NCBI GenBank assembly: GCA_030428695.1
Contig: JAUIEM010000026.1
Coordinates: 1 to 40,150 of the forward strand
Source: a bacterium
GTDB taxonomy: Bacteria; Planctomycetota; J058; JAJDCP01
DNA: 40,150 nucleotides
Direction of reading: 5' to 3'
Part shown: in pieces, positions 1 through 40,150 of the stretch
How positions within the stretch are numbered: the stretch's first letter is position 1
Layout of the letters: each line of letters starts with the position of its first letter
The notes under the pieces: model-generated
Databases searched by the model: none
The model's input: only the letters and a program-made list of their open reading frames with translations
What the model was told of the DNA's origin: nothing
Position numbers and translations under genes: made by a program

Positions 1-216
<216 letters not shown>

Positions 217-314
217 GCGCGTGCTCCTTGTGCTGCGTCCGCGGCCAGTATGCGCGGCGTCGACCGGTTTGTGAAGACGTAGGGGTGTGGCCCGGGCTTT
301 GCCCTGGTGGGAAG

Positions 315-340
315 ACTCCCCAGCTACGACGTCGGGGAGT
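315..340 (-). terminator. Possible stem-loop after the HExxH gene
   Basis: ACTCCCC (315-321) and GGGGAGT (334-340) form a perfect 7-base inverted repeat with a 12-base loop. It begins about 20 bases beyond the stop codon of the minus-strand gene ending at 359. No T-run follows, so intrinsic termination is only a suggestion. The rest of the 217-358 gap holds nothing recognisable apart from the MoxR gene's leader. Confidence 0.3.
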
Positions 341-358
341 GGTAGCCCCTGCCGGCTC

Positions 359-1579
359 TCATTCCCAGTCCAGCTCCCGGAACTCGGCCCGGGTCGCGTC
401 GACGGCCAGGCCGAGCTTGCCCGAGCCGCTCAGGGTGAAGGGCCCGAGCACGGTCTCGCCGACCCGCAACACCACGCCGTCCTCGCGCACCACCGCCTCG
501 AGGGCGTAGGGCGGGCGGGCGCTCAGGGCCTCGTCGGCGAGCCGGTCCCACTGGCCTCCGCGGCTGCGCTGCACCTGGATGCGTCCGGAGCGGGTGATGA
601 CGCCGATGGTGTAGTCGTCCCTGCCGCCGTAGTCGAGCAGCAGCCCCGCGCGCCAGCTGTCGTCGGCGGGGTCGGGATGCAGCTCGGCGGCCAGCCGCGC
701 CAGGCGTCGCTGCGAGGCGCAGAAGGAGATCACGCCGTCGGCGACACCGACGACGCGGTCGGCCGCGATCCCCTGCCACTGCAGGAAGACCGGCGTGAAG
801 AGCTCCTGCTCCTCGCGCAGCCAGGCGCGGAAGTTCTCCTCGAGCGCCGCCGGGTCGGCGATGTTCTCTTCGAAGCCGCGCGGACCGCCGCCGCCGCGGT
901 CGTACAGCTTGGCGAGCCGCTCGTAGCGTTTCGTCAGCTTCTTGTTGCTGGTCAGCAGGTAGCGGACCAGCGCCCAGATCGGCGGCCGGCCGCCCTCGCC
1001 GGCGAGCACCTGGGCGAGGCTCAGGCCCTCGTCGAACTGGCGCAGGGCCGCGCCGGCGCGGTCTTCCTGGCTGACCAGCGGCAGCACGCCGAGCTCGAGC
1101 CTCTCGCCGTCCCAGAAGTGCTGCGAGATATACTCCGCCAGGCCCTCGATGTACCACTCTTCGGTCGGGGTCTTGTTGCCCGTGCAGGCGAGGTAGTGGA
1201 ACTGGTGGGCGGCCTCGTGCAGGAGCAGCACGCGGGTGTAGTAGATCGTCGGCTGGCGGCAGGTGTACGCGGTCTTGTTCCCCGGCCAGTAGTAGCCGCC
1301 GGAGCCGGGCGGCTCGACGTCGTCGGCGCGCAGGGCGGCGACCCAGTCTTCATGGCTGGCGGCGAACACGACCCGCAGGCGCTCCTTGCGCTTGAGGCGC
1401 GGCTCCTTGCCGAAGTGCTCGGCGAAGCCGTCCCAGGCCGCCTCGAGCAGCGCGAGGTAGCCCGCGGCCTCCGCTTCACTGCCCTGGAAACGCAGGGCGT
1501 AGTGGTCGCCTTCGACCTCGACCCAGCTCTGGGCCCACAGCGGGGCGACAAGAAACAACAGCACGGTCAGTCGGCGCAT
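359..1579 (-). CDS. Secreted HExxH zinc-protease-like protein with C-terminal LamG-like domain
   Basis: A 406-residue protein. I chose the ATG at 1579 because AGGAG lies 7 bases upstream and a signal peptide follows immediately (MRRLTVLLFLVAPLWAQS); the frame stays open further upstream but without a ribosome site. HEAAH at residues 121-125 followed by EGLAEY at 145-150 gives the HExxH...E arrangement of gluzincin-type metallopeptidases, so zinc binding and peptidase activity are likely. The last ~100 residues form a beta-rich segment resembling LamG/3-keto-disaccharide-hydrolase-like (concanavalin fold) domains. It probably acts in the periplasm or outside the cell. Substrate unknown. A TTGTGT-17-TAGGCT promoter lies just upstream, so it appears to be its own transcription unit. 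Confidence 0.8.
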   Translation of the reverse strand: MRRLTVLLFLVAPLWAQSWVEVEGDHYALRFQGSEAEAAGYLALLEAAWDGFAEHFGKEPRLKRKERLRVVFAASHEDWVAALRADDVEPPGSGGYYWPGNKTAYTCRQPTIYYTRVLLLHEAAHQFHYLACTGNKTPTEEWYIEGLAEYISQHFWDGERLELGVLPLVSQEDRAGAALRQFDEGLSLAQVLAGEGGRPPIWALVRYLLTSNKKLTKRYERLAKLYDRGGGGPRGFEENIADPAALEENFRAWLREEQELFTPVFLQWQGIAADRVVGVADGVISFCASQRRLARLAAELHPDPADDSWRAGLLLDYGGRDDYTIGVITRSGRIQVQRSRGGQWDRLADEALSARPPYALEAVVREDGVVLRVGETVLGPFTLSGSGKLGLAVDATRAEFRELDWE

Positions 1580-1607
1580 CGGAAAACTCCTGCGAGACCC
1601 TGGCGGA

Positions 1608-1636
1608 AGCCTACGCCAGCGTCCCGCACCACACAA
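1608..1636 (-). promoter_or_regulatory. Putative housekeeping promoter of the HExxH gene
   Basis: On the minus strand TTGTGT (1631-1636) and TAGGCT (1608-1613) are separated by exactly 17 bases, and TAGGCT begins 34 bases before the ATG. Other genes here have a similar TAnnCT box at nearly the same distance (20502, 24961, 31279, 6343), which supports it as the local -10 element. Confidence 0.5.
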
Positions 1637-1675
1637 GTCGGGCGCGCGCGATCGGCGGGCGGATCGCTGAGCGGA

Positions 1676-4585
1676 CTACTCCAGGCCGGTGTAGCTGATC
1701 ACCGTCCCGTCGACCTCGATCGAGCCCGAGGTCTCGTCGACGAACAGCAAGCGCATCCGGGCCGCGGCCGCACCGCTCAGCAGTAGCCGGTCCGTGCCCG
1801 CGCCCCCGTCGATCGAGATCGGGAAGGGGAAGGCGCCGCCGGAGAAGTCGAGGGTGATCTCGTCGGAGTCACCGGTCAGCAGCGCCTGCAGCCCGCCGCC
1901 GATCGCCGCGAGGGGAATGCGCAGGCTGTTGGTGCCGTCGCCGGTCGCCCCTTCGATCGCGGTGAACAGCAGGATCCCCGGGTCGGAGATGACCAGGTCG
2001 GCGCCGTCGACCCGCACGTTCAACGCGTTGGACCGGGACGCCCCGTCGCTGAACACCAGGTCGCCCCCGGCATCGATGAGGACGACCGCCGACTGCGGAT
2101 CCTCGAGGATGAAGGGGGCGCTCGACTGCGGGAAGACGACCGAAGCGCCGCCGATCATCGCGCTGAGGTTTCCCGTCGCGCTGGTGTAGGCCCCGGGCGC
2201 AGCGCCCGCCGGCACGGTGAGGATGACGTCGAAGCTGCACGAGCTCCCCGCGGCCAGCGAGCCGCCGACGAGGACGAGGGAAGTCGTCCCCGTCAGCGTC
2301 GAGCCCGCCCCGCACGGAGCGGACGGCAGCGGAGGGACCACGGTGAGATCCGGGGCCCCGGGGAGGATGCTCTGCAGCGCGTGCGAGAAGAAGATGTCGG
2401 TCGCATCGTCCGAGGGGTGCCGGTTCTCGAGGGTGTAGCGCAGCGTCACGGTGCCGGGCTCGCCCGCGAGCGGCGCACCGAGGAACGCGTGCTGCAGGAT
2501 CAGCCCGCCGACGAGCACGTCCGAGCTGGCCGCCCGGCTCTTCGCGGTGATGCCCGCGACCTGCGCCGTGATCTCGCTGGTCGTGATCGTCACCGTGCCC
2601 GCCGCCGCTCCCGCCGGCACCGCGACGTCCACGGTGAAGGTGCAGAGCTCGTCCGGACCGAGGCTGCCGCCGTCCAGGACGAGAAGAGAGGTGCCCAGGA
2701 GGGCGCTCCCCACGCCGCACACGTCCGCCAGGGGAGTGTTGACGGCGACCAGGCCGGGCAGGGCCGCGTCGAGGTCGACGCTGAACGCGACGTCGGTCGC
2801 GGGCTCGACGGCCTCGCCCGGATGGAACAGCGTGAACCGGAGCGGGACCGTCGCGCCAGGCACCGCTTCGCCGAGGAGCTCCATCCGCACGAGCGGCGCC
2901 CGGCGCACCTCGAGGCTCGCCGTAGCGGGATTGCCGACCACCCGGCCGACGCCGGTGGCCGTCGGCGCCGCGGCGCGTACCTCGTAGGTTCCACCGGAGG
3001 TGTTGGCGGGCAGGGTGATCGTCACGTCGAAGCTGCAGGTCTCGCCGGCGCCGAGGCTGCCCGAGAACAGGGCCAGGTCGAGGGTGTTTTGCTGGGTGCT
3101 GAAGAAGCGGGTCAGGCTCGAGCCGACGCCGCAAGGATCGCTCGGCAGGCTCGTCACGACGGTGTTCGGGAGCCCCGGCGCGAGGGCGATCTCGAGCGAG
3201 ACATCGGTCAGCGCCTGCGCGAGGTCGAGGTTGGTCAGCGTGCAGCGCAGGACGACGTCGTCCCCGCCCGTGACGAGCGGATCGGGCGCGAGCGCGGCGT
3301 CGAGGAAGGCGAGCTCGAGCTCGATCCCCGCCGTCAGCACCAGCTCGGCGCTCGCCGCGGCGGCCACCACGCCGGAGGCGGAGCTGAGCGCGCTGCTGCT
3401 CACCGTGTAGCTGCCCGGCGCCGCGCCCGCCGGGATCGCCAACGGCACCTCGATGCGGCAGGCCGCGCCTGCGGCGAGGGTTCCGCCAGTCAGGCTGAGC
3501 AGACTGGTGCCGGAGAGCTGCGAGCCCGCGCCGCACACGTCGCTCAACGGCAGGCCCGACGCGGCCAGGCCGCTCAGGGCGGCGTCGAGGTCGACCGTCA
3601 GGCTCAGGCCGCTCAGGGCATCGGTCCGGCTCGGGTTGCGCAGGTCGAGGACCAGGCTGCTCCGGCCGCCCGGGAGCGGTCGGACATCGGTGCCGATCGA
3701 GAGCGCCAGACCCGGGCTCGCCGCGACGCTGAGCCGCGCCGCCGGGAAGCCGAGCTGTTCCGGGGGCGACGCCGGGGGAGTGCCCTGGGACAGGGACGTC
3801 GCAGCGATCAGCTCGCCGGCGGCGAGCGCGAGCACGTCGACGCTGACCGAGCAGACCGCTCCCGCGGGCACCACCGCGATGCTGCCACCCGTGTTCCTGA
3901 GCACCACCCGGCTCTGCCCGGGGGTCGCCTCGACGATCCCCCCGTCGAACCCCCCCTGCACGCAGTCGTTGACGACCTGTTGCGGGTTCGCGACGACCAG
4001 GCCCGGGGGGAGCTCGACGGTCGCGTTGAGGAAGATGACATCGCCCACACCGAGGCTGTTGTCGAAGGTCATCGTCAGCGTGGTCCGCTGCCCGAAGTCC
4101 ACCGCGGGGGGCGAAAAGCTCAGCGAGAGGCCGGGCAGGTCGGGATCGACGTCGAGGTCGTCCGTCGCCGTGCCGCTGTTCCCCAACGAGGAGGTCAGGT
4201 CGCCCGACGTGGAGGGAAACGAGCCGGGCGTCGCGCTGGTGACGAGCACCGTCACCCTGCGCGTCGCGCCCGCCTCGATCATGCCATCGCTCAGCGTGAC
4301 GGTCGTCCCTCCGTCGGGCGCGCTGAGCACCGGATCGCGGCGCATGTCGGTGCGCGCGAAAGCGGGGCTCGCGAGGGTCATCCCGGCCGGCAGCACATCG
4401 ACGAAGGCGACGTTGGTCGCGGCCGTCCCCGAGGGGTTCGTGATCGTGTAGGTCAGCTCGCTGACGCCGCCCGGGCCGATCTCGTCCGGCGAGAACGACT
4501 TCGAGAAGCCGAGCTGGGCGCTCGCCGGGGCGGCGCACAGCGCGAGCAGCAGCGGCACCGCCGCGCGCAACAGGGAGGAGCGCAT
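1676..4585 (-). CDS. Large secreted protein with five DUF11/Ig-like repeats
   Basis: 969 residues with a clear signal peptide ending near ASA-Q. The mature N-terminus (SFSPDEIGPGGVSELTYTITNP) is typical of the DUF11-type beta-sandwich family found in bacterial surface proteins. Five units of ~135 residues follow. Their conserved cysteine pairs begin near residues 208, 350, 484, 622 and 756, with the recurring pattern [VP]-C-G-x-G-S-x-L...G-[ST]-L...C-x-[FI]-x-V followed by a P-A-G-A-A-x-G block. The paired cysteines could form a disulfide in each unit. There is no obvious C-terminal anchor. The ATG at 4585 is four bases after the stop of the upstream S74 gene, and the ribosome site GGAGG lies inside that gene's last codons, so the two are translated as an operon. 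Probable role: surface or matrix structural protein. Confidence 0.82.
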   Translation of the reverse strand: MRSSLLRAAVPLLLALCAAPASAQLGFSKSFSPDEIGPGGVSELTYTITNPSGTAATNVAFVDVLPAGMTLASPAFARTDMRRDPVLSAPDGGTTVTLSDGMIEAGATRRVTVLVTSATPGSFPSTSGDLTSSLGNSGTATDDLDVDPDLPGLSLSFSPPAVDFGQRTTLTMTFDNSLGVGDVIFLNATVELPPGLVVANPQQVVNDCVQGGFDGGIVEATPGQSRVVLRNTGGSIAVVPAGAVCSVSVDVLALAAGELIAATSLSQGTPPASPPEQLGFPAARLSVAASPGLALSIGTDVRPLPGGRSSLVLDLRNPSRTDALSGLSLTVDLDAALSGLAASGLPLSDVCGAGSQLSGTSLLSLTGGTLAAGAACRIEVPLAIPAGAAPGSYTVSSSALSSASGVVAAAASAELVLTAGIELELAFLDAALAPDPLVTGGDDVVLRCTLTNLDLAQALTDVSLEIALAPGLPNTVVTSLPSDPCGVGSSLTRFFSTQQNTLDLALFSGSLGAGETCSFDVTITLPANTSGGTYEVRAAAPTATGVGRVVGNPATASLEVRRAPLVRMELLGEAVPGATVPLRFTLFHPGEAVEPATDVAFSVDLDAALPGLVAVNTPLADVCGVGSALLGTSLLVLDGGSLGPDELCTFTVDVAVPAGAAAGTVTITTSEITAQVAGITAKSRAASSDVLVGGLILQHAFLGAPLAGEPGTVTLRYTLENRHPSDDATDIFFSHALQSILPGAPDLTVVPPLPSAPCGAGSTLTGTTSLVLVGGSLAAGSSCSFDVILTVPAGAAPGAYTSATGNLSAMIGGASVVFPQSSAPFILEDPQSAVVLIDAGGDLVFSDGASRSNALNVRVDGADLVISDPGILLFTAIEGATGDGTNSLRIPLAAIGGGLQALLTGDSDEITLDFSGGAFPFPISIDGGAGTDRLLLSGAAAARMRLLFVDETSGSIEVDGTVISYTGLE

Positions 4586-4589
4586 GGGA

Positions 4590-5516
4590 TCAGTCCTCCG
4601 CCAGCGTCGTCACCAGCTCTTCGAGCGCCGCGAGCCGGGCCTCGAGCGCGGCGATGCGGGCGTCCTTCTCGGCGAGCTGCTGCTCGAGGGCCTGCACGCC
4701 CGCGACCGCGACGCCCGCGAGGTCGGAGGGCGCGAGCCGGCGCACGTCAGCGCCGAGCCCGAAGGCCGCCGCGAAGTCCTGCGCCATCGGGCCGAGGTGC
4801 AGGCCGCCGTCCGGGTCGGCCCGGTAGCGCCAGGTCGAGAGCGGCAGCCCGCGCAGCGCGCGGAGCACCTCGCCGCGATCGACCGGCTCGATGTCGCGCT
4901 TGGCGTCGCGATCGGAGACGGTGTTGAACGAGAGGGCCTCGATCGCCCCGACCACCATCATGTCGCCGGCCGGGGTGACCGTCACCAACTCGGCCCCGCC
5001 CGTGCTGTCGCGCAGCGCGAACGCGGACTCGTTGGCCCGCAGCTCCCAGACCTGGGGGGTCAGCCCGCCGCGCCCGTCCTGCTCGAACAGCAGGGCCGGG
5101 GTGTTGCTCGCGGACAGGTGCAGGTCGGCGACGGGCTGGTCGGTGCCGAGGCCGACCCGCCCGCTCCCATCGACGTAGAGCGCGTTCGCGCGGGCGCCGG
5201 CGTCGACCCGCAACACCTGGCGTCCCGCGGTCGAGTCTTCGAGCGCGAAGTAGTTGTCGCCGCCATTGTTGGTGTCGTTCGCGATCAGCCGCCAATCGTT
5301 GCTCGGGAAGCTCGCGCTGTTGCTCGTGTCCTGGAAGTGGATCCGCAGGTTGTTCTCCTTGAGCCGGATCACGTCGTTGCCGAACGCTTCGCCGTCGACG
5401 GCGTCGAAGCCCACGGCGAGCTTGAACTGGATGATGACATCGTCGAGGAACTCGAGGTCGGCGCTGGCGACACTCGTGAGGCAGGCGAGCAGGACGATGG
5501 GAAGCAGGCGGCGCAT
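4590..5516 (-). CDS. Secreted protein with C-terminal S74 intramolecular-chaperone domain
   Basis: 308 residues with a signal peptide (MRRLLPIVLLACLTSVASA). The middle is rich in Asn/Asp/Gly beta-structure with the GxGT...PVADLHLSAS element common in phage tail-fibre-like stalks. From about residue 205, SDRDAKRDIEPVDRGEVLRA, then GPMAQDF and VAGVQAL, match the endosialidase chaperone / peptidase S74 family, in which a serine-lysine self-cleavage follows trimer folding. A heptad-like helix of Ala, Leu and Glu ends the protein, as expected of a trimeric coiled coil. S74 domains are best known from phage tailspikes; a signal peptide points to a cell-surface trimeric fibre instead. AGGAG precedes the ATG at 5516. 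It heads a two-gene operon with the repeat-domain protein at 1676-4585. Confidence 0.8.
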   Translation of the reverse strand: MRRLLPIVLLACLTSVASADLEFLDDVIIQFKLAVGFDAVDGEAFGNDVIRLKENNLRIHFQDTSNSASFPSNDWRLIANDTNNGGDNYFALEDSTAGRQVLRVDAGARANALYVDGSGRVGLGTDQPVADLHLSASNTPALLFEQDGRGGLTPQVWELRANESAFALRDSTGGAELVTVTPAGDMMVVGAIEALSFNTVSDRDAKRDIEPVDRGEVLRALRGLPLSTWRYRADPDGGLHLGPMAQDFAAAFGLGADVRRLAPSDLAGVAVAGVQALEQQLAEKDARIAALEARLAALEELVTTLAED

Positions 5517-5685
5517 GAGGCTCTCCTGGGGCTGAGGTGGGTGTGCCTGGCAGGATCGCGGGGATGATCCTCGCTGTCAAGCCGTCGGTAGGTCGCCCTC
5601 GCGGCGGCGTCGGCCCGGTGAGGTCGCGTCCCAGCGTCCATTCCTGGCACCCCGATCTACCCTGGGAGCACGTGGAGGGAAGTCG

Positions 5686-5742
5686 ATGAAAGAACGAGAG
5701 CAGGGAGGTAGCCTGCGCTCGTCTGCTGGACGGTGGCGATGA
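5686..5742 (+). CDS. Tiny ORF (18 aa), coupled to the next
   Basis: ATG at 5686 is preceded by GGAGGG with an 8-base spacing, and a TACCCT box lies 28 bases upstream (5658-5663). The product starts MKEREQGG and is basic and hydrophilic. Its stop overlaps the ATG of the following ORF as ATGA. It may be a leader peptide for the next ORF rather than a functional protein. I recognise no family. Support is a strong ribosome site and the overlap only. Confidence 0.38.
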   Translation: MKEREQGGSLRSSAGRWR

Positions 5743-5816
5743 TCGTGTTCGAGGGGGCCGTGGCGGCGGCGGGCTGGGTCGCGGTGGTGGTGCTCGTCGC
5801 ATCGGCCTGGCGCTGA
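5739..5816 (+). CDS. Tiny single-TM peptide (25 aa)
   Basis: Starts at the ATGA overlap with the preceding 18-codon ORF and encodes MIVFEGAVAAAGW followed by VAVVVLVASAWR, almost entirely a single transmembrane helix with one C-terminal arginine. It has no good ribosome site of its own, so expression would depend on coupling. Size and composition resemble small membrane peptides such as type I toxin or holin-like peptides, but I recognise no family. Chance occurrence in GC-rich DNA is possible. Confidence 0.33.
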   Translation: MIVFEGAVAAAGWVAVVVLVASAWR

Positions 5817-5891
5817 GCGCGCGGGTCGAGGCGAATCGGGCACGGAGGCGGGGCGGGCCACCTCCGCGCCTCTGCGGTTTCTTCCGTTTCC

Positions 5892-5935
5892 GTCGGAGTC
5901 GGAATCGGAACCGGAGTCGGAGTCGGCGTCGGAAA
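5892..5935 (+). repeat. Degenerate GTCGGA hexamer repeat, copy 1
   Basis: Seven adjoining variants of a six-base unit (GTCGGA, GTCGGA, ATCGGA, ACCGGA, GTCGGA, GTCGGC, GTCGGA). The last 18 bases (5918-5935) are identical to the inverted copy at 14371-14388. Just upstream (5845-5872) lies CCTCCGCGCCTCTGCGG with GGAGG/CCTCC complementarity. No coding function is apparent. Confidence 0.7.
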
Positions 5936-5989
5936 AATCGGGCGCGGACCCCTACACGACCGGACGAAAAAAAGTCTCGTTTCCCCTCA

Positions 5990-6376
5990 AGTTCCATCTC
6001 CTCCCCTTCCGATACCGATAACAGCCTCCCCGCATGGCGCGTGGAGGTGCATCGCTTTGCAGGCTTCCTGACCGGGTCTGCCGGTCACCCTTCGGGGTCT
6101 CCCCGACACACTGTCCGCTTCGGACGGGGTGGGGAGAGGGTCGCGACGGTTGCCCTGGGGTCGGGTCGGGATTCGCCCCGTCGACCGCCCCCGGGCCCTT
6201 CGATCGCCGGTCCCTGGGGGACGTCGGCGACGACCAGACGACGGCCGGTGGAGGCGGGTCGGACGACCCTTCCCCTTCGTCGACCGCGCGGCCTGGACGT
6301 CGAAGAACGGCGAGGGGGGGCGGGGCCGGGGAATCGAACGCAGTACGCTGCTGGGTCCGATGCGAGGGGAGGAGGG
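5990..6376 (+). other. Hairpin-rich non-coding leader upstream of the RT operon; candidate ncRNA
   Basis: No convincing gene lies between 5817 and 6376. Short perfect hairpins cluster here: GACCGG/CCGGTC at 6070-6086, TCGGGG/CCCCGA at 6092-6106, GTCCG/CGGAC at 6113-6125 and GGGTC/GACCC at 6256-6269. Retrons and some DRT systems carry a structured template RNA beside the RT gene, so this is the natural place for one. I could not identify msr/msd boundaries or a conserved branching guanosine. A TACGCT box (6343-6348) lies 34 bases before the RT start and could be the operon promoter; an RNA ending before it would need its own. Hairpins are common by chance at this GC content. Confidence 0.35.
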
Positions 6377-7324
6377 ATGGCGCGCAGCGCGTTGTCGGGG
6401 GAGGCCGTCGAGCTGCTCGCTCGCTGGCTGGACCTCACGCCGGAGGTTCTGCGCGCCGCCCTCCGCCTCGCCACCTCCGGGAAGGGCTACCGCAAGAGCA
6501 CAGCCGCGGGCGGGCGCGCCCTCGAGGTGCCGACCGGGATCCTCTACACCGCCCACGCCGAGGTCCTCACCCGTCTGCTGCGCTGCGCCCCGACCGCGAG
6601 CGCGGCGCACGGGGGCGTGCCGGGGCGCTCGGTGCTCAGCCACGCCCGGGTGCACCTGCCGCAGGCGCGCGGCATCATCAAGCTCGACCTCGCCGGCGCC
6701 TACCGCTCCCTGCCGCTCGCCCTGGTCGCCCGCGCCTTGCGCCGGGTGCTGCGGCCCCTGGCGCGGCAGATGCTGCTCGAGGCGCCGCTGAAGAAGCGCG
6801 TCGCCCTGGTGCTGGCGCGCCTCTTGTGCGTCGACGGCCACCTGCCGACCGGCGGCCCCTGCTCCGCCGCGCTGCTCAACCTCGCCTGCTTCCCCTTCGA
6901 CCGCGCGGTCGAGCGGCTCGTGCGCGAGCACCTCGGGCGGGACGGGCGCTACAGCCGCTACCTCGACGACGTGGTCGTGTCGACCCGCGGCTACGGCCTG
7001 CCCCGCGCCCTGCTGACCGCGCTCGAGGGCGCGATCTTCGGCCACCGGCTCGGCGCGCCGAACCCCGCCAAGACCGTGTTCGCGCCGCACGCGACGGGGT
7101 CCGAGCTCGAGATCACCGGCATCCGCCACGACGGCTCCGGCTTCGCGCTCTCCGCCGCGCGCCTCGAGCGGCTGCAGGCGGCCCTGGCCCGCGCCGCCCG
7201 GGGCCCCGATCCGCGGCCGACCGCCCGGGGCGTGCTCAACCTGCTGCTGCAGGTCTACGGCCGGACACGGGCGCCGGTCGGGCTGACGACCGAGGCGCGG
7301 CGCCTGCTGGGGGGCCGCGGATGA
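6377..7324 (+). CDS. Retron-like reverse transcriptase A (YLDD type)
   Basis: 315 residues from the ATG at 6377, which has a GAGGGGAGG ribosome site; the frame is open back to 6041 but that extension is low-complexity and lacks a start signal. RT blocks appear in order: GVPGRSVLSHARVH (block 1-2, like the retron grSi-tNAxxH region with H for N), IIKLDLAGAYRSL with the motif A aspartate at 104, LPTGGPCSAALLNL (block 4), YSRYLDDVVVST with the catalytic pair D197/D198, a lysine-containing block 6, and ITGIRHDG (block 7, where retrons have VTG). All three catalytic aspartates are present, so it is probably active. LPTGGPCS differs from the usual LPQGxPTS. The stop overlaps the next ATG as ATGA. 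Confidence 0.87.
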   Translation: MARSALSGEAVELLARWLDLTPEVLRAALRLATSGKGYRKSTAAGGRALEVPTGILYTAHAEVLTRLLRCAPTASAAHGGVPGRSVLSHARVHLPQARGIIKLDLAGAYRSLPLALVARALRRVLRPLARQMLLEAPLKKRVALVLARLLCVDGHLPTGGPCSAALLNLACFPFDRAVERLVREHLGRDGRYSRYLDDVVVSTRGYGLPRALLTALEGAIFGHRLGAPNPAKTVFAPHATGSELEITGIRHDGSGFALSAARLERLQAALARAARGPDPRPTARGVLNLLLQVYGRTRAPVGLTTEARRLLGGRG

Positions 7325-8340
7325 TCTTCTCCAAGGTCCACTCCGCCGAGGCGGGGAACCTCCTCGCGCGGCTGCTCGGCCGCGAGCCGGAGGCCTTCGC
7401 GGCGAGCCTGAACCGGCTGCGCCTGATCGCCCCCTACGAGAGCTTCACGCTGCCCAAGGGCGGAGGGAGGACCCGCGCGATCGAGAGCCCCGACCCGGAG
7501 CTCAAGGCGCTGCAGCGGGACATCCTCGAACACCTCCTCTACCGGGTCGCCATCGCCCCCGACTGCCACGGCTTCGTGCCCGGGCGCTCGATCGTCAGCC
7601 ACGCGCGGCTGCATCGGAACCAGCGGAGCCTGCTGAACCACGACCTCGCCGACGCCTTCCCGAGCTGCTCGCGGCAGCGGGTGCGCGCCGCCCTCGCGCG
7701 CTGCCTCGGCAGCTTCCTCAAGCACGGCGCTCCCCGGGCGGAGCGGCGGGTGCGGGACGAGCTTCTCGAGCTGCTCAGCGACCTCGTGACCTGGCGCGAC
7801 CAGCTGCCCCAGGGCGCCCCGACCTCGGGGGCGCTCTTGAACTTCTGCCTCGCGCCCCTCGACCGTCGCCTGCGCAAGGAGTGCCGGCGCTGGAGGAAGC
7901 TCGGCCACGCCCTGGTCTACTCCCGCTACGCCGACGACCTGACCCTCAGCGCGCGCGGCGAGCTGCCGCCGGACGCCGACGCGACGATGCGGCGCGCGAT
8001 CCACGCCGCCGGCTTCCGCTTCAACGCCCGCAAGGTCCACCGGGCCGACCGCGCCCGCGGCCAGCCGCTGGTCGTCTGCGGGATCCACGTCGACGGCGAG
8101 CAGCTGCGCCTGCCGCGCCGGCGCCTGAAGCGCTACCGGGCGGTGCTGCACAGGGCGCTGTGCAGCCCCGCGCTCAGCCCCGAGCAGCGCGGCGAGGTCG
8201 CGGGCATCGCCGGCCTGGTCGGCATGGTGTACGGCACCTGGCCGCCGGCGCTCGACCAGCCCTGGCGCCTGCTCCAGGCCCGCCACGGCCTCGAGCTCGG
8301 CGACGGCCCGGAGCGCCAGGGCATGGGAGGCTACGGATGA
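7321..8340 (+). CDS. Retron-like reverse transcriptase B (YADD type)
   Basis: 339 residues, ATG overlapping the stop of RT A. Order of RT blocks: TLPKGGGRTRAIESPDPELK (block 0/1), CHGFVPGRSIVSHARLH (retron-like block with HAxxH), NHDLADAFPSC with motif A aspartate at 108, LPQGAPTSGALLNF (block 4), YSRYADDLTLS with D205/D206, GFRFNARKVHR (block 6), VVCGIHVDG (block 7) and a basic thumb (LPRRRLKRYRAVLHRAL). This copy is closer to canonical retron RTs than RT A. The two proteins share the same order of blocks but are clearly divergent, so they are an old duplication or two lineages, not a recent copy. The region after the YADD could bind RNA. Its stop overlaps the third gene's start as ATGA. Confidence 0.9.
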   Translation: MIFSKVHSAEAGNLLARLLGREPEAFAASLNRLRLIAPYESFTLPKGGGRTRAIESPDPELKALQRDILEHLLYRVAIAPDCHGFVPGRSIVSHARLHRNQRSLLNHDLADAFPSCSRQRVRAALARCLGSFLKHGAPRAERRVRDELLELLSDLVTWRDQLPQGAPTSGALLNFCLAPLDRRLRKECRRWRKLGHALVYSRYADDLTLSARGELPPDADATMRRAIHAAGFRFNARKVHRADRARGQPLVVCGIHVDGEQLRLPRRRLKRYRAVLHRALCSPALSPEQRGEVAGIAGLVGMVYGTWPPALDQPWRLLQARHGLELGDGPERQGMGGYG

Positions 8341-9266
8341 CGCCCCGCGACCCCCGGCTGCCCCTCAGCCCGCCGCGGCGCACCGCCCTGCGCCTGCTGC
8401 TCGAGGCGCTCGCCCCGGACCTGGGGCTGGCGGAGGAGACGCTCGCGTCCGCGGAGCGCGAAGACCGGGAGGCGCTGTGGGAGCTCCTGGACGCGGTCCT
8501 GCGCGCCGGCTTCGAGCTGCTGAGCAAGCTCGCCTGGCGCGTCGAGCACGACGGGGAGCCCGCCGCGCGCGCCTGGCTGGCCGGCGACCTCCTGCCCTTC
8601 GAGCGCATCGCCCGCGACCACGCGCTCGCCGCCGTGCGCCTCCGCCCCGGGCTGCTCGCGCGGCTGCGCCGGGCCGGCCCGCCTCCCGAGGACGACCCGG
8701 TGCGCCTGGGCCGCGCGCTGTTCCGGCTGCTGCAGCGGCCGGAGACCGTCGAGCAGGCCTTCTGCCGGGGCGGGACCGCCGCCCGCCTCGACGCCGGCCT
8801 CGCCCGCCTGCGGGAGCTCGGCCAGGAGGGCATGGCCCGCCGCCTCGAGGCGCTGCGCCCCGCCCCCGCGGAGCTGCGCGCCCGGCACACCTCGCGCCTG
8901 GTTCCGGCCCGCGTGCTGACGCGGCCGGACGGGACGCGCGTCGAGGTCGGCAGCTTCCTGATCACCGCGCAGCCGGCGCCGGGCGGACGCCTGCGCGCCG
9001 CCCGCGAGAGCCTGCGCGCCGGGGGCTGGCGGCTGCCGCGTCCGGAGCACATCCTCGCCTGGGCCTCCGCCGAGCGCCTACCTGCGGAGCGCATCTGGCT
9101 GCGTCCCATCCGGCGCCGCGGAGGGCGGCTCTACGGCGCCGCGGTCGACCTGCGCACGCCGGGCCGCCTGCTCTGGCTTCCCGCCCATCTGCCCGGGCCC
9201 GGGGTGCGGGTGCGAGGGGTGCTCGAGCTCGCGCGACCGACGGGTCGGACGGCGGGGGCAGGATGA
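8337..9266 (+). CDS. Unknown protein encoded with the tandem RTs
   Basis: 309 residues, starting at an ATGA overlap with RT B, so it is almost certainly co-translated. I recognise no family. The N-terminal two-thirds is predicted helical and rich in Leu, Ala, Arg and Glu. The C-terminal third (from about residue 185) looks like a compact beta-containing domain with ARVLTRPDGTRVEVGSFLI, RLPRPEHILAWASAERLPAE and a final barrel-like stretch. No signal peptide, TM helix, nuclease or protease motif is visible. Position suggests the effector or RNA-binding partner of the RT pair. An independent promoter-like TAGACT for the next gene lies immediately after its stop, so it ends the operon. Confidence 0.75.
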   Translation: MTPRDPRLPLSPPRRTALRLLLEALAPDLGLAEETLASAEREDREALWELLDAVLRAGFELLSKLAWRVEHDGEPAARAWLAGDLLPFERIARDHALAAVRLRPGLLARLRRAGPPPEDDPVRLGRALFRLLQRPETVEQAFCRGGTAARLDAGLARLRELGQEGMARRLEALRPAPAELRARHTSRLVPARVLTRPDGTRVEVGSFLITAQPAPGGRLRAARESLRAGGWRLPRPEHILAWASAERLPAERIWLRPIRRRGGRLYGAAVDLRTPGRLLWLPAHLPGPGVRVRGVLELARPTGRTAGAG

Positions 9267-9295
9267 TGTAGACTGGGGTCCCGGGAGGACCGCCA

Positions 9296-10498
9296 GTGAC
9301 CATCATCCACCGCCTCGCGCTCGTGCTCGCGCTGCTCGTCGCGCCGCTCTCCGCCGATCCCACCCTGCTCGCCCGCTCCGAGCTCGGCCGCGAGTCGCCG
9401 CGGCTGCGGCTCGAGGCCGAGCTGGTCGGCCCGACCTGGCTGCGGCTCGACGGCGAAGGCGGCGACCTCGACCTCGTCGCCGGCACCCGCCGGGCCAACG
9501 GCGTGCTGCCCGACGAGGAGCTGTTCCTGGCGGGCGACGGCAGCGTCGCCGTCGAGGTGCGCTGGGCCTCGGGTCCGGCCAGCCCCTTCGTGCTCGAGGC
9601 GCGCACCGGCGTCGACGGCGGCGAGGCGGTCGACGGCGCCCACCTGACCCTGGCCGAGGGGGCCGACTTCGGCTGGTGGCGCCTGCCCGAGGTCGAGGGG
9701 CCGGCCCTCTCCATCACCCTGGCGGGCCTGACCGGGCCGTGGTTCGTGCTCGACGCGAAGTACGAGATCATCGCCGCGCCGACCACGCCCTCCTGCACGC
9801 TCCCGCTCGACGCGGGGCCCTGCTGGCTGGTCCTCGCCCGGCCCGACGAGGAGCCGGGGGTGCTCGGCTGGAAGCTCGCGCTCGGCTCGGTTTCCCTGAC
9901 CGAGCAGGACGTCTTCCTCGCCGCCCTCGGCGCGACCGACGACCAGCGCGCCGCGCTCGAGGCCTTCCGCCGTCAGCCGGACGGCCGCGCGATGCTGCGC
10001 TACCTCGCCGAGTACCCCGGCGGCTACCCGCTCTCGCTGGTCTCCGAGCCGGGGCTGACCATCCGCGGGGTCGAGCGCTTCGGAGGCTACGACGGCAGCG
10101 CCCGGCAGCTGATCGTCAACCCGACCAAGCAGGAGCACGTCGACAACCCGATGGAGCTGCTCGACACCGTCGCCCACGAGCTGCTCCACGCGATCCTCGA
10201 CCTGCCCCGCAAGGACGGCTACCCCTTCCGGGACGACGTGCTCGACTCCCAGACCGACCCCCGCCTGCGGCCGCTCCACGGGCTCTTGAGCAAGCGCCGC
10301 ATCCGCGGGCCGCTGCGTCGCTACCTCGAGGATGAGTACGGCGACGGCATCAGCGACCCCGAGCGCGAGTACATCGACATCAACGCCGCCGCCCAGGAGG
10401 TCGTGATCAAGATCGTCGAAGACGCCCTCGAGACCACCGGCGTCGGCACCGAGACCCAGGTCTTCGAGAACGCCCGCGAGCGCAACGGGGGCCAATGA
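9296..10498 (+). CDS. Secreted HELLH metalloprotease-like protein
   Basis: 400 residues. GTG start at 9296 has GGAGG 7 bases upstream and TAGACT 27 bases upstream (9269-9274). A signal peptide (TIIHRLALVLALLVAPLSA) is followed by a beta-rich region of ~190 residues with repeated Trp/Gly turns, resembling a PPC-type beta domain. HELLH at residues 294-298 is a zincin zinc-binding core, preceded by a region with NPTKQEHVDNP. A downstream glutamate in EREYIDINAAAQE could be the third ligand; I could not fix it. Substrate and family unknown. It overlaps the RsmB gene by 4 bases (ATGA), but the functions look unrelated. Confidence 0.72.
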   Translation: MTIIHRLALVLALLVAPLSADPTLLARSELGRESPRLRLEAELVGPTWLRLDGEGGDLDLVAGTRRANGVLPDEELFLAGDGSVAVEVRWASGPASPFVLEARTGVDGGEAVDGAHLTLAEGADFGWWRLPEVEGPALSITLAGLTGPWFVLDAKYEIIAAPTTPSCTLPLDAGPCWLVLARPDEEPGVLGWKLALGSVSLTEQDVFLAALGATDDQRAALEAFRRQPDGRAMLRYLAEYPGGYPLSLVSEPGLTIRGVERFGGYDGSARQLIVNPTKQEHVDNPMELLDTVAHELLHAILDLPRKDGYPFRDDVLDSQTDPRLRPLHGLLSKRRIRGPLRRYLEDEYGDGISDPEREYIDINAAAQEVVIKIVEDALETTGVGTETQVFENARERNGGQ

Positions 10499-11841
10499 CT
10501 CCCCGCCGCCTGCTGTCTGCCGCTCTCTCCACCCTGATCCGCATCCTGCCCGAGAAGGCCGGCGGGAGCGGTCCGCCGAGCCGCGAAGCCCTCGACGTCG
10601 GCCTGGCCGGGCTGCACGGCGGCCGCGCCCGGGTCAGCGCCTGGGTGTACGGCTGCCTGCGCCGGCGCCGCAGCCTCGAATTCCTCCTCAACCAGGTCGC
10701 GAAGCGCGCGCTCAAGGGCCGCGACCAGGCGGTCCGCGCGGCCCTCCTGCTCGGGGCCTACGGGCTGCTCTGTGAGGAACCCGACGACGGCTGGGTCGAG
10801 CAGCTCGCCGGCCTGCTCGACGCGAGCAAGGCCCGCAGCCGGGTCGAGCGCGTGCTCGGCGCCCTGGCGGCCGCGATCGAGCGGCATGGCGCGCCGACCG
10901 CCGAGGAACGCGCGGCCGGCCGCGCCCTGCCCGGGGTCGAGCGCGGCGCCATCCTGCGCGAACCGCTGCTCGGCCTGGCCGACCGGGCGACCCACAAGCG
11001 CCTCGCCCTCCAGCACAGCTACCCCGACGCCCTGGTCGGCACCTGGGTCGAGGCCTTCGGGGAAGAGCGCGCCGCGGCGATCTGCGCCGCCGGCAACCAG
11101 CCGCCGCCGCTCTTCGTCCGGCCGCGCATCGCCGGGGAAGAGCTGGTCGCCCGGCTCGCGGAGGAGGGCATCGAGGCGCGCGTCCGCGAGGGCGCCGTGC
11201 AGCTCCTGCGCGGGCGCGGCGGCTTCCGGGCCTGCGCGAGCTTCAAGGAGGGCCTGTTCAGCGTCCAGGACCTGACCAGCCAGCGCGCGGCCCCGCTCGT
11301 CGGCCCGGCGCCCGGGGAGCGGGTGCTCGATCTGTGCGCGGCCCCCGGGGGCAAGGCCCTGCACCTCGCCGAGCTCGGGGCGCGGGTGACCGCCTGCGAC
11401 ATCCATCCCCGGCGCCTCGGCAAGGTCGTCGAGAACGCGACCCGCCTCGGCCTCACGCTCGACACCGCCCGGCTCGACGCGCGCCGCCCGGACGCTCTCG
11501 CCGCCCTCGGCCCCTTCCCCGCCGTGCTGCTCGATGCGCCCTGCTCGAACACCGGCGTCCTGCGCCGCCGGCCCGAGGCCCGCTGGCGCTACTCGACCCG
11601 GGCGCAGAAGCGCCACGTCCGCGACCAGGGTGCCCTGCTCGACGCCGCCTGGACGGCGGTCGCGCCCGGCGGGCGGCTGGTCTACGTGGTGTGCGCCCTG
11701 GTGCCGGAGGAGGGCGACGCGCAGGTGCGCGACTTCCTCGCCCGCCGGCCCGACGCGCGGCTGGCCGCGCAGCACTGGAGCTTCCCCGAGGAGGACGGCG
11801 GCGACGGGGGCTACCGGGCGCGCATCGAGCGGCTGGGCTGA
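10495..11841 (+). CDS. rsmB: RsmB/NOP2-family RNA m5C methyltransferase
   Basis: 448 residues. The N-terminal ~150 residues are an all-helical NusB-like domain, as in RsmB. The C-terminal Rossmann methyltransferase has VLDLCAAPGGKALHLAELGA (motif I), DAPCSNTGVLRRRPEARWR (motif IV with its cysteine) and VYVVCALVPEEGDAQV (motif VI). RsmB uses the motif VI cysteine as the nucleophile for C5 of cytosine 967 of 16S rRNA and the motif IV cysteine for release; both are present. Motif VI normally reads TCS; here it is VCA, a mild deviation that leaves orthology slightly open. Translationally coupled to the upstream secreted protein. Confidence 0.82.
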   Translation: MTPRRLLSAALSTLIRILPEKAGGSGPPSREALDVGLAGLHGGRARVSAWVYGCLRRRRSLEFLLNQVAKRALKGRDQAVRAALLLGAYGLLCEEPDDGWVEQLAGLLDASKARSRVERVLGALAAAIERHGAPTAEERAAGRALPGVERGAILREPLLGLADRATHKRLALQHSYPDALVGTWVEAFGEERAAAICAAGNQPPPLFVRPRIAGEELVARLAEEGIEARVREGAVQLLRGRGGFRACASFKEGLFSVQDLTSQRAAPLVGPAPGERVLDLCAAPGGKALHLAELGARVTACDIHPRRLGKVVENATRLGLTLDTARLDARRPDALAALGPFPAVLLDAPCSNTGVLRRRPEARWRYSTRAQKRHVRDQGALLDAAWTAVAPGGRLVYVVCALVPEEGDAQVRDFLARRPDARLAAQHWSFPEEDGGDGGYRARIERLG

Positions 11842-11857
11842 GGCTGCGGCAGCGCCC

Positions 11858-12793
11858 CTACGCCGTGATCGCCGGCTGCCCGTCGTCCGCCGGCTCCGGC
11901 CGCGGGCTCTCGAGCATCTCCGCGAGCAGCCGCCACTTCGCGAGCACGTCGCCGGCCGAGCCCCCGGAGCGCCACACGTCCTTGTCGAGGCTGCCGAGGT
12001 CGAGGTGCCGGAAGCGCCCGCAGTCCTGGTTGATCTCGCCGTAGATCGTGCGCCCGTCGGAGGTGATGAACAGGCACAGGTCGTAGATGACGATGTCGCA
12101 GCGCGCGAGGTAGCGCTGCAGCACGGTGAAGGCCCACAGGGCGGTGCGCCGCGCGCGGCGCACGTCGATCAGCTCCTCCGCGAAGTCCTCGCCGAGGATC
12201 TCGTCGCGCATCATCACCTGGCGGCGCAGCCCGTCCGGCCAGGTCCAGATCGTCTCGGGCAGAGCCGGCTGCTCGGCGCGCAGGGCGGCGACCTTGTCCG
12301 GGTGCCAGAAGGGGTTGCGCCAGTCGAATCGCACCTTCGGCCCCTTGAAGGGCGCGTACTTCGCGTAGGTCGCGCCGGGCCAGAAGGGATGCGCGGGGCG
12401 GGTCGGCTTCTGATGCAGGCCGTAGTAGCGGTGGTAGCTGGTGCCGCTGTTGTAGCGCTTGACGATCACCTCGACGTTCGGGTCCTGGGCGGGCGGGATC
12501 AGGTCGGCGAGGATCAGCCCGCGCTCGGCGTCGATCTCCCGGTAGGCGTGGCGGATGCCCGCCGCCTGCAGGAGCGGGATCAGCACCTGCATCGCCCGCG
12601 CCCGCAGCAGGTTCGAGCCCTCGAGCCAGGCGCAGCGGTTGGCGGTAAAGGAGTAGATCGTCGGCTTGAGCCAGATCACGCACAGGGGCCGGCCCTCGGC
12701 GTCCTCGCCGGCGCGTCGGATCTCCTTGCTCTCGCCTTCCTTGTAGAGCGGCAGGCGGCGAAAATCCTCGAAGGAGAGCGCGCTGAGCTTCAT
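11858..12793 (-). CDS. SAICAR synthetase (PurC)-like ligase, divergent
   Basis: 311 residues, slightly longer than housekeeping PurC. PurC landmarks are recognisable: LPLYKEGESKEIRR at the N-terminus (lyeGKaK-like ATP loop), EVIVKRYNSGTSYHRYYGL (E-V-x-x-R-x-x-x-G-S region), YDLCLFITSDGRTIYGEINQDCGRFR (D-x-K-x-E-F-G...D-E-I-S-P-D-x-x-R region) and SLDKDVWR (lDKD-x-x-R). Several catalytic-region residues differ from canonical PurC, for example GEINQD instead of DEISPD, so the acceptor is probably not CAIR. PurC joins an amino group of aspartate to a carboxylate using ATP. The gene overlaps the kinase-HisG gene by 4 bases and ends the operon. PurC paralogues acting with HisG paralogues are known from pentostatin and coformycin biosynthesis (PenC, CofC). 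Confidence 0.75.
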   Translation of the reverse strand: MKLSALSFEDFRRLPLYKEGESKEIRRAGEDAEGRPLCVIWLKPTIYSFTANRCAWLEGSNLLRARAMQVLIPLLQAAGIRHAYREIDAERGLILADLIPPAQDPNVEVIVKRYNSGTSYHRYYGLHQKPTRPAHPFWPGATYAKYAPFKGPKVRFDWRNPFWHPDKVAALRAEQPALPETIWTWPDGLRRQVMMRDEILGEDFAEELIDVRRARRTALWAFTVLQRYLARCDIVIYDLCLFITSDGRTIYGEINQDCGRFRHLDLGSLDKDVWRSGGSAGDVLAKWRLLAEMLESPRPEPADDGQPAITA

Positions 12794-13728
12794 CGCATCC
12801 TCCGGCACACCAGCACCGCGTCGAGGGTGCCGAGGGCGGCGACCTCCTCGAGGCCGTTCGCGCGCAGGGTCTCGCCGGTCTCGACGATATCGAGCACGCA
12901 GTCGGCGAAGCGCGGCACGAAGCCCTCGGAGGTTCCGGACAGCGCGAACACCGTGTGCGGGATGCCGCGCCCCCCGAACCAGGCCCGCGCGAGCTCCGGG
13001 AAGGGGCTGGCGACCCGCAGGGGGACGCGCTCCGGGAGCTTTCCCCCGGGCGCCGCGACCAGCATCCGCACGCCCTCCTGCGGGACCCGCCCGAGCACCT
13101 GCAGCCCCGGCGCCCAGGGCGAGCCGTCGAGCACGTCCGAGCCGCACACCGCGAGGTCGAGGGCGCCCTGAGCGACCATCATCGGGTAGACCTTCGTCCG
13201 CGCCCGCAGGAGCTCGAAGGGTCCCCAGGTCCAGGTCAGCCGCCGCGGCCCCGGCGCCTCGCAGGCCGCCTCCGGCAGCCCGGGCAGGAGGGCCGCGAGG
13301 TGCCCGGCCGCCAGGCGGCCCTTCGGCAGGCCTACGCGCACCCCGCCGAGCACGTCGAGGGCGGCGTGCAGGGTCTCGGCGGGGCTGCGGGCGCCGGTGT
13401 CGATGACGTGGGCGTGGAACTTCGTCGCGAGGGCGCGGAAGCGCGCGTCGTACTTCTCGAGGGCGGCGTGGCTGTGGTAGGGGTCGTCGAGGTCGGCGCC
13501 GCTCGCCTCGAGCCGGCGCCGGCTCTCCTGCCAGGGGCAGACCAGCAGCAGGTAGGTCGTATCGGGGGCCGGGCCGACCTGCGGGTCATCGGTCGCCTTC
13601 GTCAGCTCGCCGCGGTCTTCGAGGCGCTGGAAGCCGAACGCGCGCAGGCCCTGGAGCAGGCTCGACTTGCCGGTGCCGTCGTTGCCGTCGACGACGATGC
13701 GGGCGAAGCGCGACACCCGGCCGCTCAC
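12790..13728 (-). CDS. Fusion: P-loop nucleotide kinase domain + HisG-like phosphoribosyltransferase
   Basis: 312 residues, GTG start overlapping the Ham1 stop as GTGA, with AGGAAGG upstream. Residues ~10-125: IVVDGNDGTGKSSLLQGL, a Walker A (15-22) in the style of thymidylate/deoxynucleoside kinases, but the domain is only ~115 residues where dTMP kinase has ~200. Residues ~129-312: VGLPKGRLA, YPMMVAQGALDLAVCGSDVL and DIVETGETLRANGL, the hallmark sequence order and PRPP-binding loop of ATP phosphoribosyltransferase (HisG). HisG joins PRPP to N1 of ATP as the first step of histidine synthesis. No other his gene is nearby. A kinase joined to HisG is unusual; together they suggest making and phosphoribosylating one particular nucleotide. 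The fusion is read straight through with no stop. Confidence 0.8.
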   Translation of the reverse strand: MSGRVSRFARIVVDGNDGTGKSSLLQGLRAFGFQRLEDRGELTKATDDPQVGPAPDTTYLLLVCPWQESRRRLEASGADLDDPYHSHAALEKYDARFRALATKFHAHVIDTGARSPAETLHAALDVLGGVRVGLPKGRLAAGHLAALLPGLPEAACEAPGPRRLTWTWGPFELLRARTKVYPMMVAQGALDLAVCGSDVLDGSPWAPGLQVLGRVPQEGVRMLVAAPGGKLPERVPLRVASPFPELARAWFGGRGIPHTVFALSGTSEGFVPRFADCVLDIVETGETLRANGLEEVAALGTLDAVLVCRRMR

Positions 13729-14357
13729 GCGACCTTCCTCTCGGTCGTGCAGACCCAGGCCTGGAAGTCCCAGAGCGCGTGGGCCCGGTGGCTGATCAGC
13801 GACTTGCGGGCGTCGTCGAGCTCGGCCCAGGCCTTGCCGAAGCTCGTATCGCTCGCGAACACCGGGTCGTAGCCGAAGCCTCCGCTGCCCCGCGCTTCCC
13901 GCAGGATCCAGCCGTAGGCCCGGCGGGAGGTCTGGAAGGCGACCTCTCCCTCCGGATCGACGACGATCACGCAGGCGACGAAGTAGGCGCCGCGTTGCGC
14001 GTCCGGTGTGGCCTCGAGCAACTCGAGCAGGCGGCGGTTGTTCTCCGGGTCGATCTCCGCCCGCGCGCGGCCGGAGGGCTGGACGGTCCGGGTCTCGATC
14101 ACGAGGTCGGAGAAGCGTGCGGACCACGGCCCCGGCAGCCCGTCCAGGGCCGGCACCACCAGCCCGGAGTCGTCGACCAGCACCCACTCCCCCCGGGCGT
14201 GGGTGGCGTAGCCGTAGGCCTTCTCGAGGGCGTTGTGCTCGAACGTGTCGCCGGTCTCGGGGACGTCGAGGTCGAGGGGCTCGAGGTCGATCGCCAGGGG
14301 CAGGAGCAGCCCGGCGAACTCCGAGGCCTTGTGGGGGTTGCTGGTGCAGATGCGCAA
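13725..14357 (-). CDS. Ham1/RdgB-family non-canonical purine NTP pyrophosphatase
   Basis: 210 residues. The start is a TTG at 14357 with GGAGG six bases upstream; no ATG or GTG fits the conserved N-terminus RICTSNPHKASEF. Family motifs follow in order: TFEHNALEKAYGYATHA, VLVDDSGLVVPALDGLPGPW, SARFS, GSGGFGYDPVFAS and KSLISHRAHAL. RdgB/Ham1 enzymes hydrolyse dITP/XTP to the monophosphate and pyrophosphate. Here it heads a set of three genes each overlapping by 4 bases, so it may supply or process a dedicated nucleotide rather than clean the general pool. The divergent NPHK in place of NxxK-type signatures fits a paralogue, so I give no symbol. Confidence 0.85.
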   Translation of the reverse strand: MRICTSNPHKASEFAGLLLPLAIDLEPLDLDVPETGDTFEHNALEKAYGYATHARGEWVLVDDSGLVVPALDGLPGPWSARFSDLVIETRTVQPSGRARAEIDPENNRRLLELLEATPDAQRGAYFVACVIVVDPEGEVAFQTSRRAYGWILREARGSGGFGYDPVFASDTSFGKAWAELDDARKSLISHRAHALWDFQAWVCTTERKVA

Positions 14358-14370
14358 GGTCTACCTCCGG

Positions 14371-14401
14371 TTTCCGACGCCGACTCCGATTCCGACTCGA
14401 C
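14371..14401 (-). repeat. Degenerate GTCGGA hexamer repeat, copy 2
   Basis: Read on the minus strand this is GAGTCGGAATCGGAGTCGGC and continues with GTCGGAAA. It shares an 18-base identical stretch (CGGAGTCGGCGTCGGAAA) with the copy at 5918-5935, in the opposite orientation. It fills the 44-base gap between the 134-residue gene and the Ham1 gene. Such degenerate repeats in intergenic DNA are probably a dispersed element in this genome. Confidence 0.68.
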
Positions 14402-14806
14402 TCAGAAGCGGTCCAGGCCCGGCCCGGAGAACTTCTGCTCCATGAAGTCGCCGACGGCGGCGAGGTTGGCGAGCGCGAGGGCGAGCTGCGCCGGGCTGCA
14501 GGCCGCCGCCGACTGGCTCCAGACCAGCGCGATCGCCCCGTCGGGGTCGATGGCGAAGGCCGCGAACAGCAGCTCGTGGTTCTTGCGCAACAGGTAGCGG
14601 TAGAGGTTGAGCTCGGTGTCGTCGGTGAGCAGACAGGAGCACTGGGTGCGGCAGCGCACCGCCTCGCCGTCCCAGCTGACCGTCACCCGCTGGGCGCGCC
14701 CGCCCTCGAGCGGCACCTCGACGCAGGAGGAGCGGTCGGGGTTGCCGGGCAGGATCCGCGCCTGCAGGCTCTCCGCCGCCTCAGCGACCGTCTTCGCGAA
14801 GTCCAT
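14402..14806 (-). CDS. Small conserved-looking protein of unknown function (134 aa)
   Basis: ATG at 14806 preceded by GGAGG, lying inside the end of the permease gene (26-base overlap). The protein is soluble and alpha/beta, with three internal cysteines in CRTQCSC (residues ~52-58) and a helical C-terminus (SPAQLALALANLAAVGDFMEQKF). The length and pattern resemble type III secretion chaperone (CesT/YbjN-like) folds, but I cannot establish this from sequence alone. It sits between the permease and Ham1 genes on the same strand, so it is likely in the same transcript. Confidence 0.7.
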   Translation of the reverse strand: MDFAKTVAEAAESLQARILPGNPDRSSCVEVPLEGGRAQRVTVSWDGEAVRCRTQCSCLLTDDTELNLYRYLLRKNHELLFAAFAIDPDGAIALVWSQSAAACSPAQLALALANLAAVGDFMEQKFSGPGLDRF

Positions 14807-16625
14807 CGTGGCCTCCCTCCGGCGGCGTCTCGCCGTCCGGGGCTGGTGGTAGCGGCGGGGCCGGCGCCAGGGGCGACGCCAGCGGAGCCTGCGGCGGAAG
14901 CGGAGGAACCCTCCCCTGCGGCGGGCCCATCCCCTGCGGCGGGCCCTGCGGCGGGCCCATCCCCGGCGGCCGCCAGTCCGGCGGCGGCGGACCGCCCTGC
15001 GGGGGAGGAGGCACCGGCCCGCCGGGCTTCGGCGGCGGCCCGAGGCGGCTGCGCAGCTCGACGCTCGGGGGAATCTGCCGGTCGCTGTTCGTCAGCCGGG
15101 CGAGCATCCTGTCGAAGGTCGCGACCAGGATCGTCAGCAGCAGCGCGACCCCGACCATATCGTAGAAGATCTCGACGGCGTTCAACACCATCACGACCTC
15201 TCCCTGCCCCCCCCGCCCGGCGGCCGAGAACAGCAGGTAGCTGCCCGCGAAGGGGCTGAGCCCGCCCTGGCAGCAGGCGCAGAAGATGCCGTGCAGCAGG
15301 TAGAACAACAGCCCGACCACGCTCGCCCGCAGGGCCGTCCCGAGCCAGGCCGACAGGGCGAGGCCGACCATCGCGTAGTAGAGCAGGCCGCCGAGGAAGC
15401 TGGCGGAGCGGACGAACGCGTGCTCCGTCTCGACCCGCCCGAGGCCGTAGCAGATCGCGAGCCGGACGCCGATCAGCGCCAGCCCCGGCAGGGCGTAGAC
15501 CGTCAGCGCCGACACCTTCGCGAAGCAGTAGCGCAGCCCCGTCACCGGCGTGGTCGCGAGCACGGTGAAGGTGTTCGCGGCGCGCTCGTTCGCGATCAGC
15601 TGGCAGCCACGCAGCAGCATCACCAGCTGCAGGGCGGTGACCAGCAGCCCGAGCGAGAAGGCCTGGTACTGCGGGTTGTTGAGCTCGAGCAGCGCCTTGT
15701 CCAGGCTGAGCTTGTAGAGCTGACGCTGGACGAGCACCAGGGCGAGGTCGCCGAGGAAGACCAGCACGAGCAGCAGCAGGTAGACGACGACGCTGCCGCG
15801 CACGTTGTAGCGGAAGACGGGGAAGCGCCCGAGGCTGCGCCCCTTGCCGAGCAGCGTCGTCTTCCTGCGCAGCCGGTGCGACAGCCAGGAGTCGCTGACC
15901 AGCCCGTGCAGCGCTGTCGACACCAGGCTGAGCCCGACCGTCGCGACGACGTACAGGAGCGTCGGCCGCCACCAGCTCCCGGCCTCGGTCCCCGCGAGCA
16001 GGATCGCGTGCAGGGGCGAGATCAGCACCCGCGCCTCCTTCCCGACCTCGCCGGCGAACAGCACACCGACGGTGAAGTACAGGAAGGTGACGAGATAGGC
16101 GAGCACGGTCGCGGTCAGGGGCTTTTTGACCATCAGCCCGAAGCAGCTGCCGAGGGCGCAGGTCAACAGCGCGAAGCCGAGCAGCACCGGCAGGACCGGC
16201 AGCAGGAAGTCGACGAACGAGGCCCCGAGCAGGGCCGCGATCCCGAACATCGGCAGGCCGAGGGAGAACTTGTCGAGCAGGTTCCCGAAGGCCCCGAAGG
16301 TCTTGCCGAGGGTGATCGTGAAGATGCTCAGCCCCGAGACCCGCAGGGACTCGAAGGTCTTGTTCGCCCGCTCCCGCGCCAGCGCCGCCGAGGAGGTCGC
16401 CGGCCCGAGCAGCAGGGTCAGGAAGAACATCAGCTGCACCATCATGCCGAGCAGCCGGAAGCCGAAGGCCCGCGCGTCGGGCAGCGCCCGGCTCTGCATC
16501 TCGACGAACACCCAGACCACCGGGATGCACAGCAGCGTCGCGATCAGCGCCCGGAACACGAAGGCGCGGGCTCGCCAGGAGTCCCGGGCGATCTCGCGAC
16601 GAACCAGGGTCCACAGGCTGCGCAC
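14781..16625 (-). CDS. Fused double ABC-2-type permease with proline-rich tail
   Basis: 614 residues, about a dozen TM helices in two similar halves. Each half carries the ABC-2 coupling-helix signature: ALARERANKTFESLRVSGLS in the first and ANERAANTFTVLATTPVTG in the second, equivalent to the eReqgTlelL-x-TP motif. So this is two permease units in one chain, forming a complete channel for an exporter. GTG start at 16625 directly follows the NYN gene's stop with GGAG upstream. After the last helix a ~110-residue tail is almost only Pro, Gly and Gln (GPPQGPPQGMGPPQGRVPP). No ATPase subunit is encoded nearby. The exported substrate is unknown; genes downstream suggest a nucleotide-derived product, but this is only an inference. 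Confidence 0.8.
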   Translation of the reverse strand: MRSLWTLVRREIARDSWRARAFVFRALIATLLCIPVVWVFVEMQSRALPDARAFGFRLLGMMVQLMFFLTLLLGPATSSAALARERANKTFESLRVSGLSIFTITLGKTFGAFGNLLDKFSLGLPMFGIAALLGASFVDFLLPVLPVLLGFALLTCALGSCFGLMVKKPLTATVLAYLVTFLYFTVGVLFAGEVGKEARVLISPLHAILLAGTEAGSWWRPTLLYVVATVGLSLVSTALHGLVSDSWLSHRLRRKTTLLGKGRSLGRFPVFRYNVRGSVVVYLLLLVLVFLGDLALVLVQRQLYKLSLDKALLELNNPQYQAFSLGLLVTALQLVMLLRGCQLIANERAANTFTVLATTPVTGLRYCFAKVSALTVYALPGLALIGVRLAICYGLGRVETEHAFVRSASFLGGLLYYAMVGLALSAWLGTALRASVVGLLFYLLHGIFCACCQGGLSPFAGSYLLFSAAGRGGQGEVVMVLNAVEIFYDMVGVALLLTILVATFDRMLARLTNSDRQIPPSVELRSRLGPPPKPGGPVPPPPQGGPPPPDWRPPGMGPPQGPPQGMGPPQGRVPPLPPQAPLASPLAPAPPLPPAPDGETPPEGGHDGLREDGR

Positions 16626-17096
16626 CTAGAACTCCAGGCTGTCGAAGTCGTCGGCGAACTCGGCGAAGTAGCGCCGCCAGGCGTTGATCTCCGCCCGGCC
16701 GCGCGGCGGCAGGGGTTTGTCGTCCTCGAAGGTCTCGTCGGGCAGGAGCTCGGCGGCGAAGTCGCGCACGAACACCGCCTCGTACCCCCAGCGCAGGGCC
16801 TCCCGGCGGACCTCGCCGTCGCTCGAGATGACGGTCCAGGGCCCGCGCTGCATCATCTGCATCAGGGTGCGGTCGGCGAAGCTCTCCTCGTGGACCCAGA
16901 AGCGCGCGGCTTCCTTCCTCCGCCGCCCATCCCCCCCGTCGAAGACGACCGTCACCTTGCGCCGCTGGCTCTCCGCCCACGGCAGCAGCAGGTCGAGCAG
17001 CGCGCGCTTGCCCTCCTCGGGGCTCTGCTCGACGAACACCGCGCGGATCTCGGGGATCGCGTGGATCAGGTTGTTGCCGTCGATGAGGTACGCCAC
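16626..17096 (-). CDS. NYN/YacP-like PIN-fold ribonuclease domain protein
   Basis: 156 residues starting at the GTG at 17096 (GGGAGG upstream); the frame extends further upstream but only as low-complexity Arg/Pro sequence. AYLIDGNNLIHAIPEI at the N-terminus is the NYN-domain signature with the first catalytic aspartate; VTVVFDGGDGRR and TVISSDGEV supply the later acidic residues. It resembles YacP/Rae1, which cleaves mRNA on the ribosome. First gene of a minus-strand run of six genes ending at 11858; the permease gene starts on the base after its stop. Confidence 0.78.
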   Translation of the reverse strand: MAYLIDGNNLIHAIPEIRAVFVEQSPEEGKRALLDLLLPWAESQRRKVTVVFDGGDGRRRKEAARFWVHEESFADRTLMQMMQRGPWTVISSDGEVRREALRWGYEAVFVRDFAAELLPDETFEDDKPLPPRGRAEINAWRRYFAEFADDFDSLEF

Positions 17097-17263
17097 GGGC
17101 CGGGCCTCCCGCGCCAAGGTACGCCGCCGGCAAGGTCGGCGCAAGCTGTTCGCGGCCGGGCCCGGTGGCCAGGGCGCTGCCAGACGCGCCTCTTGTTCGA
17201 GAGCTTCGCGCGGCTCGCCGCCGTCTTCCGCACGCTCACGGGAGGGTCGCGGCACCCGCCGGC

Positions 17264-17292
17264 TTGACTCCGGAGGCCGGGCGGCGCACCCT
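17264..17292 (+). promoter_or_regulatory. Putative promoter of the membrane-protein operon
   Basis: TTGACT (17264-17269), a 17-base spacer and CACCCT (17287-17292), 34 bases before the GTG start at 17321. It is the only site here with a near-consensus -35 box. The divergent minus-strand gene starts at 17096, so this 224-base gap should hold promoters for both directions; I see no clear second one. Confidence 0.5.
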
Positions 17293-17320
17293 GTGCCGAG
17301 GAGCGGAGGCAGGAGGCGCC

Positions 17321-18094
17321 GTGGCAGTCGCATCGAGGACCGCGGACACCGGCGAGGACGACGCCCAGAAGAGCTGGCTGCCCCCGGGGGTCCAGCGCGC
17401 CGGGCGCTTCGTCCAGGCGCTGGTGCTGTTCGCGGTGGTCGTCCACGCCGCGCTCGCCTTCTTCCGCGTGATGCCGGCCTACGAGGCGGTCGCGTCGGCC
17501 CTGTACGCGGCGGCGATCTCCGACCTGTTGTTCTTCATGGTCGGGCTGATCCTGGCGATGCTCAGCGCCGGGCTCCGCACGCCGGGGCAGACCGGCGGGA
17601 GGATGCACGGCGGCGTGCTGGTGCTGCTGATGATGGGGATCGCGCTCGGCCTGTGCTACGCGATCCGCGACGTCAGCGGCGACGTGACCGCGGCGATCGC
17701 CGCGGCGATCACCGTCCTGCGCGCGGGCGCCGCCCTCGGCCAGGGGCCGGAGGTGGGCCTGCGGCTGACCTTCGGGGCGCTGCGCCGGAGCGGCATCGGC
17801 CTCGGCACGCTGGTCTTCCCGCCGACCGCCATCCTGCTGTACGGCCTGGTCTTCGGCGCCGCCGCGACCTGGCCGGAGGGGGCGCAGATGGTGTTCGCGA
17901 CGGGCGAGGAGCTCCGCTACCTCGACGACGACAGCGTGATGCTCGGCTACTTCTTCGCCATCCCCTACGCCCTGGTCTGCGCCTACTGGATCTCGGCCGC
18001 GCCGGTGCGCAAGGTCCTGCTGAGCCTCGCGACCTGGGGCTGGCTGCTCGACCTCTTCCGCAAGCGGGCGCCGGTGCGCTCCGGTCTGCCCTGA
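17321..18094 (+). CDS. Multi-pass membrane protein, unknown function (257 aa)
   Basis: GTG at 17321 has AGGAGG six bases upstream; the longer open frame from 17165 is not supported by any start signal. Residues ~27-50 (FVQALVLFAVVVHAALAFF) begin five or six TM helices; the loops hold TPGQTGGRMHGG and RLTFGALRRSG. There is no recognisable transporter signature or catalytic motif. The N-terminus is soluble and charged. It is one base upstream of the metallophosphoesterase gene, so the two are probably coupled and may act together in the membrane. Confidence 0.7.
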   Translation: MAVASRTADTGEDDAQKSWLPPGVQRAGRFVQALVLFAVVVHAALAFFRVMPAYEAVASALYAAAISDLLFFMVGLILAMLSAGLRTPGQTGGRMHGGVLVLLMMGIALGLCYAIRDVSGDVTAAIAAAITVLRAGAALGQGPEVGLRLTFGALRRSGIGLGTLVFPPTAILLYGLVFGAAATWPEGAQMVFATGEELRYLDDDSVMLGYFFAIPYALVCAYWISAAPVRKVLLSLATWGWLLDLFRKRAPVRSGLP

Positions 18095-18095
18095 G

Positions 18096-19151
18096 GTGGG
18101 CGTCCACATCCTCTGCGGCCTGGTCCTCGTCGCCGCCGTCCTCTGGCTGCGGCCGCGCCGCGAGCTGACCGCCGTGATCGCGGCGGCCCTGGTGCTCGGG
18201 CTGGCCGGGACGCTCGGCGCGCTCTTCTGGCGCGAGACCAACTTCCACGCCATCCGGCTGTTCGCCTGGGTGGTGTTCCTCTACATCCCCCTGTGGCTGC
18301 TGATCGCGGCGGGGATGCTGGGGAAGCGCCGCCGGCGCGGCGCCATCTTCCTGGTGCTGGTCGTGATCGCGGTCGAGGCGATCGCCGTCGACGCCTTCCT
18401 GATCGAGCCCTACCGGCTGGAGGTCAGCCGCTTCTCGCTGCCCTCGGAGGAGCTGGAAGAGACCGTGCGCGTCGCGATCCTCGCCGACCTGCAGACCGAC
18501 GTGATCGGAGCCTTCGAGCGCGAGGTCTTCGCCGCCCTCGCAGCGACGGAGCCCGACCTGCTGCTGCTGCCCGGGGACTTCCTGCAGGTCGGCGATCCGG
18601 CGCTGCGCGCGCGCCTGCAGGACGAGCTGCGGGCGCTGTTCGCCGCCCTGCCCCTGACGACGCTGCCGGCCGTCGCCGTCGGCGGCAACACCGACGACGC
18701 CAGCTGGCCGCGCATCTTCTCCGGGCTGCCCGTCGAGGTCTGCACCGGGACGCGCACGATGCGCCTGGGCATCGGCGCGGACAGCCTGACCGTGACCGGT
18801 CTGTCGCTGCGCGACTCCTTCGACACGGGCCTGCAGCTCGCCGCCCGCCCGGGCTACACCATCGTCGTCGGCCACGGCCCGGACTTCGCCCTCGGGCAGG
18901 TCGAGGCCGACCTGCTGGTCGCCGGCCACACCCACGGCGGCCAGGTGCAGCTGCCGCTGATCGGGCCGCTCCTCACCCTGTCCCGCATCCCCCGCGCCTG
19001 GGCCGAGGGCGTGACCGCGCTCGACCGCGGGCGGCACCTGGTCGTGTCGCGCGGCGTCGGCATGGAGCGTGGCCACGCCCCGCGGCTGCGCTTCCTCTGC
19101 CGTCCCCAGCTCGTCGTGCTGGACATCATCCCCACGGCGCGAGGAGAATAG
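18096..19151 (+). CDS. Membrane-anchored metallophosphoesterase with altered metal-site residues
   Basis: 351 residues, GTG start directly after the upstream stop. Four TM helices occupy residues ~1-105 and a calcineurin-like phosphoesterase domain follows. Motifs: ADLQTD (131-136, where most members have D-x-H), LLPGDFL (GD at 160-161), GGNTDD (GNT where the family has GNH[DE]), VVGHGPD and VAGHTHGGQVQLPLIGPL. Thus the first histidine is Gln and the catalytic histidine of block III is Thr, while blocks II, IV and V are intact. YaeI/LpxG-like lipid phosphoesterases are the nearest type. Activity may be altered or lost. It is followed by a Cys-rich exported protein 13 bases on. Confidence 0.78.
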   Translation: MGVHILCGLVLVAAVLWLRPRRELTAVIAAALVLGLAGTLGALFWRETNFHAIRLFAWVVFLYIPLWLLIAAGMLGKRRRRGAIFLVLVVIAVEAIAVDAFLIEPYRLEVSRFSLPSEELEETVRVAILADLQTDVIGAFEREVFAALAATEPDLLLLPGDFLQVGDPALRARLQDELRALFAALPLTTLPAVAVGGNTDDASWPRIFSGLPVEVCTGTRTMRLGIGADSLTVTGLSLRDSFDTGLQLAARPGYTIVVGHGPDFALGQVEADLLVAGHTHGGQVQLPLIGPLLTLSRIPRAWAEGVTALDRGRHLVVSRGVGMERGHAPRLRFLCRPQLVVLDIIPTARGE

Positions 19152-19164
19152 CGCGGGAGGCTCC

Positions 19165-20100
19165 ATGCGCGTCGTCATCCTCGCCCTTCTGTGCGCCCTG
19201 GCCTGCGCCCAGGAACCGTCCCCCGAGCAGGCGGCGGCCCTCAAGGACACCGCCCGCGCCTGCCTGAAGGCCCGGCGCGCCGCCGCCTGCCCGCACTGCG
19301 ACGGCCGGGCCCTGCGCGACTGCGACGACTGCCGCCGCGGCTGCGAGGCCTGCAAGCACCGGGGCGAGGCGCGCTGCGAGGAGTGCGTGCGCGGCATCGA
19401 GGACGAGGACCGCGCGGCGCTGCGCGAGGACTTCGGCTACCCGGGCGACCCGCTCGCCGCCTACAAGCGCTCCCGGCTGACGCTGACCTTCCACGACGCG
19501 AGCCGGGCGACGACGACCTGCCCCGTCAAGCTGCCCGGCAGGGAGGACTACCTCGAGGAGGCCAGCGACTGGGTGCTGACCCCCCGCGGCTGGCGGGTGA
19601 TCAACGTGCGCGACGGGGACGATCCCGAGCAGTGGCCGACGGACCGGGAGGAATGGGAGGCCGCGGGCTTCACCATCACCCCGCTGATGTCCTACACCAT
19701 CGCCGGCAAGGTGCTCGGCGTGCGGGCCTACGAAGACGACGCCGCAACCCTCCTGCCCCTCGACCTCGCCCTCGCCTGGGGCAGCGCCGCCAGCGCCGAG
19801 GTCGCCACACGCACGGTGTTCAGCCAGTCCGACCGCTGGTACCACTGGCGCTTCGAGAACCTCGCCTGGGAGCTCGCCGACCAGATCCCGCGCCGCAGCG
19901 CGAACCTCCACATCGCTCCCGCCACCCCCGCCCTGACCGAGCGCCTGCTCGCCCTGGAGCCGGGCCGCCGCGTGCGCCTCGAGGGCTACCTGATCCGCGC
20001 GGTAAAGCGGCGCCGCTTCTTCGTCAGCAGCCTGAGCCGCCGCGACCGCGACGACGGCAGCTGCGAGGTGCTGTGGGTCGAGGCGCTGGAGGTCGAGTAG
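19165..20100 (+). CDS. Exported Cys-rich protein with zinc-ribbon-like head (311 aa)
   Basis: ATG at 19165 with GGGAGG. The signal sequence MRVVILALLCALACAQ contains a possible lipobox (LACA, Cys 14). Residues ~42-75 carry nine cysteines in CxxC-like spacing (CPHCDG, CDDC, CEAC, CEEC), similar to DnaJ-type zinc fingers. The C-terminal two-thirds (YTIAGKVLGVRAYEDD ... LALAWG ... SQSDRWYHWRFEN ... SANLHIAPATP ... GYLIRA ... SSLSRRDRDDGSCEVLWVE) has many invariant-looking blocks that I have seen in uncharacterised exported proteins. I cannot name the family. Third in a row with the membrane protein and phosphoesterase, but the gap and strong ribosome site allow independent translation. Confidence 0.72.
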   Translation: MRVVILALLCALACAQEPSPEQAAALKDTARACLKARRAAACPHCDGRALRDCDDCRRGCEACKHRGEARCEECVRGIEDEDRAALREDFGYPGDPLAAYKRSRLTLTFHDASRATTTCPVKLPGREDYLEEASDWVLTPRGWRVINVRDGDDPEQWPTDREEWEAAGFTITPLMSYTIAGKVLGVRAYEDDAATLLPLDLALAWGSAASAEVATRTVFSQSDRWYHWRFENLAWELADQIPRRSANLHIAPATPALTERLLALEPGRRVRLEGYLIRAVKRRRFFVSSLSRRDRDDGSCEVLWVEALEVE

Positions 20101-20534
20101 GATATTCGCGTGAATATGTGCGGACATCCGGGCCGGTTCGGCCTCGGACGTCCGGGCGCCCGGCAGGGCGCAACATCAGCTCGAGAGGACCAGGTTGCCC
20201 TCCAAAGCTGGAGACAGCTCCGGCCAGCGACGGGCTTCTCGTGAGAGGACTTCCCCTGGAGCTGGCTCCAGGCAAGTCCCCGGCCCCGATTCCCCCCAAA
20301 GCTGGATGCCTGTTCGCGAGCGGACGACGGGAGGGGGCTCCCCTACGTCCCTGTTGTGCGCTCCCTCGATCCCGATCGAAAGCGACCGCGGGAAGCCCGC
20401 CCCTGGCCGACAACCTGCGACCCCGACTCCCCACACGATCGAAGCCACCCAGGCGGCATCGAGCCCCAGGGATCCCCTTGCGGCCGCGCCCGGCCGCCGG
20501 GTAGCCTGGAGGGACCTCGCCACCGGAGCCCGCC
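20101..20534 (+). other. Non-coding gap with several palindromes
   Basis: No gene seen. Directly after the stop comes ATATTC-GCGT-GAATAT (20102-20117), an AT-rich hairpin unusual in this genome; lacking a T-run it is only a possible terminator. Two similar palindromes follow (CGGACATCCGG and CGGACGTCCGG, 20120-20155). CCTGGAGC-TG-GCTCCAGG (about 20255-20272) is another hairpin, and CCAAAGCTGGA occurs twice about 95 bases apart. Near the end TTGCGG (20478-20483), 18 bases and TAGCCT (20502-20507) form a probable promoter 33 bases before the next ATG. Confidence 0.5.
20478..20507 (+). promoter_or_regulatory. Putative promoter of the DUF4132 operon
   Basis: TTGCGG at 20478-20483 and TAGCCT at 20502-20507 with an 18-base spacer, 33 bases before the ATG at 20535. 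It matches the TAnnCT pattern seen before other genes here. Confidence 0.42.
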
Positions 20535-20753
20535 ATGCCCTCCCTGCGCCTGAACCCCGAAGACGACCCGAGCGCGGTCGCCCGCGAGCTGCGGCGGCTC
20601 AGCCTCGGCCTCGACAAGGGCGACCGCCGGCTCGCCGAGCTCGCCCTCGCCCGCTGTGACTTCCTCGCCAGCAAGACCGGCGGCCACGCCCGCCTCGACG
20701 AGCAGGTCGCGGCGCTGCGGCAGAAGGCGGAGGCCATCCTCGGGGGAGGCTGA
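20535..20753 (+). CDS. Small helical protein (72 aa) upstream of DUF4132 gene
   Basis: ATG at 20535; the Shine-Dalgarno sequence is weak (GGAG 9-12 bases upstream). The protein is charged and predicted all-helical (LRRLSLGLDKGDRRLAELAL ... LDEQVAALRQKAEAIL), with no family I can name. Its TGA overlaps the next ATG by one base (TGATG), showing translational coupling. It may be a partner or regulator of the DUF4132 protein. Confidence 0.65.
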   Translation: MPSLRLNPEDDPSAVARELRRLSLGLDKGDRRLAELALARCDFLASKTGGHARLDEQVAALRQKAEAILGGG

Positions 20754-23071
20754 TGGGCTTCGACCGCGCCGCCTGCCTCGCGCGCCTCGCCCGCTTCGTC
20801 GATCCCGCCCGCGGCGCGTCGTGGCGGGAGGATGGCCCGCGACTGCCGATGGCGGAAGCCGAGGCGCGGTTCTGGCTACGCCTGCTCGCGGTCGTCGGCG
20901 ACCACGATCGCGCGTCGCTGCTCGCCCAGGCCCAGGATCTCGACGTCGCGCGGCCGCTGCGCTGGCCGGAGGCCGCCCAGGCGATCGCCTCCACGCCGCT
21001 GCCCGAAGCGATGACGGTGCCGCTCTGCGGGCTCCCGCCCTACGTCGTCTGCCGCGCCCTGCGCGCCCCCTTCCCCACGAGCCTGCGGGTCGCGCACGCG
21101 TTCCGGGAGCGGGCGCTGCCCGACCTGGACGGAGCCGCGCGGGAGCGCCTGCGGCGGGAGCTCGAGGTCGCCCCGGAGGACTGGCCCACCACGACGGAGG
21201 ACACGCCGAGCGCCCTGTTCTTCCTCGCCGCCGCCCTCGGTATGCGCGACGCGATCCTGCCCGTGGTCGAGAGCTGGCCCGCCCCCGCGGACCCCATCCG
21301 CGCCGCCCGCATCCAGCGCGCCCATCAGCCCCACTGGCTGCTGCTCGCGCTGTCCAGGGACGAGGCGCTGGCGCACTTCCGGCGGCTGTCCCTGCGCTGC
21401 CCGTCGCGTAGCTTCCTCGAGGCCTGGCTGGCCTTGACCGGGGTGGACGGCGTCGAGCCCGCCGGCCAGCGGCTCGAGAGCCCGCGCCTGCTCGCCCGCC
21501 TCGCGCAGGTGCTCGCCCCGGAGACCGGACGGCTGATGGCGGGATTGCACGCCGGCCCGCTCGCCGTGCAGGCCCAGGCCTGGCTGGCCGCCCATCCCGC
21601 GCTCGCTCCGGCGCCGACCGAGGCCGACAGGGCCGACCGCGAGCGGCTCGAGCGCCGCGCCGACGCCGCCCGCGACACGCGCGCCCTGCGCGCCGGGCTC
21701 GAGCTCGAGCGGCTGCCGGCTCTGACCCGGGGCGGCGAGGCGGTGCCTCTCGACGAGGTGCGCTCGCAGCTCGAGGTTGTGCGCGCGGCCGCTCCCTTCG
21801 AGGTCACTCCCGGCGTGCGGCGCTTCGCCGCGGGCCTGGACCCGGAGAGCCGCGCGGTCTTCGGTGACGCCTTCGGCCGTCATCACGCGGGCGACCTCGA
21901 GCTCGCGCCCCCGTTGTGCCACGTCCTCGCGCTGTTCGGCGGCCCCGGCGTGGTCGGGCTGCTGGCTCCGGACAAGGAGGTCGACCCCGAGCGCTGGCGT
22001 GCACAGCTCGAGGCCTGGCGCTACCGCTGCTCGGCCCTGCAGCTGTGCGGGAGCGACGAGGCGCTGCGCATCCTGGTCTCCCACACGGCCGCCGACCGCC
22101 CGCGCAGCCTGCGCGACGCCGCCTTCCTGGCCCTGTCCGCGCTCGCCGCCGAGCGCGGCTGCGAGCGCGAGGAGCTGTTCGACGCGGTCGCCCCCGACTT
22201 CGACTGCGCGGACCGTCGCCTGTCCTACGGGGAGCGTTCCTTCCGGCTCGTCTTCGACCCGTCCCTGAAGCCGCGCCTGCGCTGCGCGGACGGCAGCCTG
22301 CGCAAGGGCCTGCCCCGGGCCCGCAAGAGTGACGACCCGGCGCGGGTCGCCGAGGCGAAGGCGCGGTGGAAGCGCTGGAAGAAGAACATCGCCGCCTTCT
22401 CGAAGGGCCAGAGGTCGCGCCTGAAGCAGGCGATGCTGCGCGGCAGACGCTGGGCACCGGACAGCTTCCGCGCGCAGTACACCGGGACGGGCCTGCGTGG
22501 CCTGCTCGCCCGGCGCCTGATCTGGGGCGCCTTCGCCCCGGACGGCGCGCTGCTCTTCAGCTTCCGCGTCGACGCGGACGGCGCCGCCTGCGACCTCGAG
22601 GACAGCCCGCGGACGCTGCCGGAGGACGCCCGCATCGGCCTGATCGACGCGAACCACCTCCGCCTCGAGGAGCTCGAGCGCTGGCTCGAGATCCTGCGCG
22701 ACTACGAGCTGTTCCAGCCCTTCACCCAGCTGTCGCGCGTCGTCCTGCGGGTCGAGCCGGGCGACGCCGAGGAGCGCCAGCTCCCGCTGCCCGCCGAGGC
22801 GACCTGCAGGCTGCCGAAGTTCTTCGCGATCCTGCGCAACACGAAGTGGATCCGCGACCCCGACGGCCGGGACATGCTCAAGGACTTCCCTCGGGCCCGC
22901 CAACGCGCCTTTCTCCGCTACCGCACCGCGGGCGACGAGGTCGAGCTCGAGCGGGTGGTCTTCCAGCCCTTCGACTTCGACGCGACCGGGGGCCTGAACC
23001 TCGCGCTCGGCCAGGTCCACCCGGTCGTGTTCAGCGATGTCGCCCGCGTGGTCGCCGCGATCCTGCGCTGA
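20753..23071 (+). CDS. DUF4132 domain-containing protein (772 aa)
   Basis: 772 residues, starting at the TGATG overlap. The C-terminal part (residues ~535-770) reads RWKRWKKNIAAFSKGQRSRL, AMLRGRRW, ARRLIWGAF, RIGLIDANHL and DYELFQPFTQLSR, the layout of the DUF4132 family (related to MolR/WGR proteins). The N-terminal half is helical, Leu/Ala/Arg-rich and may form HEAT-like repeats. There is no signal peptide or TM helix. Family function is not established; members often occur next to WGR or MoxR/VWA genes. Neither is adjacent here. It ends nine bases from the convergent OB-fold gene. Confidence 0.8.
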   Translation: MGFDRAACLARLARFVDPARGASWREDGPRLPMAEAEARFWLRLLAVVGDHDRASLLAQAQDLDVARPLRWPEAAQAIASTPLPEAMTVPLCGLPPYVVCRALRAPFPTSLRVAHAFRERALPDLDGAARERLRRELEVAPEDWPTTTEDTPSALFFLAAALGMRDAILPVVESWPAPADPIRAARIQRAHQPHWLLLALSRDEALAHFRRLSLRCPSRSFLEAWLALTGVDGVEPAGQRLESPRLLARLAQVLAPETGRLMAGLHAGPLAVQAQAWLAAHPALAPAPTEADRADRERLERRADAARDTRALRAGLELERLPALTRGGEAVPLDEVRSQLEVVRAAAPFEVTPGVRRFAAGLDPESRAVFGDAFGRHHAGDLELAPPLCHVLALFGGPGVVGLLAPDKEVDPERWRAQLEAWRYRCSALQLCGSDEALRILVSHTAADRPRSLRDAAFLALSALAAERGCEREELFDAVAPDFDCADRRLSYGERSFRLVFDPSLKPRLRCADGSLRKGLPRARKSDDPARVAEAKARWKRWKKNIAAFSKGQRSRLKQAMLRGRRWAPDSFRAQYTGTGLRGLLARRLIWGAFAPDGALLFSFRVDADGAACDLEDSPRTLPEDARIGLIDANHLRLEELERWLEILRDYELFQPFTQLSRVVLRVEPGDAEERQLPLPAEATCRLPKFFAILRNTKWIRDPDGRDMLKDFPRARQRAFLRYRTAGDEVELERVVFQPFDFDATGGLNLALGQVHPVVFSDVARVVAAILR

Positions 23072-23080
23072 GGCCTCTCC

Positions 23081-23515
23081 CTAAGGCCGGCCCACGCCGG
23101 TGAAGATCACCGGGTCCAGGCGCAGGCGCTCGTGCTTCCACACACAGCGCCCCCGCACCCCGACGCGCGCGCCGTTTTCCGGCCAGGCGAGCTCGCTGAC
23201 CACCGGCGCCAGGCGCAGGCGCCCGCCGCCCCGGCCGATCAGCACCGCGCGGCCGAAGTTGTTCTCGAGGGTGCCGAGCAGCTCGAGCACTTTGCCGTCG
23301 TAGGCGAGGGCCGCCGAGTCCGGAGCGGTGCGGAAGCGCAGCAGCAGCGCGTCGAGGTCGACCGCGAGGCCGGGCTCCTCGCCGAGGGCGCCGGCGCCGA
23401 GGTCGCGGACCCGGGGCTCGAGGAAGAGGGACAGGACGCCGCCGAGGGTCAGCAGCACCAGGCAGCCCTGCAGGGCGCGGGTCAGGCGGGGATGCGGGAC
23501 GCGGGGCGTTGCCAT
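23081..23515 (-). CDS. Membrane-anchored OB-fold (tRNA_anti-like) protein
   Basis: 144 residues from the ATG at 23515 (GGAGG six bases upstream); the open frame to 23560 has no start signal. One TM helix (ALQGCLVLLTLGGVLSLF, ~18-35) is followed by an OB-fold. DLDALLLRFRTAPDSAALAYDGKVLELLGTLE and the GARVGVRGRC segment resemble the tRNA_anti-like family, where ...AA..Y.gK.i.v.G... is diagnostic. It is 51 bases downstream of the methyltransferase gene on the same strand, so it is probably the last gene of the peptide-array transcript. Function unknown. Confidence 0.68.
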   Translation of the reverse strand: MATPRVPHPRLTRALQGCLVLLTLGGVLSLFLEPRVRDLGAGALGEEPGLAVDLDALLLRFRTAPDSAALAYDGKVLELLGTLENNFGRAVLIGRGGGRLRLAPVVSELAWPENGARVGVRGRCVWKHERLRLDPVIFTGVGRP

Positions 23516-23566
23516 CGGGAGCCTCCGGGGGCGCACCCGCCCCCGAGCCGTCCGCATCATACCGCC

Positions 23567-24274
23567 TCAGCGCCTGCCCAGGAAGGCCGGCACGTTCCCC
23601 TCCAGCGGCGCGTCGAGCGACTCCGCCCGGAAGCCGACCGCGTCGAGCAGCCGCAGCCAGTCGGCCCGGGCGAACAGGCCCTCGGCGTGGCGCTCGTGGT
23701 GGCCGCGCACGGTGCCGTCGCGGTCGCGCAAGAGGAAGGCGTAGTCGACGAGGAAGCTCGTGTCCGTCGGGTCGGGGTCCCAGCTCCACTCGAGGTAGCG
23801 CAAGCCGCGGCCGTCCCGGTCGCAGCCGCCGCTGTCGGTGCCGGGTTGGAAGGTCTCGCGCACGCAGTCGGGCACGACCAGCAGCGCGCCGCCCGGGCGC
23901 AGGTGCTCCCAGGCGGTGCGGAAGGCGGCGGCCAGCTCCTCCTCCGTGGTCATGTACATCACCGCGTCGTGCAGCAGCACCGCGTCGAAGCGCCGCCCCA
24001 GCCGCAGGCTGCGCATGTCGCCGAGGACGTGCTCGCAGTCAGGGTTGAGGGCGCGGCTGACCGCGAGCATGCCGGGGGCCGCATCGACCAGGGTCAGGCG
24101 CCAGACGTCGCGGAGGTGCGAGGCGGTGTGGCCGCCCCCGCTGCCGAGCTCGAGCACCGTCGTGGGGGAGCAGGCGGCGTCGAGCAGGGAGCGGAAGCAG
24201 GCGGCGTCGGCGACGTAGTCCTCCGGGGGTGAGAACAGCGGCCACCAGTCGGCATGACGTGCGTAGAATTCCAC
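23567..24274 (-). CDS. Class I SAM-dependent methyltransferase
   Basis: 235 residues. I chose the GTG at 24274, preceded by GGAGG at 7-base spacing and giving the usual EFYARHADWWPLF start of this fold; an upstream ATG (24307) has no ribosome site. VLELGSGGGHTASHL (residues 40-54) is the SAM-binding motif I, LVDAAPGMLAVSRALNP motif II, LGDMRSLRLGRRFDAVLLHDAVMYM motifs III-IV, and LRPGGALLVVPD follows. The acceptor cannot be inferred from sequence. Located 43 bases downstream of the fifth small ORF of the peptide array and on the same strand, it may modify those peptides. That is inference from position only. Confidence 0.82.
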   Translation of the reverse strand: MEFYARHADWWPLFSPPEDYVADAACFRSLLDAACSPTTVLELGSGGGHTASHLRDVWRLTLVDAAPGMLAVSRALNPDCEHVLGDMRSLRLGRRFDAVLLHDAVMYMTTEEELAAAFRTAWEHLRPGGALLVVPDCVRETFQPGTDSGGCDRDGRGLRYLEWSWDPDPTDTSFLVDYAFLLRDRDGTVRGHHERHAEGLFARADWLRLLDAVGFRAESLDAPLEGNVPAFLGRR

Positions 24275-24317
24275 CGCGGTCCCTCCACTGCTGGCGGGGA
24301 CCAGCATAGCACAGGGC

Positions 24318-24419
24318 TCAGGAGCGGGCGGCGGGCACGGACGGGACAGGCGCGGCGGAGACGGGCTTCGCTCCCGGGCGCGGGTTGCGTCGGGTGGGGA
24401 TGCGCAGGCGGACTCTCAT
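24318..24419 (-). CDS. Small basic Pro-rich peptide (33 aa), coupled to peptide gene 4
   Basis: Its ATG overlaps the stop of the fourth 22-residue peptide (ATGA). The product starts MRVRLRIPTRRNPRPG, then is Ala/Val/Pro-rich to the stop. It differs from the four array peptides. There is only a weak GAAGAGG ribosome site, so it would rely on coupling. It could be a genuine leader or peptide, or readable by chance in GC-rich DNA. Confidence 0.42.
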   Translation of the reverse strand: MRVRLRIPTRRNPRPGAKPVSAAPVPSVPAARS

Positions 24420-24484
24420 CGCGCGGCCTCTTCGCTGCGGTTGATCCGGAAGCCGCCACTGCGGACGCGGGTCTTGCTCTTCAT
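24416..24484 (-). CDS. Array peptide 4 (22 aa)
   Basis: Fourth and last copy. AGGAG lies 7 bases before the ATG. It differs from peptide 2 at residue 14 (Ile for Leu) and residue 22 (Arg instead of Asp), the latter because its stop has shifted to the ATGA overlap with the next ORF. Shared core: KTRVRSGGFR-[LI]-NRSEEAA. Basic N-terminal half, acidic C-terminal half, with Gly-Gly at 10-11. Confidence 0.72.
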   Translation of the reverse strand: MKSKTRVRSGGFRINRSEEAAR

Positions 24485-24517
24485 GGTCGATCTCCTGGGA
24501 AGCCGGAAGCGGGCGCG

Positions 24518-24586
24518 TCAGTCCGCGCCCTCCTCGCTGCGGTTGAGCCGGAAGCCGCCACTGCGGACGCGGGTCTTGCTCTTCAT
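24518..24586 (-). CDS. Array peptide 3 (22 aa)
   Basis: Third copy. GAGGAG precedes the ATG. It is identical to peptide 2 except Gly for Ala at residue 20. A 60-base stretch around the start, including the ribosome site, is almost unchanged from copy 2, so this is a recent duplication. The 33-base spacer to copy 4 shows no hairpin. Confidence 0.75.
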   Translation of the reverse strand: MKSKTRVRSGGFRLNRSEEGAD

Positions 24587-24624
24587 GATCGTTCTCCTCG
24601 TGATGTTCGGGGGTCAGGGCTGCG

Positions 24625-24693
24625 TCAGTCCGCGGCCTCTTCGCTGCGGTTGAGCCGGAAGCCGCCACTGCGGACGCGGGTCTTGCTCTTCAT
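24625..24693 (-). CDS. Array peptide 2 (22 aa)
   Basis: Second copy. AAGGAG with 7-base spacing before the ATG. The product begins MKSKTRVRSGG and continues FRLNRSEEAAD. The basic half (residues 1-8) and acidic tail (18-22) are joined by SGG at 9-11. The Gly-Gly recalls double-glycine leader cleavage sites, but no C39 peptidase or ABC peptidase gene is in the window. No known family is certain. Confidence 0.75.
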   Translation of the reverse strand: MKSKTRVRSGGFRLNRSEEAAD

Positions 24694-24741
24694 GATCGTT
24701 CTCCTTCTTGGGGGTTGTTCCGAAACAGCGCACGACAGCGA

Positions 24742-24810
24742 TCAGTCCGCGGCCTCTTCGCTGCGGTTGAGTCGCTTGCCGCCACTGTGGATGCGGGTCC
24801 TGGTCTTCAT
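24742..24810 (-). CDS. Array peptide 1 (22 aa), most divergent copy
   Basis: First copy after the sigma-54 promoter; GAGGAGG lies upstream of the ATG. Compared with peptide 2 it has Thr/Ser, Arg/Lys, Ile/Val, His/Arg and Lys/Phe changes at residues 3, 4, 7, 8 and 12 plus one synonymous change. Most substitutions are conservative in this reading frame, which supports selection on the peptide and not just repeated DNA. GG at 10-11 and NRSEEAAD at the end are unchanged. Confidence 0.74.
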   Translation of the reverse strand: MKTRTRIHSGGKRLNRSEEAAD

Positions 24811-24843
24811 GCTTCGTCCTCCTCGGGTTGTGGGAGAGAGGAA

Positions 24844-24860
24844 AGCACACGCCGTGCCAA
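24844..24860 (-). promoter_or_regulatory. Sigma-54 (-24/-12) promoter of the peptide array
   Basis: On the minus strand TGGCACGGCGTGTGCT: GG at -24 and GC at -12 are exactly 10 bases apart, and it differs from TGGCACG-N4-TTGCT at one position. Predicted transcription start is near 24833, 23 bases before the first peptide ATG and just upstream of its ribosome site. The adjacent divergent gene encodes a sigma-54 activator, an arrangement typical of enhancer-binding-protein control. Confidence 0.72.
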
Positions 24861-24960
24861 CCGCCGATCCCGCATTCCTCCGTCACCACCCTCCACCACG
24901 GGTTTCATCCCTTCCCGTCGCGCTCCACCGGAAGTGGAACCCCGACCGCGGCAGGTCTGC

Positions 24961-24966
24961 TATACT
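24961..24966 (+). promoter_or_regulatory. Putative -10 box (TATACT) of the FHA-GAF activator gene
   Basis: TATACT lies 35 bases before the ATG at 24996. No convincing -35 is present at 17 bases. The gap 24811-24995 holds the divergent sigma-54 promoter; I could not see a clear activator-binding palindrome. Confidence 0.4.
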
Positions 24967-24995
24967 CCGGTTGCAACACCTTGCAGGGGAAGTCG

Positions 24996-26843
<1,848 letters not shown>

Positions 26844-26909
26844 GCCCCCAATGCTCAGCCCCGGGTGCCCGCCGGGCAACAGGCGAGGTACTCAGAGCGT
26901 CCGCTGGCC

Positions 26910-27752
26910 TTAGACGAGCTTCCGAGGCTGTTGCCCGCCTGCCCACGGCGGGCCGGGGTCGATGTCGAGGACCATCCGCTCCGGGGCGACCAGGGCCTTC
27001 TCGTGCTGGCAGCGCCAGCGGGTGGAGGCGTCGGGCTCCGGCGCGAAGGCCTCGATGGTGTGGCCGTCCTCGATCACGTCGCCCTTCTCGAGCAGGTAAC
27101 CGGCGAGGCCGTAGAGGAGGCCGGCGACCCGCCCCGGCTCGAGGTCGACGAAGTGCAGCTGCGGGTCCGGCAGGCCGAGCGGGGCGAGGCCGACGACGTC
27201 CATCAGCGTCTCGCCGGGCTGCCGCTGCTGGATGTTGAACAGCCGCACGTTCAGGCCCTGGCGGGCGCGCTGGACGGGATCTTCGCAGGCCGCGAGGAAG
27301 GCCTCCGGCGCGACGAGCTTGCCCGCCGGGTGCCAGGCGATCGCGAGCGGCCGGGTGCTGCGCACCACCGCCTCGAGCACCGCGGTGAACAGCTGCAGCC
27401 GGGGCAGCGGGTCGAGGGTGCGGGCGAGCAGGTCGGTCAGCATCGCCTGGTGCCGGCAGCGGGCGAGGGTCGCTTCGGCTTCCGCCCAGTCCCAGGTCTG
27501 CTGCAGGAGCGGGGCGAGGGCCGCGGGGTCGAGCGCGGCGTCCGTCGGGGCCAGCAAGGTCTGGGCCGGCGCCGAGCCGTCGCTGAAGCTGACCGGGTGC
27601 GCGGTGTGGAAGACGTGCCAGCCGCCGCCGTCCTGTTGGTGGACGTCGGCTCCGGGGCTGCTCGCGGCGAGCGCCGGGCGCAGCTCCGGGGCCGCGAGGG
27701 GAGGCTCGCCCTCGTACAAGAGCTCGACATGGTAGATGCTGCGGTCGCTCAT
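26910..27752 (-). CDS. DUF4261 domain-containing protein
   Basis: 280 residues; the ATG overlaps the GST stop as ATGA. The blocks AIAWHPAGKLVAPEAFLAA, LNVRLFNIQQRQPGETLMDVVGL and LGLPDPQLHF...LEKGDVIEDGHTIEAF match DUF4261, a family of unknown function common in many bacteria. No TM or signal segment. Stops at a TAA (26910). A GGGCAACAG/CTGTTGCCC inverted repeat (26874-26882, 26938-26946) spans the convergent stop region and may help end transcription. Likely co-expressed with the GST and possibly the XylR-like activator. Confidence 0.83.
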   Translation of the reverse strand: MSDRSIYHVELLYEGEPPLAAPELRPALAASSPGADVHQQDGGGWHVFHTAHPVSFSDGSAPAQTLLAPTDAALDPAALAPLLQQTWDWAEAEATLARCRHQAMLTDLLARTLDPLPRLQLFTAVLEAVVRSTRPLAIAWHPAGKLVAPEAFLAACEDPVQRARQGLNVRLFNIQQRQPGETLMDVVGLAPLGLPDPQLHFVDLEPGRVAGLLYGLAGYLLEKGDVIEDGHTIEAFAPEPDASTRWRCQHEKALVAPERMVLDIDPGPPWAGGQQPRKLV

Positions 27753-28399
27753 CGCTGGCCCTTGATCGGATCGTAGGCCAGCACCTTGCGCACCCAGGCG
27801 CGGGTCTTCTCGCGGCCCTCGCCGAGCTTCAGATGGGTGAGGAAGAAGCGCGAGATCGGGGAGTCTCCGACGATCTTCTCGTTGAGATCGGTCAGGTAGA
27901 GATGGCTGGCGACGGTGACGTCGGCGGCCGTCAGGGTGTCCCCGAGCAGGAACTCCCGCGTCGCGAGCAGCTCCTCGATCGGCGCCGTGCGCTGCGCGAC
28001 CAGCGCGTTGGCCCGGGCGATGACGGCGGCGTCGACCGCCGGCGCGAAGAGCTGGCTGAAGATCAGCCCGATCGGCTCGGTCAGCTCGGTGCGGGTGGTG
28101 ATCTCCCAGCGCTCGAGCGCGGCGTGCTGCTCGTAGTCCTCGACGAACAGGCGGGGCGTGTCGCGAAAGTTCGCGTCGAGGTAGCGCAGGATCGCGCCGG
28201 AGTCGAAGATCACCGTCCCGTCGTGCACGAGCACCGGCAGCCGCGGCTGCCCGGAGACCGCGATGATCGCGCTGCGGTCGCCGGGGATGCTGTCGAGCTC
28301 GATCGGCAGGCGCTCGTAGTCGAGCTCCTTGTAGGCGAGGGCGATGCGGACCTTCACGCTGTTCGGCGAGGGGGTCAGCTCGTGGAGCTTCAGGGTCAT
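27749..28399 (-). CDS. Glutathione S-transferase family protein
   Basis: 216 residues with AGGAG eight bases before the ATG. N-terminal thioredoxin-like domain (LKLHELTPSPNSVKVRIALAYKELDYE; Ser-Pro-Asn-Ser as the likely catalytic/G-site loop; QPRLPVLVHDGTVIFDSGAILRYLD with the cis-Pro and the SGAI glutathione-binding loop), then a helical C-terminal domain (LLGDTLTAADVTVASHLYL, the GST N-capping/hydrophobic-staple region). Cytosolic glutathione conjugation or a peroxidase-type role. The 59-base gap from the activator gene holds a CGGCG-CAG-CGCCG hairpin (28435-28447) that may attenuate read-through. Confidence 0.87.
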   Translation of the reverse strand: MTLKLHELTPSPNSVKVRIALAYKELDYERLPIELDSIPGDRSAIIAVSGQPRLPVLVHDGTVIFDSGAILRYLDANFRDTPRLFVEDYEQHAALERWEITTRTELTEPIGLIFSQLFAPAVDAAVIARANALVAQRTAPIEELLATREFLLGDTLTAADVTVASHLYLTDLNEKIVGDSPISRFFLTHLKLGEGREKTRAWVRKVLAYDPIKGQR

Positions 28400-28458
28400 C
28401 GGGGCTCTCCTGTGGAAGGGGGACTCACGGGTGGCGGCGCAGCGCCGTCGGGTCGGGT

Positions 28459-30072
28459 CTATGCCTGCTCCAACCCGTACTTGCGCAGCTTCCGGTACAG
28501 GGTCGAGATGCCGATCTCGAGCCGGGCGGCCGCCGCGGTGCGGTTGCCGTCGGTCGCCTGGAGAGCGGCGCGGATCGCCCAGGCCTCGATCGCGGCCAGG
28601 CTCTGGGCGGGCGGCGCGACCGTGGCGGCCTCGCGGATGGTCAGGGGCAGGTCGCCGGCGGCGATGCGGTCGCCGCTGGCGAGGATCGCGCCGTGCTCGA
28701 TCGCGTGCTCGAGCTCGCGGACGTTCCCCGGCCAGTCGTGCCGCAGGAGCAGCTCGAGGGCCTCCGGGGTCAGGCCGAGCAGGTGGCGCCGCAGGCGTTG
28801 GGCCTGGTGCTCGACGAACATCCGGGCCAGCTCGGGGATGTCGTCACGGCGCTCGGCGAGCGGCAACATCCGCAGCTCGATCACGCGCAGCCGGTAGAGC
28901 AGGTCCTTGCGGAAGCGGCCGGCCTCGACCTCCGCGTCGAGGTCGCGGCTGGTCGCGGCGAGGATGCGGGTGTCGAAGGGCCGGCTCGCGGAGCTTCCGA
29001 CCGGCCGCACCTCCCGCTCCTGCAGTACGCGCAAGAGCTTGCTCTGCATCGCCGGGCTGGTCTCGCCGACCTCGTCGAGCAACAGGGTGCCGCCGCTCGC
29101 CGCCTCGAAGAAGCCCTTGCGGTCGCGGGAGGCGCCGGTGAAGGCGCCCGCGACGTGGCCGAACAGCTCCGACTCGAGCACCGTCTCGCCGACCGCGGCA
29201 CAGTTGACCGCGATGAAGGGTCCGGAGGAGCGCGGCGAGCTCTTGTGCACGAGGCGGGCGATACGCTCCTTGCCGGTGCCGCTCGGGCCGGTGATCAGGA
29301 CGGTGCTGTCGAAGGGGGCGACGCGCCGGGCGAGGGCGATGGTGTCGCGCATCGCCTTGCTGCGCGCGACGACCTCCGCGATGCCGAGCTGGTCGTCGGC
29401 GATCTCCCGCCGGGCCCGCTGCAGGCGCGACTCCGCCTCCTTCAGGCGCGCGGTCACCGCGCGCAGCTCGGCGTTGAGGCCGGTCCACTCGTAGGCGGAG
29501 CGGACGTCGGGCAGGCGCTCCCCCCAGTCCTCCGCAAACTCCCCGACCAGCTGGCAGACCGGGTCCCCGCGGCCGGCGCAGCGGGTCTCGACGCACAGCA
29601 CCTGGCGGCGCTGCACCCGGCTGAGGTAGCCGCTGGCGAAGCCGGTCAGCGTCCAGCACACCGGCTCCTCGGCGGGGCCGATGTGGGTGCGGTGCTGCTC
29701 GGCCTCGTAGGAGTGCCGCCACAGGCACTCGGCGAAGGGCGGCGGGCCTTCGGCCTCGGTGCGCACCACCGGCTCGATGTCGACCATGCCGAGCAGCATG
29801 TGCAGGCGGCTGCCGGCCCGCTCCCACTCCCGCGGCGAGTCCCAGGGAATCGCCCCCTCGAGGGCCTCGGCGGTGCGCCAGCCGTGGGCGTAGCCGAAGC
29901 GGGTCAGGAGGCAACGGGCGGTCGCCGCGCCGAGGGAGTCGATCAGCTCCTTGCGCAACAGCCCGAGGGCCGCGGCGTCGAGCAGCAGGGCGCGCTGGCC
30001 GGCGAAGGAGATCCTGCCTCCCGCCGCGGGGAAGTCGAGCAGCTCGTGCAGGCGCAGGTCGGTGACCTTCAT
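28459..30072 (-). CDS. XylR/DmpR-type sigma-54 activator (XylR_N + V4R + AAA+ + HTH)
   Basis: 537 residues from ATG 30072; an upstream ATG at 30105 exists but the XylR_N domain begins at MKVTDLRLHEL. Residues ~1-90: XylR_N (ISFAGQRALLLDAAALGLLRKELIDSLG). Residues ~110-190: V4R small-molecule domain (CWTLTGFASGYLSRVQRRQVLCVE...CAGRGDPVCQ). B-linker coiled coil, then AAA+ with GPSGTGKE (~262), GHVAGAFTGAS (~309) and TLLLDEVGE, and a C-terminal Fis-type HTH (GNRTAAAARLEIGISTLYRKL). XylR/DmpR proteins are switched on by direct binding of aromatic effectors. A TACCCT box ends eight bases before the start codon; if used, the mRNA would be nearly leaderless. Divergent from the pirin gene, which carries a sigma-54 promoter. 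Confidence 0.9.
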   Translation of the reverse strand: MKVTDLRLHELLDFPAAGGRISFAGQRALLLDAAALGLLRKELIDSLGAATARCLLTRFGYAHGWRTAEALEGAIPWDSPREWERAGSRLHMLLGMVDIEPVVRTEAEGPPPFAECLWRHSYEAEQHRTHIGPAEEPVCWTLTGFASGYLSRVQRRQVLCVETRCAGRGDPVCQLVGEFAEDWGERLPDVRSAYEWTGLNAELRAVTARLKEAESRLQRARREIADDQLGIAEVVARSKAMRDTIALARRVAPFDSTVLITGPSGTGKERIARLVHKSSPRSSGPFIAVNCAAVGETVLESELFGHVAGAFTGASRDRKGFFEAASGGTLLLDEVGETSPAMQSKLLRVLQEREVRPVGSSASRPFDTRILAATSRDLDAEVEAGRFRKDLLYRLRVIELRMLPLAERRDDIPELARMFVEHQAQRLRRHLLGLTPEALELLLRHDWPGNVRELEHAIEHGAILASGDRIAAGDLPLTIREAATVAPPAQSLAAIEAWAIRAALQATDGNRTAAAARLEIGISTLYRKLRKYGLEQA

Positions 30073-30181
30073 ACCCCGCAGGGTAGCACGTCGGGCGCAA
30101 CCCATCCATTCTGACAGGGTCCGATTCCCATCCTGAACCGTTCACCGGGACGGCGGGACGGAGGCATGCGGCTCCGCGGTC

Positions 30182-30197
30182 CGGCACGCGGGATGCT
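30182..30197 (+). promoter_or_regulatory. Sigma-54 (-24/-12) promoter of the pirin gene
   Basis: CGGCACGCGGGATGCT: GG and GC are 10 bases apart with TGCT at -12, and GGCACG is intact. Expected transcription start ~30209, 20 bases before the ATG at 30229. Activator-binding sites would be expected in 30075-30180; I see a CTGACAG palindrome at about 30110, nothing more. Confidence 0.68.
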
Positions 30198-30228
30198 TCG
30201 CTCTCCAGCAACGAGAAGGAGAACCGCG

Positions 30229-30933
30229 ATGACGACCGCCACGCACACCGTCCGTCGTGCCGCCGACCGCGGCCGCACGAAGATCGGCTGGCTCGACAGC
30301 CGCCACACCTTCAGCTTCGGCAGCTACTACGACCCGGAGCACATGGGCTTCCGCGACCTGCGGGTGATCAACGAGGACCGGGTGGTCCCCGCCCAGGGCT
30401 TCGGCCCGCACCCGCACCGCGACATGGAGATCATCTCCTACGTCGTCGAGGGCCAGCTCGCCCACCAGGACAGCACCGGCACCGGCTCGGTGCTCGGGCC
30501 GCGGCGGGTGCAGCTGATGTCCGCCGGCCGCGGGATCGTGCACAGCGAGATGAACCCCTCGCCGCGCGCTCCGGTGCACTTCCTGCAGATCTGGATCCAG
30601 CCCCACACCGCCGCCGTCGAGCCGCGCTACCAGGAGCTCGCGGTGCCGGAGGAGCGGGACCGCCTGCACCGGCTGGTCTCCCCCGACGGGCGGGACGGCT
30701 CCCTGACGATCCACCAGCAGGCCAGCCTGCGGGTCGGCCGCCTGAACGCCGGCGCCCGCCTGCGCCACCGGCTCGAGACCGGCGAGCACGCCTGGATCCA
30801 GATGGTCGCCGGTCGGCTCGAGGTCGCCGGCGAGCGCCTCGAGGCCGGCGACGGGCTGGCCCTGAGCGGGGCTCCGGAGCTCGAGCTCCACGCCCACGAA
30901 GAGAGCGAGCTGCTGCTGTTCGAGCTCGCCTGA
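30229..30933 (+). CDS. Pirin-family cupin protein
   Basis: 234 residues, AAGGAG before ATG. Signature residues of the pirin metal site are all present: H61 and H63 in GPHPHRDMEI, H105 and E107 in GIVHSEMNP (like human pirin H56, H58, H101, E103). The second half is the YhaK/Pirin_C_2-like cupin (RLEVAGERLEAGDGLALSGAPEL). Known activities of homologues include quercetin 2,3-dioxygenase and redox-sensing transcription co-factor roles. Controlled by a sigma-54 promoter and probably by the adjacent XylR-type activator, which points to an aromatic-compound response along with the GST. Confidence 0.88.
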   Translation: MTTATHTVRRAADRGRTKIGWLDSRHTFSFGSYYDPEHMGFRDLRVINEDRVVPAQGFGPHPHRDMEIISYVVEGQLAHQDSTGTGSVLGPRRVQLMSAGRGIVHSEMNPSPRAPVHFLQIWIQPHTAAVEPRYQELAVPEERDRLHRLVSPDGRDGSLTIHQQASLRVGRLNAGARLRHRLETGEHAWIQMVAGRLEVAGERLEAGDGLALSGAPELELHAHEESELLLFELA

Positions 30934-30960
30934 GCGCTGCCACACGCTTCCAGAACTTCC

Positions 30961-30983
30961 CCGGGACGCACGCGGCGTCCCGG
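30961..30983 (+). terminator. Strong hairpin after the pirin gene
   Basis: CCGGGACGC-ACGCG-GCGTCCCGG: nine base pairs, perfect, 27 bases after the pirin stop. No U-tract follows, so it is probably a terminator or 3' stabiliser but not a textbook one. Confidence 0.5.
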
Positions 30984-30985
30984 TC

Positions 30986-31204
30986 CGGGGGCCCTGGCAG
31001 GCGATCGTGCCCTCGCTGGTGCCGCGGGCGGAGCTGGTGCACGCGATCGCGCTCAACGGCGTCGGCATCAACGTCAGCCGCGCGATCGGACCGGCCCTCG
31101 GCGGCCTGGCGGTCGCGGCCGTCGGGCTGTACGCGCCCTTCGGCATCCACGCCCTGAGCTTCGGCGGCGTGCTGCTCGCCCTGCTCTGGTGCCGGGGCCG
31201 GGGA
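30986..31204 (+). pseudogene. Fragment of an MFS exporter (EntS/MFS_3-like)
   Basis: In frame the DNA reads WQAIVPSLVPRAELVHAIAL, then NGVGINVSRAIGPALGGLAV and a further hydrophobic helix ending at about LLALLWCRGR. This corresponds to the central TM3-TM6 part of MFS_3 exporters (typical PAWQAIVPELVPRAELPAA-like segment). The 5' portion ends at the pirin hairpin and the 3' end dissolves into unrelated sequence before the lipase gene, so only ~70 of ~400 codons remain. No start signal. It is a gene relic left from a deletion or rearrangement. Confidence 0.7.
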
Positions 31205-31278
31205 GGAGGAGCGCCGGCGCATGGGATCGGGGACAGGAATTCCGGGACACCGACGGGCGCGCACCCGCGTCGATGGAC

Positions 31279-31284
31279 TACACT
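31279..31284 (+). promoter_or_regulatory. Putative -10 box (TACACT) of the lipase gene
   Basis: TACACT lies 35 bases before the ATG at 31314. It fits the TAnnCT pattern of this window; no good -35 was found. Confidence 0.38.
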
Positions 31285-31313
31285 GTACGACGAACCTGTT
31301 GCGAGAGGACACG

Positions 31314-33095
31314 ATGCCGCCGAAGGAATACGCGAAGCTCGAGGAGGAGAAGTTCCCCTTCCTCGACTGCCTGACCCAGATCGAGCTCTGCATCATGAGC
31401 TACCACCTGTTCGCCCAGTCCGTGCTGTGGCCGCTCGACCCCTGGTACGAGACCTGCGGCTCGAAGGAGGCGCGCACCCGCCGCATGGCCGCCGTCCGCG
31501 CGCTGCTCGCCAACAGCTGCTGGGTCGAGGGCGTGCGTGGGCCGGGCCTCGCCTGCGGCTTCCGCGACGACGAAGGCCGGCTCGACCCGATCCTGTGCCG
31601 CTACAAGGGCCGACTCAAGCCCTGGACCCGCGGGCTGCAGTTCGACGGCGGGAAGTACATCCTGTTCGAGCCGAACCGCCCGATCAGCCGCCAGATCGCC
31701 GCGACCCGGATCTGCCGCTTCGTCCCCGACAAGGACCCCTCGGGGCTGTGGACGATCACGCCGCCGAAGCAGCTGATGGAGTACGGCGTCGAGACCTTCA
31801 AGCTCGAGACCAACCACGATGCGATCGGCAACGACCTGCTCGTCGCGTTCGAGGGCGGGCACGGCGTGCACGGTCCGGGCATGGACGCGCTGTGGAGCAT
31901 GATGGGCTTCGTGCTCCGCCAGGAGACCGAGACCGGCTACGACGTGCACATCGTCTTCCGCGGCAGCCGCTCCGGCGACGCGGTGCGGGCGGCGACCCAG
32001 GCGCTGCGCGGGAAGGGCAACGCCGACTGGGTCACCGACATGGACAACAAGAAGGAGATCAAACACCCCTTCATCTCCGAAGCGGCGGGCGTCGGGCGCG
32101 GCTTCGGCAACGCCCTGGTCACCGGGCTGCCGACGCTGCTCAAGGCGCTGCTCGAGGTCACGAAGAGCGACCCGCCGGACCAGATCTTCATCACCGGCCA
32201 CAGCCTCGGCGGCGCCCTGGCGACCCTGCTCGCCTTCTCGATCGCCCACGGGCACTTCGGCGAGACCGTCGGCGCGATGTTCGAGCTGAAGAAGTGGCCC
32301 TGGAAGAGCCTGCAGGTCTACACCTTCTCGGCCCCGGCCGCGATCAGCGACACGGCGGCGAAGCTGCTCGACAAAGGCTTGAACCCCGACTTCGGGGGGA
32401 TGCGCTTCGAGCGGGTCAAGGTCGCGAGCGACCCGATCACGACCTTCAAGATGCAGAAGCACGTCGGCCGCAAGACCTCCCTGCCCGGGGAGGGACGCAA
32501 GAAGCTCAACACCGCGCGCCACGAGCCGATGGCGGTGCTCAACTCGCTGGTCCGCTACCTCGGCTCCGACTACGAGGTGCGGCACGGCCTGCAGCTGATG
32601 AAGGACTACGACAAGCAGCCCGCGAAGATCGAGACCTTCCTGCCCGACCGCTTCGAGAGCTTCTTCATCCTGTTCAACGTCTTCCTGCTGACGAAGGGCT
32701 CGTCGATGGGGCTGCACGTCTCCGACGGCTACATCGGCGACAACTTCAAGCAGGTGCGCAAGGAGCTCTACGACGAGGCGAAGGCGCGCAAGGTTCTGCC
32801 GGGCACCTACGGCGGCTTCGCCCTGAGCACCGACCCCTTCCTCGGCCACCTGCGGGCCTTCGCGGAGCAGCTCGCGTGGGACCCGTTCGTGTTCGACATC
32901 AAAGACCACGACGAGCTCTTCGACGAGCTCGAGCCGAAGAAGGACAAGGGCATCAAGATCGAGGTGCTCGATGAGGAAGAGGACGTCTCGATCTTCGGGA
33001 TCGACTCCCGACGGCTCGAGAAGTCCTCGCTGCTCGGCCTGCCCAAGAAGAAGGAGGACGACGGTCCCCCCGATCCTCCGTCGAGCTTCTTCTGA
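31314..33095 (+). CDS. Class 3 lipase-like alpha/beta hydrolase (593 aa)
   Basis: 593 residues; ATG 31314 with AGAGGA. The lipase_3 core is at residues ~230-400: VHIVFRGSRSGD (oxyanion strand), GVGRGF, and ITGHSLGGALATLLAF with the nucleophile Ser at ~297 in GHSLG; an acid could be the Asp in VASDPIT. The N-terminal 200 residues and C-terminal 200 residues lack known domains; the tail (DDGPPDPPSSFF) is acidic and Pro-rich. No signal peptide, so it is probably cytosolic or secreted by an unseen route. Bigger than most family members (~300). Its stop is 62 bases from a perfect terminator. Confidence 0.83.
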   Translation: MPPKEYAKLEEEKFPFLDCLTQIELCIMSYHLFAQSVLWPLDPWYETCGSKEARTRRMAAVRALLANSCWVEGVRGPGLACGFRDDEGRLDPILCRYKGRLKPWTRGLQFDGGKYILFEPNRPISRQIAATRICRFVPDKDPSGLWTITPPKQLMEYGVETFKLETNHDAIGNDLLVAFEGGHGVHGPGMDALWSMMGFVLRQETETGYDVHIVFRGSRSGDAVRAATQALRGKGNADWVTDMDNKKEIKHPFISEAAGVGRGFGNALVTGLPTLLKALLEVTKSDPPDQIFITGHSLGGALATLLAFSIAHGHFGETVGAMFELKKWPWKSLQVYTFSAPAAISDTAAKLLDKGLNPDFGGMRFERVKVASDPITTFKMQKHVGRKTSLPGEGRKKLNTARHEPMAVLNSLVRYLGSDYEVRHGLQLMKDYDKQPAKIETFLPDRFESFFILFNVFLLTKGSSMGLHVSDGYIGDNFKQVRKELYDEAKARKVLPGTYGGFALSTDPFLGHLRAFAEQLAWDPFVFDIKDHDELFDELEPKKDKGIKIEVLDEEEDVSIFGIDSRRLEKSSLLGLPKKKEDDGPPDPPSSFF

Positions 33096-33156
33096 GCGCT
33101 CGGACTTCCGCGCTTCGGGCCCCTTCCTCCGCTCGATTCCAACGCCTGCAACGAGC

Positions 33157-33186
33157 CAGCCCGCCACGGCGAACCGTGGCGGGCTG
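33157..33186. terminator. Bidirectional intrinsic-type terminator
   Basis: CAGCCCGCCACGG-CGAA-CCGTGGCGGGCTG: 13-base perfect stem with a CGAA loop, followed on the plus strand by TGTCTTCTTCT. It sits between the convergent lipase (stop 33095) and giant secreted-protein gene (stop 33214), so it can serve both. Confidence 0.85.
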
Positions 33187-33213
33187 TGTCTTCTTCTCGC
33201 CCGGGGCTCCCCG

Positions 33214-36200
33214 TCAGGCGAGCTTCCGCCGCCGCAGCAGCAGCGCGACGACGAGCAGGCCGAGCCCGAGCCAGGCGCTGCCCGGGGCCGCGTCGGCGCG
33301 CACGGCGCAGCTGCTGCTTCCGCCGCCGCCCCCTCCGCCGCCACCGCTGCCGTCGCTGCCGGTCACCGCGACCGAGGTAACGGTACCAGGGATGCCGGCG
33401 GTGTTCGACTCGAGCTCGACCGACCCGCTGACGGTGCCGGCGGTGTTCGCCGTGTAGGCGACCGTGATCACCCGCACCTGACCGGCGGTCAGGCTGATCG
33501 GAAGGGTGAACCCGCTGACCCGGAAGTCGGGACTGCCGGTGACGTCGATGGCGGTGATGACCAGGGTGCCGATGCCGCTGTTGGAGAGGCTCCACAGCGC
33601 CGTGACGGTGCCGCCGGCGGCGTTGGCGTTGAGGTCGGTCGTGCCGACCACCGCCAGGCCCGGCTGGTTCGGCGGCGACTGGCCGGTGCCGCTGACGGTG
33701 ATCATGTAGCTGCCTTCGTCCGGGTCGCTGTTGGAGAGCTGCACGTCGAAGGAGAACGCGCCGAGCGTCTGGACCGTGAAGGCCGCCGCGAAGGTCGTCG
33801 TCGTGCCGGAGCTGACCGGGCTCGAGGGGCTGCCCGCCAGGGTCAGGCCGGTCACATTCTGGGCGTTGGAGAGCACGGGGCTCGACACGCTGAGGTCGAC
33901 CGGACCGCTGTTCTCGATCGTGATCGTCACGGTCTGGATCTGGCCGATGAACCGGTCTCCGACGTCGGCGCTCGCGCCCGAGGCGACCGAGGTCCCGGCC
34001 GGCACCTGCAGGTCGATCTCGGCCGAGCCCGACGCGCCCGAGCCCTCGACGGTGATCGTGTAGCTGGCCTCGTTCGCGTCGTTGTTCGTGACGACGACAT
34101 CGAACGAGAACGGCCCGCCTCCGCTGATCGTGTAGGCGAGATCGAGCCCCGTCGTGCTGCCGGGCGTCACGGTCTGGGCTCCACTGGTCGAGGTGACCGA
34201 GGCGCTGACGTTGCTCTGGCTGCTGATCGCGACGCTGGTGATGTCGAGGTTGCCCGTGCCGGTGTTGCTGATCGTGTACGACAGGCTGAGCTGCTGCCCG
34301 ATCGCGAGGTTGCCCTGCGGGTCGGTGGACCCGTTCGCCAGCGAGCTCGTGCCCTTGAGCAGATCGATCTCCGGGTCGGCGCCGGTGCCCGTGCCGCTGA
34401 CCGTGATGTCGTAGGGGTTCTCGTCCGCGTCGTTGCTCGCGATCTCGAGGTCGAAGCTGAACGCGCCGTTCCCGGTCGGCTGCACGTTGACGGCGAGGCC
34501 GACCGCGGTGTTCGGGCCGACCGTGATCGGGAAGCTCGCGGTCGTGCTGACGTTGACGTTGCTCTGCCCGGAGAAGGTCACGCCGGTCACGACCAGGTCG
34601 TCGCCGCCGGCGCTGTTGTCGAGCATGTAGGTGAAGATGTTGCTCCCGGTGCTCGCGGAGACCTGCCCGAGGTCGTCGGAGCCGCCGTCGGCGATCGACG
34701 AGCCGCGCACGATGTCGATCTCCGGCGTGCCGCCGATGCCGGAGCCGGTCACGGTGATGTCGTAGGGGTCGGTCGAGCCGCCGGTGTTGTTCTCGATCTC
34801 GAGGACGGCGTTGAACGCGCCGTTCCCGAACGGATCGACGAGCAGCGCCAGGGTGCTCGAGCCCCCGGCGGGGACGACGAGCGGCAGGCTGGTCGAGGAG
34901 CTGACCGCGACGTTGCTCGCGCCGACCGCGGTGACCGCGTCGATGGTCAGGGGCACGTTGCCGCTGTTGATCACCGTGTAGTCGATCGTGCCGCCGGCGA
35001 CCGGCAGGTTCCCGAGGGCGTCGGAGCCGCCGTCGGCGACCGGGTTGCCGCTGCGCTCGAGCTCGATCGACGGGGCGGCGCCCGGCTGCGGATCGACCGA
35101 GCCGGAGACGACGAAGTTGTCGAGGCGCAGGGTGCCTCCCGAGCTGGTCGCGCCGCTGGCGATGATCTGGATCTCGACGTCGCCGAACAAGGGCCCGAGC
35201 CCGATCGGCACGTTCTGGGCCGTGTAGGTCGAGCCCGCGCCGACCGCCAGCTGCCCGGGGTCGAAGCCGGTGTCGACGCCGTCCTCGAGGATGCGGACCG
35301 TGAACTCGTCCGGCCCGGTGTTCGAGCGTCGGCTGTCGAAGACGAGCGCGTCCAGGGTGAGCTGGCGGAAGGCCGCCGGCGTCAGGGTGAAGGTGAAGTA
35401 CTGCGTGCCCGGGGCGCCGGCCCAGTCGTTCGCGGAGATGCCGAAGGGGCTGCCGTTGCCGCTGAAGAAGGAGGGCGACCCGGAGAACAGGCCGAAGTCG
35501 GTCGCGCTGAGGTCGGGGTCGGTGGTCGTCGCGACGTCGGTCGAGGCGCCGCCGGCGTCCTCGAAGTCGTAGGTGGCGACCGGGCCGAACACCAGCTCTT
35601 CCTGGAATTGCAGGGCCCAGGCGATCACGGTGCCGTCGTCGCCGACCATGTCGTCGTTGACCTCGAGGGTCCAGTTGCCGTTCGGGTCGATGCCGGTGCC
35701 CGCGGGGAAGAGCTGCGCCTGCCACACGGTGTTGTCCTCGACCGTGAACAGGCCCGTGAAGGGCGCGGACTGGCCGACCACGCTCGGCTGGGTCGAGCCC
35801 GGGTCGCGCTGCGGGTCGCCGATGCCGGTCAGGGCGAGGTGGCGCATGTCCTGGCCTGCGCCGCCCTCGTCGGCGATCAGGGTGATCGGGCTGCCGCCGG
35901 GTGGGGTCAGGGTGATGTCGACGTCGCCGGTCGCGGTGTGCGCGATCACGAGCTCGACGGTCAGCGAGTGGATGCTGGTCGGCTGGCCACTGACGACGAG
36001 GTTCCCGGTGAACGAGGTGGTGTTGTCGAAGTCCCCGGCCGGCGAGCCGACCAGGGCGACGGCGGTCTCGGTGCCGGAGGGCGCGATGCCCGTTCCGGTC
36101 AGGCTCAGCGTGAAGGGATCGGGCAGGTTGGTCGCGTCGTGGCCGATCTCGAGGGTCGCCGTTCGCGGCCCGTAGGAGAGCGGGTCGAAAGCGACGGGCA

Positions 36201-38430
36201 GCGTGATCGTGCCGCCCGCGCCGATCGTCGCGCTTCCTCCGCTGAAGGCCGACGCGTCGAAGCCGAAGTCGCCCGGATCGGTGCCGCTGAGCACGGGCAG
36301 GTCGACGGTCAGGGGCGCGTTGCCGGCGTTCTGGATCACGACGTTCGAGCCCGCGGCCGCCGGGGTGAAGATGTTCGCGCTGCCGAAGTCGACCGTCGCG
36401 CCGTTGGCGTACGCGGTCGCCCCGTCACTGACCTGCAGCAGCACCGCGGGCGGCGCCGCGTCGCCGGTGAGGGGCACCACGAACGGGCTCGGCGTCGACG
36501 GGTCGGTGTGGGTGAACTCGATCGCGGCGGTCTTCGTGCCGGTGGTGGCCGGGCTGAACACGACCTCCATGCGGATGCAGCCGTGGCGGTAGATGTCGAC
36601 GGGGTAGCTCAGGCGGTCGTCGAACACGCTGAGCGAGAAGTCCGCCGCGTCGGTCCCGGTCAGCGCGGGCACGCTGGTGATCGTGTAGGGGTCGAGGTCG
36701 AGGTTGGTGACGAACAGCTTGAGCGGGGCCGACGGCGAGCCTGGGGTGCCGGACAGGGTGCGGGCGGTGTTGGCCGCCGCCTGGCCGTTGCCCACCGTCG
36801 CGCCGATGGTCGTCAGCTCCCGCACGATCGGCGTCGCGCCCTGGTTGCCGTCCGAGGCGATGATCGCGACGTCGTCGACCGCGAAGCCGTCGGTCGGGAT
36901 CCCGAAGTTGTCGATCTCCTGGATGCGGATCAGGACGTTGTCCCCGAAAGTCCCCCCGAGGGCGTTGACAGCCGCGCTGAGGTCGATCGTCACATAGTGG
37001 TAGTCCAACGCCAACCCCGGGCTGATGACGAGGTTGTGCAGGATGGTCTCCCAGCTCGCCCCGCCGTTGCGACTGAGCGCGACGAGGTCGAAGGGGTCGT
37101 CCTCGCTGTTGATCTCTGCGAACTTGAAGCTGAACGTGACGTCGTCGGTCGCTGGATCGAGGGCGGACAGGTCGTAGTAGAAGTTCAGGCCGCCGACCGC
37201 GGCAGGGTTCTGGTTCGGTGGATAGTCCGCGACGAACTGTACCGAGCCGGAGACGGGGTCCTGGATGAGGCCGGCCGGATGGTTGGCGTCGGTGAACGTG
37301 ATGCGCGGCGGGAAGAAGGACGCGAACGGGGTGCCGAGCGCCGTGCCCGTGGCGCTGGTCGCCAACGGGTTGTTGCTGCCGGCGAAGGCGACCACGTACG
37401 TCTGCGGAGTCGTCGCCTCGAAGTCCTGGACGAAGCTGGAGTTCGGCGTAACCACCCGGGGATCGAGCACCGTGCAGCTGATCGAGTGGACCGGGAAGGC
37501 CTGGTTGCTCGCCGGGCTGCTCGAAGCGATCACGTCGCTCGCGTTGTTCAGCGACAGGGTCAGGTAGTGGGGCGTCGCGATGTCCGCCACGACGGAGATG
37601 TTCGCCGACGGCGAGATCTGCAGGTCCGGCATCAGGTCGAACAGCGTGCTGGTCAGCGACAGGTCGGCCGCGGTCGCAAGCACCGTGTCGATGCCGGCCT
37701 CGAACACCCCCTCGATGCCGTTGTCGGCGATCACCCGGACGTTGGTCACCTGGGTGCCGTCGGTGCCGGTGTAGAACAGCTCGAGGGCGTCGATGGTCGC
37801 CGGCAGACCCGAGGTGGCGTCGAACTCGGCGATGACGATGTCGGTGCCGGTCGGGAAGGCCGCGCCCTGGTTGTCGTCGGGGATGATCACGTAGTCGGCG
37901 GTCGGCGAGCTCGAGCCGAACTCGATGGTCCAGGAGTCGAGCGTCCCGGTGTTCGCCGCGGTGTCGTCGAAGACCTGCAGCTCCCAGGTGCCGTTGCCAT
38001 CGGTGCCGTACACCATGTCCCAGTTGGTGAGATCCTCGGGGGAGTAGAAGCCGGTCCACGGCGGGGTGAAGATCGTGATCGAGCCGAGGGGCGTGAAGAT
38101 CGCGTCCGCCTGGCTGGTCAGGTTCGTCATCGTGAAGTTGTCGCCCGTGCCTCCCCGGTTGAGACACAGCCCGATCGTCGGGCCGGTCGGCGGGACGAGG
38201 AGCACCTGGAGGTCGCCGACATTCGGGTGGGTGATGTTCAGCTGCACCCGGATCGAGGTCACGCTGGTCGGCGCCCCGGCGACGGTGATCGGATCGATCG
38301 CGCCGTTGGCGGGGAAGCCGGCGTCGGGGATCGCGACCCCGGGGCTGCTGGTGAAGGTCTGACTCCACGCTCCCGGGGCGAGGGCGAAGAGCAACGAAAC
38401 GATCAGGGCGCAGCGCAGGGGATGACGCAT
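33214..38430 (-). CDS. Giant secreted surface protein (1738 aa) with P-domains, choice-of-anchor repeats and C-terminal sorting tail
   Basis: ATG at 38430 with GAGGAGG; a signal peptide (MRHPLRCALIVSLLFALAPGAWS) follows. Approximate layout: proprotein-convertase P-domain-like region ~27-170 (ITHPNVGDLQVLLVPPTGPT, NGTWELQVFDD); DUF-type beta domain ~175-247; MAM-like ~330-530; choice-of-anchor D units ~533-660 and 660-783; second P-domain-like ~790-943; another beta-jelly roll ~950-1113; then four ~115-residue Ig-like repeats (each begins with [PA]-E-I-[DE]-L-like and ends DITV-[ST]-GSG) ~1120-1583 and a fifth degenerate unit. The end is a nine-glycine tract, SSSC, a TM helix (WLGLGLLVVALLL) and RRRK: a MYXO-CTERM-like sorting tail for surface anchoring. 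Role: adhesin or surface-layer protein. Confidence 0.85.
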   Translation of the reverse strand: MRHPLRCALIVSLLFALAPGAWSQTFTSSPGVAIPDAGFPANGAIDPITVAGAPTSVTSIRVQLNITHPNVGDLQVLLVPPTGPTIGLCLNRGGTGDNFTMTNLTSQADAIFTPLGSITIFTPPWTGFYSPEDLTNWDMVYGTDGNGTWELQVFDDTAANTGTLDSWTIEFGSSSPTADYVIIPDDNQGAAFPTGTDIVIAEFDATSGLPATIDALELFYTGTDGTQVTNVRVIADNGIEGVFEAGIDTVLATAADLSLTSTLFDLMPDLQISPSANISVVADIATPHYLTLSLNNASDVIASSSPASNQAFPVHSISCTVLDPRVVTPNSSFVQDFEATTPQTYVVAFAGSNNPLATSATGTALGTPFASFFPPRITFTDANHPAGLIQDPVSGSVQFVADYPPNQNPAAVGGLNFYYDLSALDPATDDVTFSFKFAEINSEDDPFDLVALSRNGGASWETILHNLVISPGLALDYHYVTIDLSAAVNALGGTFGDNVLIRIQEIDNFGIPTDGFAVDDVAIIASDGNQGATPIVRELTTIGATVGNGQAAANTARTLSGTPGSPSAPLKLFVTNLDLDPYTITSVPALTGTDAADFSLSVFDDRLSYPVDIYRHGCIRMEVVFSPATTGTKTAAIEFTHTDPSTPSPFVVPLTGDAAPPAVLLQVSDGATAYANGATVDFGSANIFTPAAAGSNVVIQNAGNAPLTVDLPVLSGTDPGDFGFDASAFSGGSATIGAGGTITLPVAFDPLSYGPRTATLEIGHDATNLPDPFTLSLTGTGIAPSGTETAVALVGSPAGDFDNTTSFTGNLVVSGQPTSIHSLTVELVIAHTATGDVDITLTPPGGSPITLIADEGGAGQDMRHLALTGIGDPQRDPGSTQPSVVGQSAPFTGLFTVEDNTVWQAQLFPAGTGIDPNGNWTLEVNDDMVGDDGTVIAWALQFQEELVFGPVATYDFEDAGGASTDVATTTDPDLSATDFGLFSGSPSFFSGNGSPFGISANDWAGAPGTQYFTFTLTPAAFRQLTLDALVFDSRRSNTGPDEFTVRILEDGVDTGFDPGQLAVGAGSTYTAQNVPIGLGPLFGDVEIQIIASGATSSGGTLRLDNFVVSGSVDPQPGAAPSIELERSGNPVADGGSDALGNLPVAGGTIDYTVINSGNVPLTIDAVTAVGASNVAVSSSTSLPLVVPAGGSSTLALLVDPFGNGAFNAVLEIENNTGGSTDPYDITVTGSGIGGTPEIDIVRGSSIADGGSDDLGQVSASTGSNIFTYMLDNSAGGDDLVVTGVTFSGQSNVNVSTTASFPITVGPNTAVGLAVNVQPTGNGAFSFDLEIASNDADENPYDITVSGTGTGADPEIDLLKGTSSLANGSTDPQGNLAIGQQLSLSYTISNTGTGNLDITSVAISSQSNVSASVTSTSGAQTVTPGSTTGLDLAYTISGGGPFSFDVVVTNNDANEASYTITVEGSGASGSAEIDLQVPAGTSVASGASADVGDRFIGQIQTVTITIENSGPVDLSVSSPVLSNAQNVTGLTLAGSPSSPVSSGTTTTFAAAFTVQTLGAFSFDVQLSNSDPDEGSYMITVSGTGQSPPNQPGLAVVGTTDLNANAAGGTVTALWSLSNSGIGTLVITAIDVTGSPDFRVSGFTLPISLTAGQVRVITVAYTANTAGTVSGSVELESNTAGIPGTVTSVAVTGSDGSGGGGGGGGGSSSCAVRADAAPGSAWLGLGLLVVALLLRRRKLA

Positions 38431-38511
38431 CGCGGGCCTCCTCGGGGCAGACGGCACGCGTGTTCCCGCGCCGTCGCGTGGGGCAATTCGAGGTGCAGAA
38501 GCAATGCATCC

Positions 38512-38540
38512 AGCCTAAACCGGGCGCAGGGAAAAGTAAA
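38512..38540 (-). promoter_or_regulatory. Putative promoter of the giant secreted-protein gene
   Basis: On the minus strand TTTACT (38535-38540), 17 bases, TAGGCT (38512-38517). Predicted 5' leader about 75 bases. This lies in an AT-rich patch (TAAAAAACAACTG) that stands out from the surrounding GC-rich DNA. Confidence 0.52.
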
Positions 38541-38609
38541 AAACAACTGCGCAGAAATTTCCGGTAAGTCTTGAGCGCGGGGCTGGGACAGGACAGGGGA
38601 ACGAGCCTG

Positions 38610-38768
38610 CTAGCGGCGCGCGCCCCCCAGGCGGGAGACGAAGCTGAGCCGTTCGCGGATCGCTTCGATGCCGATCTGGACGACCGACGCGTTCCACGGG
38701 GTGCGGGGAGTCCGCTCGAGGACCCGCAGGCGCTCGAGCAACAAAGCGATCTCTTTCTTCGGGGACAT
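38610..38768 (-). CDS. Small helical protein (52 aa)
   Basis: ATG at 38768 with GGAGG eight bases upstream; the frame upstream is open for another ~98 codons but without a start signal. The product is MSPKKEIALLLERLRVLERT and then a second amphipathic helix, ending Gly-Gly-Ala-Arg-Arg. Net basic, predicted two-helix protein; no family recognised. Stands alone between the giant gene and the kinase-like gene. Confidence 0.58.
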   Translation of the reverse strand: MSPKKEIALLLERLRVLERTPRTPWNASVVQIGIEAIRERLSFVSRLGGARR

Positions 38769-39136
38769 CTCGAACCCTCCGTTGTCTACCGCACGCCCCG
38801 ACGGGCGGGACTGCGCGTGCGGAACGGGGTCGCGGATCGCTGGCCTGTCGCCCTCCTTCGTGTGGCAGGTCGGGTCCGCGGCTCCTGATGGTGGTCGACC
38901 GTCATTGGCCTCCACAGGAAGACGCTCCGCAACTTCCATGCCGCCACCGGCACAGCTCGCCGCAGACACGCCTCCACCTCCAATGGTAGCGCCGATGTTC
39001 CGGTGTTCCGGGGAGGTTTGTGAATTTTGTGGGAAGAGCCGCGCCGGGGCAGAGTGACGCACGTTGTCAGCCGATGCGCGTCAATTGTCGGCGGAGCGAC
39101 CAGGCTCAGGCGCCGAGCTGCCGCGGCGCGCGACGC
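38769..39136 (-). other. Intergenic region, nothing recognised
   Basis: 368 bases between a small ORF and the kinase-like gene. No gene with a start signal, no clear hairpin longer than 6 bp and no repeat were found. A short GTG-initiated plus-strand reading frame begins at 39021 but only shadows the kinase gene. Confidence 0.4.
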
Positions 39137-40150
39137 TCAGGGCGCGGAGAGGTCGAGGTCGAGCATCGTGTCGTCGTCGCGGAAGACCCGCTCGGAGGCG
39201 CACGAGACCACCCGGATCAGGTCGAGGATCCCCGGCCGGCGCGTCGGTTCGCGCTGCAACGCCGCCCGCATCAGGGCGCGGGGCTCGATGGGAAAGACCT
39301 CCGTCGGGACGTCGTGGAGCGGCGGGAGCTCGCCGCGGAACAGGAACCAGGCGAGGGCGGCGAGGCTGTACACCTCGCTGCGCGAGTCCTCGGTCGGCCG
39401 GCAGGGGTCGCGGGCCTCCGGCGGCAGGAAGGGCGCCGCGGTGGCGGGCAGCGGGATGCGCGCGCCGTCCGGCGCGAGGCGATGCAGCCCGAAGTCGGTC
39501 AGCGTGGGACGCCCGTCCCTGCCGATGATCACCGCCCCGGGATGCAGGCAGCCGTGGACGTGGCCGTCGCTGGCCGCGTCCATGCAGGCCCGCGCGGCGC
39601 CCGCCACGATGGCGAGCGCCTCCTCGTCGGGCAGCACCCGCAGCTTGCGGACCTTGCGGAAGGCGTCGACGCCAGCGACGAAGTCGGAGACGACGAGCAC
39701 CTGGTTGCGGTAGGCCAGCACGTCCCGCACCCGCGCGACCCCCTGCCAGGTCGGCAGCCCGATCAGGGGCCGCCAGGCCTCGAGCAGGAGCCGCGCGCGG
39801 TCGGCGCGCGCGGGCAGGGCGCGGACCGCGACGATCTCGCCGGTCTCGCGGTGCCGCGCCCGGAACAGCCGGCCGAGGGGGCCCTCGGCGAGCCGGTTGA
39901 GGGCCGCGTACTGGTAGAGCGCCGGCTCCTGGGCGAGGGGCTCGTGGCGACGGGGAGCCAGGCCGGGGACGAAGGGGGTGCGGCTCGGCCCGCCGTGCCG
40001 GGGACCGGCCTTCCGCGCGGGGCGCCGGCGGCGCGTGGGGGGAGTCGCCTCGCCCGCCGGCACGCGCCCGACCTTGCGCGGCGCGGCCGCCCCCTTCCCC
40101 AGGGACGCGGCGTCGCGCACGGGCGCGAGACCGACGGGCGTCGCGCGGCG
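39137..40150 (-). CDS. Degenerate protein-kinase-like (pseudokinase) protein, start beyond or near the window edge
   Basis: At least 327 codons; no in-frame stop occurs up to base 40150, and the GTG at 40120 has no clear ribosome site, so the 5' end is uncertain. A Pro/Arg-rich N-terminus is followed by a kinase-like domain: YAALNRLAEGPLGRLFRARH (glycine-loop equivalent), ETGEIVAVRAL (VAIK-like, lysine replaced by Arg), GHVHGCLHPGAVIIGRDGRP (HRD-x-K-P-x-x-N region with Asp and Asn lost), LTDFGLHR (DFG kept), and YSLAALAWFLF. Loss of VAIK Lys, HRD Asp and the catalytic Asn predicts no or minimal phosphotransfer. It could be a scaffold or ATP-binding regulator, like other bacterial Hanks-type pseudokinases. 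Confidence 0.78.
   Translation of the reverse strand, partial: RRATPVGLAPVRDAASLGKGAAAPRKVGRVPAGEATPPTRRRRPARKAGPRHGGPSRTPFVPGLAPRRHEPLAQEPALYQYAALNRLAEGPLGRLFRARHRETGEIVAVRALPARADRARLLLEAWRPLIGLPTWQGVARVRDVLAYRNQVLVVSDFVAGVDAFRKVRKLRVLPDEEALAIVAGAARACMDAASDGHVHGCLHPGAVIIGRDGRPTLTDFGLHRLAPDGARIPLPATAAPFLPPEARDPCRPTEDSRSEVYSLAALAWFLFRGELPPLHDVPTEVFPIEPRALMRAALQREPTRRPGILDLIRVVSCASERVFRDDDTMLDLDLSAP

Follow-up and report, generated by a model that had tools for sequence, protein, structure and literature searches.

Within the 40,150-nt stretch of bacterial DNA analyzed here (phylum Planctomycetota, contig JAUIEM010000026.1; hereafter the window, GC content 72.6%), we observe an array of four tandem open reading frames (ORFs), each of which spans 69 nt, encodes a peptide of 22 amino acids (aa) followed by TGA, and is preceded by an AGGAG-type ribosome site (zones CCCGAGGAGGACGAAGC, CAAGAAGGAGAACGATC, TCACGAGGAGAACGATC, and TTCCCAGGAGATCGACC). 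The array is followed by a gene for a methyltransferase and preceded by a divergent gene for a sigma-54 activator (Table 1). The first-pass annotation had described the four ORFs with their own ribosome sites and named no strand; their positions are confirmed and they lie on the minus strand. The proposal that they are probably real small genes below the usual gene-caller size is also supported: genes of 22 codons fall under the size cut-off of common gene callers, so that whole families can be missed. Two details given there need small corrections: in the core pattern (K-[ST]-[KR]-T-R-[VI]-x-S-G-G, then R-[LI]-NRSEE) one residue separates SGG from R, and of the peptides described as basic at the N terminus and acidic at the C terminus, the last copy is less acidic at its C terminus because its last residue is R. 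The promoter and the divergent activator described below were absent from that annotation.

Table 1. Genes and putative control elements of the peptide-gene locus (positions in the window)
Feature	Position	Strand	Basis
Class I SAM-dependent methyltransferase, possible last gene of the transcript	23567..24307	-	Pfam, homologues; co-transcription predicted
Peptide gene 4, 22 aa, MKSKTRVRSGGFRINRSEEAAR	24416..24484	-	sequence
Peptide gene 3, 22 aa, MKSKTRVRSGGFRLNRSEEGAD	24518..24586	-	sequence
Peptide gene 2, 22 aa, MKSKTRVRSGGFRLNRSEEAAD	24625..24693	-	sequence
Peptide gene 1 (nearest the putative promoter, transcribed first), 22 aa, MKTRTRIHSGGKRLNRSEEAAD	24742..24810	-	sequence
Putative sigma-54-type -24/-12 promoter, TTGGCACGGCGTGTGCT	24844..24860	-	consensus scan and weight-scheme score
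Perfect palindrome TCCAC-N5-GTGGA, candidate activator-binding site	24924..24938	.	pattern scan; function putative
Sigma-54 activator, 615 aa (FHA, GAF, AAA+)	24996..26843	+	Pfam (run with the longer ORF that begins at 24828), motif search

A direct-repeat finder returned four copies of 84 nt with spacings of 102, 107, and 117, the other three copies matching the reference at 76, 87, and 98% identity, and TRF reported 3.8 copies of a unit of ~107 nt (score, 489). Similarity between the copies spans the ribosome site to the stop codon. The genes are separated by spacers of 33, 38, and 48 nt, the cores of which (16, 21, and 31 nt) show no significant alignment relative to shuffled controls (P = 0.10, 0.22, and 0.22), which is weak evidence since these cores are short. 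The peptide motif, written as a degenerate DNA pattern derived from the four copies themselves, has four matches in the window, compared with 0.00 expected (100 shuffles). In addition, among 977 ribosome-site-preceded ORFs of 15 to 45 aa in 134 sequences (the window and 133 loci that were fetched for other purposes and are not a random sample), the four peptide ORFs are the only ones with same-strand paralogous neighbors at less than 1 kb. In the last copy the final codon is changed and TGA is retained at the same codon.

Substitutions between copies 1 and 2 had earlier been read as mostly conservative and as arguing for selection on the peptides. The six single-base replacements (T/S, R/K, I/V, H/R, L/I, and A/G) indeed have a mean BLOSUM62 score of 1.33, compared with approximately -0.4 for random changes in the same frame (P = 0.001 to 0.003 under three transition/transversion settings), and over all six frames the mean score of the replacements is highest in the peptide frame (0.38, versus -0.40 to -1.30). 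This part of the argument stands; it is weakened by two multi-base codons, K/F and D/R, which are not conservative and bring P to 0.08 once included (eight replacement pairs), and by synonymous changes, which show no excess (two of eight single-base changes, the expectation without selection). Since no homologue was found, no evolutionary test extends beyond the four copies. The lack of a synonymous excess, as well as the near identity of copies 2 to 4 at synonymous sites too (2 to 6 differences in 69), would also fit a DNA- or RNA-level repeat in which the ORFs are incidental. However, the boundaries of the repeat are the ribosome site and the stop codon, with the spacers differing as given above, the replacements score best in the peptide frame, the RNA fold of any copy is no better than shuffles (z = +0.5 to +1.0), and an Rfam scan of the window gave nothing at gathering score, which together make such a repeat improbable. 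A diversity-generating retroelement was considered because a reverse-transcriptase ORF lies 17 kb away, and is unlikely: 10 of the 14 variable sites of the repeats hold A in some copy, but adenines are not significantly more variable with any copy as template (P = 0.10, 1.0, 0.72, and 0.73), and the reverse-transcriptase matches are of the retron type. Overall, we consider it probable that the four ORFs are translated genes.

The element TGGCAC-N5-GTGCT ahead of peptide gene 1 has one mismatch to the sigma-54 consensus (TGGCAC-N5-7-TTGCT, as given in PMC12316311). Under a weight scheme it is the best-scoring sigma-54-like site of the window, with 0.03 equally good sites per window in 60 random first-order sequences. 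A consensus scan allowing at most one mismatch found it as the single match in the window, against 0.21 expected, with at least one match in 20 of 100 shuffles; because of this expectation, the case for a promoter comes mainly from its place, which is intergenic, in the right direction, and 33 nt before the ATG. The palindrome lies ~97 nt upstream of the predicted transcription start, a usual distance for sigma-54 activator sites. Its exact form has a single match in the window, with 0.00 expected in 100 shuffles and 1.09 expected when one mismatch is allowed, counts that are flattering because the pattern was picked after the site was seen. No terminator-like and no sigma-70-like site was found by a scan of the region 23500-25100. 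The divergent activator carries GAFTGA at aa 370 (Pfam Sigma54_activat, 1.8e-69), its start codon and C-terminal helix-turn-helix being assigned by eye, and is predicted to act on the array promoter. Given the sigma-54 element, the divergent activator, and the palindrome, the four genes are probably transcribed as a single unit upon sigma-54-dependent induction, and this unit may include the downstream methyltransferase gene.

Relatives of the activator (E ≤ 1e-60) are present in all 12 genomes of the chosen class, three of them near full length (L090, L091, and L112, with 46, 42, and 38% identity, respectively), and at these three loci we found no peptide array and no sigma-54-like site scoring at least 13 upstream of the activator gene. 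The window also encodes a second sigma-54 activator (XylR_N, V4R, AAA+, and HTH_8; 28459-30105, minus strand), 1.6 kb past the first. For the methyltransferase, an in-frame GTG at 24274 after a GGAGG site is, by eye, the likelier start. Of 7999 candidates scored, 6703 are homologues at E ≤ 0.001, and the three organism names listed for the 120 best are Holophagales, Longimicrobiaceae, and Gemmataceae; since the best homologues span these three groups, the enzyme is not peculiar to one phylum. It occurs in 1 of 12 class genomes (E ≤ 1e-30) and in 14 of 199 Acidobacteriota genomes (E ≤ 1e-60), and the fetched flanks (up to 1.5 kb) of the 14 Acidobacteriota loci and the one class relative hold no paralogous mini-genes. 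Thus, relatives of both the activator and the methyltransferase occur without the array, and neither neighbor predicts it. For RsmB, all 10 organism names listed for the 120 best homologues belong to Planctomycetota or its subgroups, and the top genome by E value in a sample of 294 has 53% identity; the window most likely derives from a GC-rich planctomycete lineage that branches deeply.

The peptides are very hydrophilic (GRAVY, -1.25 to -1.50) with a charge of +2.5 to +4.5, lack both cysteine and any hydrophobic stretch, and are predicted by composition to be soluble and cationic. Pfam, scanned with three of the four peptides and a 44-residue join, gave no row at E ≤ 10, and the peptide copies scanned against NCBIfam gave one row, chorismate mutase, at 13.2 bits against a cut-off of 73. 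The initial suggestions of a signalling peptide, a precursor of a ribosomally synthesized and modified peptide (RiPP), or a toxin/antitoxin find no support here, with no precursor-family match for the three peptides scanned, no C39 peptidase among the Pfam matches of 27 window ORFs, and no hydrophobic segment. Compared with known systems, the locus shares with sigma-54 operons controlled by a divergent enhancer-binding protein the -24/-12 element, the GAFTGA activator, and the spacing of the palindrome; it differs in its predicted targets, four ORFs of 22 codons each, and in the FHA and GAF input domains of the activator. Tandem, near-identical short ORFs with their own ribosome sites and an adjacent methyltransferase gene are also seen in multicopy RiPP precursor arrays, whereas here a generic methyltransferase is the sole recognized candidate for a modifying enzyme, with no recognized leader and no C39 exporter. 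Type I toxin and small membrane peptide arrays likewise consist of tandem short ORFs, but the present peptides have no hydrophobic segment; antisense RNA was covered by the Rfam scan only.

We found no peptide relative with a strict DNA pattern in a collection of 84,980 species, with seven profile searches that together covered 1,480 genome slots (some genomes counted twice, phylum names inferred), or among 5.8 billion predicted proteins, where the 44-residue join gave no candidate; proteins of 22 aa are seldom included in such sets. The strict pattern had 6 matches in viral_contigs and 38 in genome_contigs, and all 44, checked in translation, were unlike the peptides past the searched motif. 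Profile A1 gave nothing credible in sets of 8, 396, 12, 392, 220, 213, and 239 genomes (E limits of 1, 0.02, 0.5, 0.01, 0.01, 0.01, and 0.005), its 27 loci (8, 2, 7, 1, 3, 6, and 0) having a lowest E of 0.0029, at noise level. Of these loci 23 were inspected (L048, L051, L065, and L067 were left out), L049 and L050 by motif scan only and L140 without the matched stretch displayed, and none of the displayed matches contains the whole motif. Most matches sit in long frames; short open frames are those of L049 (24 aa), L064 (31), L066 (48), L136 (34), and L142 (56), with L053 a frame of 17 aa with an internal stop. Partial likenesses in L136 (TRIHSGGFRSR), L142 (KTRVRSGGF), L141 (KSRTHLHTGGFRFNQ), and L134 (GGFRLNRSE) were judged to be chance.

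Plasmids and phages likewise held no peptide match, and the six stretches retrieved by profile A1 from viral_contigs included none that was confirmed. In the PDB the 22-mer had no match and the join retrieved one zinc-finger row (E = 1.2). Peptides of the K-A-G-G-xxx-N-H-N type, taken as a comparison, had nothing alike in viral_contigs. Searches of open-licence papers brought up no description of such an array. In a simulated control, which leaves out the first-look filter of the search tool, relatives with 8 of 22 residues changed mostly exceed 22 bits (0.88) and those with 10 changes rarely do (0.08), which places the sensitivity limit of the profile at ~64% identity; the empty result for the 239 genomes, with no known positive, is uninformative by itself. 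A lack of homologues had been named beforehand as a possible refutation of the genes, and although none was found in the collections searched, this is weak evidence given the limited reach of the profile.

With moderate confidence, we favor a joint explanation in which the ORFs are real, tandemly duplicated peptide genes under a sigma-54 promoter switched by the divergent activator, the product being a soluble intracellular effector or regulator. Tandem duplication would have generated four translated genes for one very hydrophilic, cationic 22-residue peptide, and these genes, perhaps with that of the methyltransferase, would be transcribed jointly from a single sigma-54 promoter. The FHA-GAF-AAA+ activator would switch this promoter on, probably via the upstream palindrome, so that four copies with separate ribosome sites could supply a high dose of the peptide upon induction. 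The peptide would most likely work within the cell, in a soluble effector or regulatory role; its basic K-T-R-V-R-S-G-G-F-R-L-N-R stretch could, for instance, contact nucleic acid or a protein. The ORFs, the bounded repeat, the ribosome sites, the match to the promoter consensus, and the domains of the activator are seen in the sequence, from which we infer translation, activation, co-transcription, and site of action, the last from composition only. If the genes are real, an intracellular effector or regulatory role is a tentative assignment that we place slightly below an even chance. A broader version, a new small-peptide system in which a kinase-linked signal would pass through the sigma-54/FHA activator to a dosage-amplified cationic peptide that in turn acts on either a DNA-binding regulator or the activator, is doubtful at present. 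Should the dose-amplified peptide prove to be an effector in a sigma-54/FHA pathway, such regulators would gain a further kind of output. Because the four copies offer internal replication and the promoter and regulator are predicted, translation, induction, and function are each directly testable.

Among the alternatives that accept real genes, the main one is that they encode modified exported peptides (RiPPs) or signalling precursors, in which the multiple copies would be precursors, the GG a cleavage site, and the methyltransferase the modifying enzyme. The tandem copies, the SGG conserved in four of four, and the methyltransferase next to them, which has a daptide (RiPP) methyltransferase as its best match in NCBIfam, would all suit this idea. 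However, with 43.3 bits that match stays below its cut-off of 175, the enzyme reaches the cut-off in none of the 12 listed NCBIfam rows, and its family is large and found without mini-genes at the loci described above. Moreover, no C39 peptidase or other recognized RiPP enzyme appears among the Pfam matches of 27 distinct ORFs of the window (several of which have no Pfam match and could encode an unrecognized enzyme), and the N-terminal stretch up to GG (11 residues) is basic and does not have the hydrophobic pattern that double-glycine leaders carry. We therefore regard a modified exported peptide as unlikely, and only marginally less so once the genes are granted to be real. It is quite improbable that the peptide feeds back on its own activator as a ligand, with a phosphorylated Thr or Ser bound by the FHA domain. 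T5, S9, and S17 are invariant, FHA domains prefer phosphothreonine, and a protein kinase gene is present at 39137-40120, but that gene is 14 kb off. Even less credence is due to the idea that SGGFRLNR-x-E mimics the wing found in DNA-binding regulators of the Rrf2 type, which was prompted by 10 of 14 identities to a protein of another genome assigned to Rrf2 by Pfam; the match is at noise level in the 396-genome search (E = 0.017 for one genome), and the three peptides and the join scanned match no Pfam family at an E value of 10.

Finally, we observe several other features in the window. The reverse-transcriptase ORF (6041-7324, plus strand; YLDD at aa 307) has an N-terminal part that by eye is probably noncoding, and its best matches are retron-type (PADLOC RT_outgroup, 1e-22; NCBIfam St85, 71.8 bits where the cut-off is 235). 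DUF4132 and DUF4261 proteins are encoded at 20753-23071 (plus strand) and 26910-27752 (minus strand), respectively, and six DUF7933 stretches lie at 1676-4585 (minus strand). A 1747-aa ORF at 33214-38457 (minus strand) matches P-domain and HYDIN/ASH Ig-like families, and overlapping GC-rich tandem repeats with units of 12, 18, and 30 nt occupy positions 14900-14984 within the ORF at 14781-16625.
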